From a virus, in the IMG/VR virus record IMGVR_UViG_3300033151_000069, positions 1 to 48,138 of that record: a stretch of 48,138 nt of DNA. One strand, written 5' to 3'. Positions 1-48,138 of this stretch are shown piece after piece. The translations under genes and the position numbers were made by a program. How positions within the stretch are numbered: the stretch's first letter is position 1; each line of letters starts with the position of its first letter. The notes under the pieces are model-generated. The model was not told where the DNA came from, did not search any database, and saw nothing but the letters and a program-made list of their open reading frames with translations.

Positions 1-170
1 GCTAAGTAGAAAGGTTTTCCACCTGATGTCCACATCTCAACCTTGTTAGGTGCTGTGTACTTAACCTGCACATAGAACCCATCATACTTCTTAGACATGT
101 AGTATGGACCATTGACTAACTTACTCTTAGCAATGTTCTTTAGGTCTTTACCTTTGTTCTGGGCTACCAT
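1..170 (-). CDS. ATP-dependent DNA ligase, 5' end only (second copy of the gene at 47128-47985)
   Basis: This is the first 56 codons of the ligase whose complete copy lies at 47128-47985, cut off by the window edge. The start ATG (168-170) overlaps the stop of the upstream small membrane-protein gene in the string ATGGTAG. The nucleotidyl-lysine motif K-Y-D-G is present. Compared with the complete copy, codon 3 encodes Ala instead of Glu and four other substitutions are silent, which argues for natural variation rather than random sequencing error. On a circular map this is not a second gene. Confidence 0.85.
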   Translation of the reverse strand, partial: MVAQNKGKDLKNIAKSKLVNGPYYMSKKYDGFYVQVKYTAPNKVEMWTSGGKPFYL

Positions 171-323
171 AATCTTGCTCCTATTGCTACTAGTGCAAAG
201 ATTCCTAACCCTATAATAGCTAAGTCAGTTAAGATCTCAGACCAGTATAACTTCTCTGTGTAGTGGGCCATCCATCTCATCTTCTTGAGTTTAGTTTTAA
301 TCTTGTTCTTCATTACTTGTCCT
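1..323. repeat. Left copy of the 323-bp terminal direct repeat
   Basis: Positions 1-323 align without gaps to 47816-48138. I count seven substitutions (left-copy positions 99, 143, 144, 147, 162, 163, 209). The repeat holds the 5' part of the ligase gene and most of a small membrane-protein gene. Either the map is circular and the ends overlap, or the phage has a direct terminal repeat. A replicated terminal repeat should be identical, so two co-assembled variants are more likely. Confidence 0.9.
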
Positions 324-439
324 CTCTCCATCTCTACCTTACAATCTTTGAGTGAGTAAAACACTCTAACTATGAGACCTGACTTCTTTACAAAGAACTG
401 GTCTCCCCTATGCCCTACACCTACTGAGTAAAGGCTCAT
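164..439 (-). CDS. Small single-pass membrane protein upstream of ligase
   Basis: This is 91 codons from the ATG at 439, or 49 from the ATG at 313. The distal start shares one base with the stop of the exonuclease gene (TAATG) and has an AGGAGG ribosome site. The proximal start follows AGAGGAC. Both starts could be used, in frame, giving a long and a short form. The last 49 residues begin with a strongly basic stretch (K/R-rich), followed by about 20 hydrophobic residues ending in Ala-Arg-Leu-Trp, which fits an N-in, C-out membrane anchor. The stop overlaps the ligase start. I recognise no family. The position inside a replication operon suggests a replisome tether or a small early host-takeover protein, but that is speculation. 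Confidence 0.65.
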   Translation of the reverse strand: MSLYSVGVGHRGDQFFVKKSGLIVRVFYSLKDCKVEMERGQVMKNKIKTKLKKMRWMAHYTEKLYWSEILTDLAIIGLGIFALVAIGARLW

Positions 440-1053
440 TACCTGCCTCCTATAAGTCTTGCTTTGATGAACTTGTCCTCTACTAACAACCATAACTGTC
501 TAGTCATTTGAATATCCCATAGTGCACCATGTGCTTGCTCATCAATCTCAGCCTGTGTTGCTAACCCAAACGCTTGTACTAAGGTAGTTAACTTCTGATT
601 GTATGTATGAGGCATCACACCCATGTACTGTAGGCACTTATACAACTCAAACACATCAATAGGTTTGTGGTGAAAGTGTTGCCAGTAGTTCCATCCATTT
701 GACTTGTAGAAATCATCAAGGAACAGTTTATCAAATGAACTAACATTAAAACCAGCTAAACCAACTCTTGTTCTGCCATAATGCTCTACAAGTTTATGGT
801 CTAACTCTTCCAGCACAACTGTTGGTAAAGGAAAACCAGCAATGTCTGATAACTTAGTTTTGTTAATGTTCAAGGCTACTTGGTCACAGGCAACATCACG
901 GTCATACTCTCCACAATTTACCTTAGTTGACCATTCTTCAACTATCTTGCCATCTTTCTCAAACATCATTGCCATCTCTACAATGCCATGATGACCTGCC
1001 TTTAGTCCTGTTGTCTCTAAATCTACCCATACCACATCTTGTTGCTTATTCAT
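439..1053 (-). CDS. DnaQ-like 3'-5' exonuclease (DEDDh)
   Basis: The 204-residue protein has the DEDDh exonuclease signature. Asp11 and Glu13 lie in the motif VDLETTGL, Asp108 follows an F-N-x-x-S-F-D stretch, and His175 and Asp180 lie in HGALWD. These residues bind the two metal ions that hydrolyse DNA from the 3' end. The length fits a stand-alone epsilon-like domain or an oligoribonuclease relative. It lies between a small protein of unknown function and a membrane protein in the operon fed from the 5208-5236 promoter. The phage polymerase at 44350-46344 has its own proofreading domain, so this enzyme more likely trims recombination or degraded host DNA ends, or short RNA. The enzymatic class is firm; the substrate is not. 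Confidence 0.88.
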   Translation of the reverse strand: MNKQQDVVWVDLETTGLKAGHHGIVEMAMMFEKDGKIVEEWSTKVNCGEYDRDVACDQVALNINKTKLSDIAGFPLPTVVLEELDHKLVEHYGRTRVGLAGFNVSSFDKLFLDDFYKSNGWNYWQHFHHKPIDVFELYKCLQYMGVMPHTYNQKLTTLVQAFGLATQAEIDEQAHGALWDIQMTRQLWLLVEDKFIKARLIGGR

Positions 1054-1062
1054 ATTAGTCCT

Positions 1063-1323
1063 TTATACTGTCTTATATTTAATGTCTAAGGTTTTTAATA
1101 AACCCGCTAGGAATCTTGTGTTATATACTGACCTAAGGCCCTTACCTGGAATGTACCACTTACCTGTTGAAGGCCAGTACTCAACCTCCTCACCTCTAAA
1201 TGAGAACAACCAGTGGAAACCTTGATTCTTTTTCACTACTGCTATACCTAGAATTCCAAACACTCTTGATGCCTCCACAACCCGTTCTTGCTTTGTAGCT
1301 ACTCTATTCTTAATCTTAACCAT
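1063..1323 (-). CDS. Hypothetical protein with a WPSTGKW-type core
   Basis: The 86-residue protein has no family I can name with certainty. It is basic at the N-terminus and carries a central segment in which aromatic residues surround Trp-Pro-Ser-Thr-Gly-Lys-Trp. I have the impression of similar short aromatic-Pro-x-T-G-K-W segments in small phage proteins of unknown function. The start overlaps the helicase stop by eight bases, so the two genes are probably translationally coupled. The stop lies ten bases before the exonuclease start. The gene belongs to the replication operon. Confidence 0.75.
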   Translation of the reverse strand: MVKIKNRVATKQERVVEASRVFGILGIAVVKKNQGFHWLFSFRGEEVEYWPSTGKWYIPGKGLRSVYNTRFLAGLLKTLDIKYKTV

Positions 1324-2539
1324 TTATAATCCTTACTGATTTCTTTGCTCTACTTAATGCTACATACATTAGTCTAGCATATATATTATAGTTGCCTCTG
1401 AATATACTTTTCTGCATATTGCTCTTATCTATCCATACTGTACCAAACTCACTACCTTGTGACTTATGCACAGTAGAAGCAAATGTATAATCCATTGTAT
1501 ATGCTCTCTCTAATGCATAGAACCTACTCCAGGCCTTACCCCGTTCACGGGTGCCAGGTTGACTGTCTACTGCTTCTTGCTTGACAAAGTTTCTAACTCT
1601 ATATGCTCTACCAATTCCAAACACTACAGGATAGATATACCCATCCTTGTCCTGGATGAACTCAATCTCACTTTGATTAAGTAATGCTTGTAGGTTCTGC
1701 TGTAGATACTTCTTGTTTATCTGATTGTTCTGCAACACTAATCTACCTGCTGTGTGTAAACTCATTAAGTCCTTGATGGTAGGTCTAACCTTTGAGTTAA
1801 CCTGCACTGTCTCAAGCAATGAACCTAACTGCATCTCCTGCCCAACATAACTCTGAAGGCCAAACTTAATAGCTAATAGGTCATTATACTCTCCTACTGC
1901 CTCGTTGGTATATGCTAGCATTCTATCACCTAACTGGAAGTCAATCATGTCAACCTCCTGCTGTACATTAGCTGAGTATGGGATTGATAGGTCCTCTGTG
2001 TTATTACCCTCTAGGAAACTCACAAACTTAGTGAACAACTCTACTAGGTCAGGTGACTCTGCTCTGTGTTGAGTAGTCAACTTCCTTGTAGTTGTTGGGT
2101 CAGTTGTTATTGCTACACCTTTAACAGGTGGGAGTTGATATGGATCACCATACAGTGTAAGTGTTATGTGGTCACTCTCAAAGTTAGTTGCATCTTCAAT
2201 CTTACCTGTAAGTTCAAATAGCATCTCCTCAGACATCATACTAAACTCATCTACAATGATGTTAGTGTAGTCAGGCAGGTCTCTGTCCAGTTTGATAGTT
2301 GTATCAACATGGTTTATATCCTCTGCTGACTCATTGATCCCAGGCACCCACCCTAACAGTGAATGAATTGTCTTCAACTCATATAACAATGGATCTGTTA
2401 GTTTGTCTGATAGGATCTTACCTGCCTTGTGGGTAGGTGTTATCACTACAGTTAGTTCAGGATCCATATCCCCTAACTTCTTTATCAGGTCAGTTGACTT
2501 TCCAGTCCCCGCCATTCCAATTACATATTTTATTTTCAT
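1316..2539 (-). CDS. SF1 DNA helicase, Dda/RecD-like
   Basis: The 407-residue protein has the full set of superfamily 1 helicase motifs. Walker A (G-M-A-G-T-G-K-S) is at residues 8-15, and Walker B with D97-E98 is in IIVDEFSMM. Late motifs are STVHKSQGSEF near residue 358 and YVALSRAKK near the C-terminus. The length and the UvrD-like C-terminal motifs match Dda of phage T4 and short RecD2-type helicases, which move 5' to 3' and remodel replication or recombination intermediates. The start overlaps the primase-helicase stop by four bases (ATGA). It probably acts with that protein and the exonuclease. Confidence 0.88.
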   Translation of the reverse strand: MKIKYVIGMAGTGKSTDLIKKLGDMDPELTVVITPTHKAGKILSDKLTDPLLYELKTIHSLLGWVPGINESAEDINHVDTTIKLDRDLPDYTNIIVDEFSMMSEEMLFELTGKIEDATNFESDHITLTLYGDPYQLPPVKGVAITTDPTTTRKLTTQHRAESPDLVELFTKFVSFLEGNNTEDLSIPYSANVQQEVDMIDFQLGDRMLAYTNEAVGEYNDLLAIKFGLQSYVGQEMQLGSLLETVQVNSKVRPTIKDLMSLHTAGRLVLQNNQINKKYLQQNLQALLNQSEIEFIQDKDGYIYPVVFGIGRAYRVRNFVKQEAVDSQPGTRERGKAWSRFYALERAYTMDYTFASTVHKSQGSEFGTVWIDKSNMQKSIFRGNYNIYARLMYVALSRAKKSVRIING

Positions 2540-4923
2540 AGTGCATCCTTACTATCTAATTTATTTTGTCTCATATTGAGTTCCTCTTGTCTTACTTTTG
2601 CTATTATCTCAGGTGGAGTATCCCACTTGAATATTTGCTGGTTGGAATAATTATGTACCAAACCATCATCTTTTAACAGAATCAGAAACTTCTTAAAGTT
2701 TATCTGGTGTTCAATCATATCCTGAAGGCATTGTTTAGCCTCACCTTTACGTCTTGATAGAACTATGTAAGATTTCTTAACTGGTTCACCATTAACTATG
2801 TCTGCTCTTTTGGATGTAATATGAGGCACTTCACCCCAGGTCTCAACATTTAAAAACTCCATTAATGCTGTTTTATCCTGCTTTGTAAAGATGTCTAAAA
2901 GTGCCATCTCTGGTTTTTCCTCTAACCTGTTATATGCTAACCAATCTGAATCTCCTTTATAAACCCAACTAGGTACTCTGTCATACTCATGCTTAGTTAG
3001 AGGTTCAATGTTCTGGGCTAAGTAGGCAGCAAAGGTGAGTACAAACTCTTCTGTTTGAACCCATTTATCTACCAACCTACTATTAATCCAAGCAGGTTCC
3101 ATGACCTTTCGAGTTTTTGCATAAAACAGTCTTGTCTGGTTTGCTTCATCAAAAAGTCTAAAAGTTTTATTAGTTGTAAGCACATAAGTTACACAAGTTG
3201 CCTCTCTACTGTGTGCACCACGCATACGTCTAATTTCTGCCATACCCTCTTCACCTGTTACACTTTTTATATTTGTAGCTACAAGTTTTCTATCACTGTC
3301 TCTAAAGTCACCTAATTCATCTATCATGACTATCCATGCTTGAACAAGGTACTCATTATACTTATCATCTACATTATCTCTAGATAGGGACCTAAGTATT
3401 TGTATATCTTCTAGTGCTCCCATCATGTTGCCCATAATCCGCCCAAAAGGTGTCTTACCTGCACCACCTATACCATCTAGCATCCAAACTACCTTAGAGA
3501 AGTTTTGTGTCTTTAGCCTAGTTGCCATCCACCTCAACCAATAGTCTACCTTAGCATCTGTGCCTAGTATGTTTCTAATGAACTGGAAGAACTCAGGGTC
3601 TACCTCTCCAAACTTCTCCCATGAACTTGGATCATGGTACACCTTAATAGGTTTAGGTGTCTTGTAAGTATTAAAGGTATTACCTAACTTACTTTTGCCC
3701 ATGCCATAAGGCATTCTAATGTTTCTTATAATACTAACTGGGGAAGTCTTCTCAGCCCACTTCAATGCTCGCTTCTTATCTAAGGACTTAATCATATTAA
3801 GGCTGTCAGCAGGCTTAACAATTTGGTATCTTTCATCAGTTAGATTAAACCATAAGTAGGAGCCTGTTGGTGTATCAAAATACACTGCCCAGGATGTCTT
3901 AGTAGTTCCATCAGTTATAGTTAATGTCTCTTCACGCCAATTCTCATTGTACCTCCATATAACTTCACCATTTATCCTTGCTGAACCTGACAATATAGGT
4001 GTCAAGGTCTCCCTAGTTAAGTCATTAGTATGTTTAGGTGGAATACACAAGGAGTTAATCTTGTGTATTGCTTTAGTAAACACATCTTCACTGACAGATG
4101 CATCTGAACCTAACTTTGTAGCAAAAGCATACAAATAGTCATTAGGTTTCTCACTCAAATTTTTAGGTAGGAAGTTAGGTTTAACTTTGTTCCTCCAGTT
4201 GTAAGGTGTAACAGTTGTAAAAAAGTTTTCATTAAGTGTGTCACCTGCAACAAATGCTTCTGTAATGTCACCATACAATCCACCTCCATCTGACTCATAA
4301 GTAACTATTGTTCTTTCCTTCACACCATGTGTATATAATAATGATTGTATATAATATATCAATGCTTGTGGAATTTGGGTAAATTGTGTAGTTTCATCTA
4401 AGTCAGTTACTAGTGTCTTAGTATGATTTCCACTTGATGCTAAGTACAATAATGCCTTACCTCCATACTGGATATCAATCTTGCCTTTCAAACCTTTACC
4501 AAACAATTTGTCTAATGCCTTAGTGTAGTGTCCACTAGTCAATTCCTCACTATCCTCTAAACTAAGAGTTGTTCTAACTATATCATCACCTAACTTAAAC
4601 ACCATATGTCCATCATAAGGATCTTTGTCTGACATTGACATATAAGCACATTTGTCACCTACAATCCTCATTGCTATATTAAACCATTCTGCTACATCAA
4701 AGTCAATACCTACTAAGTTCTTGTCAATGATTGCTGCAAGTATGGGGGCTGTTGTCTCAGGTGATGCAGGTGTATAGTGTTGATTATCAGGATCCCGCCA
4801 TTTAGGTAGTATAACATCACTAGACCCATCAATAACCTTCTTACCTTCAGCATCTCTACTCATAATGCTACCTTTGAGAGGCAGGGTATTAAAGAGTTGA
4901 GTTAGAATATAATCCTTGTTCAT
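2536..4923 (-). CDS. Primase-helicase (AEP-like primase fused to an SF3/D5-type ATPase)
   Basis: The 795-residue protein has two halves. The C-terminal half is a D5/SF3-type helicase, with Walker A G-I-G-G-A-G-K-T near residue 487 and Walker B VMIDELGDF near 533. This class is common next to phage and plasmid origins. The N-terminal half resembles an archaeo-eukaryotic primase. Asp74 and Asp76 lie in GIDFD, a His lies in DGHMVF near residue 106, and a further Asp lies in KIDIQYGG. These match the three catalytic motifs of the fold in order and spacing, but the assignment is by eye. It would prime and unwind phage DNA for the family A polymerase. It is the second gene after the 5208-5236 promoter. 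Confidence 0.85.
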   Translation of the reverse strand: MNKDYILTQLFNTLPLKGSIMSRDAEGKKVIDGSSDVILPKWRDPDNQHYTPASPETTAPILAAIIDKNLVGIDFDVAEWFNIAMRIVGDKCAYMSMSDKDPYDGHMVFKLGDDIVRTTLSLEDSEELTSGHYTKALDKLFGKGLKGKIDIQYGGKALLYLASSGNHTKTLVTDLDETTQFTQIPQALIYYIQSLLYTHGVKERTIVTYESDGGGLYGDITEAFVAGDTLNENFFTTVTPYNWRNKVKPNFLPKNLSEKPNDYLYAFATKLGSDASVSEDVFTKAIHKINSLCIPPKHTNDLTRETLTPILSGSARINGEVIWRYNENWREETLTITDGTTKTSWAVYFDTPTGSYLWFNLTDERYQIVKPADSLNMIKSLDKKRALKWAEKTSPVSIIRNIRMPYGMGKSKLGNTFNTYKTPKPIKVYHDPSSWEKFGEVDPEFFQFIRNILGTDAKVDYWLRWMATRLKTQNFSKVVWMLDGIGGAGKTPFGRIMGNMMGALEDIQILRSLSRDNVDDKYNEYLVQAWIVMIDELGDFRDSDRKLVATNIKSVTGEEGMAEIRRMRGAHSREATCVTYVLTTNKTFRLFDEANQTRLFYAKTRKVMEPAWINSRLVDKWVQTEEFVLTFAAYLAQNIEPLTKHEYDRVPSWVYKGDSDWLAYNRLEEKPEMALLDIFTKQDKTALMEFLNVETWGEVPHITSKRADIVNGEPVKKSYIVLSRRKGEAKQCLQDMIEHQINFKKFLILLKDDGLVHNYSNQQIFKWDTPPEIIAKVRQEELNMRQNKLDSKDAL

Positions 4924-4931
4924 GAGTCTAC

Positions 4932-5168
4932 CTACAATGCTCTAAGAATTACAAGTATGTGACTTAACTTAGTTGGGTTTAGTTTCAGTTTGTGTGCCAT
5001 AGTTACAGAAGTTTCTGCTTTTACCTGCTTGATAATAGGTGTTTTGTACCAAATTAGCATCTCATAATAGTTTATTAGTTGGTGACCTAGTTCAATCTCC
5101 TTTAGAAAGTCTTTATAACTCTCCTCTGTGGTTTTGGTTGAGTCTGGTACAAATAGAATGTGCTTCAT
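4932..5168 (-). CDS. Small protein, possible helix-turn-helix, first gene of the replication operon
   Basis: The 78-residue protein has an acidic, helical N-terminal half. The C-terminal half, from about residue 45, reads like a helix-turn-helix (T-S-V-T-M-A-H-K-L-K-L-N-P-T-K-L-S). I do not recognise the family. It is the leader gene of the transcript that starts at the consensus promoter 5208-5236, about 35 bases upstream, and ends eight bases before the primase-helicase. The position fits an early regulator or a replication initiator accessory protein; neither is shown by sequence. Confidence 0.75.
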   Translation of the reverse strand: MKHILFVPDSTKTTEESYKDFLKEIELGHQLINYYEMLIWYKTPIIKQVKAETSVTMAHKLKLNPTKLSHILVILRAL

Positions 5169-5207
5169 TCTGGGTCCTTTATTTATTTATTTATTTAATT
5201 AATATGT

Positions 5208-5236
5208 ATTGTATCATAATTCTGAGCAAATGTCAA
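5208..5236 (-). promoter_or_regulatory. Consensus sigma-70 promoter for the replication operon
   Basis: On the minus strand, TTGACA (5231-5236) is followed by 17 bases and TACAAT (5208-5213), with an extended TGA before the -10. It lies 40 bases upstream of the first start at 5168 and faces the primase, helicase, exonuclease and, across the map joint, the ligase. Confidence 0.8.
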
Positions 5237-5275
5237 CCATTCTAGTATCATTTTTCATTATAATAATTATAATAT

Positions 5276-5473
5276 CTACTTATAGTTAAGACCAAAGATG
5301 GGTCTCTCTACACACTCACCCATGACTAAGGTAGTCTTTGGATCCATGCGAGTTCTAAACTTAACCTTGTCCAAGTTGTGCTTACATGACATAGAAGTGG
5401 GGTGCTTCTCATTGTAAGTCACCTGCTCCTCCCAATTTCCGTGAACTAACACTATTAGCATAATCCACTCCAT
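5276..5473 (-). CDS. Hypothetical small protein with hydrophobic N-terminus
   Basis: The 65-residue protein starts with a short hydrophobic run (M-E-W-I-M-L-I-V-L-V) and continues with a charged segment containing two cysteines near the middle and end. The hydrophobic stretch is too short for a secure signal peptide. It is the last gene of the 8643-to-5276 operon, starting two bases after the upstream stop and with AAGG as a weak ribosome site. The function is unknown. The 39 bases between its stop and the 5231 -35 box hold only AT-rich dyads. Confidence 0.65.
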   Translation of the reverse strand: MEWIMLIVLVHGNWEEQVTYNEKHPTSMSCKHNLDKVKFRTRMDPKTTLVMGECVERPIFGLNYK

Positions 5474-5474
5474 G

Positions 5475-5735
5475 TTAAGCCTTAAACCTTAGCAGTTCTT
5501 CTCTTGTGAACAAGTGCATGCCATGCTCTTTTTGCATTTTAGGTGCCTCATCCAAGTCATACTGATAGGCAAACTTAGTCCCAATATCTAAGACTTTGTC
5601 CGCTACCATGTTATTTCGAGCATCATTGAAACTATCTCCTGATACTCTGAGCATGACTGACATTGGTTTAACTCTGTAACCCACTAGGTGATTGCCTTCA
5701 AAGGTAATAAAACCCTCATATGCTTGCTCTTCCAT
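5475..5735 (-). CDS. Hypothetical protein, 86 aa
   Basis: This is an unrecognised 86-residue protein. It is mixed alpha/beta by eye, and the first 30 residues look like two beta strands around a G-Y-R-V turn. The start ATG shares a base with the stop of the upstream 254-residue gene, which indicates translational coupling. It belongs to the early operon 8643-5276. Nothing in the sequence points to a catalytic site. Confidence 0.75.
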   Translation of the reverse strand: MEEQAYEGFITFEGNHLVGYRVKPMSVMLRVSGDSFNDARNNMVADKVLDIGTKFAYQYDLDEAPKMQKEHGMHLFTREELLRFKA

Positions 5736-6499
5736 TACTTAAGTCCTTCTAACTCTTCAAGCAACTTTGCTGCATCAGGATCACTAGCGGCAAGTATCTT
5801 GTAGATTGCTACCTCTTCCATTGCTTCTTTACGTTCCGCCAACTGTGCTAACAGGAACTTCTTTCGCTCTGTAGAAGCAATCCGGGTCTCGTGGATCTCA
5901 GTATCAACTCTGTTAACTACCCAGGCCTTTGCCTTGTTAAACTTCTTGATGGTTTTAGTCTCAAGTGTCTTAGGTATGTAATCACTCTCTGCTTTAACAA
6001 GTTTAAGCCCATCTGATGTCTCCACAACTAATAGGTCATTCTTCATGATGCCCTTGAGTGATGTCTTGAACACATAAGTCTTAATAGGAGGTGCCATCAA
6101 ATCAAAACTAATCTCAACCACACCATAATCTGTACCAATATAATTTACATCTCTTTCCATCTTCTTCTCCTTGGGCATAATGCCATCTTCTTTTACTCCA
6201 GTCGCTACACAAACTAAATCAGTTTGACTAAGGACACTCGGGCCTACCATACTCATTCCATAATGAGCATTCTCATTGTTATAAGGAGTTTTGAACTTTA
6301 AGACATGCTCAACTCCATAAGGTCCTACTCTTTGCTCAGCAATTACATACCCATATCTCTGCCGTTCAACATTCCATGAAAAGGCTAGGTCTCTACCTTT
6401 CCATGCTTGCCTCACAAATATCTTACCATTGTCATGGTTTGAGTGTGTTAGTGAGACAGGTGTATTATTCAGGTGAGTCTGACTGGTTTTGTTCACCAT
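5735..6499 (-). CDS. Hypothetical protein, 254 aa
   Basis: This is an unrecognised 254-residue protein. The middle (about residues 150-205) has the pattern M-K-N-D-L-L-V-V-E-T-S-D-G-L-K-L-V followed by W-V-V-N-R-V-D. I associate this beta-rich arrangement with hypothetical phage proteins whose function is unknown. The last 40 residues are a charged helix, probably a coiled coil (repeated A-E-R-K, E-E-V, L-L-E-E-L). The start overlaps the HTH gene by 35 bases and is preceded by AAAGGAAAACCAG, a good ribosome site, which supports the overlap. It is the largest gene of the early operon after the HNH gene. Confidence 0.75.
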   Translation of the reverse strand: MVNKTSQTHLNNTPVSLTHSNHDNGKIFVRQAWKGRDLAFSWNVERQRYGYVIAEQRVGPYGVEHVLKFKTPYNNENAHYGMSMVGPSVLSQTDLVCVATGVKEDGIMPKEKKMERDVNYIGTDYGVVEISFDLMAPPIKTYVFKTSLKGIMKNDLLVVETSDGLKLVKAESDYIPKTLETKTIKKFNKAKAWVVNRVDTEIHETRIASTERKKFLLAQLAERKEAMEEVAIYKILAASDPDAAKLLEELEGLK

Positions 6500-6863
6500 C
6501 TGGTTTTCCTTTCATGTGCTCAATTCTAATCCGACTAATAGTTGAGTCAGAACAATCATACTCTTTGCTAATGGCAGTATTGCCTTCACCTTTATCTATA
6601 AGTTCCTTAATCTCTATGAGTTCGCCCGGTAGGAGTTTACGTCTCACCTTACGTGGTTTTTTACCTTTGAGTTTTAGATTAGCTATAACCTTGTTCAGTC
6701 GCTCAATCTCAATGTCCTTTGGGTCCACATATTCAGTGAAACTATCCACAAAGGCAGAAAAACTAAGGTTGTTAGGTTTGTTATCCTTATCATGGAGAAC
6801 TATGCCCACTATTGTTAACTTGTTCCCATCTCTATCAACTACAATCTGTTTTAAATCTATCAT
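6465..6863 (-). CDS. Helix-turn-helix DNA-binding protein
   Basis: In this 132-residue protein, residues about 88-115 read as a homeodomain/resolvase-type helix-turn-helix: E-I-K-E-L-I-D-K-G-E-G-N-T-A-I-S-K-E-Y, then C-S-D-S-T-I-S-R-I-R. A basic linker (K-G-K-K-P-R-K-V-R-R-K) precedes it. The tail is acidic and Gln/Ser-rich. The N-terminal 40 residues look like a beta-rich ligand or dimer domain. It could be the regulator that binds the TGTTATAA dyads on phage -10 boxes (see 8694-8715), but there is no direct evidence. Its start overlaps the upstream stop (TAATG). Confidence 0.8.
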   Translation of the reverse strand: MIDLKQIVVDRDGNKLTIVGIVLHDKDNKPNNLSFSAFVDSFTEYVDPKDIEIERLNKVIANLKLKGKKPRKVRRKLLPGELIEIKELIDKGEGNTAISKEYDCSDSTISRIRIEHMKGKPDGEQNQSDSPE

Positions 6864-7054
6864 TACTGACCTTTCGTACCATCTGCTAGTACAATTCTTA
6901 ATTCTCCAAGAACATCCTTAGACTGGAACACCTGACTGATGCCCCTGTAGTCTATAATTCCCGACTCTTTATTCCTAACAGCAGTTATAATGTGCAGTTC
7001 CTGCTGTTCTGGTGTGAGGCCTTGTAGCACCTCAATGAGTTTACTAATCTTCAT
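6863..7054 (-). CDS. Hypothetical small protein, 63 aa
   Basis: This small protein starts M-K-I-S-K-L-I-E-V-L-Q, followed by a region of alternating charged and hydrophobic residues. It resembles a class of short phage proteins of unknown function that begin with an amphipathic helix and a short beta sheet. AAAAGGAG lies six bases before the ATG. The stop overlaps the start of the HTH gene, so the two are coupled. No catalytic residues are evident. Confidence 0.7.
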   Translation of the reverse strand: MKISKLIEVLQGLTPEQQELHIITAVRNKESGIIDYRGISQVFQSKDVLGELRIVLADGTKGQ

Positions 7055-7066
7055 TCTATACTCCTT

Positions 7067-7906
7067 TTAGTTGTTTGACTTTGTTCTGTTACAGTTTCTA
7101 CACAGACACTGTCCATTCTCAACCACTGTCTCACCACCTTTACTATAAGGTATGATATGGTCGGCCTCAAATGTATCAATGTTAACTGCATCCCCACAGG
7201 ATTGACACTTGCCTCCTGATCTAATCAATAGTTCAGTTCTTTGTCTCTGAGTGAATACCCGTTCTAAGTTTTGTGCCACTCTAATCTGTGCTTGTAGTTT
7301 ATGTAACACCTCTGTGATAGCACCAAGTTTGGTCTGCAACACTACTGTTTGCTGTATGGTCTTAATCTTCTCTTCAAGAACAACATTCAACTCCTGTTCA
7401 ACTTGTAGTGAGGCTTTCTCTGCTTGTAACTCTGCCTTCTTAGCATCCAATCTCTGAATTGCTAATTCTGCTTGTTTCTGTGCCTCCTCAGTAGCTACAA
7501 CTTGTGCTAACAACTCTTCTTCTTGCTTCTTAAGTTCAATGATAGTTTGACTTGCTTTTGTTTCAGTAAAGACTTTTGCCTCAGCCTTAACTCTCTGTGC
7601 TTTCCACTTGGCTATGTCCTTTTTACCTGATGCTGTAAGTCGTGCTCTTGCCTTTTTCTCTGCCACCTTGGCCTTTTCTTGTCTTTTAACTTCAAGTTTT
7701 TCCAGCCTCTTACTCTCCTTAACTAACTTCTCCTTCCTCTGTTTTGTCCCATCTGCATAAAACTGTTCTAACTCTTCTGTAGTTTTGTATATCACCTTAG
7801 GTTCAGTAGACACTACTGGTGTATCAGCCTCAAAGTCAAATGCATTTGCATAAGTCTTAGGTTTTTCATTATTTATAATATCTAACACAGTGTGTAAAAT
7901 ACTCAT
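7067..7906 (-). CDS. HNH endonuclease with long coiled-coil N-terminus
   Basis: The 279-residue protein has two parts. Residues about 50-200 are a continuous Lys/Glu/Ala-rich coiled coil. Residues 230-279 form an HNH nuclease: Cys234 and Cys237, then Asp249-His250 in F-E-A-D-H-I-I-P-Y-S-K-G-G, then Cys269 and Cys272, and an N-R-T-K end. The four cysteines bind structural zinc, and the D-H pair and the last Asn are the catalytic elements of the family. HNH proteins serve as packaging nucleases, homing enzymes or host DNA nicking enzymes. The position in an early operon, far from the terminase, favours the last two. The coiled coil could oligomerise it. Confidence 0.85.
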   Translation of the reverse strand: MSILHTVLDIINNEKPKTYANAFDFEADTPVVSTEPKVIYKTTEELEQFYADGTKQRKEKLVKESKRLEKLEVKRQEKAKVAEKKARARLTASGKKDIAKWKAQRVKAEAKVFTETKASQTIIELKKQEEELLAQVVATEEAQKQAELAIQRLDAKKAELQAEKASLQVEQELNVVLEEKIKTIQQTVVLQTKLGAITEVLHKLQAQIRVAQNLERVFTQRQRTELLIRSGGKCQSCGDAVNIDTFEADHIIPYSKGGETVVENGQCLCRNCNRTKSNN

Positions 7907-8149
7907 CTAATCCTCCTCAAGTATATTAGGTCTGTCACTAATCTTAACAAACATCTCATCCGTAACATCAAAGTACATAACAATGAAGTTAGCACGAGGA
8001 TATTCCTCAATGTTACTTGAGTCCTGAATAGTCACCTGAACCATCTTAGAACTAATAATCCTTGACAGCACTATTGCCTTCTCACCCGCATAGTCGTCCG
8101 CTCTGATATGTGTCTTACTAATATTGCCTGCTATAAAATTACTTTGCAT
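7907..8149 (-). CDS. Hypothetical protein, 80 aa
   Basis: This is an unrecognised small, mixed-charge protein that looks beta-rich (V-Q-V-T-I, F-I-V-M-Y-F-D-V). It is preceded by GGAGAAGAAA and ends one base before the HNH gene start. It belongs to the operon running from 8643. It overlaps the upstream gene by 11 bases. No motif is visible. Confidence 0.7.
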   Translation of the reverse strand: MQSNFIAGNISKTHIRADDYAGEKAIVLSRIISSKMVQVTIQDSSNIEEYPRANFIVMYFDVTDEMFVKISDRPNILEED

Positions 8150-8363
8150 TTTCTTCTCCTGTGCTTAATTGTTTACCTTGAACCTCTAAATCCTGTGCCA
8201 ACCATTCTGCATACTCAAATGAGTCTGCCTCAGGAAACTCTACATCAAACCAAATCTCGTGGTCAACCCATACATTAATATAAGTTTTAAACGCTAATTT
8301 AGATGTGAAAAACTCAACCGGTTTGTTTGGTAGACCTATAGTCACCTTAAATACTTTACTCAT
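8139..8363 (-). CDS. Hypothetical acidic protein, 74 aa
   Basis: This 74-residue protein has an acidic C-terminal half (E-F-P-E-A-D-S-F-E-Y-A-E-W) and a basic start. It could be a small inhibitor or DNA mimic, but it is only mildly acidic and I do not assign a role. Start and stop are tightly packed against its neighbours in the early operon. Confidence 0.7.
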   Translation of the reverse strand: MSKVFKVTIGLPNKPVEFFTSKLAFKTYINVWVDHEIWFDVEFPEADSFEYAEWLAQDLEVQGKQLSTGEENAK

Positions 8364-8364
8364 G

Positions 8365-8643
8365 TTAATTCTCCCAACTTTCTTTGTGTAGTGAAATTTC
8401 TTCCATCTGTTTAGGTGTAAGGAAATTGCTTTCTAGCAAACCCCAGTGCATCTCATTATGTTGATATACTGCCACTCGAACTTGAGTGTCTGAATACCCA
8501 ACTATCTTGGACCCAAACTTAGCAAGCATATGCTTACTAATGTCTCCATACTCAATAGCGACTATAATCCTTTTCTCCCAAGGTGGGTTGCCTGTGTAAT
8601 ACTCATAGTCCTTCTCAGTACTAATAGTTTGAAGTTCTGCCAT
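8365..8643 (-). CDS. Hypothetical protein, first gene of the early operon
   Basis: This is a 92-residue protein without recognised motifs. It has predicted beta strands around residues 25-60 (I-I-V-A-I-E-Y-G, I-V-G-Y, V-R-V-A-V-Y). It is the promoter-proximal gene of the operon 8643-5276. It has an AGGAGAAAATAA ribosome site and lies about 55 bases downstream of the extended -10 at 8706-8711. Promoter-proximal genes of such operons often encode host take-over proteins; this is context, not evidence. Confidence 0.72.
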   Translation of the reverse strand: MAELQTISTEKDYEYYTGNPPWEKRIIVAIEYGDISKHMLAKFGSKIVGYSDTQVRVAVYQHNEMHWGLLESNFLTPKQMEEISLHKESWEN

Positions 8644-8693
8644 TTATTTTCTCCTATGTTCTAACTGTTCAGTTATATGGTTTTGTTACAATA

Positions 8694-8715
8694 ATGTTAT
8701 AACGCATTATAACAT
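8694..8715 (-). promoter_or_regulatory. Extended -10 promoter inside a perfect TGTTATAA dyad (operator candidate)
   Basis: On the minus strand, TGT-TATAAT (TATAAT at 8706-8711) forms an extended -10. A weak -35 (TTGGGC) lies 18 bases upstream, inside the last arm of the neighbouring terminator. The -10 sits in a perfect inverted repeat: ATGTTATAA, CGCA, TTATAACAT. Such a dyad over a -10 box is typical for a repressor operator. It drives the operon 8643-5276. Confidence 0.6.
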
Positions 8716-8721
8716 AAATCT

Positions 8722-8780
8722 AATAAAAAGCCCAACACTACATAACTAAGGTCACTAGGACCTTTTGAGCGTGTTGGGCT
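8722..8780 (-). terminator. Rho-independent terminator with nested hairpin
   Basis: A perfect 10-base stem (8729-8738 with 8771-8780; AGCCCAACAC and its complement) encloses a second 6-base hairpin (8748-8753 with 8759-8764). On the minus strand it is followed by TTTTTATTA. It ends the single-gene transcript of 8811-9437. Confidence 0.85.
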
Positions 8781-8810
8781 CGAGTGTACTTATGCCTCAG
8801 GATCTGTTAC

Positions 8811-9437
8811 TTATGCTTCAACAGTAGCAGTGTCTTCAGCAGTTTCAACCTTCTCCTCCTTAGGTTTTGGGATGTTGGCAGTCTCACCAAGCACCACACC
8901 AAGTTCAACCGCTAATCCTTCAATGGTATCAAAACCACCAACTGATGCCGTCTCAATGATGGCAGGGTCAACCTCAATGGCACGAGCAAGTTTCGCCTCA
9001 TCAATGGCAGTCTCATAGCGCTCATATACTGCCAACTTCTCTTCAGGAGTTTCTGCAGTTTTCGCCTCATCTCTAATGGCATCAGCATCTTTCTCCATCT
9101 TTTTCGCCGCATTGTAGATTTTAGCCTTTTCCTGATCTAATGACTTAATGACAGCAGTACCCTTGAAAAACTCAGAGATGGGAAACCATTTCTTAGACAG
9201 AGTACACATTCTACCAATCACGTTCTGCTCAGCATCCTTGAGGATTGTAATCTCTCTTGGTGTCACAGTACCCGTAGCAGGCGTCTTTGGCGTCATCTCA
9301 GCAATGATTTTATCCCAAACAGATGCATCAACTAAGGTGTTGACCTGAGCGGAGAGTAAAATCGCATGAAGCCCAAGCATGGTTTTCTTGAGCGTTAGTG
9401 TTGGTGTTTCAGTTGTTTCAGTATTCTTTTTTGACAT
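8811..9437 (-). CDS. Hypothetical early protein with its own promoter and terminator
   Basis: The 208-residue protein is unrecognised. It begins with a Thr/Glu-rich tail. About residues 110-160 form a charged alpha-helical region (K-I-Y-N-A-A-K-K-M-E-K-D-A-D) likely to be a coiled coil, and it ends in a Glu/Thr/Ala-rich acidic tail. A stretch C-T-L-S-K-K-W-F-P-I-S-E-F-F in the middle resembles the short zinc-less remnant of a treble-clef region but has only one cysteine. It stands alone as a transcription unit between a perfect sigma-70 promoter (9593-9621) and a strong terminator (8722-8780). It is therefore probably made in large amounts, such as a DNA-binding or scaffold-type early protein. 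The role is unknown. Confidence 0.78.
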   Translation of the reverse strand: MSKKNTETTETPTLTLKKTMLGLHAILLSAQVNTLVDASVWDKIIAEMTPKTPATGTVTPREITILKDAEQNVIGRMCTLSKKWFPISEFFKGTAVIKSLDQEKAKIYNAAKKMEKDADAIRDEAKTAETPEEKLAVYERYETAIDEAKLARAIEVDPAIIETASVGGFDTIEGLAVELGVVLGETANIPKPKEEKVETAEDTATVEA

Positions 9438-9531
9438 TGTAGTTCCTTATATCTATAGTGTGTTTGGCCTAATGGAGGCGTGATGGTCTGTCTAAAACAA
9501 TGGTATGGTTGATAATTTTATCATGACCATG

Positions 9532-9565
9532 AGAGAACCCAAGGTGAGGACTGCTTAGGTTCTCT
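9532..9565. other. Hairpin, possible terminator of the 9839-10123 unit
   Basis: An 8-base inverted repeat AGAGAACC (9532-9539) and GGTTCTCT (9558-9565) encloses 18 bases. No clear T-run follows on either strand. It lies in the 5' untranslated leader of 8811-9437 and downstream of 9839-10123. It could be a weak terminator or an RNA stability element. Confidence 0.5.
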
Positions 9566-9592
9566 TATAGTCATATTGTTATAATGTGATGT

Positions 9593-9621
9593 ATTATAAC
9601 ATAAAATTGTGTCAATGTCAA
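9593..9621 (-). promoter_or_regulatory. Perfect sigma-70 promoter for 8811-9437
   Basis: On the minus strand, TTGACA (9616-9621) is followed by 17 bases and TATAAT (9593-9598), with an extended TGT. The -10 is one arm of a TGTTATAAT / ATTATAACA inverted repeat with a 7-base gap (plus strand about 9578-9602). This again suggests a repressor site overlapping the promoter. Confidence 0.85.
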
Positions 9622-9838
9622 CCGGAAATGGGTTGAAATTTGTTATTTATTTCAGGGGTTAGTGAAATGGTATAACACAATTATAACAAAATATATAAAA
9701 ATACATAATTAATACGAAGGCTGTATAGTATATAATATAGGTACAGTTCATATATAATTATTATTTATGTATTAATGTAATAATATAATAAAACAATATA
9801 CAATGGTATAATACACAATTTTCCTTAGAAATGCTCAG
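9622..9838. other. AT-rich intergenic stretch
   Basis: This stretch has no gene-length reading frame. A small dyad ATTTCA / TGAAAT lies near 9652-9671, with scattered TTATAACA and TATAAT-like words. It contains the leader upstream of the 9616 promoter and the 3' flank of the 94-residue gene. I see nothing else. Confidence 0.6.
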
Positions 9839-10123
9839 TTAGCACTCATAGTACCTCCTTGTAGCAACATAAGATAATAATCCCATAGCATTGGTCTCAA
9901 ATGGTGTTTCAAATATTTCAATAAAATCCTCATCACAGAAATATTTTTCAGGTGCATCCAAGATCCTAGCAACCTCATAGGCCCACTGCATTCTGAAATA
10001 CATTCCTAGGTGTCCAATTTTATCACCTGGGTCATCCTCTAGCAATTTCTCAATGTCATAGAGATCCTGCGTATTACGGGTCAGCGTTTTGTGTACATGG
10101 TCAAGTTGTTCAATTACAGTCAT
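9839..10123 (-). CDS. Hypothetical acidic protein, 94 aa
   Basis: The 94-residue protein is acidic and alpha-helical by eye. The first 30 residues form a Leu-heptad-like helix (L-D-H-V-H-K-T-L, L-Y-D-I-E-K-L-L). The C-terminal half contains E-D-F-I-E-I-F-E-T-P-F-E-T. No family is recognised. It is a single-gene unit with two tandem consensus promoters upstream and is surrounded by long noncoding AT-rich DNA, next to the skew-flip region. A regulator or replication accessory role is possible. Confidence 0.7.
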   Translation of the reverse strand: MTVIEQLDHVHKTLTRNTQDLYDIEKLLEDDPGDKIGHLGMYFRMQWAYEVARILDAPEKYFCDEDFIEIFETPFETNAMGLLSYVATRRYYEC

Positions 10124-10189
10124 ATTTATGTCCTCACATATTGTATTTATATCATGTATAACATTTGGTGTATCAAATTGTTATAATGA

Positions 10190-10218
10190 ATTATATCACA
10201 ATTTTAAAACAATGTCAA
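10190..10218 (-). promoter_or_regulatory. Perfect sigma-70 promoter, proximal, for 9839-10123
   Basis: On the minus strand, TTGACA (10213-10218) is followed by 17 bases and TATAAT (10190-10195), with an extended TGA. The -10 lies in a near-palindrome TGTTATAA, TGAA, TTATATCA with the same 4-base gap as the dyad at 8694-8715. Confidence 0.82.
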
Positions 10219-10318
10219 CCAATTTGACATCAAATTTCAAAATTTGATTTATTAACAATTGCAACATTATGAACACATATTGAATATGTGTTATTACAAT
10301 GTTTAATTGTTATATTGT

Positions 10319-10347
10319 ATTATATTGTAATTATAACAATATGTCAA
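10319..10347 (-). promoter_or_regulatory. Consensus sigma-70 promoter, distal tandem copy
   Basis: On the minus strand, TTGACA (10342-10347) is followed by 17 bases and TATAAT (10319-10324). There is no extended TG. It lies about 130 bases upstream of the proximal promoter and faces the same way, so transcripts would carry a longer AT-rich leader. Confidence 0.75.
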
Positions 10348-10800
10348 CCAATTAATCATTGAATTTATTGATGATCCCATCAGTTGAACTGATGATGATA
10401 TGTGACATTTTATATAATGTATATAAATATCATAATATCCTTAATATGAGGTTAATGTTATAACATTGTTATAATAATGTTATATATGTGTTACAATATG
10501 TTACAAATCAACGTGAAGGCATTATTATACATTATGTGATACATTGTATGATTAATGTGTTACAATGTGTTTATGCACCGGTTATGTGACATTGTAGGGG
10601 TATTATGATATATTGTGTATAATGATATGATGATTGATATGATATTGATTAATATGATATATTGGTATATGTAATGATATGGTATGTGCTTTGCTTATAA
10701 TTGTGATGTATGTCAATGTGATATGCTAGGATAGTGTGTTGTTATGTTGTGATATGTGTTTAGGTTATATATATAATTGATGTTTCTCCTTCTCTTCAGC
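10348..10800. other. Gene-free AT-rich region, G/T-rich plus strand with GATATG-type repeats
   Basis: There is no credible reading frame. Repeated words include GATAT, TGATATG, TGTTATAACA and TTACAATGTG. Hand counting 10561-10740 gives about 43 G against 9 C on the plus strand, a strong skew. Together with the reversed skew on the other side of the GC-rich island, this resembles an origin or a boundary of replication. The iteron-like words are degenerate. Confidence 0.6.
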
Positions 10801-10810
10801 TTAAGTATAT

Positions 10811-10868
10811 GGCTACCCCCGGTGGGTGCAGGGGGGTGTCAAGGCATGCCCCCCGGGGCGGATGGGCC
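10811..10868. other. GC-rich island with two mutually exclusive hairpins
   Basis: This is the only long GC-rich stretch in an AT-rich gene-free region. ACCCCC (10815-10820) can pair with GGGGGT (10832-10837). Alternatively GGGGGG (10831-10836) can pair with CCCCCC (10849-10854). The two pairings compete for the same G-run. The island sits at the point where the strand composition reverses. It could be a terminator, a packaging-recognition site or part of an origin. Confidence 0.6.
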
Positions 10869-11026
10869 AACCAGGAACAATTACATAATATAATTTTTCA
10901 AAATTTCAGCCCACCAATTAAGCAACCCAACAGCCCCCCTACCAAACACAAAACCACCCAAAACCCAGACCTTGTTTCACGTGAAACATTCATATTATTA
11001 AATATCAACCACCAAACCACAGAAGA
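10869..11026. other. Gene-free C/A-rich, G-poor tract carrying parS
   Basis: By hand count, 10921-11040 has about 10 G and 43 C, the mirror image of the tract at 10561-10740. A plus-strand open frame crosses it, but the frame has no ribosome site and a biased, low-complexity composition, so I do not call a gene. The tract ends at the terminase stop. Confidence 0.6.
10973..10988. promoter_or_regulatory. Perfect parS-type palindrome (ParB-binding centromere site)
   Basis: The 16 bases TGTTTCACGTGAAACA are a perfect palindrome identical to the chromosomal parS consensus recognised by ParB/Spo0J across many bacteria. By simple counting, an exact 16-base match is expected about 0.00001 times in a random 48-kb sequence. 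No ParB or ParA gene is visible in the window, so host ParB is the likely ligand. The site lies between the GC-rich island and the 3' end of the terminase gene. Confidence 0.85.
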
Positions 11027-12640
11027 CTACACAGCATGCCCCTGAGGTCTTCTTCGACCGCTCCCATAAGTAACAGTATATGGGTCCTTTAGTGCTGGCA
11101 TAGTGATGTAGATAACAAGGTCGGCCCAGTGTGACCACTCATCATGCTTAGGTTCTTTCTTCCATTGTTCCAACTTTGGGTCCCATTCTCGGCTGTAGTT
11201 GGCGAAGGTAGCTATGCAATATGGACATGCTTGGTCAACTTCAACATAGCTCTTCTCTATTTCGCTACGGACTTGGTTGATAGCTACTAGTTTGTTGGTA
11301 GGGCGTTCAAGCATAATGACAGTGAAGCCTTCTTCCCTATAGGCTTGTTCCGCTGTTTGTAGGTCGACTTGACTACGCTTAGTTCCGTCATGTGGGAGGA
11401 AGAGTTGGGGTAAGGAGGCTCCGATGGAGGAGGTGAACTGCTTGATCTTCATGGCGTAGTGCTTGACGCCTTGGTTTGAGTTGCCATATTCCCACACGAT
11501 AGTGCGCCGCTTGTTGTAGAACTGTATTAGGCCTACAGTGTTGGTGTCATTTACACCTAGGTCCATGAAGCAGTATAGGGGTAGTTGCGGGTTGTAGAGG
11601 TGAGGTACATGGTCAGGGGAGTCGACTGCACCGATGAGGCCGAAGTCCTTCCAGGCATTGTGCCAGTAAGCACCCATTCGTGAGGCCTTGAAGGCTTCCT
11701 CAGCAGTAAGTGGGTATTCCTGGTAGATCTTAGTCTTGAGCTCTCTGTATTGAGAGATCCACCAGTTCTTCTGCTCTCGGGTGAAGGTCCACCCATTAAG
11801 CTCATGTTCTGAGAAGTAGTCTAGTGATTCTTGAGTGGAAGATTGATCTATAGCCAGGTTACAGTCTGGGTCCTCATGCCAAGACAGGAACACAGGGAGG
11901 AAGTCTTTAGGTGCTCTCTCCTCAGGCTTAACACCTTCTGCCTCATCCCACATATATCTAAACTCATTTGTTCCTTCAGCAGTTGACTCAATAATCGCGG
12001 CGTTACCCTGAGCAATGGCTTGTAGTGATCCAGTCTTAGTCTCTTCAGCACGCTTAGGGTTTTCATTGGCTATTTTACCAAACTCTGAGATATGTAGGGC
12101 TTGTAGTGTCTGGGATCTAAATGATACACCAATTAGAACTTGTGAGTTGTTAGTGAACTCCACAGTGTCTGTGTTATCTTTAACTAGTGCAAGCATAAGG
12201 AAGCCTTTCACATTCTCATCCAGTGTGCTCCAAAGCAGTTTAGTCCTAGTTAGTAGGATTGAAGCCTCACGCTTACCTTGTGCCATCAGACCACCTGTAT
12301 AGTCAGGAATTGTTATGGCAGTGTCAAAGAACATGATTAGCCATAAGGTTGAGATACCTTGCTGCCTAGACTTGAGGATGATAAGGCGTGGGTGTTGAAG
12401 GAAGTACCAGTAGACTATAACCTGTGCCCTGTTAGGAGTGAAGTGAATACGCTGACCCCATTTGTCTACAATAGTGTATAGATTGACAAGACGCCACAGT
12501 CTGGAGGGTAGGTAGTTCTCAACCATGTCCTTGTCACTGGCAGGCTCAGTCTCAAACAAATAAGGGTCCATAGTAGGAAATCTCTGTAGGAACTCAGTCC
12601 TGGGTATGCTGAGGTTCCATGGAATTAGTTTACGTTCCAT
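11027..12640 (-). CDS. terL: Terminase large subunit
   Basis: The 537-residue protein is the packaging motor. The ATPase domain has a Walker A-like S-R-Q-Q-G-I-S-T at residues 91-98 and a Walker B region A-L-H-I-S-E-F near 181-187. After it comes a coupling-type motif in I-I-E-S-T-A-E-G. The nuclease domain starts near residue 357 with F-M-D-L-G-V-N-D, continues with L-P-H-D-G-T, and ends with W-S-H-W-A-D. These are the acidic metal-binding residues of the RNase H fold. It translocates DNA through the portal and cuts concatemers. It follows the small subunit gene by one base. Unusually, it is transcribed away from the rest of the virion genes. Confidence 0.93.
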   Translation of the reverse strand: MERKLIPWNLSIPRTEFLQRFPTMDPYLFETEPASDKDMVENYLPSRLWRLVNLYTIVDKWGQRIHFTPNRAQVIVYWYFLQHPRLIILKSRQQGISTLWLIMFFDTAITIPDYTGGLMAQGKREASILLTRTKLLWSTLDENVKGFLMLALVKDNTDTVEFTNNSQVLIGVSFRSQTLQALHISEFGKIANENPKRAEETKTGSLQAIAQGNAAIIESTAEGTNEFRYMWDEAEGVKPEERAPKDFLPVFLSWHEDPDCNLAIDQSSTQESLDYFSEHELNGWTFTREQKNWWISQYRELKTKIYQEYPLTAEEAFKASRMGAYWHNAWKDFGLIGAVDSPDHVPHLYNPQLPLYCFMDLGVNDTNTVGLIQFYNKRRTIVWEYGNSNQGVKHYAMKIKQFTSSIGASLPQLFLPHDGTKRSQVDLQTAEQAYREEGFTVIMLERPTNKLVAINQVRSEIEKSYVEVDQACPYCIATFANYSREWDPKLEQWKKEPKHDEWSHWADLVIYITMPALKDPYTVTYGSGRRRPQGHAV

Positions 12641-12641
12641 G

Positions 12642-13028
12642 CTAGTCCTTAAGTACGCTACGGAACTGACTTAGTTGATTAGCCTGGATATTAATCACAG
12701 TACCAGGGTCTGTTTTAAAGAGAGCTGTATGCATCTTAGCTATGGAGTCAGACAGTTTGCTAATTTCCCCTGCATCAGCATCCTTAAGGCTAGTAGTGAT
12801 TGCTTGTACTGCAGCAACTGCAGCAGACTTAAGACTAGTTTTTAAGCTATCTTCTTCAGATTCTGACTCTTTAACTGTGATGGCCTTAGTTACCTTAGTC
12901 TCAGTGAATAGGGCTACAGCTGGCTTGTCTTCAGCAAGTACTTGACTAAGGGGAATACCTAGCTCTTTAGATATGGCCATTAGACTCATACCCTCTGATT
13001 TTAGCTTTTGTATTGTATTACTCCACAT
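12642..13028 (-). CDS. terS: Terminase small subunit (probable)
   Basis: The 128-residue protein starts at the ATG at 13028, preceded by GGGGAGGAGATCCTG. An upstream TTG frame extension has no such site. Residues about 5-32 form a helix-turn-helix (T-I-Q-K-L-K-S-E-G-M-S-L-M-A-I-S-K-E-L-G). The middle is a Ser/Ala/Lys helix that may oligomerise. Small terminase subunits bind the packaging site through such an HTH and form rings. Identity rests on size, HTH and position one base before terL. The start overlaps the upstream gene's stop region by 11 bases. Confidence 0.75.
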   Translation of the reverse strand: MWSNTIQKLKSEGMSLMAISKELGIPLSQVLAEDKPAVALFTETKVTKAITVKESESEEDSLKTSLKSAAVAAVQAITTSLKDADAGEISKLSDSIAKMHTALFKTDPGTVINIQANQLSQFRSVLKD

Positions 13029-13278
13029 CAGGATCTCCTCCCCATACTCTGTATGGTCCAAGTAACAGCCCTAGCTGTGCATCTTTAGACAGATTGTTCT
13101 TTATGCAGTATTGGTTGAACTCTTTCTCTATAGCACTCATCTCAGGGCTTATATGAAAGTCCTTTATAATCCTAAGTAAGTGTTCACTACGCTTATTTAC
13201 AGGTATAGTTTCCTCAAACTCTTCCCACCACTCTAACTCACTGTCTGCTACTGAAAAACTAATTACCTTGGAACCCAT
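13018..13278 (-). CDS. Hypothetical protein upstream of terS
   Basis: This is 86 residues from the ATG at 13278, chosen because GGAG lies seven bases upstream; a longer frame from 13314 lacks a ribosome site. The protein is helical and acidic (E-L-E-W-W-E-E-F-E-E), followed by K-R-S-E-H-L-L-R-I-I. The beta strand plus two helices at the start resemble a ribbon-helix-helix protein, but not convincingly. It is the first gene of the terminase transcript, so it could be a packaging accessory or a regulator of the divergent promoter region. Confidence 0.7.
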   Translation of the reverse strand: MGSKVISFSVADSELEWWEEFEETIPVNKRSEHLLRIIKDFHISPEMSAIEKEFNQYCIKNNLSKDAQLGLLLGPYRVWGGDPDVE

Positions 13279-13373
13279 CTTCTCACTCCTATATATTAAT
13301 GTAATAACTATCACAAACTACCTTAAAGCTAGCTTAAATCAACAAAATAATTTGATGTTATTATTCATTATTA

Positions 13374-13402
13374 ATTATAGCAGAAAGTGGGTAAAATGTC
13401 AA
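13374..13402 (-). promoter_or_regulatory. Consensus sigma-70 promoter for the terminase operon
   Basis: On the minus strand, TTGACA (13397-13402) is followed by 17 bases and TATAAT (13374-13379), with an extended TGC. It lies about 95 bases upstream of the 13278 start and diverges from the structural promoter. Confidence 0.8.
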
Positions 13403-13408
13403 CTATTA

Positions 13409-13417
13409 TGTTATAAT
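13409..13417 (+). promoter_or_regulatory. Extended -10 promoter for the virion module
   Basis: TG-T-TATAAT lies on the plus strand, with TATAAT at 13412-13417. No good -35 is seen. It begins seven bases beyond the -35 of the divergent terminase promoter, so polymerases or regulators at the two would interfere. Confidence 0.55.
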
Positions 13418-13472
13418 ATTGTATTAGGTGATAAAATATATAGGCCTATATAACAAATTACAAAGGATGAAT

Positions 13473-14129
13473 ATGGAACACTCTAACAAGACTTCCGGTT
13501 CAGAAGCTGATAAATCAACTTCTAATGCGGACTGGCAGAAGAAAGCTGAAAACTCAGAGAAGAGGAGACGAGATACGCAGTCAATGCTCACTCCACTTCA
13601 ACAAGAGAATGCGAGACTCCGAGCAGAAAATGATGTTTTGCAAGACGTCACTGCTGGAAACACTCAGTTAACTCTTGATAGCGAAACTGTTGCAAGACTT
13701 GATGACTTAAAGTACCGAGACCCGGATGCTTGGAGACAAGAAGTCAACACACTTGAAACTAATGCTCGCAAACAGGCAAAAACTGACTTAGGGAAAAGAG
13801 TAGATGAGAAAGTACAAGTTCAACTCACTGAACAGAAGCAAGCAGAAAACCGGCAGGTTGCTGATGACTTCTTTACAGCGAATACTGATCTTGACCCATC
13901 TACATTCACTAAGCTCATACCTGTTGGTTTACAAGATGACTTAGTAGCAGGTACAATTACTGCTGAAGAGTTCTTTGAACAAGGCGCTGTGCTTATCCGT
14001 ACAGCACCCGTAAAATCTGCAAAAGCACCTAACTCACCGGACTTAGGTGGTGTAGCAGGCTCAGCGGATCCTTCACAGTCATCGAAAGAGAAACAAAACA
14101 TGCAAGATTGGTCTAAGCAGTTTGTTTAG
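13473..14129 (+). CDS. Capsid scaffolding protein (probable)
   Basis: This is 218 residues from the ATG at 13473, preceded by AAAGG at six bases. The protein is highly charged. Residues about 18-60 are a Lys/Glu/Arg-rich coiled coil (K-K-A-E-N-S-E-K-R-R-R-D), with further helices to residue 150, and the tail is Pro/Ser/Asp-rich, ending near W-S-K-Q-F-V. Low cysteine and aromatic content and the position directly before the major capsid gene are typical of scaffold proteins, which assemble the prohead and then leave. No sequence family is claimed. The gap to the capsid gene is short, with an AAGG ribosome site. Confidence 0.72.
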   Translation: MEHSNKTSGSEADKSTSNADWQKKAENSEKRRRDTQSMLTPLQQENARLRAENDVLQDVTAGNTQLTLDSETVARLDDLKYRDPDAWRQEVNTLETNARKQAKTDLGKRVDEKVQVQLTEQKQAENRQVADDFFTANTDLDPSTFTKLIPVGLQDDLVAGTITAEEFFEQGAVLIRTAPVKSAKAPNSPDLGGVAGSADPSQSSKEKQNMQDWSKQFV

Positions 14130-14156
14130 ATCTAACAATACATATAAGGAATTATT

Positions 14157-15317
14157 ATGAGAGGTAATGAAACAGCGTTCTTGGATTACAACTCTGACCT
14201 CATCCGTAAAGGTTGGGTAAAAGAAGGACTAATTCAAGATGCGGCAAAGTCATTCTGGGCAGCATACACAGGATTCTCAGCGGATTCAGTTGTCTACCAG
14301 AAAAACATGACAAATGTGGCCGAGGGTAACTTAATGATCTTTGACTATGATGGTTATTTGACAGGTGAAATGGCACTTGACAGAGAACAAGCATGGGGTA
14401 AAGGTGAAGGCAAGAGAAAATTCTCAACTGCACTCAAAATCCGTAGAGGGCGTATCCCAGTTAACAATGGTGATAAGTTCAAAGGTAAAGAGATTGGTGA
14501 CTTGAGTATCACAGAACATGGTGACTCAATGAGCAAATTGTCTGACTTATGGGTAAGACATAAAGATCAATGTCACTTTGACTCAGTACAAGGTAGACTG
14601 GACAACCTAGATAACTCACACATCTATCGTCCAAATGATAGAGCATCAGTTGCTGACTTGCTAGCTACGGATATTATGTCTTACAGCTATATTCTTACGC
14701 TTACAGAGAACATGATTGAGGGTGATAGATTTGCGAAAGGTTCAAAGAGAATGCCTCTTAAGCCATTCAGAATCGCAGATGGTGAAGTTGTATGGAACTT
14801 GCTTCTAGATAACACAGCATTCTTCCAGTTGAAGAAAGACACACGTTTCCAAGACTTAGTTGCTCAAGGTGATGTAAGAGGTGCTAACAACTTCTTGTTC
14901 CGAGGTCAACCAGTTAAGATCGGTCAGTTGATGGTATCAGTTGCTCCAGTATTCTTCGGTACATCTACCGACAGACGTGCAGGTAAGACTAAACCAGAAA
15001 TCACTGGATTCCGTAAACTTGATGAAGATGGTCTTTACACAGGTGAAAAAGGTTTTGGAGCTACAGGTAAAAAGATTGCTGCGAGATCAGTTCTTCTTGG
15101 TGCAGGTGCTATGCAATATGGTATGGGTATGGAACCTGATTATAACTTGCAGTTCTCACAAGATCACAAGATCACTTCTGAGTCACTATTAGAAGTATGG
15201 TTCAACGTTCAGAAAACACAGCTTCTTCCAGAGACTGTTGATTATGATGAAGCCCGCATTGGTAATATGGACTACGGTGTTATCGCTGTTGATACATATG
15301 CCGGTGTTGGAAAGTAA
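14157..15317 (+). CDS. Major capsid protein
   Basis: The 386-residue protein is read as the capsid subunit from its length, its place after the scaffold gene and its family resemblance. It begins M-R-G-N-E-T-A-F-L and contains patterns such as S-D-L-W-V-R-H-K-D-Q and R-L-D-N-L-D-N-S-H-I-Y-R-P-N. I associate these with DUF4043-type capsid proteins of podoviruses. Codon choice is less AT-biased than in small genes, as expected for abundant proteins. An AAGGAATTATT stretch precedes the ATG. The family label is by memory and less certain than the role. Confidence 0.82.
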   Translation: MRGNETAFLDYNSDLIRKGWVKEGLIQDAAKSFWAAYTGFSADSVVYQKNMTNVAEGNLMIFDYDGYLTGEMALDREQAWGKGEGKRKFSTALKIRRGRIPVNNGDKFKGKEIGDLSITEHGDSMSKLSDLWVRHKDQCHFDSVQGRLDNLDNSHIYRPNDRASVADLLATDIMSYSYILTLTENMIEGDRFAKGSKRMPLKPFRIADGEVVWNLLLDNTAFFQLKKDTRFQDLVAQGDVRGANNFLFRGQPVKIGQLMVSVAPVFFGTSTDRRAGKTKPEITGFRKLDEDGLYTGEKGFGATGKKIAARSVLLGAGAMQYGMGMEPDYNLQFSQDHKITSESLLEVWFNVQKTQLLPETVDYDEARIGNMDYGVIAVDTYAGVGK

Positions 15318-15327
15318 GGAGTCCTAG

Positions 15328-15750
15328 ATGGGAAAACCAGAAGATATTTCAGAACAAAACTGGAATGGGCACACTTGTGATGTAGTAGCGACAGTGGGAA
15401 CTGTCACTGCTGCAGACCGTAAAGGTGTGTCTAGACCAGATGGAGCTTACAAGATTGGTGTATTACCAGCGGGAGCATTGCTCTTAGCTGTATACACTAG
15501 CACTACAAAGTTGTTTGACAAAGCGGCAACTATTGGTGTTGGTGATGGTACAACTGCTGACAAATGGACAGCATCTGCAACTTGTAAAGCAGTAGCGGTT
15601 GTTAAAGGTACGAAAGGCCTTGACAAAATTAGTGATGTAGCTCAAGACATTGTAGCAACAGTCGCTTTGGGTGGATCAGTTGAAGGTCAGGTTGAGGTAA
15701 TCTTCCAGTACATTGATCTTGAGCACAGACGGGGAATGTTTACTGAGTAA
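15328..15750 (+). CDS. Putative head decoration or cement protein
   Basis: This is a 140-residue protein rich in Val, Ala, Thr and Gly (V-A-T-V-G-T-V-T-A-A), with no charge clusters, typical of an all-beta virion protein. The start has GGAG at five bases, right after the capsid stop. The region C-D-V-V-A-T and the alternating hydrophobics suggest an eight- to ten-strand sandwich. Position and composition suggest a decoration protein on the head surface. There is no motif-level proof. Confidence 0.65.
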   Translation: MGKPEDISEQNWNGHTCDVVATVGTVTAADRKGVSRPDGAYKIGVLPAGALLLAVYTSTTKLFDKAATIGVGDGTTADKWTASATCKAVAVVKGTKGLDKISDVAQDIVATVALGGSVEGQVEVIFQYIDLEHRRGMFTE

Positions 15751-15756
15751 TCAGTG

Positions 15757-15793
15757 AGTTTTTCAGCAGGCCATTGGGCCTGCTACTAAAACT
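15757..15793 (+). terminator. Hairpin between capsid block and following genes
   Basis: A perfect 8-base stem AGCAGGCC (15765-15772), loop ATTG, GGCCTGCT (15777-15784) is extended by AGTTTT (15757-15762) pairing with AAAACT (15788-15793). There is no T-run after it on the plus strand. It may partly terminate or protect the abundant capsid transcript from decay, which would set capsid expression above downstream genes. Confidence 0.6.
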
Positions 15794-15810
15794 TATTAAA
15801 GGAGTTTGAT

Positions 15811-15960
15811 ATGCCAACAGTAGAACATGGAGCGTTACTTAACAGCACAGTAGGTGAACACTTAAAGGCTGCAGAAGATGGCGTAATCACATCAGATGCA
15901 CCCGAAGAGACAAAAGTTGAGACTAAGGCAGTAGACCTTAAAGGAACTAAAAATGGATAA
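15811..15960 (+). CDS. Small acidic virion-module protein, 49 aa
   Basis: This short reading frame starts at ATG 15811 with AAAGGAG seven bases upstream. The protein begins M-P-T-V-E-H-G-A-L-L-N and ends in a Lys/Glu/Thr tail. It overlaps the next gene by eight bases. Strong ribosome site, overlap and codon use support it as real. It could be a small head protein. The function is unknown. Confidence 0.7.
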   Translation: MPTVEHGALLNSTVGEHLKAAEDGVITSDAPEETKVETKAVDLKGTKNG

Positions 15961-16177
15961 GAACATTCAAGCAATGCCATTAGGTAGAGGTGATGAAACA
16001 TCTCCTTATACAGTACAACAAACAGATGATGTAGTTGAGTTCACAACAGGTGGAACTGTAACAGTAACACCTGAAGCAGGTACACCAAAAACTACAACAG
16101 TTCTTGCAGGTAGTAGATACTCAATCACTCCTGGAACCAAAACCATCACATTTGGTGGTAAGTTCTCTATAGGATAA
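15953..16177 (+). CDS. Small beta-rich protein, 74 aa
   Basis: The 74-residue protein has Thr/Val/Gly strands (V-V-E-F-T-T-G-G-T-V-T-V-T-P) typical of a small head or decoration protein. The start overlaps the upstream gene by eight bases, with a weak ribosome site inside it. The stop lies three bases before the next start. Similar Gly/Thr beta-strand proteins in this position stabilise heads, but no family is recognised. Confidence 0.68.
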   Translation: MDKNIQAMPLGRGDETSPYTVQQTDDVVEFTTGGTVTVTPEAGTPKTTTVLAGSRYSITPGTKTITFGGKFSIG

Positions 16178-16180
16178 GTT

Positions 16181-16618
16181 ATGAATTTAGGCATGGGATT
16201 AATGGGAAGTAGAAGTGTTGCAGGTGGGGGTGTCTTACCTCACATACCTGCAGTACAGTACTCAGAAATCAACCCGTCAAATCCTGATGGCATATTAGTT
16301 CATTGGGACAGACCTATTACAGCTTCAGCTCACATTAAAGATGCTATATCACTAATCATTAATGGTGGAGCACCTATTCATCCACAAGCAGTAGTAATCC
16401 ACCCCTCAACACCCAATCTTATGGCTATTGTACATCACCCAGACTTTAAGTTAGGTGATGTAGTTACTTGGGCATACAACGACCAACACCCAACTGAGAG
16501 TTTAGTTGATGCAAAAGGTGTAGAGGTAGACAATCAAACATATGGTGTTTCTAACAACTTCATTCCTCCTGTAGGTAATGTAGAATTCAGCAATGCATTT
16601 GATAGTGCATATAACTAA
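16181..16618 (+). CDS. Ig-like virion protein (probable decoration)
   Basis: In this 145-residue protein, residues about 30-125 have the pattern of an Ig-like beta sandwich: P-D-G-I-L-V-H-W-D-R-P-I, P-N-L-M-A-I-V and, at the end, G-D-V-V-T-W-A-Y. This is followed by L-V-D-A-K-G-V-E-V and a Gly-Val-x-N-N, the usual signature of SwmB/cadherin-type repeats. The N-terminus is Gly/Met-rich. It probably coats the head surface and binds weakly to carbohydrate or cells, as Ig-like domains on phages are thought to do. The domain assignment is by eye. Confidence 0.68.
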   Translation: MNLGMGLMGSRSVAGGGVLPHIPAVQYSEINPSNPDGILVHWDRPITASAHIKDAISLIINGGAPIHPQAVVIHPSTPNLMAIVHHPDFKLGDVVTWAYNDQHPTESLVDAKGVEVDNQTYGVSNNFIPPVGNVEFSNAFDSAYN

Positions 16619-16627
16619 GGAGAATAG

Positions 16628-17221
16628 ATGTCAAAAATTTTAGATGATATAGACCTGTTATTACCAGACAATACTGGTGGAGATATAACTGCAGACAAAA
16701 TGAGACAAGCCTTTCATAAAGGTCTAGGTGCAGTTAAGCATTTAACAGTGTCTACAGGTGAAATTGCAGTAGGGATTGCAAGTGGTTTTACTACTATTAA
16801 AACCAATATGTATGCAAACTTGTTTGGTACTGACCTTATGGATGGTAAAGAGCATGTAATCCAACTAATTATGGCACCTGGAAGCCCAGAGATTCCAGAT
16901 GGTGACCCTGCATGGGGTTATATGTTACCTCATGTTGCTGACCAGACAGGTCAACCAATTCGACTAAGAAGTGCAGGACTTGCAGGAACACCTAATGGTG
17001 TTGTAAAACTTTGGATTGAGAAAGGTGCATTTGTAACTATCAAAAAGACAGATGCTCACGACCCAGCTAGTGATTGGGAAGTAACTCATGTAGAGATACC
17101 TGCAAATGGTGGTGCTACTCATGTTACACATGGTTCACACAATGTACCTGCAGCACCAACTGCTGATGGAGAGTATAAGCTTAAAGTTGCAGGAGGTAAA
17201 GCAACATGGGTCATTATCTAA
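16628..17221 (+). CDS. Hypothetical virion-module protein, 197 aa
   Basis: The first 45 residues of this 197-residue protein are helical (I-L-D-D-I-D-L-L-L-P-D, A-F-H-K-G-L-G-A-V-K). The rest is beta-rich with Gly/Pro turns (G-S-P-E-I-P-D-G-D-P-A-W-G-Y) and ends in a small Lys/Gly strand region. This layout suggests a head-fibre or tail-associated trimer. GGAG lies six bases before the ATG. The last 16 bases overlap the lipoprotein gene in another frame. No family is recognised. Confidence 0.65.
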   Translation: MSKILDDIDLLLPDNTGGDITADKMRQAFHKGLGAVKHLTVSTGEIAVGIASGFTTIKTNMYANLFGTDLMDGKEHVIQLIMAPGSPEIPDGDPAWGYMLPHVADQTGQPIRLRSAGLAGTPNGVVKLWIEKGAFVTIKKTDAHDPASDWEVTHVEIPANGGATHVTHGSHNVPAAPTADGEYKLKVAGGKATWVII

Positions 17222-17556
17222 TATTAGCCTTTTGTGTCACTGGGTGTGCTATGCAATCACCCTTAGTTGATACAGAGAATGAGAGAGGTGGTTTTGTAGT
17301 TACCAAGCCACCTATTCAAGTGACATATAGAGGTGATATTTCAGAGATACAGCACAAGCATATGCTTGAGGTGATTGATAAGGTATCTACACTACCATAT
17401 AAAGATTACAAGTTTAATGAGAACCACAATGTTAGGTTGAATAGCATTGATGGTAAGACAGATAAGATTAATATTGACCTAGTGGAAACCACAACTGCTA
17501 AAGTTGATTTTATTGAGGATGTAAACAAACATAAGGCATTACATGAACACCCCTAG
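17206..17556 (+). CDS. Putative lipoprotein, 116 aa
   Basis: The N-terminus M-G-H-Y-L-I-L-A-F-C-V-T-G-C-A-M-Q-S matches a short lipoprotein signal with lipobox V-T-G-C, so Cys14 would be lipidated and the rest exported to the periplasm. The mature part is charged and mixed alpha/beta, without a second membrane span. Candidate roles are a spanin-type lysis component or a superinfection-exclusion lipoprotein. It sits between virion genes, overlaps the upstream gene by 16 bases and the following 34-residue membrane gene by 14. The pair could be a lysis or exclusion module. Confidence 0.68.
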   Translation: MGHYLILAFCVTGCAMQSPLVDTENERGGFVVTKPPIQVTYRGDISEIQHKHMLEVIDKVSTLPYKDYKFNENHNVRLNSIDGKTDKINIDLVETTTAKVDFIEDVNKHKALHEHP

Positions 17557-17647
17557 AATTATACTAGTTGGACTCATTGTACTTGTGATAGGCATGGTCC
17601 TGTCACTAGGTATATGGGAACTAGGTTTAACTCTTAAAGGTAGATAA
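17543..17647 (+). CDS. 34-residue single-span membrane protein
   Basis: This frame starts at ATG 17543, inside the 3' end of the lipoprotein gene. The protein starts M-N-T-P-R, has a hydrophobic span of about 18 residues (I-I-L-V-G-L-I-V-L-V-I-G-M-V-L) and ends with L-T-L-K-G-R. Length and layout resemble small holin-like or membrane-anchoring peptides. The overlap with the lipoprotein gene and the lack of other obvious holins make a lysis role possible. Ribosome binding is weak (ATTACATG context), so translation is probably coupled. Confidence 0.6.
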   Translation: MNTPRIILVGLIVLVIGMVLSLGIWELGLTLKGR

Positions 17648-17900
17648 TTGGCATAGAATAAGACCAATGCTTCAATAACAAATATTCAGCAATATGTAAG
17701 TCCAGAAGCGAACATAAAAACTAGGAACTACATTATGTGGTTGAGGCGTAAGACCTTATGATCTTTAAAAACTCAGACTCATAAAGGAGTCAATGAATAG
17801 ATCGCTTCAGTTGAAGCAGTCAAAGAGCATTGGTTTCATATGGGTTTGGCCTTAAATTAAACTAGGCATGGGTTAAACCATGCCACCCTAAAGGAAGAGT
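17648..17900 (+). other. Intergenic region with hairpin and a possible 20-residue leader peptide
   Basis: This is 253 bases without a normal gene. A reading frame of 20 codons (17793-17855) starts after AAAGGAG and ends I-W-V-W-P. After it, GGCATGG (17865-17871) pairs with CCATGCC (17878-17884) over a 6-base loop, 16 bases before the next start codon. This is a layout that could regulate translation of the 274-residue gene. A weaker dyad ATTGG/CCAAT lies near 17647-17670. No tRNA cloverleaf was found. Confidence 0.5.
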
Positions 17901-18725
17901 ATGCACCACTTAATTCTAGCACTATTATTAACTATAAGTACATTAGCTAGCACTTGTACTGTCAAAATTGTTGACAACAAGTACAATGTTAGCATAGTAT
18001 CAGATGTACCCAGAGTACCAAGCGTTGACGCAGTAGTACCAATTCCAGTCAAAGTACCCATAGTTAAAGATAGCTTCTACAATATGTGTATTATATACTA
18101 TAACAAACCTCAAGATTCAAGGCCTGTGGCAGGTAGTCATGTTAGCTTTATTGGAGAAGGTTGGAGGGTGGAGGAGATTACAGGCAAGGCTGGGTGTGTT
18201 ACAACTATCCTACCTTCAGATGCAAACTTCACCATTCATGCTACCAATCCAGAAGCTAATAATACAATCTCCAGATTAAATGGTCATATCACCTCAGCAA
18301 AACGAGGTCAACTGCTTAGCAATAAAGGTGAGAGAGTTATGCCTTTTGAAGATGGAGTATTACACATCTCAAACTATACTATAGAGGCAGGGGTTAAAGA
18401 ACATAAGATTGCAGACATAAATCACTTCTGGTTGATATCTGATCTAAAGGTAGCTAAACATAGTATAGTTCTCCATGTACCAACAATTCCAGGCACAGAG
18501 TATGAAGTCAAACTAAAGATAGACAGAGCTGTATGGGTTTTCTTTAGTGATAGTTCAAGAACAAGCAATCCCGCTAAACTTACAGTTGTAAATAAAGATC
18601 ATATCATAACCATAGATAAGTTCAAGGCAACTAAAACAGAGACAAGGTTGTATTTCCAGCCTAAGACTGCTCACAAGACAACTGTTGAGGTTATATCTAT
18701 CAAAAAAGTGGAGGCACACAAATGA
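17901..18725 (+). CDS. Exported protein of unknown function, 274 aa
   Basis: The N-terminal 21 residues (M-H-H-L-I-L-A-L-L-L-T-I-S-T-L-A-S-T-C) look like a Sec signal peptide. The lipobox position has T before Cys, so lipidation is uncertain. The mature part is beta-rich, with V-P-I-P-V-K-V-P repeats near residue 45 and an Ig-like look in the second half. A phage protein with a signal peptide in the virion module is odd. It may alter the envelope of the infected cell, as superinfection-exclusion and receptor-blocking proteins do. AAAGGAAG precedes the ATG. It overlaps the next gene by four bases (ATGA). Confidence 0.7.
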   Translation: MHHLILALLLTISTLASTCTVKIVDNKYNVSIVSDVPRVPSVDAVVPIPVKVPIVKDSFYNMCIIYYNKPQDSRPVAGSHVSFIGEGWRVEEITGKAGCVTTILPSDANFTIHATNPEANNTISRLNGHITSAKRGQLLSNKGERVMPFEDGVLHISNYTIEAGVKEHKIADINHFWLISDLKVAKHSIVLHVPTIPGTEYEVKLKIDRAVWVFFSDSSRTSNPAKLTVVNKDHIITIDKFKATKTETRLYFQPKTAHKTTVEVISIKKVEAHK

Positions 18726-19540
18726 CATTTAATGATGTAATAGAAGCAATCAACTATAAGGTAGAGAATTCAAACTTCGCTAGATTTGGATTAGCTCAAA
18801 TTATTACTGAGATGAATAATACTTACAGAGATTTAGCTAACAAAACTAGTCTGTTTGAAACTCATGACTATATGCCACTAGCAGAGAATAAGGTTGAGTA
18901 TACACTGCCTAACCGAATTGAGAGACCTACAAGAGCTATATACAGAGGAGAAAAGATTGAGTTTGTATCTCAAGAAGATATGGATTTACACTTTCCTAAA
19001 TGGGAGTCTGAGTTAACTGAAGCTGAGTTAAAGTTTTTAGTATATAACAACCTATCAGATAGACTGGTTAAACCTTATCCTATCTTAACTGATACACAGT
19101 TACACCCAGCACTATCTGACTTGTTGTTACTAGGGGAGCTTAGTAACACATCCAATGAGTACATTAGCTATTTATACTTACATACACCAACAGGTGCTAA
19201 GTTTACAGCAGACAAACCTTTAGGTACTGTAGCAGGCTACAGTCTAACTGAGGTTGTTACGGTGTATGGAGCATATATTCCAGAAAGAGTTAAAGAATCA
19301 AACTTAGACTCATCTGACTTATTTATGAGTGAGATCAATGTAAATGCACTAATTTATGGTACTGCAGGTAACTTACTCATCTCCTCTGGTAGAACAGAGA
19401 ACATTGAGAAGGGTAAGTCATACTTACAGATGTATGGGTTAGATGAGACTGAAGTCCAAGCAATTAAGAAGAAAGACTTCACAGGTGGCTTTAGAAATAC
19501 AGCTAAGACAGACAGATACAGAACACCATTTGACAGATAA
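18722..19540 (+). CDS. Head-tail connector / adaptor protein (probable)
   Basis: The 272-residue protein is all-helical at the start (M-T-F-N-D-V-I-E-A-I-N-Y-K-V) and mixed later. The N-terminus resembles podovirus adaptor proteins such as T7 gp11, which begin with a helix of this kind and join portal to tail. It overlaps the upstream gene by four bases and lies ahead of the fibre genes, a place where adaptor genes are common. The family is not fixed; role confidence is moderate. Confidence 0.6.
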   Translation: MTFNDVIEAINYKVENSNFARFGLAQIITEMNNTYRDLANKTSLFETHDYMPLAENKVEYTLPNRIERPTRAIYRGEKIEFVSQEDMDLHFPKWESELTEAELKFLVYNNLSDRLVKPYPILTDTQLHPALSDLLLLGELSNTSNEYISYLYLHTPTGAKFTADKPLGTVAGYSLTEVVTVYGAYIPERVKESNLDSSDLFMSEINVNALIYGTAGNLLISSGRTENIEKGKSYLQMYGLDETEVQAIKKKDFTGGFRNTAKTDRYRTPFDR

Positions 19541-19549
19541 GGAGCAGAC

Positions 19550-22500
19550 ATGGCAAAGATTAAACAGGTAGGGGATGAATACCAGGTTGAGTTTACAAGA
19601 CTAGGTCTTGAGGATTTATTCTGGGGTGAAGGTATTAGAACAGTTACTAGATTTGGTCAGGAGTTCACAGTCCATGAGATTAATGCCAAGAACTTACCTT
19701 TTGAACAAGGTAAGACTTTGCAGGAAGTACTTGACCTTAAGTACCCAGGTATTGAAGCAGTAGCATCAGAACTTCCACACTTAGTTCAGGTTAATGAACA
19801 TCTGCCTGAAATCATGGCGGTAAAGTCCTCCTTAGATAGCTGGAAGCAGTTAGGTGTTGCAGCAACCTTAGGGCAAACAACTGGTGTTGTATTTGACTCA
19901 TCTGCAAACTCACTTGTCTTTACTATTGAGCAAGGACCTATTGGTCCACAAGGTATTGCAGGCCCAGCAGGTCCTATGGGTTATGGTATTAGAATTTTGG
20001 GTCAAGATACCTATGCTAATATCATTCTTAAGCCTAGCCCAGTTAAAGGTGATATATGGATTGCTACAGACTCCTCTGCTTCTCATGGAATAAATAGTGC
20101 TATTCTATGGTCAGGAACTGCTTGGTTAGCACTACCTGAACTAAAAGGTCCAGAAGGCTTAGAAGGTCCTATGGGTCCAACAGGTTCCGTAGGTCCAGAT
20201 GGCCCACAAGGTATTAATGGTATAGAAGGTGCCCAAGGTCAGACAGGTCTAACTGGTCAAACTGGTGCAGATGGGCCTAGAGGTTACACAGGAGACAAAG
20301 GTGCTCAATCAACTGTACCAGGACCTGTGGGACCTCATGGAGCCCAAGGTATAGCAGGTTCTAGAGGTATTCAGGGTATAGCAGGTCAGGGTATTAGACT
20401 TCTGTCACCTGTGCCTGGCTCAACTGACTTACCATTACTTGGTAATATGGGTGGAGATGCTAGAGTAGCAGTTGACACAAGTGTATTATACATTTGGGGT
20501 TATGGAACTTGGCATGCAACTAGTATTATTTCAGGACCTGCAGGACCACTAGGTGCTAGAGGCTCAGAGGGTCCAGTAGGTATGCCAGGACTATTAGGTC
20601 CTAGAGGTGGTCAAGGTGATATTGGTCCAACAGGTCCAAGAGGCCTTAGAGGATTCCCAGGTGTTAATGGGCCTAGAGGTAATGCAGGATTAGTAGGCCC
20701 ACAAGGTATACAAGGTGTGCATGGTACTCAAGGAGTTCCAGGTCAAAGAGGCCTACAAGGTGTTCAAGGAACTGGTGTAGTTATAAAAGGTGCTGATGCA
20801 AGAGCAACCATTGAAGCTAAACTAGGTCATGCAGGTGATATGTGGCTCATTAAGAGTACAGGGACAGACAATGGCCATGGACTTATTAGTGATGGTGGTG
20901 GTGCTGGACATTTACACTGGAAGTATGTAGGAGCAATCCAAGGTCCTTCAGGTGTTGATGGTGCAGATGGGTCAAATGGTACTAATGGTATTTCTGCTTA
21001 TCAAGCTTGGTTAGATGCAGGTGGAGTAGGTGGAGTAGGTGATTTCTTAACTGAATTAAAAGGCCTTAAAGGTGAGCATGGAGATGAGGGTGTTAGAGGT
21101 GAGCTAGGTCCAAGAGGTATGGCAGGCCCAGAAGGTCCACTAGGACCAGCTGGTGGACAAGGTGCACCTGGAGTAAGTGGACCAAGAGGTCCAGCAGGTA
21201 ATACAGGTCTTAGAGGTATCCAAGGTAATCCAGGTCCTGTAGGTGACCATGGAATAGCAGGTCCTCAAGGTAATGCAGGTCAAAAAGGTGATATGGGAAC
21301 AACTGGTCCAAGAGGTGATATAGGTATCACAGGAGCAGTAGGTTCACCAGGTCCAAGAGGTAAAGTAGGTCATGATGGACAAGATGGACTCAGAGGACCT
21401 CAGGGTACAGAAGGTCCAACTGGTCATACAGGTGTTAAGGGTGATGTAGGCCTAGGTATCAAAATAGCAGGTGTAGTGCCAGATGCAGGTAGTTTACCAA
21501 CAGCTGGAACTGTAGTAGGTGAAGCTCACTTAGCCTCAGACTCAGGTAACTTATGGGTTTGGGATGGTACTCAATGGTTGGAGGCTGGTCATGTAAGAGG
21601 TCCAGCAGGTAACCAAGGTGTTCCAGGTCATGCAGGCCCAACAGGAGCAGAAGGACCTCAAGGAGTTCCAGGTTCTAATGGTGCTCATGGATCAGATGGT
21701 CCAGCAGGAGCAACTGGTCAACAAGGTACTACAGGAACAACTGGTTCAACAGGTTCAACAGGTGCTGCAGGTGTAATGGGTAAAACAGGTCCTCAAGGTA
21801 ATGTAGGTTTAGCAGGTGCAAAAGGTGATGAGGGGCCTATGGGTCCAAAAGGTCCTGCCTCAGTTGCTACGGGTATGACATTTAAAGGTGTGGGAACACA
21901 TCCTGTAACTGGTGTTATAGGTGACTTGTGGATCTCAACTAGTGGTGTAGGAATTGTTAATGTAGATGGAGCATCAGACTGGCAGACACTTGGACCTGTA
22001 ACTAATGTGGTAGGTCAAGATGGTCATGATGGAGCAACTGGAGCAACTGGGCCTAAAGGTGACAGAGGTGTAGAAGGTATCCAAGGACCTGATGGTCACA
22101 CTGGTGGTACAGGCTTAAAAGGTTCACCAGGCCAAGATGGGTCAGCAGGACTTGTTGGTGCAAGAGGTCCAGATGGTCATGCTGGTCCAGAAGGAGTACA
22201 AGGTCCAACTGGTTCAGCAGGAGTAGAAGGTCCTAGAGGAGCTAAAGGTTTGACTGGTTCAGGTATTCACTTCATTGGTGCCTTAGCTGATGAGACTGCA
22301 CTTCATGCACTTCAAACGCCTGAGCTAGGTGCCTCATACTTAGTTCTTAGCACTGGTAGTATGTGGATATTTGATAGTCCAACTCCTCCACATGATCCAA
22401 TAAATGCTAGTTGGCATGAATTAGGTCATGTGCAAGGTCCAGAAGGAACTAAAGGTTTAGATGGAGTTCAAGGTCCTAGAGGTTTACAAGGTCATGAAGG

Positions 22501-23047
22501 TCCTACAGGTCAACCAGGTCATAAAGGTGATGTAGGTCCAGAAGGACCTGCAGGTCCAAGGGGACCTAATGGCCTCACAGGTGGAGAAGGCCCAAGAGGT
22601 GGGACTGGTACACAAGGACCTAAAGGTGATCCAGGTTTAGTAGGTAGAGATGGTGTAGATGGTGTAGATGGAGTTCAAGGCTCAACTGGTCCTAAAGGTG
22701 ACCAAGGTGCAACAGGAACTGCTGGACCTAAAGGGGCTAATGGTTCTCAAGGAGCCTTAGGTCCAATAGGTCATGATGGTATCCAAGGTATCAAAGGTGA
22801 TGTAGGAGCTAAAGGAGCAACAGGAACTGCTGGACATACACCAGTATTAGTATGGGCAACACAAGCAGAAGTCGATGCAGGTACTGTAGTTAATAAACTA
22901 GTGAAACCTAATACATTGAAACATGCTAGTTGGTTGCAGAGCTTAGTTCATAAGAATCAGAATGCAACTAGCACTGTTGCTGGACTAGTTAAAATGAGAG
23001 TTGCAGGTGGAGTTCTATACCTGACAAATACAGGAGCTAACGCATGA
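19550..23047 (+). CDS. Collagen-like tail fibre with intervening beta modules
   Basis: The 1165-residue protein has long Gly-X-Y collagen repeats (G-P-X, G-A-X, G-I-Q forms) from about residue 130 to 1095. They are interrupted by six similar non-collagen modules at about 145-200, 281-327, 407-462, 635-680, 776-819 and 904-960. Each contains a W or L-W-x-W-type strand pair (for example G-N-L-W-V-W-D-G-T-Q-W-L) and returns to G-P-x. A shorter module (S-A-Y-Q-A-W-L near 482) is a standard phage-fibre linker. The C-terminus has the T-Q-A-E-V-D-A-G-T type motif of fibre foldon regions. The protein should form a long trimeric fibre. It starts with GGAG at five bases. Confidence 0.88.
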   Translation: MAKIKQVGDEYQVEFTRLGLEDLFWGEGIRTVTRFGQEFTVHEINAKNLPFEQGKTLQEVLDLKYPGIEAVASELPHLVQVNEHLPEIMAVKSSLDSWKQLGVAATLGQTTGVVFDSSANSLVFTIEQGPIGPQGIAGPAGPMGYGIRILGQDTYANIILKPSPVKGDIWIATDSSASHGINSAILWSGTAWLALPELKGPEGLEGPMGPTGSVGPDGPQGINGIEGAQGQTGLTGQTGADGPRGYTGDKGAQSTVPGPVGPHGAQGIAGSRGIQGIAGQGIRLLSPVPGSTDLPLLGNMGGDARVAVDTSVLYIWGYGTWHATSIISGPAGPLGARGSEGPVGMPGLLGPRGGQGDIGPTGPRGLRGFPGVNGPRGNAGLVGPQGIQGVHGTQGVPGQRGLQGVQGTGVVIKGADARATIEAKLGHAGDMWLIKSTGTDNGHGLISDGGGAGHLHWKYVGAIQGPSGVDGADGSNGTNGISAYQAWLDAGGVGGVGDFLTELKGLKGEHGDEGVRGELGPRGMAGPEGPLGPAGGQGAPGVSGPRGPAGNTGLRGIQGNPGPVGDHGIAGPQGNAGQKGDMGTTGPRGDIGITGAVGSPGPRGKVGHDGQDGLRGPQGTEGPTGHTGVKGDVGLGIKIAGVVPDAGSLPTAGTVVGEAHLASDSGNLWVWDGTQWLEAGHVRGPAGNQGVPGHAGPTGAEGPQGVPGSNGAHGSDGPAGATGQQGTTGTTGSTGSTGAAGVMGKTGPQGNVGLAGAKGDEGPMGPKGPASVATGMTFKGVGTHPVTGVIGDLWISTSGVGIVNVDGASDWQTLGPVTNVVGQDGHDGATGATGPKGDRGVEGIQGPDGHTGGTGLKGSPGQDGSAGLVGARGPDGHAGPEGVQGPTGSAGVEGPRGAKGLTGSGIHFIGALADETALHALQTPELGASYLVLSTGSMWIFDSPTPPHDPINASWHELGHVQGPEGTKGLDGVQGPRGLQGHEGPTGQPGHKGDVGPEGPAGPRGPNGLTGGEGPRGGTGTQGPKGDPGLVGRDGVDGVDGVQGSTGPKGDQGATGTAGPKGANGSQGALGPIGHDGIQGIKGDVGAKGATGTAGHTPVLVWATQAEVDAGTVVNKLVKPNTLKHASWLQSLVHKNQNATSTVAGLVKMRVAGGVLYLTNTGANA

Positions 23048-24117
23048 CAGTAGTACAACCAGCCATACATAATGTCCATGGCAATGGAATAGACGTCAAT
23101 GAGATCCGGGCTAATGGCGCGGTTGTATGGCGTAAAGAAATAACTATAAATGTCTCTGATGGTTATGGAGGATCAGGAGGCCTTAATGTAAAGGCCCTGA
23201 TTGATAAGTATAATCCTCACCATGCACTATACATTAAGGTTAAGTTAGACTATAGAGTGCAGAAACTTGTTAGTGGAAACCTTGCAGGTCTTCATGTGAC
23301 AGTAGAAGTTCCTGCACCCACAACTGCTCTCAAGTGGCCAGGTATTTATGGTGCAACTCCTGGAGGTACAGCTGTGGCATTATCTAGCCCACTTAAATTA
23401 ATTAACAAAGGTTTTTTATTTGCAGGTGGAGGTAATGGTGGTAAAGGTGGTACAGGTCACTTAGGTGTTACAGGTGGTGTAGGTACCCATGCAAGTAACA
23501 AAACAGTTACGACTACCCATACTAAAGCTTATAATAGTAACACTGGTAAAGCATGGGCAGTAAAATTAGCTGGTATGTACTCAACCTCAACTGTTTGGGG
23601 ACAGTCTCATTCGGGAAATCCTGGGTCAGTCAAAGGTGGACGTGGAACAATCACAAAAGGTGGATTATTCTCACAAGCAGGTGGTTTTTATTGGTACAGC
23701 ACAGTTGAGCACTATACAACATCACAACTATATAGAGGTGGAGCTGGTGGTGCTGGTGGTCGTGGAGGTAATGGTGGTGCAGGTGGAGCTGGTGGACTTG
23801 GTTCACATGGCTTTACAAACTCTGTTGCAGGTCATGCAGGTGCCAGTGGTGCTGGAGGCCATGGAGGTTCAAGAGGACACCCATCTAGTCCTGCAGGAGG
23901 CTATACAGGTGGTACAGGTAAGACTGGTGGTAGAGGTTACACTGGTGGTGCTGGAGGTCATGGTGGTGACTGGGGCGTAGCAGGTACCAAAGGTGCTAGA
24001 GGTCAGGGCAGTGGTAGTTATGGAGCAAATGGAACAGCTGGTGGTAAGGCTATAACTGGTAAAAGGTTCTTGGTTTCAGGGTCAGTTACAGGTAATGCAC
24101 GTGGTGCTATAGTTTAA
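23044..24117 (+). CDS. Glycine-rich tail adhesin (polyglycine II type)
   Basis: In this 357-residue protein, residues 1-120 form a beta domain beginning M-T-V-V-Q-P-A-I-H-N-V-H. From about residue 128 to 340 it is dominated by Gly-Gly-X and Gly-X-Gly words (G-G-A-G-G-A-G-G-R-G-G-N-G-G-A-G-G). This composition is typical of polyglycine type II sandwiches found in gp38-like adhesins that bind outer-membrane proteins. Between the Gly tracts are short variable loops, which would hold receptor specificity. It overlaps the long fibre gene by four bases and is followed by a collar-type fibre. The adhesin role is inferred. Confidence 0.75.
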   Translation: MTVVQPAIHNVHGNGIDVNEIRANGAVVWRKEITINVSDGYGGSGGLNVKALIDKYNPHHALYIKVKLDYRVQKLVSGNLAGLHVTVEVPAPTTALKWPGIYGATPGGTAVALSSPLKLINKGFLFAGGGNGGKGGTGHLGVTGGVGTHASNKTVTTTHTKAYNSNTGKAWAVKLAGMYSTSTVWGQSHSGNPGSVKGGRGTITKGGLFSQAGGFYWYSTVEHYTTSQLYRGGAGGAGGRGGNGGAGGAGGLGSHGFTNSVAGHAGASGAGGHGGSRGHPSSPAGGYTGGTGKTGGRGYTGGAGGHGGDWGVAGTKGARGQGSGSYGANGTAGGKAITGKRFLVSGSVTGNARGAIV

Positions 24118-24131
24118 TTAAAGGAGATAAA

Positions 24132-24779
24132 ATGAAGTTTAGTGATTTATTCAAAATGGGTTCAGGTAAACCTGCTCACACAGACATTCCAAAAGGTGGG
24201 TTAGCTATTGATGTTGAAGGCAAGAAGGCATACTCTAAAGATCAGCATGGAGTTATTTTTGCTTTAGGTGTTAGTTTACAAGAAGTTCTTGATGCTATTG
24301 GTAAGGCAGAATCTAATGTACCTATTGGTGGAATCATCCAATACTCAGGTGCACTGTCAAAGATTCCTGTTAGTTGGGCTTTGTGTAATGGTAGAAATGG
24401 GACACCTGACTTAGTGCACAAGTTTGCATTAGGTACAGATGACCAGTCTCAGATGGGACATACTGGTGGGTCTGCTGACTCAGTAGTTGTTGAACATACA
24501 CATAAAACTCAACCTCACAAACACACAGGGACTGTAAATAAAGCTGGTGCTCACAAACATAAGTATTCAGGCTGGACCACAGGTTATGGAGGTAATGTAG
24601 GCTATGATAGAGGCTCAGTAGTTCATTTGATTGACAAGGATACTACTGAGACTGGTTCACATGAACATAGTTTAACTATTGGGGATGCTACTGTAACTGT
24701 AGATAGTGCAGGTGTTACAGGTAAGAATGCAAACTTACCACCTTATGTCAAACTTGCCTACATTATGCGTAAATCGTAA
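24132..24779 (+). CDS. Tail collar / short fibre protein
   Basis: In this 215-residue protein, residues about 70-140 read V-P-I-G-G-I-I-Q-Y-S-G, W-A-L-C-N-G-R-N-G-T-P-D-L, then F-A-L-G. This is the phage tail-collar domain. Next come repeated His-x-His and His-Lys motifs (E-H-T-H-K-T-Q-P-H-K-H), which bind metal in the trimer. The end N-L-P-P-Y-V-K-L-A-Y-I-M-R is diagnostic for this family. It is probably the distal, host-binding short fibre. It is preceded by AAAGGAG. Confidence 0.9.
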   Translation: MKFSDLFKMGSGKPAHTDIPKGGLAIDVEGKKAYSKDQHGVIFALGVSLQEVLDAIGKAESNVPIGGIIQYSGALSKIPVSWALCNGRNGTPDLVHKFALGTDDQSQMGHTGGSADSVVVEHTHKTQPHKHTGTVNKAGAHKHKYSGWTTGYGGNVGYDRGSVVHLIDKDTTETGSHEHSLTIGDATVTVDSAGVTGKNANLPPYVKLAYIMRKS

Positions 24780-24913
24780 TGGAAGAGGTGGAGAAACTCA
24801 TGCAGAAGCTGTATGAGAAGGTGGAGGAGCTAGAGATTCGCTTGGAAGAAGCGGAGCAAAAGATTGAAGTACTGCAGAAGACAGACTCAGTACCAGATGG
24901 CCTAAGGAGATAA
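24779..24913 (+). CDS. 44-residue coiled-coil protein
   Basis: The start ATG shares a base with the collar gene's stop (TAATG). The protein is a single Glu/Lys/Leu heptad helix (V-E-K-L-M-Q-K-L-Y-E-K-V-E-E-L) ending in D-S-V-P-D-G-L-R-R. It fits between the collar gene and the nozzle gene with a one-base gap. Base use is G-rich compared with its neighbours (repeated GAGGTGGAG). It may be an assembly chaperone for the fibre or a coiled-coil pin; neither is demonstrated. Confidence 0.7.
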   Translation: MEEVEKLMQKLYEKVEELEIRLEEAEQKIEVLQKTDSVPDGLRR

Positions 24914-24914
24914 G

Positions 24915-26840
24915 ATGGCAACACAATCAATAGAAGTAAAAGACTTTACAGGAGGTAGGAATTTCCTCACCTCACCCTTTAATGTCTACCCTACTGAAGC
25001 AGAAATCTTTACTAATATAGCACTAGACAGTACTGGTATGAGGACAGCCAACTACATACCTGTACAGAAACTACTTCCTGCTAGAGGGAGCAATGCTTAT
25101 CAAGTAGCACCTAAGGAAGGTGAGGCATACACACTATCCCATGCAACTGAAAGTGTTACTGAGAAGGTTAGACACTTTCAAGGTTCTGAGTATATCATTA
25201 ATGCTGGAATTCCTTACAAGTTAAATGGAGCAGGCAAACTTGCATCTACAGTTGTAGCAAATACAATAGTAGGCCATGCAGTACAGACAGCACACACTGC
25301 ACCTGCTGATGGTGTAAAGATTAAGGCAGTTAATTATATCTACTATATGTCAACTTACTCTGCAGCAGGGTTTGAAAGTCCTTTAGAGGAAATAGGTCAC
25401 TCAGTAGGTCACAAGACATGGGATACTAACTTCACAGTTGAACTAGCATCTGACCAAGTCATTACACTTGACAAGTTGCCTGCTACAGGTGACTATGTGA
25501 GAATATACAGAATGGGTGATAACATTAGTCAACCAGCACTAGTATGTCAGATTGACTCAGCAGGTATCATTACTTTGCACAGAGGTCCAATTAGTTGGGA
25601 CAACACTAAGAAGGAATTAACCTTTGCATTACTAGATGACTTACTAGGTATATTTGCTAGGACATGGGGAGCAGTTTATCCTGGTGACCTTAGATACCTT
25701 GCGGCAACAAAATATGGGCTTGCTGCAGCAAAAGGTTCACAGTTGTATCTATCTATGGGTAGACCTGATGCCTGGAGTGAGTTAACTATGCTTAACTTTG
25801 GTTCAACTATTACAGGTGTAGCATCTGTATATAGAGGTATCTTAGTATTCACTGAGTCAACTTACCTATATCTAATTACAGGTGCTGACCCATTCAACTT
25901 AGATGTGAATGTAGTCTCAACTGATATAGGTTGTGCTTCAAACAGTTCTTTATCTGAGATAGGTCATAAGGCACTCATATGGGTGTACAACAGAAGGTTC
26001 TATGTCTTCTCTGGGAGTAAGGTTGAGGAGTTAGAAGCAAACACTTATGACTTTGACTTCTTTGCACGGCAGGGGTTTAGTGAAGAGGTGACTGCTGTAT
26101 CAGGGCAGAACAAGTACTTAGTAGGAGATGATAATGGCTTAGTTATGGTAGATATGAACCATAGGTATAATCCTTTCATTGATTACAACTTGATGCCTCA
26201 GTTTATTGCTAACCATAAACCTGCATATCTAAGAGATGTGTTAACTAAAGGACATAAGACAATAGGGGCTTATCACCATGATGGATCCTTCTATGTACTT
26301 CACAGAGAAGTATATGGAGATGTGGAATATGTAGACAAGTATCCTGAGACAGATGACTTTGAGATAGGTTGTTACACTTCACCCCCAACACCCGAGGACT
26401 GGGACTGTGTAACAGATACTTCAAAAGAATGTCCAGACCCATATGTGGGTCTATATGGACCAGAGACACCTATTGAACCAACAGCATGTTTTGTTGGGGC
26501 AGTAGTAGGTAGATACAACATCCACACCTTAGACATAGTGCCTGTAATGACAGATGCAGAGTATAAGAGTCCCATGTTCACTTTTGGAGATATGAATGCT
26601 CCTATTATATTCACATCTGTTGAAGTATTATTTGAAGGAGAACTAGATGTCTTTGTATACATAGATGATGTAGAGGTTAGAACTAAGGTTGAGTTTGTCA
26701 GTCAGCGAAGAGGTACTGCTAGGATAGTATTACCCTCCAAACAAGCTCAAGGTAATTTTTTACAGGTGAAGTTGAGATTTAATGGTGCTGTGTATGGTTA
26801 TAGGGTCATGGGAGATCCTCTATATTCAGCGAGTAAATAA
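24915..26840 (+). CDS. Tail nozzle protein (T7 gp12 / P22 gp10-like)
   Basis: The 641-residue protein starts with D-F-T-G-G-R-N-F and has a long beta-rich body with W/Y-containing strands, such as L-Y-L-S-M-G-R-P-D-A-W-S, S-T-Y-L-Y-L-I-T-G and V-Y-N-R-R-F-Y-V-F-S-G. This resembles the beta-propeller core of podovirus nozzle or stabilisation proteins that close the tail under the portal. The second half contains a Cys-rich loop (C-Y-T...D-W-D-C-V-T) that may be disulphide-linked. The position after the fibre genes and before the ejection genes agrees with this. No exact family is fixed. Confidence 0.72.
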   Translation: MATQSIEVKDFTGGRNFLTSPFNVYPTEAEIFTNIALDSTGMRTANYIPVQKLLPARGSNAYQVAPKEGEAYTLSHATESVTEKVRHFQGSEYIINAGIPYKLNGAGKLASTVVANTIVGHAVQTAHTAPADGVKIKAVNYIYYMSTYSAAGFESPLEEIGHSVGHKTWDTNFTVELASDQVITLDKLPATGDYVRIYRMGDNISQPALVCQIDSAGIITLHRGPISWDNTKKELTFALLDDLLGIFARTWGAVYPGDLRYLAATKYGLAAAKGSQLYLSMGRPDAWSELTMLNFGSTITGVASVYRGILVFTESTYLYLITGADPFNLDVNVVSTDIGCASNSSLSEIGHKALIWVYNRRFYVFSGSKVEELEANTYDFDFFARQGFSEEVTAVSGQNKYLVGDDNGLVMVDMNHRYNPFIDYNLMPQFIANHKPAYLRDVLTKGHKTIGAYHHDGSFYVLHREVYGDVEYVDKYPETDDFEIGCYTSPPTPEDWDCVTDTSKECPDPYVGLYGPETPIEPTACFVGAVVGRYNIHTLDIVPVMTDAEYKSPMFTFGDMNAPIIFTSVEVLFEGELDVFVYIDDVEVRTKVEFVSQRRGTARIVLPSKQAQGNFLQVKLRFNGAVYGYRVMGDPLYSASK

Positions 26841-26866
26841 TTAATAATGAATAATAACATTAGACA

Positions 26867-26895
26867 TTGACATTTAAGGTCAATTATGTTATAAT
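26867..26895 (+). promoter_or_regulatory. Perfect sigma-70 promoter inside the virion module
   Basis: TTGACA (26867-26872) is followed by 17 bases and TATAAT (26890-26895), with an extended TGT. It drives the ejection-protein genes starting at 26926, 31 bases downstream. It is the only clear consensus promoter inside the plus-strand module. Confidence 0.9.
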
Positions 26896-26925
26896 GAAAT
26901 AAATAGTATTCATAAAGGAGATAAT

Positions 26926-27741
26926 ATGTGGATGTTAGCTGGTATGGCAATAGCTGGGGCAGTAAAGGGCATGGCAGGTGACAAAGATGCCAACAACCAA
27001 ACTGAAGGTAACTACACTTCTGACAAGAATCAGGCTTATGCAGATTACACTGCTAACCGAAACAGAAGTAATGAGTACAGAGCTGGAGTTACTAACAACA
27101 GAGAAGACTCACAGTGGGAAGCAGACAATGCCAATGCAGTATCTAGAGGGCATGCAAACCAAGGTATGTGGGGAAGTAAGTATCAGGTCAAACAACTACA
27201 AAGTACTTATGATAATCTCATAGGTGAGTTTGGTGACATGGCTGACAACATAAAAGGACACTTTGAATCCTTATCTCCTAGTTCAGTCAAGGCACAAAAC
27301 AATGAGCAGTTTAACTTAGCCTATCAAAATGAGATTGAAGCTATCACACAAGACCTTGGCGCACAGGGTATTAATCCTGGATCTGGTTTAGCTATGGCAA
27401 TGAAAGGTATGGCACGAAATAAGTCAGAGACTGGTAAGGTCATGGCTAATAGAAATGTTGAAACTGAAGTAGCTCAAGCTAAATTAGGCTTCATGGATTA
27501 TGGGACTAATAGTCCACTCTTCCAAGGCAGGCCAGTTGACTTTGACGAAGGAATGTTAACTGATAAACAGACAGGACATTTTGCTCCAAATAATCCTAAT
27601 CAGATTAATGATGTTAATGCAGAAGGTTGGGACACAGAGATGGCCTATGTAGGCAAAGGACCTAAGCAGTCAGGTGGTGCCTTCATGGGTGCTATTGGTG
27701 GTGTTGCTGGTGGCCTTGGCAGTGTATTTGGAGGAGACTAA
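26926..27741 (+). CDS. Internal virion / ejection protein, small
   Basis: The 271-residue protein starts with a short hydrophobic helix (M-L-A-G-M-A-I-A-G-A-V-K-G-M) and ends with a Gly-rich hydrophobic tail (F-M-G-A-I-G-G-V-A-G-G-L-G-S-V-F). Between them it is Gln/Asn/Ala-rich and helical. The size, hydrophobic ends and position before a peptidase-bearing protein match T7 gp14-like proteins that form the outer-membrane pore during ejection. It has its own consensus promoter and AAAGGAG ribosome site. Confidence 0.75.
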   Translation: MWMLAGMAIAGAVKGMAGDKDANNQTEGNYTSDKNQAYADYTANRNRSNEYRAGVTNNREDSQWEADNANAVSRGHANQGMWGSKYQVKQLQSTYDNLIGEFGDMADNIKGHFESLSPSSVKAQNNEQFNLAYQNEIEAITQDLGAQGINPGSGLAMAMKGMARNKSETGKVMANRNVETEVAQAKLGFMDYGTNSPLFQGRPVDFDEGMLTDKQTGHFAPNNPNQINDVNAEGWDTEMAYVGKGPKQSGGAFMGAIGGVAGGLGSVFGGD

Positions 27742-27742
27742 G

Positions 27743-29833
27743 ATGGCAGGATTATACGAAATATTTGGTGATAGTTATGAGATGGGTAAGGACATGAATG
27801 CCTCAGCAAAGAAACAGGAAGTATGGGAAAACAATGCTCCTGCTAGAGAATTGCAGAAGGAACAAGATCAACTTGGTTTAGATGTTCAGAAAGCAGGTGA
27901 CTCAGTATATGGTGGCAGAGTAAAGAGAGCCCAACAGTTAGCTCAAGAAGCCAAGTATGTAAAACAACTAGACATTCAAACTAAAGAGTCACAGAATGCC
28001 TACAGAAATGCTCAGGCGGCAAAGATGAGTTCAACAGCATTTGATGACTCATTTGGGCTATATGCAAATGATGGAAGGCAAGAACACTTACCTAAAATGG
28101 CAGAGGCATCTGGAGGTACCCAAAATCCAGATGGATCATTCCAAATGGGACCCAGAAGTTACACTCCTCTTAACCAGAATGACTTTACAGCAGATGACAA
28201 AGAGAAGTGGCAAGTACTTCAAGACAAACTCCAAGACCAAATTGACTCAGGTGAAATTGAGGTAGTAGACACTGCAGAAGGTACTCGCTATAAGATTAGA
28301 GAGTCAGGTCAGATGTTTAATCCAGAGTTAGCTATGAGACGGGATGATGGTGAAGTTACAACTGTCTTAGACCCAGGTGTTGCATTAGGTACAGCTAAGC
28401 GTAAGTCAAGCTACCTAAAGAACACCCAGCCTAAGAAGTATGAGAAACTAGATCCAGAAGCAAGTTCTGCTGCAAGCCCACTCCTTGAAAAACATGGACT
28501 GAGAATTACATCAGGCTTTAGAAGTCCTGAGCATAACAAATCAGTAGGTGGAGCTAAGAACAGTAAGCACATGGAAGGTCATGCTATGGATGTCCACTGG
28601 AAAGGTAAAACTACAGCAGAGAAGTCAGCAATTATCAAAGACTTCAAAGAGGCTGGGTTTACTGGTTTTGGTGTAGGGGAAAACACACTTCATGTTGATA
28701 GACGGAAGAAAGGTGCTTCATGGTCCTACATAGGTGGTACTAGTACTGGTGGGGGTAAGATGCCACCATGGGCAAGAGACTCAATCAGTGGGACAACTGC
28801 AACCTCAGGTACAGGTGAGTTTGCACAACACAGAGATAAAGAATTAGACTTCTATGAGAAAGCAAGAGAGGTCAAAGCATTAACTGCTGACCAGAAAGAG
28901 TATGCTTCAACACTAAAGATGAATCCACAGTTCATGCTTGACAATAACATCATGTCCTTCCAGGATTATGATAAGCATAAGAAACTTGAGAAGTCAAGAG
29001 ATGATGCCTTGGTTAAGAAGATGAAGTCTGACACGGCAATTGAAAAGGTTGCTAGTTATCAGGACTACATTAATGACCCAGAGGTTAGTTATGAGACTAA
29101 GTCAGCTAGGTTAGCTAAGACATCAACTGCTGAGTTAATGCAACTTGAGAAGTCAGCAAAAGATGCTGGGTCATATGATCCTGCTGTAGTTAAAGAGATG
29201 AAGGTAGAGGTTAGCAACATACAAGAGTTTGCTCCACACCTAAATGAGATTGCTAAGTTGTACTCAGATCCTGATGTAATGTCAGAGATGGCAAGCCCAA
29301 CTGGGTTCTTAGCAAATGCTTTCAATACATTTAAAGGTGCTAAAGATGAGAAGGACTTAGTTAAACTAATGAAGACTCAGATGGCACAATCTGCAAAAGG
29401 TACTGCTGCAGCTAAGATCTTGAAAGCAATGTCAGGTGCATCTGCTACTGATGATGAATTTGCAAGAACATTATTCAATGCTTTTGGTAAGACAGGTTTT
29501 GATAAGGATGTCCTTATTGCTACTGTGTTCCAAGGATTGAAAGGTAGTCAAATGTCACTAGAGAGTACATTGACAACCTCAGTGAACAATGGTGGTTACC
29601 AGAATGCTAGAAGTGCATCTAGGTTACATACTAAGATTGGTGCCTTCTTGAAGAGCCCACACTTCAAAGGTGTAAATGAAGCTGTAAGTACTCCTGAGAG
29701 TAAGCCTGCAAAAGGTGAGATGTCCAGAGAAGATAAGGCTGAGAGATTAAAAACACTCTTAGGTATTCAGAAGAGGGCTAGGGAAGCAGGAATTACTACA
29801 TCAGAACAAGCTAAGTTGGAAGGATTTAAGTAA
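27743..29833 (+). CDS. Ejection protein with embedded peptidase M15 domain
   Basis: This is 696 residues from the ATG at 27743, preceded by GGAGGAGACTAAG. An upstream frame extension has no such site. Residues about 252-330 form a D,D-/L,D-carboxypeptidase (M15) domain: R-I-T-S-G-F-R-S, then S-K-H-M-E-G-H-A-M-D-V with the zinc His and Asp, and a closing L-H-V-D. These residues bind zinc and cut peptidoglycan stem peptides. The rest is alpha-helical with Lys/Glu coiled coils. The protein is probably injected and opens the cell wall, like the lytic transglycosylase domain of T7 gp16 but with a different chemistry. The fusion is of interest because no separate lysin is seen. Confidence 0.85.
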   Translation: MAGLYEIFGDSYEMGKDMNASAKKQEVWENNAPARELQKEQDQLGLDVQKAGDSVYGGRVKRAQQLAQEAKYVKQLDIQTKESQNAYRNAQAAKMSSTAFDDSFGLYANDGRQEHLPKMAEASGGTQNPDGSFQMGPRSYTPLNQNDFTADDKEKWQVLQDKLQDQIDSGEIEVVDTAEGTRYKIRESGQMFNPELAMRRDDGEVTTVLDPGVALGTAKRKSSYLKNTQPKKYEKLDPEASSAASPLLEKHGLRITSGFRSPEHNKSVGGAKNSKHMEGHAMDVHWKGKTTAEKSAIIKDFKEAGFTGFGVGENTLHVDRRKKGASWSYIGGTSTGGGKMPPWARDSISGTTATSGTGEFAQHRDKELDFYEKAREVKALTADQKEYASTLKMNPQFMLDNNIMSFQDYDKHKKLEKSRDDALVKKMKSDTAIEKVASYQDYINDPEVSYETKSARLAKTSTAELMQLEKSAKDAGSYDPAVVKEMKVEVSNIQEFAPHLNEIAKLYSDPDVMSEMASPTGFLANAFNTFKGAKDEKDLVKLMKTQMAQSAKGTAAAKILKAMSGASATDDEFARTLFNAFGKTGFDKDVLIATVFQGLKGSQMSLESTLTTSVNNGGYQNARSASRLHTKIGAFLKSPHFKGVNEAVSTPESKPAKGEMSREDKAERLKTLLGIQKRAREAGITTSEQAKLEGFK

Positions 29834-31647
29834 TGAATACAGATTTACATACTATTAGAGAAAGTTTCAAACTAGGTTACAATGCCTATGAGCAGAGTTA
29901 CAAGGAGTATGATGAAGTCAAGAATATGTATGATGGGGCAATGTATAACAGGTCCCAACTAGCCATATTACTTGAAAGAGGTCAACCCGCAGAGTACTTC
30001 AATGTCATCCAGATGTTCTCACGCTCACTTCAAGGGTACTTTAGTTCTGTGGTTAACACTATGCAGGCTAAAGCATTGGAGCAAGGTGATGTGCTCAAAG
30101 CAAATGCTATTAACCTTGCACTAGAGTACACCTTAAGAATAAACCTTTGGGATGTAGCTAAGGATGATTTACAACAGCATGCTTTCCTTGCAGGCCTTAT
30201 GGGTACATACTACAAGATTAAAGAGGTAGGTGTTGATGACTTTAACAGAGTAAAGAATGAGATTATAATGGAAATCATTGAACCTTATGAGTTTGTTCTT
30301 GACCCTAAGTCACATAAAGCTGACTACTCCGATGCTAGATTTATTCACAGATTTAGATGGGTTAGTAAAGAGGAAGCTAAGAAGTTATTTCCAAGAACTT
30401 GGAAGAAACTAGAGTCTACTGTAAACACTGCTGAGGTTGAGACAGCAAGCATAGGTTACACTTATGGAGATGGCTTCAATGACAGATGGCAGATGTTTGA
30501 AGAGTACCTAATAGTCCACACAGGTGTTGTAGACAATAAAGGTCAGAGTTGGGAAGTATGGTGGTCAGGAACTAATGAACTTAAAAGACAAAAACTTGCC
30601 TTTGAAGAGTTAAGATTCCCATACAGAATTGTAAAACTACACAGTGGTAAGAAACCTGACTTCCATGGTATCTTTAGAGATGTAGTTGAGAGTCAGAAAG
30701 CAATCAACCAAGCAGTGCTACAGATACAACAACTTGCTAATGGAACTAAACTGTTAGTTGAAAACCAAGCAGTTGATGATATAGATGAGTTTGAGGTTGC
30801 ATGGGCTAGAGTGAACTCAGTACTAGGTGTAAATAGGATTGTAGGTATTAAAGAGATTGATGTATCAAAAGACATTGCTAACCAATACTTAATCATTGAG
30901 AAGGCACTAGAGAGAATCCAGAAGGTACTACATATTAATGATAGTTTCTTAGGTCAAGCATTCGCTAGTGACAGTGGTAAGAAGGTTGCATTACAAAAGA
31001 ATTCATCTATGATGGCACTTAGATACTTGACAACCAAACTTGATGTTCTTTATAGATCAGTAGCACTAGATGTTATTACACTACAGAGACAGTACATGAC
31101 TGCACAGTTTGAAGTTGACCAGACAGATGACATGACACAAAAGGTGAATTGGACTAAGTTGAATACACCTGTTATGTTACCTCAACCTGATGGATCACAA
31201 GTTCCTGCTTCTGAAGTTAAGATGGGTAAAGATGGGCCTGAGAGAGAGTTAGTGAATGATCCTGACTACTCACTCATCTTTGATAGAATGGATATTAAGA
31301 TAGAAAGTGTTGCATATGAGGAAGCATCTGATGCTGATAAACTTATGATACAAGAGACACTTAATAGTCCTGCAGGCCAGATGTTAGGTAAAGCACAACC
31401 TGGGTATTACTTCATGATTGCCAGTCTGTTAGCTAAGCAAACTAAGACAGTTCACTCAGCAGAGATTGCAGCAATCTTTAGACATGCTGGAATTGCCTTA
31501 GGTTCAGCACCTACAATGGATCCAAGAGTACTTGACCAGATGCAAGGTGGAGGGCAAGGTGCAGAAGCACCACAACCTAATGCAACATCAGGTGCAGGTG
31601 CAACTGCCTCAGCAATGGGTGTAGATACTAATAGTAACAATATGTAA
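29833..31647 (+). CDS. Portal protein
   Basis: The 604-residue protein has the layout of a podovirus portal. It is helical at the start (Y-N-A-Y-E-Q-S-Y-K-E-Y-D-E-V-K-N-M-Y-D-G-A-M-Y-N), followed by a crown-type region with V-L-D-P-K-S-H and the mixed wing (R-W-V-S-K-E-E-A-K-K-L-F-P). A long helix follows at about 350-400, and the tail is Pro/Gly/Ala/Gln-rich and disordered. Its start shares a base with the peptidase gene's stop. The gene lies at the far end of the virion module, about 17 kb from terL; in most phages these two are neighbours. Confidence 0.82.
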   Translation: MNTDLHTIRESFKLGYNAYEQSYKEYDEVKNMYDGAMYNRSQLAILLERGQPAEYFNVIQMFSRSLQGYFSSVVNTMQAKALEQGDVLKANAINLALEYTLRINLWDVAKDDLQQHAFLAGLMGTYYKIKEVGVDDFNRVKNEIIMEIIEPYEFVLDPKSHKADYSDARFIHRFRWVSKEEAKKLFPRTWKKLESTVNTAEVETASIGYTYGDGFNDRWQMFEEYLIVHTGVVDNKGQSWEVWWSGTNELKRQKLAFEELRFPYRIVKLHSGKKPDFHGIFRDVVESQKAINQAVLQIQQLANGTKLLVENQAVDDIDEFEVAWARVNSVLGVNRIVGIKEIDVSKDIANQYLIIEKALERIQKVLHINDSFLGQAFASDSGKKVALQKNSSMMALRYLTTKLDVLYRSVALDVITLQRQYMTAQFEVDQTDDMTQKVNWTKLNTPVMLPQPDGSQVPASEVKMGKDGPERELVNDPDYSLIFDRMDIKIESVAYEEASDADKLMIQETLNSPAGQMLGKAQPGYYFMIASLLAKQTKTVHSAEIAAIFRHAGIALGSAPTMDPRVLDQMQGGGQGAEAPQPNATSGAGATASAMGVDTNSNNM

Positions 31648-31656
31648 GGAGAAGTG

Positions 31657-34600
31657 ATGAATGGTATAGATCCAGCAGGTGACATAGATGAGAATGTTAA
31701 AAGAGTTGAAGCAGAGGCAGATGCTGTTTTAAAGGAACAGCAACCTTATACACCTGAACCTCAAACTCTTAAGATGCAACCTGGAACAGTTATGAGTCCA
31801 GGTGAGATGATGGCACCAGCAGATGCAGATCCCTTAGATGCAGAGATAAGTGAGTTAGACTTAGGGTCTGGGGGAGAGGTTAAACCTCCTGAAAGTTCAG
31901 ATCCCTTGGATGCTGAGATATCTAAGTTAGACTTAGGTTCTGACCTTGGTGTTCCTGCTCCTACAAGTGGAGGTAACATCCCTGAGCCTAGTGCAGAACA
32001 GAAGGCATATAATGCTATGCCACTTTATGAGAAAGTCACTAGCAACACAACTAACCTACTTAAAGCTAATGTTGGTAGATTTGGAGCTTTAGTTAATGCA
32101 GGTGGAGCAAACTTAAATGAGGTTTTTAATGTAGACAGTGAACTCTACAGAGAGAACCAAACTTTCTGGAAAGGTCTGTCTGACCAAGCAATTAAAGAAC
32201 TTGAACCTGCTTATGGAGATAAGAAAGGTTGGAAGATGACTGTAGCTAAGGAGTTTGCTAACCCTTTAAACTACTTACTTCTAAGCAGTGTAACCTCAAT
32301 GTCAGGTGTAGTTGGTACAGATGTATCAGCAGAGAATGCTGTAGGTGAGAATGCAGGTGAAGGTGTTGACCAGTCAGATACTAACTCAGTGGCCTTAGGC
32401 ATGGGTGCAGGTATTATCATTGGAAAACTAATAGAACCTACAGTACGGATCATGGGTGAAGCAAGTACAGGTGTCCTAGATATGTGGAGACTAAGAGGTT
32501 TACCTGATAATGTTAAGCAAGTTCTTAAAGAGGGAACTCCTGAGGACCTGACTAAACTACTTACAGACATGAAACTTTCAGAGGACTTAGGTGCAGGCTT
32601 CCTACCTATGGGTGGAAAGGCTAGTGCAACAACCAACATCTTTGAGGCTAATAGAGCTCATGGATTAGGTGGTGTAGTAGATAGAGTTGAGAGGGAAGCA
32701 GTTAAACTTGCAGATGACATACTCAACAGAGGTGATCCATTAGAAGTTGCAGCAGAGACAGTATACACTGCTGCAAAGGCTAAAGAAAAGACATTGCAGG
32801 ATCCTATGAAGGAAGCATACAATAACAGTATTCACAAGGCTTCTGTGGAACCTCAGTATGACATGAAGGAAGTTAACCAAGGCATCATAGATGTGCTTAG
32901 AGATGAAGGTGCTCCTGATCCAGTTATTAGTCATGTTATGAAACAACTCTACTCTAAGGGTAGACACCTAACACCTGATGAAAAGGCTGCAACTAAAGAG
33001 TTAGGTAACCTCCAAGCACAGTTAGCTCAAGCAGAGAAGAAGGTAGGTGGGAACAAGACAGCAAGACCTGGATTGAAGAAGCGTATTGCTATTCAGCAAA
33101 AGAGACTTGAAGAACTTAAAGAAGCAGGTAAGAAGACAACCTCTGCTTGGGACACAGGTAAATTGCAACTAAAAGAACTTGAGGATCAGTATATCCTAGG
33201 TGGGTCAACTAATCAACAACTAGGTGGAAAGATCACTCAGTTAAAGAACAAGTTGGGTAACCTCAAAAGTCAAATGCCTGAAACATCTGACCTGTTCTCT
33301 GAGCGTGAATTAATCAACTCTGTTAGAGGTATCACTCATAAGATGACTACTGCAGGTGGTGACATTAGTATTGGTGATGATGTAGCACAGTTCTGGATGG
33401 CTAAAGCTAAAAGACAACTGGGTGATGCAGTAGGACCTATGTTCAAAGAGAATGGGTCTGAGATCTTCACTGAGTTTAGTAGAGCAAATGGGTTAGCTAA
33501 GAAATACTATGACTATGCTAATGGTATGAAGGAGATGCAACAGTTACTAACCAAGGGTGAAGTATTGCCTGAAGAAGTGTTAACTAACTTGTTGCAGAAC
33601 CCTGTCAGACTCAGACAAGCAATTAATCTTATAGATGATCCTGAGGTGGGTGGTGACTTAGCTAGGCAGATGGTGTCAAACCTAACAAGTCCCACAAGTC
33701 AGATAGGTGTAGGTTTAGAAAAGTTAGACATGAAGGCAACTTCAAAGAAACTGAACTCAATCTTCAATGATAAAGGCAATGTAGCCTTCTTGAAGAAGCA
33801 TCTACCTGCTGGGGAGTTCAGACAAGTCAACTCTCTTAAAGATGTTATTAGTGATTTCACTAAGATGACTGATGCACTTCCACCAGAACAAGGTATAGGT
33901 GAGTATTTAACAGGTGCTGGTGGTATCACCACAACTGTTGGTAGATTCATGAAGGTAGCTTATGATGGTGTGGGTTACATGAAGAACTCCTTGTTAGAAA
34001 CTGTAGGCAGACAAGCAGGCAAGTCTAGAGTTATACCTCATAGGGAGACATCTTTTACTAACACTACTCAGATGAAGCAAGCAATGAACTTAGTGACTAA
34101 GAAACTTAGAAATGCTGGCCCAGATGCTCCTGAAGGCTTTAAACTACCTGACTTAACTAGAGGTGAAAGAAAGGTAGTGAACAAGGCTATTGAGTCAATG
34201 GCAAAGTGGAAGGTTACAAGCAGAAACAGACCGGGTTTCATTAAAGGCCAGGCTGTTACTACAACTGTAGGTGCAGGAACTGGTGCTGTAATTGGTGCCT
34301 CAGAAGCACCTGAAGGCCACAAACTAGAAGGTGCAACTGCAGGAGCATTAGTAGGTGCAGGTTTAGGTATGGCAGCAGGTAAAGGTATGAAAGGTTATGA
34401 ACCAGGAAAGTCAAATATTCTAGGTGGTGAAGGTCTAGCTGTTAGAATGGGTAAAGGTGCAGAGTACAAGCAAGCAGTATCAGAGATGCAGGAAGGTAAA
34501 CTGTCCAAGCATGACATTTATGGCAACACAGGTATGGTAGTTCACAAAGGTGAAGTTCACATGCCAGTTAAACATTTCTGGAACAGAATAACAGCTAAGA

Positions 34601-36420
34601 AACTAACAGACAAGCCTCAACCTGTGTCTGAGATATTTAAAGATGCTAGTGATGATGTATTAAAAGAGTACCCAGAATTAGCTAATGTTGATATAGCAGT
34701 GAACCCTAATATTAGCAGTGAGGGTGTATACCACCCAGCACATGGAAATACAAAAGCCTTAATTGAGGTTAAGGAACAGTTTTCTGACTCAGTACCTCAT
34801 GAGATCCAACATGCTTTGCAACAGATAAGTGATGCTCCCCAAGATAAAAGGGGCAGTAACCCTAGAGCATATATAGGTCAAGCTAAGGCAGTAGTTGATT
34901 ACATGGAGGAAACTTTAGGCACAATGCTATCAACAGATAACATGAAGACCTTAGTAAAGTACTTTAAGGAGGAAGAGGTTGACCCAGACAAACTTCACCT
35001 AGTGAAGAAGCAATTTATAGATAATGGAGCAAATCCTGCTGACGTTATAGCTTTGATGTATGACCTCAAACCTTATACTAGGTATGCAACTAACACAGGT
35101 GAACAGGAAGCAAGGATGGCCTCTAAAGTTGCCATGGGAGATAGTCCCTTTCCTGGAAACATGGAGTTAGGTCAGTATATGGATGAACCTGAAGCTATAT
35201 CTAAAGCCTTCCTAGATAAGAATGCTGTATTTGGAGTAGACATTATCAAACCTGCTAGCAAAGCAAATGAGATAACTAATGAGATAGCTAAGTCATATCC
35301 TGAAGGCTCAATGGAGCATAACATATACACAACTATGGAGTTCTCAGTTGATGCTGGTAGGATTGTAGACAAGTTACAAAGAGGTGAAGGCTCAATAGTC
35401 TCAATGCCTTTGAAGAAGAGACAGCAAGCATTGGATACACTATTAACAACTGACATGAAAGATGGCATGGGTGCAGTAGGCTATACTCAACCAGGTGAGA
35501 TTGATTACAGAGGTTTTACAATGAGAGCAAGACCTAATGACTTTAGAAACCTTGCAGCAGACTCTGATAAGGCTATGGACACAAGTTCAATAGCTAAGGG
35601 TGTTGCTGATGGTAAGAAGATAGGTGAACCTTTCCTCACTGTGAAGTATGATCCTGCTACAAACACCATGCACGTTAGTGGTCATGAGGGTAGGCATAGA
35701 ATGGAATACATCAAAGAGACATTTGGTGGTGATGTTGATATACCTATTCACATAGTGACTATGAGAGAGATGGCAGAAGATGGTGCTGACTATGAGATGA
35801 GAAACAGACACATCCCAAAGGATGTTGTAGGTTCTACTACTAAGTGGGTTGATGAAGAAGGTAACAGAGTTAAAGGTGGAGTATCAAGCAAGTTTAAGTA
35901 CAACTTGTATCAAATGCTTGGTATCACTGCTGGAGCAGGTGCTATTAGTTCTCCTGAGGCCAATGCTAAAAGTGCTTATGGGACAGAGTTAACCAAGGTG
36001 TATGATGATACTATCACACCAACAGGTCATGCACAGGGAGGTAAGTTAGACTTCATTCCTACAAAGGATAGACAGGCTAACATGGCAAACCTAGGTTTAG
36101 AGATGTTGAGACCTGATGGATCAAAAACTAATGCCTTGGAGACTCACCAAGCAAGAAAACAGAATAGGAGTGAAGCTTTCAGAACAGGTCTACAAGATGG
36201 TAAGGATATGTACTTTGCCTCACTAGGAGATACTGCTGACCTTAGTAAGGCAGAGATTGATACAAGGTTTAGAGCAACACATAAAGAGTTAACTGTTATG
36301 ATGAAGTCAGGAAATTATGACTTTGCTGAAAGAAAGATATTAGAACTTAGAATTGAGAACTTCCAAGCACTTCTTAGAGAGAAGTCAGCTGGAGAAACTA
36401 ACAAATTTACAAATTATTAA
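31657..36420 (+). CDS. Giant internal virion protein (polyvalent type) with HExxH and ParB-like region
   Basis: This is 1587 residues from the ATG at 31657 (a GTG three bases earlier is possible). The N-terminus has two copies of a short acidic repeat D-P-L-D-A-E-I-S-x-L-D-L-G-S. The middle is helical with coiled coils near residues 440-530. Near residue 1048, P-H-E-I-Q-H-A-L has the zinc metallopeptidase signature HExxH. Near residue 1345, H-E-G-R-H-R-M lies in a region that resembles the ParB/sulfiredoxin fold (V-K-Y-D-P, then V-S-G-H-E-G-R-H-R). Such mixes are typical of polyvalent proteins that are injected with DNA and protect it. The gene is the last of the plus-strand operon. Confidence 0.8.
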   Translation: MNGIDPAGDIDENVKRVEAEADAVLKEQQPYTPEPQTLKMQPGTVMSPGEMMAPADADPLDAEISELDLGSGGEVKPPESSDPLDAEISKLDLGSDLGVPAPTSGGNIPEPSAEQKAYNAMPLYEKVTSNTTNLLKANVGRFGALVNAGGANLNEVFNVDSELYRENQTFWKGLSDQAIKELEPAYGDKKGWKMTVAKEFANPLNYLLLSSVTSMSGVVGTDVSAENAVGENAGEGVDQSDTNSVALGMGAGIIIGKLIEPTVRIMGEASTGVLDMWRLRGLPDNVKQVLKEGTPEDLTKLLTDMKLSEDLGAGFLPMGGKASATTNIFEANRAHGLGGVVDRVEREAVKLADDILNRGDPLEVAAETVYTAAKAKEKTLQDPMKEAYNNSIHKASVEPQYDMKEVNQGIIDVLRDEGAPDPVISHVMKQLYSKGRHLTPDEKAATKELGNLQAQLAQAEKKVGGNKTARPGLKKRIAIQQKRLEELKEAGKKTTSAWDTGKLQLKELEDQYILGGSTNQQLGGKITQLKNKLGNLKSQMPETSDLFSERELINSVRGITHKMTTAGGDISIGDDVAQFWMAKAKRQLGDAVGPMFKENGSEIFTEFSRANGLAKKYYDYANGMKEMQQLLTKGEVLPEEVLTNLLQNPVRLRQAINLIDDPEVGGDLARQMVSNLTSPTSQIGVGLEKLDMKATSKKLNSIFNDKGNVAFLKKHLPAGEFRQVNSLKDVISDFTKMTDALPPEQGIGEYLTGAGGITTTVGRFMKVAYDGVGYMKNSLLETVGRQAGKSRVIPHRETSFTNTTQMKQAMNLVTKKLRNAGPDAPEGFKLPDLTRGERKVVNKAIESMAKWKVTSRNRPGFIKGQAVTTTVGAGTGAVIGASEAPEGHKLEGATAGALVGAGLGMAAGKGMKGYEPGKSNILGGEGLAVRMGKGAEYKQAVSEMQEGKLSKHDIYGNTGMVVHKGEVHMPVKHFWNRITAKKLTDKPQPVSEIFKDASDDVLKEYPELANVDIAVNPNISSEGVYHPAHGNTKALIEVKEQFSDSVPHEIQHALQQISDAPQDKRGSNPRAYIGQAKAVVDYMEETLGTMLSTDNMKTLVKYFKEEEVDPDKLHLVKKQFIDNGANPADVIALMYDLKPYTRYATNTGEQEARMASKVAMGDSPFPGNMELGQYMDEPEAISKAFLDKNAVFGVDIIKPASKANEITNEIAKSYPEGSMEHNIYTTMEFSVDAGRIVDKLQRGEGSIVSMPLKKRQQALDTLLTTDMKDGMGAVGYTQPGEIDYRGFTMRARPNDFRNLAADSDKAMDTSSIAKGVADGKKIGEPFLTVKYDPATNTMHVSGHEGRHRMEYIKETFGGDVDIPIHIVTMREMAEDGADYEMRNRHIPKDVVGSTTKWVDEEGNRVKGGVSSKFKYNLYQMLGITAGAGAISSPEANAKSAYGTELTKVYDDTITPTGHAQGGKLDFIPTKDRQANMANLGLEMLRPDGSKTNALETHQARKQNRSEAFRTGLQDGKDMYFASLGDTADLSKAEIDTRFRATHKELTVMMKSGNYDFAERKILELRIENFQALLREKSAGETNKFTNY

Positions 36421-36428
36421 GGATGAGT

Positions 36429-36596
36429 ATGACAGAAGACAATAGATGGACTAAATGTAAGTGTGGAGCACAGTATCTGGGTGGGGGTGGATGCCCTAAC
36501 CCGACACATCAACAGAATCTAACAAGAGCTCCACTTCCACCACCGAAGTTGCAACACAAACAAAAGCACCCGCTTGCCTTAGCTCATTCAGCTTAA
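36429..36596 (+). CDS. Small cysteine-rich protein, possible zinc ribbon
   Basis: The 55-residue frame starts at ATG 36429 (AAGG at six bases). An ATG at 36423 is an alternative. The motif K-C-K-C-G-A, G-G-G-G-C-P-N-P-T-H has three cysteines and a His that could bind one zinc ion. The tail is Pro/His/Lys-rich. It follows the giant protein gene closely, and its 3' end overlaps the VRR-NUC gene on the opposite strand by 101 bases. The Cys motif and ribosome site support it; the tail is less convincing. Confidence 0.55.
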   Translation: MTEDNRWTKCKCGAQYLGGGGCPNPTHQQNLTRAPLPPPKLQHKQKHPLALAHSA

Positions 36597-36783
36597 ACTC
36601 TTGTAGCTTGGTCGCTTTCAGACCAGGCCTTTTAACTTCCACCCCTATAAATCTACCCTTATAAGCTCCTATGATATCAGGCCACCCTGCCTTAGACATA
36701 CCTATAGTTTTGTTCACCACTGCACCTTTGAGTAGTAAGTACTTCATTATCTTACTCTGTATCTGCTGTTCTGTCTCTGCCAT
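36496..36783 (-). CDS. VRR-NUC domain nuclease
   Basis: The 95-residue protein is a complete small VRR-NUC domain of the PD-(D/E)xK nuclease group. The motifs are in order: E5 near the start, G-W-P-D36 in helix-strand context, then E49-V-K51 in G-V-E-V-K-R, and Q61 in L-Q-E-F. Such phage proteins cut branched DNA (Holliday-type) or process ends. It lies downstream of an SF2 helicase gene, a pairing seen in many phages and prophages. It ends the long minus-strand operon and overlaps a plus-strand gene tail to tail. Confidence 0.88.
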   Translation of the reverse strand: MAETEQQIQSKIMKYLLLKGAVVNKTIGMSKAGWPDIIGAYKGRFIGVEVKRPGLKATKLQEFKLNELRQAGAFVCVATSVVEVELLLDSVDVSG

Positions 36784-36818
36784 GTATACTCCTTCTGTAT
36801 CTGTATAATTTCAATTTG

Positions 36819-36916
36819 TAACCCATTAGCGGGCAAAATAAGCGGGTTTATATGTATATGTAACACATTGTATTGTCAAAACAATTTTTTTGCTTATTTT
36901 GCTTTCTAATGGGTTA
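36819..36916. repeat. Long inverted repeat between helicase and nuclease genes
   Basis: The left arm (36819-36843) and right arm (36892-36916) are 25 bases long. Eleven bases pair (TAACCCATTAG), three do not, and eleven pair again (GCAAAATAAGC), with a 48-base loop. The outermost right-arm bases are the stop codon of the helicase gene. Inside the loop, ATTGT-CAAA-ACAAT followed by a run of seven T could act as a plus-strand terminator. The loop also contains TTGACA for the minus strand with poor -10 candidates. Confidence 0.75.
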
Positions 36917-38140
36917 TAACAATATTGTATCAATGTATCTATCATAAGAATCTTTAACAAAATTCTCTTTCTTCAGTGCTACTGAATTATAAATACCTAA
37001 ACCAATCCCAGGCTTATTTGCTACAATGATATCCACCTCAATAGGAGTTTTCCTGTCATGATTAGCCTGTCTTGCTAACCTCTGTGTGTACTTAGATGTC
37101 TTGTCACTCATGGAGTAGATAATTAACTTCTCTATACCTGACAGGTCAACACCTTCTGCATCTCCATCTGAGGACAAGATCCTAACAGTTGGGAACATTG
37201 CCTCTAGGAAGGTCCGTTCAAGTATAAAGTGGGCCATTATAGCTATTTGACCATGATGGTAATTAGCTTTAATGTAGTTAACCTTCTCCATACCTATGAA
37301 ACCAACTCCTTTGATTGTTCCACCTTCTAACTGATAGTGGACTGACCTAGCTATACCAGGATTGTCATTGACTAGTGTGTGACCTTTAATCTCCAGCACT
37401 CTATCTTTCACCCATACTTTTATAATAGCTTTAGTCTCTTGACTAAGATCTACTTTGATTAGCTTAACTGTAGGTTCATGCTCTATGCCAACCTCCTTCC
37501 GTTTCTTGAAGTTGAATAAGTGACCCATTCTAGACAGTATCTCTTCCTTCTTGTACTTCTTGTAAGTCTCTCTAGGTGTTGGTGTATACTCAAAGTCAGG
37601 TATACCAAACTCTCTATGGAACTGGTAGAATGTAGGTTGCATAAAAGGTGTCCATGAGCTGAGTTTTAACTGATGATACACTAAACCTAAGTGTTCTGCA
37701 TAAGGTGTTGCTGATAGGTAGAGTATAGGTTTAGCTTTAGTAAGTGTAGCCATGATCTTCCAAGTCAGTGAAGGTTTAGGACAGGCACTAATAGCATGGT
37801 GTGCTTCATCAAGAATTATAAAGTCATAGTCTTCAGGTTCAAAGTTCACATTGTACTGCAATTTGCCTTTAACCTTCTTACGGGAGTATAAACCTTCAAA
37901 GTGAACTAGTGTGTAGTTCTTCTTAAGGTCATGTTTACTTAAGTGTTCCTTCCATCCATCTAAGGCCTTCTTCTTAGTAACAATTAAACAATTCTGTGCT
38001 AAACTATTCTCAACAGTGAGCAAACTTGCACCTGTCTTTCTAGTCCGTTCTTCCCAGGCAAGGTAGGCTAGTCCGTATTCACGGATTGTAGCTAATGCCC
38101 ACCTTGCTCCTTCAATTTGATGTTCTTGATATGACCACAT
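36914..38140 (-). CDS. SF2 helicase / SNF2-like ATPase with a variant Walker A
   Basis: The 408-residue protein has SF2 motifs. Motif II D-E-A-H is at residues 111-114 and motif III S-A-T at 143-145. A late motif region Q-R-L-A-R-Q-A-N is near the C-terminus. Motif I is unusual: W-E-E-R-T-R-K-T-G-A-S (residues 29-39), where a Gly is expected before K-T. Relatives with R-T-G-K-T exist in phages, so this one has Arg in place of the Gly. It is probably a remodeller or branch-migration helicase working with the VRR-NUC nuclease downstream. Activity would need the variant motif to bind ATP. The stop lies in an inverted repeat. Confidence 0.82.
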   Translation of the reverse strand: MWSYQEHQIEGARWALATIREYGLAYLAWEERTRKTGASLLTVENSLAQNCLIVTKKKALDGWKEHLSKHDLKKNYTLVHFEGLYSRKKVKGKLQYNVNFEPEDYDFIILDEAHHAISACPKPSLTWKIMATLTKAKPILYLSATPYAEHLGLVYHQLKLSSWTPFMQPTFYQFHREFGIPDFEYTPTPRETYKKYKKEEILSRMGHLFNFKKRKEVGIEHEPTVKLIKVDLSQETKAIIKVWVKDRVLEIKGHTLVNDNPGIARSVHYQLEGGTIKGVGFIGMEKVNYIKANYHHGQIAIMAHFILERTFLEAMFPTVRILSSDGDAEGVDLSGIEKLIIYSMSDKTSKYTQRLARQANHDRKTPIEVDIIVANKPGIGLGIYNSVALKKENFVKDSYDRYIDTILL

Positions 38141-38352
38141 TATACAACTCCTGTTATTCTTACACCCATTTGCTCATGCTTAATAGTGAAAGTCACATCT
38201 TCAACCTCAGCTTCTAGTGATTTAGCTATGTGCTTCTTGTAGTTAGCAAACCTATATGTATACCCACTGTCTGTTAATTGGGCATCAGTTATCCTACTAG
38301 GTATATCCATATGAGCTAACACCTTAGGACTAACGTATATTGAGCAGACCAT
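38140..38352 (-). CDS. Hypothetical protein, 70 aa
   Basis: This small protein has a repeated hydrophobic/charged pattern and ends V-R-I-T-G-V-V. It starts where the upstream HTH gene stops (sharing one base) and ends on the start base of the helicase gene, so it is part of the compact operon. The strands T-F-T-I-K-H-E and the basic region near residue 40 could fit a small nucleic-acid-binding protein. Nothing more can be said. Confidence 0.65.
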   Translation of the reverse strand: MVCSIYVSPKVLAHMDIPSRITDAQLTDSGYTYRFANYKKHIAKSLEAEVEDVTFTIKHEQMGVRITGVV

Positions 38353-38630
38353 TACTCTGCCTGCATGAACATAGTATAAGATACTTCTAAGTGATGGTCA
38401 TCCGCATAGGTGTTCAATACTGCTTTCTTGCCTTCAAACTTAGTTGTATCATAGATTGCCTTAGCAACTTTGACACTAGGTCTCTTTGTTGTTCCATTAG
38501 AATAGTTTGATACTTGAAGTTTTGACACTCCCCATAATGTAGCCATTTTCTCATAACTAATGCCTGAGTCAGACAGATAGTTGACAAGTACTCTTAAAGG
38601 GACTAATACCCAATCCTGTTGCTCTGCCAT
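38352..38630 (-). CDS. Small helix-turn-helix protein
   Basis: In the 92-residue protein, residues about 25-50 are an HTH of the Cro/XRE kind: G-I-S-Y-E-K-M-A-T-L-W-G-V-S-K-L-Q-V-S-N-Y, followed by the N-G and T-K-R-P-S-V-K-V turn. It starts one base before the folE stop (38632) and could regulate the modification operon or the early promoters whose -10 boxes lie in dyads. No dimerisation domain is clear. The HTH call is good; the target is not known. Confidence 0.78.
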   Translation of the reverse strand: MAEQQDWVLVPLRVLVNYLSDSGISYEKMATLWGVSKLQVSNYSNGTTKRPSVKVAKAIYDTTKFEGKKAVLNTYADDHHLEVSYTMFMQAE

Positions 38631-38631
38631 T

Positions 38632-39186
38632 TTATCTCCTTGTTAATGCTAGGAACTCTTCTTTAACATCTGCATCTAAGAAGTTTCCTACCAATTTACT
38701 TGTCACAGTTTTACAACCATGATGCTTGATACCTCTGCTTGATACACAGAAGTGTTCTGCTTCAATAACAACTCCTACACCTAAAGGACTTAATTCCTTC
38801 ATCATAGTTTCTGCTATCTGTGCTGTTATACGCTCTTGAACCTGCAATCTTCTTGCAAAGTGTTCAACCAACCTATTCATCTTACTCAAACCAACAATCT
38901 TTCCATTAGGAATGTATGCTACATGAGCAACACCAACTATGGGTGCAAGGTGGTGAGCACAATGACTATATAGAGGAATGTTCATCTCTACAACCATCTG
39001 GTCAGTATCACTGTCCTCAAAGGTTGTGAAGGTAAATGAGTCTCTGTATCCTGCTCCCCAGGACTCAACCCAAGCCTTAATCACCCTCTTAGGTGTATCA
39101 GATGTATGTGAGTCAGGTTTGCCTTTAGTGATAAAGTTCACTAATGTCTGTACTGCATCTCGTGCTTCTTGTTCTGTAGTTATCAT
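38632..39186 (-). CDS. folE: GTP cyclohydrolase I (FolE)
   Basis: The 184-residue enzyme makes 7,8-dihydroneopterin triphosphate from GTP, the first step toward 7-deazaguanine. Zinc ligands are C76 and H79 in Y-S-H-C-A-H-H and C147 in A-E-H-F-C-V. The family motif Y-I-P-N-G-K-I-V-G-L-S-K is intact, and R-R-L-Q-V-Q-E follows. The usual C-E-H-H reads C-A-H-H here, a substitution outside the zinc ligands. It overlaps the downstream-facing neighbour by four bases, and all genes of this pathway lie within 3.8 kb. A phage copy raises the supply of precursor above the host's folate need. Confidence 0.95.
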   Translation of the reverse strand: MITTEQEARDAVQTLVNFITKGKPDSHTSDTPKRVIKAWVESWGAGYRDSFTFTTFEDSDTDQMVVEMNIPLYSHCAHHLAPIVGVAHVAYIPNGKIVGLSKMNRLVEHFARRLQVQERITAQIAETMMKELSPLGVGVVIEAEHFCVSSRGIKHHGCKTVTSKLVGNFLDADVKEEFLALTRR

Positions 39187-39377
39187 GCTTTTTCCTTATA
39201 AAATAGATATATAACTCCCGCTGATGCCAGCGTATGAGTCCTTGAGTGTTCTAAATGAAAGTCTGTGAAGATACTCTTGCTTTGAAGAGCCTCATTAATA
39301 CTACTGGCAGTTTTTTCATCAATAGACCTAAAGAGGCTTACAACTTCCCTCACATACTGTTCTTTTGTCACAACCAT
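39183..39377 (-). CDS. Hypothetical protein between queC and folE
   Basis: The 64-residue protein is helical (V-T-K-E-Q-Y-V-R-E-V-V-S-L-F-R-S-I) and ends with V-I-Y-L-F-Y-K-E-K-A. It overlaps folE by four bases and queC by ten, so translation is coupled to the deazaguanine genes. It is not part of any deazaguanine family I know. It might be a helper for DNA transglycosylation or a filler gene; the sequence gives no hint. Confidence 0.7.
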   Translation of the reverse strand: MVVTKEQYVREVVSLFRSIDEKTASSINEALQSKSIFTDFHLEHSRTHTLASAGVIYLFYKEKA

Positions 39378-40060
39378 TCTCCTCTTTCTTGTAGAAGTTT
39401 CATAGCAAAGTTAGGATCTACATATAGAGTAGGATCGCCAAGGTATCTCAGTGCCCAAATACGCTCAACACAGGTTGAACATCTTCCACAGTGATACTTT
39501 CCACCTTTGTAACAACTATAGGTATCTACCCAAGGCACACCTAACTTAGCACCTAACTCAGCAATTTCTTGCTTAGTGATTTGAGTGAAAGGTGCTCTGA
39601 TATGAACCATACCACCTGTACCCATTAGGATTGCTCCATTCATCTGTGCTATAAAATCTGCTCTACAATCAGGATATACTGCATGGTCACCTGCATGGTT
39701 ACCTAGAACAATATAAGCTAAACCTAATGACTCTGCTAGGCCTGCTGCAACTGACAACATGATACCATTTCTAAAAGGTACAACTGTTGCCTTCATAGTT
39801 TCTTCTTCATAGTGACCTTCTGGAATTGCATGGTCAGGGTTTAGAAGTGCACTGTTAAAATGTTTAAAGGCTGACTCTAAGTCAATAACAATATGAGGAA
39901 TGTTTAACTTCTCACAGGTTAACCTTGCATGCTTAATCTCTGAGTCATTATGCTTTGACCCATAGTTAAAACTAACTGCTTGGCCCACTCTGTGTAACTC
40001 ATGGTATAGAACTGTTGTACTGTCCATACCTCCACTTAGTATAACTAAACTATCCTTCAT
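39368..40060 (-). CDS. queC: 7-cyano-7-deazaguanine (preQ0) synthase QueC
   Basis: The 230-residue enzyme converts carboxy-deazaguanine to preQ0 using ATP and ammonia. The PP-loop S-G-G-M-D-S is at residues 9-14, and Y-P-D-C-R is near 129-133. The zinc site is C183, C191, C194 and C197 in S-C-Y-K-G-G-K-Y-H-C-G-R-C-S-T-C. These are all the elements of the family, in a length close to bacterial QueC. It overlaps dpdA by 11 bases. Confidence 0.96.
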   Translation of the reverse strand: MKDSLVILSGGMDSTTVLYHELHRVGQAVSFNYGSKHNDSEIKHARLTCEKLNIPHIVIDLESAFKHFNSALLNPDHAIPEGHYEEETMKATVVPFRNGIMLSVAAGLAESLGLAYIVLGNHAGDHAVYPDCRADFIAQMNGAILMGTGGMVHIRAPFTQITKQEIAELGAKLGVPWVDTYSCYKGGKYHCGRCSTCVERIWALRYLGDPTLYVDPNFAMKLLQERGEWL

Positions 40061-40787
40061 ACTGTACTCCTTTTAGTAACTTGCTTACAAACTCAATGTT
40101 ATGAGCAATCTCTTCTTTCATCAGGTCTACTTCTTCACTAAAGTTGACTGAGGTTGTATCTTTCCGCTTCATCTCATTAACTTTAATGCCTAGGTGACCT
40201 TGCCATACACAGGCTGAACTATCCCAAGAACTAATGTGCTTCTTGAATGGGTGAAGCATACCAATCTCATAGATGCTGTCTGTGCCTCCAAGCAAGTGTA
40301 TCTTCTTGAATGGCATTCCTTCATCTAAGTGATCTCTGAACAGTTCATATCTTGCACCTGGTGAGTGTCTATAGTCAATATGTTCCTCTGATACACCTAC
40401 AAACTTGATACGGTTATCATACATCATATCCTTGAACTGTGCAGATGTCTTAGGTATGGTCATAACATCATAACCTGCATCTAAAAACTCATCCATACCA
40501 TCTAATGTTCCATCAGGACAGATTAGACAGTTAGCATCCACAAGTATTGCTGCTTCAAGCATTGCCTTAGGTGATAAACAATAACCTAACTCAAAGAATG
40601 AATTGTCTAATAACTTGTAGCTAGGGGTTGAGTAAAATGCCACTCTATAAGCCTCATCATTAAGCACAAGGTGAGTTAACACCATGTCCATTCCACCATT
40701 TAGAATGCTAAGATCTGCAATAGTGTTAGTTGGTCCTATATGAATTGCCCTGATAGGTTCTTCAAAGTCAAATTGTAATTGTGTCAT
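40050..40787 (-). CDS. dpdA: DpdA-type DNA guanine transglycosylase
   Basis: The 245-residue protein belongs to the TGT-like superfamily, in the short phage DpdA form. It contains L-L-D-N-S-F-F-E-L-G (Asp61), C-P-D-G-T (Asp92) and S-S-W-D-S-S (Asp189). Asp92 and Asp189 are candidates for the base-exchange acid and nucleophile. I-H-L-L-G-G fits the base-binding loop of the barrel. It would exchange guanine in DNA for preQ0 or preQ1. It follows a 32-codon membrane-peptide gene (overlap of four bases) and precedes queC. The family assignment rests on these motifs and the surrounding pathway; the inserted base is an inference. Confidence 0.85.
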   Translation of the reverse strand: MTQLQFDFEEPIRAIHIGPTNTIADLSILNGGMDMVLTHLVLNDEAYRVAFYSTPSYKLLDNSFFELGYCLSPKAMLEAAILVDANCLICPDGTLDGMDEFLDAGYDVMTIPKTSAQFKDMMYDNRIKFVGVSEEHIDYRHSPGARYELFRDHLDEGMPFKKIHLLGGTDSIYEIGMLHPFKKHISSWDSSACVWQGHLGIKVNEMKRKDTTSVNFSEEVDLMKEEIAHNIEFVSKLLKGVQYEG

Positions 40788-40882
40788 TCTGAGGCCTTTA
40801 AAATAAAGTATAAACTCACACCACCAATTAGTAGTGTTGTGAGAGTTGCTGTAACTACAGATATAAGTACTATACTACACAT
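40784..40882 (-). CDS. 32-residue membrane peptide inside the deazaguanine operon
   Basis: The frame fits exactly between queE and dpdA. Its ATG shares a base with the queE stop (TAATG), and its TGA overlaps the dpdA start (ATGA). The queE end GAGGTGAAG provides a ribosome site. The protein is M-C-S-I, then hydrophobic V-L-I-S-V-V-T-A-T-L-T-T-L-L-I-G-G-V, then a short Y-F-I-L-K-A-S-E tail, a single membrane span. The exact overlaps at both ends and hydrophobic pattern make a random open frame unlikely. The role is unknown. Confidence 0.68.
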   Translation of the reverse strand: MCSIVLISVVTATLTTLLIGGVSLYFILKASE

Positions 40883-41487
40883 TACTTCACCTCTATGTGA
40901 GTATGTAGCCTAGCGCTATAGTGAATGTTATATTCCAAACATAAAGCAATTGCTCTATCTACATTCTCTTTGATGGGTGTTCCATCTGGTTGAGTTACTG
41001 CTTGTAGTGTGATGTTAGTTTGGAAGTACATTGACTCAATTCTCTCTTCAAGTAAAGCATCATGCACTCCACCTACTAGAAGTTTAACCTCACCTGCAGG
41101 AGAAGGTCTCTCAATGTGCTTACCTTTAGGTGATACACATACCCAGTCAGCACCTGCCCAGTGTTTTGCTTTGTAACCATTAGTTTCAATAGCAACCCTA
41201 TGACCTTCTTCTTGTAATCTCTGGATGAGAGGTCTAAGATCTTGCATTGATGGTTCACCACCTGTGAGGATAACCCACTCAACTTTGATATTGAATACTA
41301 ACTCTTCAATGTCAACTTCAGTCCATACATCCCACTTAGTGTCACAGAATGTACAGTCTCTATTACAACCACCCATTCTGATGAAGTGTGCAGGTGTACC
41401 TTGCATATAACCTTCACCTTGGATACTAGTGAATTGCTCTACTACATTATACTTTGTGCCCGTAGGGGCCTTTTTGTCTTTACTCAT
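40882..41487 (-). CDS. queE: 7-carboxy-7-deazaguanine synthase QueE
   Basis: This is 201 residues from the ATG at 41487. The longer frame starting at 41565 has no ribosome site, while this start overlaps the queD stop by eight bases. Radical-SAM cysteines are C41, C45 and C48 in G-G-C-N-R-D-C-T-F-C-D. The preceding Q-G-E-G and the later L-T-G-G-E-P are as in QueE. The enzyme converts carboxy-tetrahydropterin to carboxy-deazaguanine. Length and motifs match the family well. Confidence 0.95.
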   Translation of the reverse strand: MSKDKKAPTGTKYNVVEQFTSIQGEGYMQGTPAHFIRMGGCNRDCTFCDTKWDVWTEVDIEELVFNIKVEWVILTGGEPSMQDLRPLIQRLQEEGHRVAIETNGYKAKHWAGADWVCVSPKGKHIERPSPAGEVKLLVGGVHDALLEERIESMYFQTNITLQAVTQPDGTPIKENVDRAIALCLEYNIHYSARLHTHIEVK

Positions 41488-41989
41488 TGTGTGCTCCAAA
41501 TGATTTATGTCTTCCACCAGGCTGAACCTTGATTTCCGGAATGTTATAGTATGTAATATCTTCACCTACATACATCTTAGGTCTTGATGCTGTTGCCCAA
41601 CCTGTCTTAGTTTCTTGTAATCTAACTTCAACTACAGGCAGGTTTAACTCTATACACGCTCTAAAGATGTGGTGTGCCATGTTCTCTGCTGTTGGGTTAT
41701 AGTCAACCTCAATCATTCTCAAAGGAACAACTTGTAGCATTGCTTTATAGTGGTTAACTAACACATCTTCCACATGGAACATATAGGAGTGATCCCATGC
41801 TTCAAACAAGTGGCTAAGTCTGTCTTTAACCTCACCAAAGTCCATTACCATGCCGTCTGGGTTTAGGTGTTCTGACTCTAACACCACCTCTGCTAAATAA
41901 CTATGCCCATGGATAGAGTGACACTTTTGACTATAACTAGTCACCAATCTATGTGCTGTCTCAAATTTAAACTGTTTTGTAGCTAACAT
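41480..41989 (-). CDS. queD: 6-carboxy-tetrahydropterin synthase QueD
   Basis: The 169-residue enzyme has the T-fold signature. Zinc ligands are H13 in F-E-T-A-H-R-L and H27 and H29 in C-H-S-I-H-G-H-S, with catalytic C23. V-M-D-F-G-E-V, W-D-H-S and Y-N-P-T-A-E-N follow in family order. It makes carboxy-tetrahydropterin from dihydroneopterin triphosphate for QueE. Its start shares a base with the queF stop, and its stop overlaps queE. Confidence 0.95.
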   Translation of the reverse strand: MLATKQFKFETAHRLVTSYSQKCHSIHGHSYLAEVVLESEHLNPDGMVMDFGEVKDRLSHLFEAWDHSYMFHVEDVLVNHYKAMLQVVPLRMIEVDYNPTAENMAHHIFRACIELNLPVVEVRLQETKTGWATASRPKMYVGEDITYYNIPEIKVQPGGRHKSFGAHNE

Positions 41990-42411
41990 TATATCTGCCT
42001 TTCACTGTCTATTTCAACTACTGTTGTCACATTACCTCTTGGTGCAGGTGACATTGTTACTTTCAACATCTTAGGTTTCAGTTTCTTGTTGAACCACTTG
42101 TAGATATCTTGTGTAACATCCTCATGACTAATGTGTTGGTTATCATAGTGATTGATAAACAACTTAGCACTCTTTAGTTCCATTGTATGCTTGTTTGGTA
42201 CATATTTGATAGTGACAGTACCTGTATCCCTGTAACCGCTAAGTGGGCATAATGCTGTCCACTCAGGAAACTCCATTGTAACCAATGCAGCAAACTTGTA
42301 ACCTACTTTCCAGGCAACTAAGTCAGTTTTAGGATTGAAATTTGCTACAATTTCTTTCCCATACTTGTGACCATCTTTGTCACTTCTTTCTTTTCCAAAC
42401 TCTGTACTCAT
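41989..42411 (-). CDS. queF: preQ0 reductase QueF (makes preQ1)
   Basis: The 140-residue protein has the unimodular QueF layout. The nucleophile C55 lies in T-A-L-C-P-L, with D62 in Y-R-D-T seven residues later. The motif M-E-L-K-S-A-K-L (E78) and the downstream H-I-S-H-E-D-V follow. QueF uses NADPH to reduce the nitrile of preQ0 to the aminomethyl of preQ1. QueF-like amidinotransferases share the Cys, so an amidine product cannot be excluded from sequence alone. The presence of QueF, without other modifying enzymes that I recognise, points to preQ1 in phage DNA. Confidence 0.9.
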   Translation of the reverse strand: MSTEFGKERSDKDGHKYGKEIVANFNPKTDLVAWKVGYKFAALVTMEFPEWTALCPLSGYRDTGTVTIKYVPNKHTMELKSAKLFINHYDNQHISHEDVTQDIYKWFNKKLKPKMLKVTMSPAPRGNVTTVVEIDSERQI

Positions 42412-42665
42412 CCTAGAACCTTTCTTCTTGCTAACTCTTCTTTTGCATAGTACAAGTTCATGTGAGCCTTACCCACAAGTTCATACCTGATATCATAGTC
42501 AACTACATCACTGCCTCTAATCAAGTCCATGATTGTCTTTACATCTTCTTTAGCATACTTGACTCTTTGTTTTACAGTCCTGAGTGACTCTTGACAACTT
42601 GTGTCTGTTGTTGCTATACCTCTTCTTTTTTGTCTTTTCTTTCTACCTAGTACTTTCTTACTCAT
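42408..42665 (-). CDS. Small basic protein, 85 aa
   Basis: This starts at the ATG at 42665, with GGGAGG at six bases; a longer frame from 42707 lacks a good site. The first 20 residues are very basic (K-K-V-L-G-R-K-K-R-Q-K-R-R-G), like a nucleic-acid-binding tail. The rest is a helical hairpin (Y-A-K-E-D-V-K-T-I-M-D). It overlaps the PRTase-like gene by eight bases and queF by four. It might bind DNA or RNA. The function is unknown. Confidence 0.72.
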   Translation of the reverse strand: MSKKVLGRKKRQKRRGIATTDTSCQESLRTVKQRVKYAKEDVKTIMDLIRGSDVVDYDIRYELVGKAHMNLYYAKEELARRKVLG

Positions 42666-43020
42666 AATTTGCCTCCCAGCTAAATGTAATATAGTCCTCA
42701 GTGTCAACTATCAAACCTACAAAGTCTGCTAAGCCTAAACTGGACTCCTTCTGAACTAACACTGCTCTGTGGACGTTAGGCCCAACAGATAGAACAGTGT
42801 TACTAGAATCCTCAATGTCATCTACAAACAAATCCTCAGGTGTTAACCACACTAAGGCTTGTTTATTGTCTACAATTACTACAGGCACATCTAAATGATA
42901 TGCCAACTTCTGTGCTATAGCTAACCCACCTCTGCCTATGGTTACAACTCTCTTGTAACCATCTGAGGCTATTTGTGCCTTTAAGAGTTGGTATGCTTTT
43001 GCTTCATTAATTTTCATTCG
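42658..43020 (-). CDS. Phosphoribosyltransferase-like protein
   Basis: This is 120 residues from the ATG at 43020, chosen for its upstream AAGGATTCCGA. It has the type I PRTase layout: V-V-T-I-G-R-G-G-L-A near residue 25, and the PRPP loop at 63-74, L-F-V-D-D-I-E-D-S-S-N-T. The enzyme would bind PRPP and a base, as nucleotide salvage enzymes do, but the fold is small and the substrate is unknown. The D-D-I-E-D motif, instead of the usual pattern with D-T-G, suggests altered or lost PRPP binding. It lies near queF, so a link to deazaguanine handling can be imagined. Confidence 0.72.
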   Translation of the reverse strand, partial: RMKINEAKAYQLLKAQIASDGYKRVVTIGRGGLAIAQKLAYHLDVPVVIVDNKQALVWLTPEDLFVDDIEDSSNTVLSVGPNVHRAVLVQKESSLGLADFVGLIVDTEDYITFSWEANYE

Positions 43021-43981
43021 GAATCCTTGGATCACCTTCTGGGTAAGTCTCCATAACACCTGGGCCATCTATCAATACATCTTCCTCAGGTGGTTGCCAT
43101 AATGTTAGTTCCCCCATATCATTAAGTTGGTTCATGTTCACCAACTGCATTGTTACTACTGCTTCTGCTCTGGACTTACCAGTTCTACTGAACTCGCCAA
43201 CAACAACTTCCCATAGTGCATCTTTTGTAGTTAAACCATCTAGAAGTTTGATTGCCTTCTTAGGCCCAATGCCTTTAACACCTTCAATACCATCAGCAGT
43301 ATCACCTTCCAAACATTGTTGGAATGGAAACTTAAATGCATCTGCATCTGTGAATGATACCCACTTCATAGGTATGTTATACTTTGATGACTCATAGTAG
43401 TTTAGGTGTAAACCAGCACAACCTCTAAGTACATCTTTATCAACTGCACACAGTACAGCCTCAGTACCTAGTTGTTTCTTTCTCCATACAACATAGTCAT
43501 CAGCTTCAATCTCTGAGTGTATCATAGCAACATCATACTCATCTACTGCCATTTTCTTTAGGTCTCTTAGTCCCACAGGATATCTAGTTGACTTTCTGTT
43601 TGACTTATACCCAGGATCTACATCATATCTAAAGTTTTTACCTGAGGTGAAGTGTAGTTCAACTGAAGCACAACCTGTTAAGTATACCAAGTTTGCTACT
43701 TTACCTTTAACTGCTTCAAAGGCTTTGTCTAACTCAATTCTCCAAATGCTATTTGTTTCAGCATCATAGTTATCATGCCCAGTTAGTTTGTCATGCTCAC
43801 CTGGGGCATAATGCCAACCTGGCAGGATCTCTTCTGGAAACTCATACACTGATGCTACTGAGTACACAATAGTATCAGCATCTATGATAAGTATCTTCTT
43901 GTTTAGTTCAGCTGGTTTAGGTGTCCCAGGTATTGTGCTGTGGTCTTTTCCTACTGCTTCTTCTTCTTTAAAAAGTGCCAT
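43007..43981 (-). CDS. 5'-3' exonuclease / flap endonuclease
   Basis: The 324-residue protein is a T5-type 5' nuclease. It has D34 and D36 in I-I-D-A-D and acidic residues in A-V-D-K-D. The helix-hairpin-helix G-V-K-G-I-G-P-K-K-A binds DNA. It would remove RNA primers and flaps next to the DNA polymerase gene and open ends during recombination. The first seven residues are almost the same as in the protein of 46348-46851 (M-A-L-F-K-E). It overlaps the next gene by 14 bases. Confidence 0.87.
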   Translation of the reverse strand: MALFKEEEAVGKDHSTIPGTPKPAELNKKILIIDADTIVYSVASVYEFPEEILPGWHYAPGEHDKLTGHDNYDAETNSIWRIELDKAFEAVKGKVANLVYLTGCASVELHFTSGKNFRYDVDPGYKSNRKSTRYPVGLRDLKKMAVDEYDVAMIHSEIEADDYVVWRKKQLGTEAVLCAVDKDVLRGCAGLHLNYYESSKYNIPMKWVSFTDADAFKFPFQQCLEGDTADGIEGVKGIGPKKAIKLLDGLTTKDALWEVVVGEFSRTGKSRAEAVVTMQLVNMNQLNDMGELTLWQPPEEDVLIDGPGVMETYPEGDPRIPNEN

Positions 43982-44366
43982 CTGTAATTTCCTTTTCTAG
44001 GTCTGCTAGATGTTTAATTTTCTTAGTCATCTCCATTATGAAGAGACAGTTTGTTGCTATATTAGCCCAGTGGTCAGAACCCATGTCAGGATCATACTGC
44101 TCACCTTGCATTGCTGCACTGTAGTGTCTACCTACTGCTGCCTTGTAGCGTTCTAATGTTTCAGGTGTAGCAGAATCTAACCAATTCTGTTCAGGATTTG
44201 GATATTTCTGCTCACCTAAAGTAATAACAGCAACTACTTGATCTAATGCACTAAATGGCAGTAGGTCATATCTTAGTTTGCCTGCATCATGCTTCACGGG
44301 GTTACTCTTAGGTTTGACTGAGGCTTTTCTCTCAGCCAATTTACTTTGTTCATATACTGTTTGCAT
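43968..44366 (-). CDS. dATP/dGTP pyrophosphohydrolase-type protein (DUF5664)
   Basis: The 132-residue protein matches the phage dATP/dGTP diphosphohydrolase family. It has K-H-D-A-G-K-L-R-Y-D-L-L-P at the start, then L-G-E-Q-K-Y-P-N-P and N-W, then R-H-Y-S-A-A-M-Q-G-E, and D-P-D-M-G-S-D-H-W-A-N. The acidic residues of the last two bind metal. Members of the family hydrolyse dNTPs, including the dATP-removing enzyme of diaminopurine phages. Here it may remove standard dNTP or keep the pool suited to modified synthesis. The exact substrate cannot be read from sequence. It overlaps the polymerase gene by 17 bases. Confidence 0.78.
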   Translation of the reverse strand: MQTVYEQSKLAERKASVKPKSNPVKHDAGKLRYDLLPFSALDQVVAVITLGEQKYPNPEQNWLDSATPETLERYKAAVGRHYSAAMQGEQYDPDMGSDHWANIATNCLFIMEMTKKIKHLADLEKEITDGTF

Positions 44367-46344
44367 GTCTAAATTCCTCCTCTAGTTCTCTAGTCATCAT
44401 ATAATATTCCTCTAAGACACCTGAGTGTTTAAGATTCTTTTCATACTCCAAATCCTCCCAGTTGTTACCTACATAGTAATCAACAGGCATTGGAACATCA
44501 GTTAAGGCACATTGTGAGGTAATCACAAACCAAGCCTTTTGAAAGCACAGTGCAACATTGTAACTAATACGCTTATACACAGCACTATCATTAGGTAAAT
44601 CAACCAAGATACTATCATGAACCTCATTAACCACATAACCTACTCCTTCTAGCACCTTATACTTCATAATATAATGTATAGCAAGTTTAAAGATTTCTGA
44701 TGCTGTACCTGATACTTCAATGTTATTCAAGTCAGTGTAGTTCTTAGCTACATACTTTCTACCACTTGATGTCTCACCATCTAAGTCACCATGATTTGCC
44801 CTTCTAGCATTAACCTTGTGCCACTCTTTAATGTCACTGAAAATGTTCTTCCAGTTTGTGAGAATCTCTTTGTTAACTTCATCTTCAAACCATACACCTG
44901 CCAACTTACATACTGTCTGCTGGAAGTTTGCTGCACCTCCACCATATAACAAAAGGAAGTTACATTGCTTAGCAACAAATCTAGGTGTGATACCTTCTGG
45001 TAATGCACTCATATCAATGTTTAGGTTATCACCTACAAATGTGTGTAAGTCAACCCCCTTCTTCAATGACTTATACATATTCATCTCAGGCAGTTTAGCA
45101 CAGATGACTCTTAGTTCTACTTGAGCATAATCCAGGTATAGCAATGTTCTATCACTATCCTCTGGGAAACCAAACTGTGACTTCATCTCTCTAGGCCATT
45201 GTGTTAGGTTTTCATCTTGTTGCTGTACCCTACCATTAATAGCGTGAGGTGAACCATGAAACTGAATTCTGTTATCTAAGTTGATTGCTGCAAGTGTTCT
45301 ATCATTGAAGTTCAATCTTTTCAGTGCCTTCCGCTTAGCTAAGATGGTCAAGGCTATTTGCCCTGTTTTCTTCTTATGCTCATAGTTAGGTTCTATTAAA
45401 GGTTTCTCCCAGTACTCCTTCTCTCCATTAGTGAACTTGACACCTTTCATCATCTTTGCTAATGTGATAGCATCTGTTGTATAGTCAGACGCTTCCCAAA
45501 ATTGATGTACTTCTGTATTGAGTTTCACATTCTTAGTGACTCCCTCTACTCCATTAGGTCTGTGTGCTATCATCATCAATGTAAGTTCATCTGATGTGTT
45601 CTCTAATCCAAGCACAAGTCTAACCTGCTTGTAACTATTAACATTCAATCCTGAAGGTAACTCTCTAGTCAGGTTCATGACTTTAATGTTATCACTATCT
45701 CTTAGTGCTTTTAACTTCACTAAGTCAATAGGACAACCCTTAGCATAGAAGATAGTTTGATACTCTGCTGTCTTGATATCTAAATCATAGACAAACATAT
45801 TCTGAGCATCTTTAACATCATTCCATACTTCTGCTAGGTAATAAACATCAATCGCAGCATAGAGTAGTTGGTCTTCTGTTAAAGCTACTCTAGGTTTTTT
45901 CGCTGTAACCTCAAATGACTTCTGAAGTTCATCTTTGTTCAGACCTGCATCAGCATAAGGGTCATTCCCTAGTGTTTGTGCCATTACATTATCTAAACTG
46001 AACTTGCCATACTCAGGTCTAATTAATCTACTTGCATAGAATGTATCATCCCATCTTTTAGGCAGTTCAAAACTATCACCTAAATCTGCTTGGAAACAGA
46101 ATAAGTCATACAGAAAATTGTGTCCTACAAGATGATGCTCTTTAAGTATGTCCCAGATTACTTCTACACCTGGTCGTGCTTCTTTCACATCATATAGTAA
46201 TGCTTGTTCCATGCCTTCTTGGAAAACTTGGATAAGTCTAATTTCTGAGTAGAATTGTTCTGTTTCTGTATCAACCATTACAGGTTTAGTTGGGTCTAAT
46301 GTTAGTAGGTCCCCTATGGAACCCACTCTATGAATGGGTTGCAT
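44350..46344 (-). CDS. DNA polymerase, family A
   Basis: The 664-residue protein has both activities. The 3'-5' exonuclease domain has D25 and E27 in V-D-T-E-T and a later Asp in H-N-F-L-Y-D. The polymerase has motif A L-D-Y-A-Q-V-E-L-R (near 402), motif B K-Q-C-N-F-L-L-L-Y-G (near 458), and motif C V-H-D-S (near 573). It is the replicative polymerase of the phage and copies the template primed by the primase-helicase. It starts three bases after the upstream stop. Confidence 0.95.
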   Translation of the reverse strand: MQPIHRVGSIGDLLTLDPTKPVMVDTETEQFYSEIRLIQVFQEGMEQALLYDVKEARPGVEVIWDILKEHHLVGHNFLYDLFCFQADLGDSFELPKRWDDTFYASRLIRPEYGKFSLDNVMAQTLGNDPYADAGLNKDELQKSFEVTAKKPRVALTEDQLLYAAIDVYYLAEVWNDVKDAQNMFVYDLDIKTAEYQTIFYAKGCPIDLVKLKALRDSDNIKVMNLTRELPSGLNVNSYKQVRLVLGLENTSDELTLMMIAHRPNGVEGVTKNVKLNTEVHQFWEASDYTTDAITLAKMMKGVKFTNGEKEYWEKPLIEPNYEHKKKTGQIALTILAKRKALKRLNFNDRTLAAINLDNRIQFHGSPHAINGRVQQQDENLTQWPREMKSQFGFPEDSDRTLLYLDYAQVELRVICAKLPEMNMYKSLKKGVDLHTFVGDNLNIDMSALPEGITPRFVAKQCNFLLLYGGGAANFQQTVCKLAGVWFEDEVNKEILTNWKNIFSDIKEWHKVNARRANHGDLDGETSSGRKYVAKNYTDLNNIEVSGTASEIFKLAIHYIMKYKVLEGVGYVVNEVHDSILVDLPNDSAVYKRISYNVALCFQKAWFVITSQCALTDVPMPVDYYVGNNWEDLEYEKNLKHSGVLEEYYMMTRELEEEFRHANSI

Positions 46345-46347
46345 GAC

Positions 46348-46851
46348 TTAAACCTTTGGCCCAGATTTAGCTGGAGATTTAGTTGGTTGTGCTGCAGATT
46401 CTGATCCTGCAACTGTTGCCTTACCTTGAAGTTCAAGCACCTTAGAGTTAAGGCTAGCAATAGCATCTGTTTCAGCGTTAATCTTAAAGAGATCCCAAGC
46501 ATAGTATCTTACTTTCTTACCTTTAATTAAGTCACCACGATTGATTGTCTTTTCAAGACGATATAGCTCACCTATGTTAAATGCACCCTCATGGAACTTG
46601 TTCTCAAGAACTGTTCTAGGAATGAAGTTAATTGGTACTGCTGTAGAAATCATCTCATCTACTGATGAAGCGTTCAAGTTGACTTTCAGACCTTCTGAGA
46701 TGATAAATTCACCATACTCATCTGATGTTCTTGTCTCTGTTGAAAAGAAGTAAAAACCAATGCTGTCACCTTTGTTAGGTGTAAGTTCACTCAAATCTTT
46801 TTGCTCAAAAATACCACTCTGCTCTACTTTGTCTTCTTTAAATAATGCCAT
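46348..46851 (-). CDS. Probable single-stranded DNA-binding or polymerase accessory protein
   Basis: The 167-residue protein has no recognised family. A beta-rich core (I-G-F-Y-F-F-S-T-E, F-I-I-S-E-G-L-K) is followed by a Ser/Ala/Pro/Lys-rich flexible tail (S-A-A-Q-P-T-K-S-P-A-K). A core with a flexible tail fits an SSB. The first gene of the operon, it lies just ahead of the polymerase gene. The N-terminal M-A-L-F-K-E recurs in the 5' nuclease. It is preceded by a structured leader. Confidence 0.62.
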   Translation of the reverse strand: MALFKEDKVEQSGIFEQKDLSELTPNKGDSIGFYFFSTETRTSDEYGEFIISEGLKVNLNASSVDEMISTAVPINFIPRTVLENKFHEGAFNIGELYRLEKTINRGDLIKGKKVRYYAWDLFKINAETDAIASLNSKVLELQGKATVAGSESAAQPTKSPAKSGPKV

Positions 46852-46948
46852 TATATATCCTTTTAAAATATATTAACTACTAGGGATTCTTTCCCGTTCT
46901 CAGGTTCTTCACCTTGTTAACTCACTTGAGCACCTATTATTATTTGGA

Positions 46949-47008
46949 GGGCAGGCCACATCTTAATCATTGTCCATAAAGGTAAGAATTTCTTTACCAA
47001 GCCTGCCC
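46949..47008 (-). promoter_or_regulatory. Structured 5' leader with nested hairpin
   Basis: GGGCAGGC (46949-46956) pairs with GCCTGCCC (47001-47008). Inside, GGTAA (46981-46985) pairs with TTACC (46994-46998). In the minus-strand transcript this is an outer stem with an inner hairpin. It lies about 100 bases before the start at 46851. Downstream AGGT-GAAGA-ACCT and GGG-AAAGAAT-CCC hairpins follow. It could be an attenuator, an RNA-stability element or a metabolite-sensing leader. I could not match it to a known preQ1 riboswitch. Confidence 0.55.
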
Positions 47009-47045
47009 CTGAAATAATAATTTCATTATATTTTTAATGTAATCA

Positions 47046-47054
47046 ATTATATCA
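47046..47054 (-). promoter_or_regulatory. Extended -10 promoter for the polymerase/deazaguanine operon
   Basis: TG-A-TATAAT lies on the minus strand (TATAAT at 47046-47051). The -35 is poor. It lies between the terminal inverted repeat of the ligase operon and the structured leader. The whole run of overlapping genes from 46851 to 36914 has no other clear promoter. Confidence 0.5.
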
Positions 47055-47078
47055 TAATTATATTAATTTAACCTTAAG

Positions 47079-47126
47079 AACTAAGGAAAATGCAAAAAGA
47101 TTTTAAAAGATTTGCATTCCTTAGTT
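47079..47126 (-). terminator. Inverted repeat at the end of the ligase operon (terminator candidate)
   Basis: AACTAAGG (47079-47086) pairs with CCTTAGTT (47119-47126). After a 2-base bulge, AATGCAAA (47089-47096) pairs with TTTGCATT (47111-47118). The repeat starts one base after the ligase stop. No T-run follows, so it may block reading by structure or be a partner of a host factor. Confidence 0.6.
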
Positions 47127-47127
47127 G

Positions 47128-47985
47128 TCATGATATATCTGCTATTGTTTTGTCCTCACGGACACACTTAATGATGGGTTGGATGTAAGTGTCATCTATA
47201 CGCTCATACTCTATTTCTATGACTTTACCCACCCAAAAAGAATAACCATGACCTCTGTCAGCATCTGATAGGCCTGAACCTACCCAAACTCGTCTGCCTG
47301 CACTGTCTTGAAGTAGGAGAGCACCTATACTATTTTCATACTTACCTGTTCCATCCTTAATATCTAAGCAGATTAGGTCAGCAGTCAATCTAGGTTTGAG
47401 TTTAATAATATCATTAGTTCTCTTACCTGGTTGATACTTATGACTAGGTGCCTTTAGCATTGAACCCTCATAGCCTTGCTTTACCCACTTTTGAGTTATC
47501 TCTTCTGCCTCCTCTAGTGTTGCTACATAGTGCTGAACAGGTACCTTAAACCACCCATTAGCCCACCCAAACACCTTATTGACTAACTGTAACCTTGTTT
47601 CAAAGGAGTGAGGACTATCAACTGCATCTAAGACACGGAATATATCCTTCTCAGGGTCACCTGGTGTGTAAATGTCTTTAGCATAGTTAGTTCTGTAAGT
47701 GGTCATGATGGCAGACTTACCCCTGTCACCTAAGAAACCATCACAGTTATAGTTATACTCACACTCAATGTGAAAACTAAATAATGCCCTATTCATAATG
47801 AAGTCAGCAAGTCCTGCTAAGTAGAAAGGTTTTCCACCTGATGTCCACATCTCAACCTTGTTAGGTGCTGTGTACTTAACCTGCACATAGAACCCATCAT
47901 ACTTCTTAGACATATAGTATGGACCATTGACTAACTTACTCTTAGCAATGTTCTTTAAATCCTTACCTTTGTTCTGCTCTACCAT
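47128..47985 (-). CDS. ATP-dependent DNA ligase
   Basis: The 285-residue protein has the nucleotidyl-transferase fold. The adenylated Lys28 lies in K-Y-D-G, followed by H-I-E-C-E-Y (metal-binding Glu), E-G-S-M-L-K near residue 180 (motif IV) and I-I-K-L-K-P near 200 (motif V). A C-terminal OB region with W-V-G-S-G-L-S follows. It seals nicks in phage DNA after the 5' nuclease and polymerase. The length is in the range of small phage ligases. It is the last gene of the operon that starts at 5231 and crosses the map joint. Confidence 0.92.
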   Translation of the reverse strand: MVEQNKGKDLKNIAKSKLVNGPYYMSKKYDGFYVQVKYTAPNKVEMWTSGGKPFYLAGLADFIMNRALFSFHIECEYNYNCDGFLGDRGKSAIMTTYRTNYAKDIYTPGDPEKDIFRVLDAVDSPHSFETRLQLVNKVFGWANGWFKVPVQHYVATLEEAEEITQKWVKQGYEGSMLKAPSHKYQPGKRTNDIIKLKPRLTADLICLDIKDGTGKYENSIGALLLQDSAGRRVWVGSGLSDADRGHGYSFWVGKVIEIEYERIDDTYIQPIIKCVREDKTIADIS

Positions 47986-48138
47986 AATCTTGCTCCTATT
48001 GCTACTAGTGCAAAGATTCCTAAACCTATAATAGCTAAGTCAGTTAAGATCTCAGACCAGTATAACTTCTCTGTGTAGTGGGCCATCCATCTCATCTTCT
48101 TGAGTTTAGTTTTAATCTTGTTCTTCATTACTTGTCCT
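47816..48138. repeat. Right copy of the 323-bp terminal direct repeat
   Basis: These 323 bases align gap-free with positions 1-323 at seven mismatches. They hold the start of the ligase gene and most of the membrane-protein gene. On a circular map the two copies coincide. Confidence 0.9.
47979..48138 (-). CDS. Small membrane protein, right-end copy (5' end lies in the left copy)
   Basis: This is the same gene as 164-439. The internal ATG at 48128 gives a 49-residue form fully inside the window; the longer form starts beyond the right edge. The only difference from the left copy is a silent change (GGG to GGT for a Gly). The stop overlaps the ligase start in ATGGTAG. A basic stretch followed by one membrane span is conserved. 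Confidence 0.62.
   Translation of the reverse strand, partial: GQVMKNKIKTKLKKMRWMAHYTEKLYWSEILTDLAIIGLGIFALVAIGARLW

Follow-up and report, generated by a model that had tools for sequence, protein, structure and literature searches.

What does an abrupt reversal of strand composition mark when it falls in a non-coding stretch of phage DNA? The question is raised by a 903 bp gap (10124-11026) that separates terL, the gene for the large terminase subunit (11027-12640, minus strand), from genes that we call early on the basis of gene order. The window examined here comprises an entire viral record (48,138 bases), and all positions refer to it. Its minus strand also carries replication genes (a primase-helicase, a family A polymerase, a ligase and helicases), and the capsid gene lies at 14157-15317. 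The first-pass annotation had described the gap as an origin-plus-partition locus, and we asked which parts of that description hold.

A local strand-composition reversal beside terL

The base counts originally given for the two flanks were exact: positions 10561-10740 hold 43 G and 9 C, and positions 10921-11040 hold 10 G and 43 C, on either side of a GC-rich island (10811-10868) in which 45 of 58 bases are G or C. Maximal-scoring segments placed the island, and with it the site of skew reversal, at 10816-10868 (79% G+C); together with base counts they delimited a GT-rich (keto) plus strand to its left (10383-10785) and a GT-rich minus strand to its right (10867-11069, where the plus strand is AC-rich), each running 5′ to 3′ toward the island. 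When the same window sizes were slid over the whole window, this flip was the strongest found, with a score of 1.38 against 0.78 for the runner-up. Along the plus strand G first exceeds C and then C exceeds G, which is the sign of a bacterial terminus and the opposite of that of an origin.

The two hairpins proposed for the island did not withstand comparison with dinucleotide shuffles, being no more stable than these (z = -0.42 and -0.17). The region had also been called gene-free; the gap does lie between two minus-strand genes, but a plus-strand ATG frame of 78 codons (10809-11045) crosses the island. The gap likely contains no genes. A search for structured RNA gave no Rfam match above gathering threshold in the window, and within 9438-11100 a single chance-like match, to mir-633 (24 bits, cut-off 90). 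An intrinsic terminator for terL, that is, a GC hairpin and a T run on the terL strand, was absent from the minus strand of 9438-11100 (fold z -0.17).

At an origin, the reversal had been expected to appear as an inflection in the skew of the full genome. The cumulative skew of the window does have its minimum near 9.5-10.5 kb, close to the gap, but its course is roughly what gene orientation alone predicts, because nearly all window genes have a positive GC skew on their sense strand. Skew at four-fold sites showed no consistent change at the site in the window, PH1, KF-1, Amaethon or VPMS1. As four-fold sites show no common change and the skew tracks gene direction, the flip is a local feature, and we rejected a genome-scale replication skew. 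The minus-strand terL breaks the skew rule, with a sense skew of -0.08 and a four-fold skew of -0.51; its G+C content (0.43-0.49 per 500 bp) is above that of its surroundings and its sense skew is opposite, and it is perhaps a recent acquisition.

Beyond the site lie three sigma-70 promoters of perfect consensus (12 of 12 positions) that point toward the early genes, at 10319-10347 (TTGACA-17-TATAAT), 10190-10218 and 9593-9621, all on the minus strand; the window holds five perfect promoters in total. The iteron-like GATATG words reported earlier are real: TGATATG occurs six times on the plus strand of the gap and never on the minus strand, with five copies at 10623-10756 and a sixth at 10396. 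A short direct-repeat array beside AT-rich DNA, the arrangement of an iteron-type origin, is thus found both here, as TGATATG, and as arrays in relatives.

A perfect parS 16-mer (10973-10988), the sole copy in the window, stands 38 bp beyond the terL stop. No match to ParB_N (PF02195) was found in the record, which is classed as linear and may be incomplete, and parS was found in none of the terL-anchored relatives (L002-L088). Among 208 loci it occurred only in the window itself (L001) and in loci that came from the parS scan; a scan of the parS loci for relatives of the clade gave only weak terL matches, in L122 and L118. Bare parS sites were seen in at least 120 stretches of viral contigs, compared with 10 for a palindrome of matched composition, an excess of at least 12-fold. 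ParB_N was matched in 4 of 39 records over 15 kb among the parS loci L089-L208, and phages may borrow ParB from their hosts.

Elsewhere in the window, positions 38632-43068 hold a queuosine/7-deazaguanine cluster, with QueC-, QueD- and QueE-like genes, GTP cyclohydrolases and a phosphoribosyl transferase, which suggests that the phage DNA is modified.

A conserved element at the late/early border of related phages

The phage is podovirus-like, and the named phages closest to it are PH1, VPMS1, Amaethon, KF-1 and two Manatee Spring podoviruses. Initial scans for relatives with single proteins found one or none; the set anchored on terL comprised 80 viral loci and five named phages, with the terL stop present in 82. 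A close relative, L002 (terL 72% identical; L009 and L314 are the same contig), keeps the order of the window past terL, namely a G-rich stretch, a GC island and an AC-rich stretch.

At the border between late and early genes, the relatives have an AT-rich palindrome, a GC-rich core of constant place and orientation with a consensus of about CCGGACTGGCCCTAGCCC, and tandem repeats specific to each phage. The core was counted over the 77 of 83 sequences, the window among them, that extend 150 bp or more past terL. A strict core pattern occurred on the terL-sense strand of 26 of the 77 and on the opposite strand of one, and an iterated core matrix scored above 10 bits in 46 of 77, with reverse strands reaching up to 13.5 bits and shuffles up to 9.1. 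Above 15 bits, the first kilobase past terL held 50 matches over 82 loci (66 kb), and the 534 kb outside it held 2; because these loci had also served to train the matrix, the contrast in place outweighs the number itself. The window and L002 keep the layout with diverged cores that fall below threshold (8.6 and 8.8 bits; typical relatives 15-34). In the window the place of the clade's GC core is 10845-10870 on the minus strand, and an AT-rich imperfect palindrome (10879-10895) stands where relatives have AATAAATTTATTAA palindromes. Judged by eye and uncounted, an AT palindrome such as AATAAATTTATTA lies some 45-65 bp before the core in most rows.

Tandem arrays, with a repeat sequence that varies between phages, follow the core in 29 of 47 loci and precede it in 21 of 47, the window and L009 having been added to this count by hand although below threshold. 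Array bases make up 13.6% of the 900 bp after terL versus 0.63% elsewhere (72 loci; near-duplicates and short loci were dropped from this count, as from the A+C side and terL-anchored flip counts below). Repeats of the GATAATGATTATC type, which we take to resemble the Fur box, occur in the arrays after the core of L008, L021, L047, L052 and L075. Arrays of the kind seen in the post-terL gap of PH1 (L209) apparently follow an 8-bp step (periods 16, 24, 32 and 40), not a helical repeat. In L055 a core scoring 32 bits is found 3.6 kb past terL, with further ORFs in between.

In two relatives the terminase genes are inverted relative to the site. In L221 (5162-7223) and L261 (504-2577) the early genes and the terS-terL block lie on opposite strands, terS being the small open frame before terL, named from its place only; in L221, whose terL is 36% identical, the capsid gene is inverted together with the block. 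The non-coding site is still found at the border of the early genes in both, with its polarity unchanged. That it keeps this border despite the inversion argues against its being the terminator of terL and ties the site to the early side.

The literature that we searched on the group, the named phages and repeats near terminase describes no origin for this phage group. The KF-1 genome announcement gives neither an origin nor genome ends (PMC3569283), and the part of a soft-rot phage review considered here gives no origin for Kafunavirus (PMC8472413).

Recurrence of the flip among relatives

The composition switch recurs at the same place in many related bacterial viruses and marks a conserved non-coding control site. 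In 36 of 69 loci, where 6.2 were expected, the 700 bp after terL contained the largest G-to-C flip; the opposite flip fell in the same zone in 20 of 69 (again 6.2 expected), and non-coding composition therefore explains part of the signal. A+C exceeded G+T on the repeat side in 31 of 36 loci, compared with 18 of 27 for a control zone placed 1.3 kb farther along. Strong flips were rarer: scores of at least 0.8 were reached in 13 of 41 terL-anchored loci, and scores of at least 1.2 by L279 (a sister of L221), the contig of L002, and L309. Among 40 loci anchored on the primase, only L221 (1.55) and the window (1.39) exceeded 0.83; in this set the G-to-C flip was the larger of the two in 20 of 40 loci, and in 7 of 16 its distance from a core was no more than 400 bp.

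A primase-helicase as candidate initiator

The proposed initiator is a primase-helicase encoded at 2536-4923 on the minus strand, with a putative PrimPol-like N part and a DUF5906/SF3-type helicase. DUF5906 was matched by the window protein and by all 25 aligned relatives; the Prim-Pol family PF09250 was matched by 7 of the 25 and not by the window protein, and a D-x-D motif is invariant in the alignment. A sequence search of the PDB returned only a ferrochelatase (E 0.91), and a fold search was needed. Profile comparison by hhalign with NrS-1 polymerase gave 98.8%. The AlphaFold2 model is modest (mean pLDDT 67, with a poor N part). For its C half the best Foldseek match was the C-terminal region of NrS-1 (E 7e-16), and comparison of the two folds gave Z 24.5 over 368 residues at 8.4 Å; the next matches were the SaPI5 primase-helicase (Z 17.5) and then other SF3 origin helicases. 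The protein thus has the C-terminal SF3-like helicase of an NrS-1-type PrimPol. Helicase and primase activities are reported for the SaPI and P4 replication proteins (PMC7145576). Relatives of the primase occurred in no plasmid record and at two loci in cellular genomes, which does not help to separate an origin from a packaging site.

According to published accounts, the template sites from which NrS-1 polymerase begins synthesis de novo are TTTGGTTA or GTG (PMC7102993, PMC8718748), and the 8-nt site is described in NrS-1 as two copies, not as an array (PMC7102993). In the window, GTG occurs 15 times on the left flank against 6.3 expected; no enrichment was found on the right flank, nor in L002 or L221. 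The word test did not support GTG or TTTGG as priming words shared among these sites, and we rejected them. Inverted words common to both flanks were likewise rejected, with nothing beyond composition in 6 of 7 loci; the exception was a marginal 6-mer signal between the window flanks (p = 0.01).

Competing explanations of the site

The main rival to an origin is a packaging start (pac or cos), in which terminase would cut at the GC core and its small subunit would bind the repeats. Cos sites are rich in G+C and have repeats nearby, and with the last late gene on one side and the first early gene on the other, the site is placed like the genome end of T7. Terminase genes adjoin it in most relatives, as they adjoin a pac or cos site; the strict core pattern is present in 10 of 23 records, once in each; and 30 of 80 contigs break off in the kilobase after terL compared with 1 of 80 in the kilobase before it. 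These contig ends, however, are scattered on either side of the core and share no single point, and of the 6 long contigs checked, 2 show self-overlap at the break, in one case within tandem repeats; repeats therefore account for some of the ends. The sequence at the ends of L064, L214 and L218 is presumably a random-amplification primer, which makes those ends laboratory artefacts. Overall, the contig-end counts and the six far ends favour assembly breaks in repeats over physical genome ends at the core. Inversion of the terminase block also leaves the site beside the early genes, though a packaging site could behave in the same way, and on balance we regard packaging as unlikely while still deserving serious consideration.

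Regulation alone would make the palindromes and repeats operators of the early promoters, with composition drifting in the absence of coding constraint. The three perfect promoters past the site would fit, as would the over-representation of flips of the opposite sign; nevertheless, the core is kept across very diverged phages, beyond what operators usually show, the arrays are dense, and the flip prefers one polarity (36 versus 20), all of which leaves a purely regulatory role quite improbable. We give very little credence to a replication terminus or a barrier to forks: in sign the local flip would suit a bacterial terminus, but four-fold-site skew does not match it over the genome, and the site stands beside early genes and contains iterons. 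Hardly any weight can likewise be given to the combined origin-plus-partition locus of the first-pass annotation, as the parS site, perfect and close to terL though it is, and of a kind well over-represented in viral contigs, is accompanied by no ParB_N match in the record and is shared by none of the terL-anchored relatives.

A proposed replication origin and its relation to known systems

The best reading, which we hold with modest confidence, is that the gap is a phage replication origin of the iteron type and a diverged member of a clade-wide element. The origin part of the earlier call thus survives as the best explanation, on grounds other than genome-scale skew, hairpins or parS. The conserved core with its iteron arrays, the place at the early border despite inversion of terL, the recurrence of the flip and the SF3-type primase-helicase together make an origin somewhat probable.

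In the mechanism that we propose, the element would consist of the AT-rich palindrome, the GC-rich core and phage-specific iterons, adjoining the early promoters. The primase-helicase would recognise the repeats, open the AT-rich DNA next to the core and prime synthesis in the outward direction, and the GT-rich strands would serve as templates for new strands growing away from the core on both sides. The skew reversal would then arise because both flanks carry GT-rich strands running 5′ to 3′ toward the core. This polarity fits, but the GTG test gave a mixed outcome and the shared-word test gave no support beyond the marginal signal in the window, and the role of the GT-rich strands as start templates is therefore offered as a proposal. 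A stronger version, a primer-free bidirectional origin at which a PrimPol-helicase starts strands de novo on GT-rich templates flanking the GC core, with leading strands outward and the flip as the footprint of opposed start zones, is speculative and in our view decidedly unlikely. If the origin reading is true, a conserved core, interchangeable iterons and one primase-helicase would make origin choice and de novo initiation directly testable, and would provide a marker by which to locate origins in uncultured relatives.

Kafunavirus KF-1, Dickeya phage Amaethon, Vibrio phage VPMS1 and Pseudoalteromonas phage PH1 share with the window homologous terL, capsid protein and primase and a non-coding post-terL gap with a GC-rich island; they differ in having a milder skew, with terL identities of about 40-44%, and the window has 7-deazaguanine genes in addition. 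In T7 the order is terL, site, early promoters and early genes, and the same order is found in the window; unlike a T7-type genome end, the clade is without sign of fixed ends, and its terminase block is inverted in two relatives. NrS-1 polymerase and the window protein have the same helicase fold, but NrS-1 is without another polymerase, whereas the window phage has one of family A, and the NrS-1 start word GTG shows no general enrichment at sites of the window type. The origins of SaPIs and phage P4 contain iterons recognised by a primase-helicase initiator, and they resemble the window in having repeats beside AT-rich DNA and an SF3-type helicase with primase function. Relative to the SaPI and P4 layout, the window clade appears to be distinguished by a conserved GC core between palindrome and repeats, by repeats that are specific to each phage, and by a strong strand asymmetry.

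Follow-up and report, generated by a model that had tools for sequence, protein, structure and literature searches.

The window analysed here, a stretch of viral DNA of 48,138 nucleotides taken at its full length, contains a single exact copy of the 16-bp parS palindrome, TGTTTCACGTGAAACA, at positions 10973-10988. The preliminary description of this DNA had reported an exact parS in a gene-free region beside the terminase gene terL, and the site is indeed located there, 38 bp beyond the terL stop codon. Comparisons at the sequence level make it probable that the palindrome is a genuine and recently gained parS that acts in cis only and would load ParB-CTP clamps of the host. The evidence comes from the surroundings of the site, its recurrence in phage collections, the patchy conservation of parS among related phages, and the lack of matches to Par proteins in the record.

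The phage and the surroundings of its parS site

On TerL kinship and shared gene order, the phage is classed as a Kafunavirus-like podovirus. Its TerL is 40-44% identical to those of Pseudoalteromonas phage PH1, Vibrio phage VPMS1, Edwardsiella phage KF-1 (Kafunavirus), and Dickeya phage Amaethon, and the gene order of the window is common to KF-1, VPMS1, PH1, and Amaethon. Neither an integrase nor a repressor was found in PHROG and Pfam scans of the main ORFs of the window other than the large structural ones, and an MCP scan of bacterial genome contigs yielded no prophage relative and thus no clue to the host. A 7-deazaguanine synthesis cluster at 38632-43068 comprises GTP cyclohydrolase, QueC-, QueD-, QueE-, and QueF-like genes together with a phosphoribosyl transferase-like ORF, and a dATP/dGTP diphosphohydrolase-like gene lies near it at 43968-44366; the 245-aa ORF at 40050-40787 had no match in family scans. 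Because the record has the GTP cyclohydrolase and QueC/D/E/F-like genes, the guanines of the phage DNA may be modified. The features that surround the site are as follows.

10124-10790, no strand: AT-rich non-coding stretch beside parS; a candidate origin and early control region, judging by sequence, repeats, and GC skew
10190-10218, minus strand: perfect sigma-70 promoter (TTGACA-17-TATAAT, 12/12) toward the early genes
10319-10347, minus strand: perfect sigma-70 promoter (TTGACA-17-TATAAT, 12/12) toward the early genes
10815-10868, no strand: GC-rich element, from the alignment with the nearest relative, L122, and inspection of six relatives; possibly a packaging or end signal
10973-10988, no strand: parS palindrome TGTTTCACGTGAAACA, exact and the sole copy, without terminator features
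11027-12640, minus strand: terL, terminase large subunit, with PHROG terminase matches, the identities given above, and 72% identity to L122
12642-13061, minus strand: probable terS, terminase small subunit, from synteny with the annotated terS of VPMS1 and KF-1; 46% identical to the L122 counterpart and without a match in family scans

When the window was tested against the parS consensus, the palindrome at 10973-10988 matched without mismatch, the runner-up matches had three mismatches each, and the shuffled window gave a mean of 0.23 matches at up to three mismatches. The base composition predicts 1.8e-5 exact parS in the window, or about 1 in 55,000, which is close to the 1 in 100,000 put forward earlier. 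Only one other perfect 16-bp palindrome, TATATAGGCCTATATA at 13437, is present.

No supported gene occupies the roughly 900 bp around the parS (10124-11026), with a leftward early gene on one side and the 3' end of terL on the other. A mechanically called ORF of 78 aa on the plus strand (10809-11045) overlies the site but lacks support, since the alignment to L122 has gaps that are not multiples of three; with this ORF covering it, the site is counted as outside ORFs at an 80-aa limit and as inside at a 60-aa limit. The site adjoins the AT-rich stretch near the minimum of the cumulative GC skew, a skew that also tracks gene orientation. A GC-rich stretch occupies a comparable place after terL in the relatives, as seen in the L122 alignment and in the six relatives inspected. 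Within the AT-rich stretch lies a 62-nt direct repeat (77%; 10176-10237 and 10305-10366), and each copy contains a perfect sigma-70 promoter directed at the leftward early genes, either whole or for the most part.

The earlier remark that no parA or parB is visible in the phage genome agrees with six-frame searches of the 48-kb linear, possibly incomplete record, in which ParA (PF13614) and ParB_N (PF02195) had no match at E<=1. PHROG and Pfam scans of the main window ORFs other than the large structural ones likewise gave no partition gene; the large structural ORFs (19550-23047 and 24915-36420) and the small ORFs were covered by the six-frame ParA/ParB searches only. A ParABS system of phage or plasmid type belonging to the window itself was rejected, as neither parA (Walker ATPase) nor parB was found in the record.

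Recurrence of exact parS in phage collections

Exact 16-mers were sought in INPHARED with a 30-mer that had N flanks. The parS sequence occurs in 286 records from many unrelated groups, including Listeria P100-like phages, Lactobacillus Herelleviridae, Gordonia, Arthrobacter, and Microbacterium phages, Roseobacter DSS3P8, Vibrio phi 3, phi29-like Bacillus phages, gokushoviruses, and an inovirus. The inovirus, bajarodino virus 6 (L167, PQ006149), has six exact parS in 5.9 kb and no ParB_N match. Three control palindromes gave 5, 0, and 0 records, the five being one Erwinia lineage with the palindrome within a gene. Among the INPHARED rows listed there was no Escherichia phage, although the collection should contain many of them, a suggestive point only. 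In the Gordonia phages Woes (L259) and Orchid (L166), parS is at the tip of GC-rich inverted repeats that differ between the two.

At least 120 IMG/VR contigs have an exact parS. A rough calculation, 120 x 120 / 25, puts the total at 576 or more; it uses the 25 contigs common to the scans for parS (at least 120) and for a 17-mer extension (at least 120) and presumes that both scans ran in the same order. With TGTTTCAGCTGAAACA and TGTTTGACGTCAAACA as control palindromes, complete scans found 33 contigs and 1 contig, respectively; in this comparison kinship among phages raises the parS counts, the control palindromes are few, and IMG/VR may include bacterial fragments. With mechanical gene calls, 69 of 146 IMG/VR parS sites were covered by no ORF of 80 aa or more, versus 0 of 33 control sites lying outside in this way, and the counts at a 60-aa limit were 57/146 versus 0/33.

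Viral origin was checked in part: a phrog_2 TerL was present in 14 of 50 parS-bearing contigs, and 45 of 215 had a TerL akin to two seed sequences. Among contigs with several parS sites, seven of eight had phage structural, packaging, or replication genes, and the eighth (L069) only a PurZ-like gene. ParB_N was detected in 2 of 50 parS-bearing IMG/VR contigs, many of which are fragments, and in 1 of 14 parS-bearing isolates, leaving 48/50 and 13/14 without it. That many unrelated phages carry parS without a ParB of their own suggests the borrowing of a host segregation protein.

The sequence TGTTCCACGTGGAACA, which we take to be the Pseudomonas form of parS, was found in 58 INPHARED records; 17 of these are Pseudomonas phages of several unlike kinds, with the site mostly between genes, and in the Klebsiella phages among the matches listed it is within genes. 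Phage Amme-3, which can be paired with Pseudomonas putida KT2440 in the laboratory, is one that has TGTTCCACGTGGAACA in an intergenic position.

Patchy conservation and competing explanations

The preliminary description had proposed to look for this 16-mer near terL in related phages, and here the expectation failed. Relatives were gathered by a TerL search and TerL alignment, MCP searches having yielded none, and 0 of the 80 TerL relatives (578 kb, L122 included) had parS at up to two mismatches. The nearest relative, L122, has no parS in 24 kb at up to three mismatches and no clear remnant of one in the aligned intergenic region; parS is likewise absent, at up to two mismatches, from PH1, VPMS1, KF-1, Amaethon, and two spring phages. 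Because of its absence from L122, these six genomes, and the 80 TerL relatives, the parS appears to be specific to the lineage of the window among the relatives found. Many Kafunavirus-like relatives (L179-L244, L156, L160) have other AT palindromes, e.g., TAATAAATTTATTA, right after terL, at the place of the window's parS.

Conservation is patchy in other phages as well. In a marine clade of parS contigs (including L027, L083, L097, and L120), the exact 16-mer is located 33-170 bp before terL, with diverged flanks and TerL proteins that are 60-93% identical; L097 has two parS forms in tandem, TGTTCCACGTGGAACA being 8 bp ahead of TGTTTCACGTGAAACA. As these contigs had been selected on parS, a second sample was drawn by fetching TerL relatives regardless of parS; it comprises 33 with a TerL identity of 74% or more and with no less than 200 bp of DNA upstream. 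Twelve of the 33 had a parS form in the upstream DNA within 400 bp of terL, 11 of them including the exact sequence and one TGTTCCACGTGAAACA, and the other 21 had none in that stretch even at three mismatches, so that decayed forms were not seen. In a more distant TerL group, 1 of 36 had parS. Three related phages (TerL 82-88% identical) have three to five exact parS near terL, and the surrounding intergenic DNA is largely diverged:

L017, 2657-3444: three to five exact parS, between terS and terL
L044, 10535-11462: three to five exact parS near terL
L053, 240-961: three to five exact parS near terL

Selection acting alongside frequent gains and losses would produce an exact-or-absent pattern like that of the 33, and a lone parS in the window is then unsurprising. 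Because gain and loss are patchy elsewhere too (12/33, in one clade), the missing conservation argues for a recent gain of parS and not against its function.

The position of the sites also bears on what ParB would be recruited for. In 24 of the first 120 IMG/VR parS contigs, the distance between a parS and a detectable TerL is about 1 kb or less. Vibrio phage phi 3 has a parS in its terminal repeat, and Clavibacter phage CMP1 has one close to its terminal redundancy. These positions speak for a role other than segregation, namely titration of ParB from the host chromosome, shielding of DNA near a genome end, or marking of the packaging region near terL. We consider such a role rather unlikely, as one clade supplies about 15 of the cases near terL, parS is distant from terL in many isolates, and before replication one site would draw off little ParB.

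A palindrome that arose by chance and has no function in this phage, despite the general enrichment elsewhere, would account for the single copy and for the 0/80 among relatives, and one like palindrome does match by chance in the collection (33 contigs). It is nevertheless improbable, given the expected number in the window and the placement outside ORFs (80-aa limit) of 69/146 parS versus 0/33 control sites. Since control matches sit inside ORFs and so many parS sites outside, chance is estimated to account for a few per cent at most of the exact parS found outside genes in viral contigs.

We consider it least probable that the palindrome serves the terS-terL operon as an intrinsic terminator, or that some unrelated regulator of the phage or the host uses it as an operator. 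A place 38 bp past the terL stop is usual for a terminator, a 6-bp hairpin is possible on the plus strand, and the Gordonia phages Woes and Orchid have parS within GC-rich inverted repeats, but neither a GC-rich stem followed by a T run nor any other terminator-like site was found at parS, the palindrome is not extended, the fold on the terL strand is no better than in shuffles (z = -0.02), and an operator would leave unexplained both the host-matched variants and the fact that unrelated phages share the exact 16-mer.

Proposed recruitment of host ParB and its relation to known systems

In bacterial chromosome segregation, ParB-parS is a central system, switched by CTP. ParB is loaded as a CTP clamp at parS and then spreads (PMC12704722), as two further papers also describe (PMC7053999, PMC8367383). 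In phage P22 with an engineered P1 parS, ParB given in trans binds within minutes, and the phage DNA replicates and is packaged (PMC4697819). According to the preferred reading, the lineage of the window recently gained a parS that acts in cis only. On infection, the chromosomal ParB of the host would load at the phage parS as a CTP-dependent clamp and spread across the adjoining terL and early-region DNA, which would make the phage DNA resemble an extra origin-proximal piece of the chromosome to the cell. ParA, and possibly SMC, would then tie the phage DNA to the nucleoid, and this tie would retain and position it during infection or in a carrier state.

The idea that parS recruits host ParB in a phage without Par proteins came from the preliminary description. 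At the level of phage populations it is strongly backed by the enrichment, the intergenic placement, the host-matched variants, and the clade footprint, and conservation in close relatives is the part that did not hold. That host ParB is recruited by the window's parS is quite likely, a shade more so than the reading as a whole; the absence of the site from every relative found and its single copy in the window count against it, and guanine modification might hinder ParB at the phage parS. Recognition by host ParB, its occupancy of the site in infection, and a benefit through retention and positioning, not protection, titration, or packaging, are what we infer. The benefit is proposed tentatively and at less than even probability; retention and positioning through ParA fit best with the sites of filamentous and small phages, which stay in the cell for a long time.

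Beyond this phage, we lean towards a cis-only piracy of the host centromere as a widespread strategy. Tailed dsDNA phages, microviruses, and filamentous phages of ParABS hosts would independently gain the host's own variant of parS, keep it exact under selection, often near terL, and use the host segregation machinery without any Par protein; the window would be one recently gained case. If phages recruit ParB by a 16-bp tag, infection is tied to nucleoid organization and SMC loading, and parB mutants should alter infection. The phages would also offer host-matched variants of parS as a natural collection, and perhaps a means of guessing phage hosts. No description of orphan parS in phages was found in the literature searched, the scope of which excluded preprints and most subscription papers, and an earlier notice is possible.

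The 16-bp sequence TGTTTCACGTGAAACA is identical to the consensus of the chromosomal parS of bacterial ParABS systems (PMC10197239, PMC6238139). However, chromosomal parS sits near oriC of the chromosome, whereas the parS of the window is on a phage and its reader protein would be that of the host. Phages that use dif (IMEX such as CTX phi) likewise borrow a host chromosome-maintenance protein by means of a short host-type site. The dif site serves integration by XerCD, in contrast to the parS of the window, which would serve ParB loading without integration. P1 and mycobacteriophage RedRock, through their ParABS systems, also have parS on extrachromosomal phage DNA, but they encode their own ParA and ParB and have their own sites, those of RedRock being repeated 8-bp motifs (PMC7157519), and no Par protein was found in the record of the window. 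Engineered P22 is similar in that parS on infecting phage DNA is bound by ParB in trans, as proposed here, and different in that it combines P1 parS with P1 ParB as a microscopy tracking tool (PMC4697819). A host-type centromere site used in cis by a phage would therefore be a variant of the known partition systems and not a new kind of machine.
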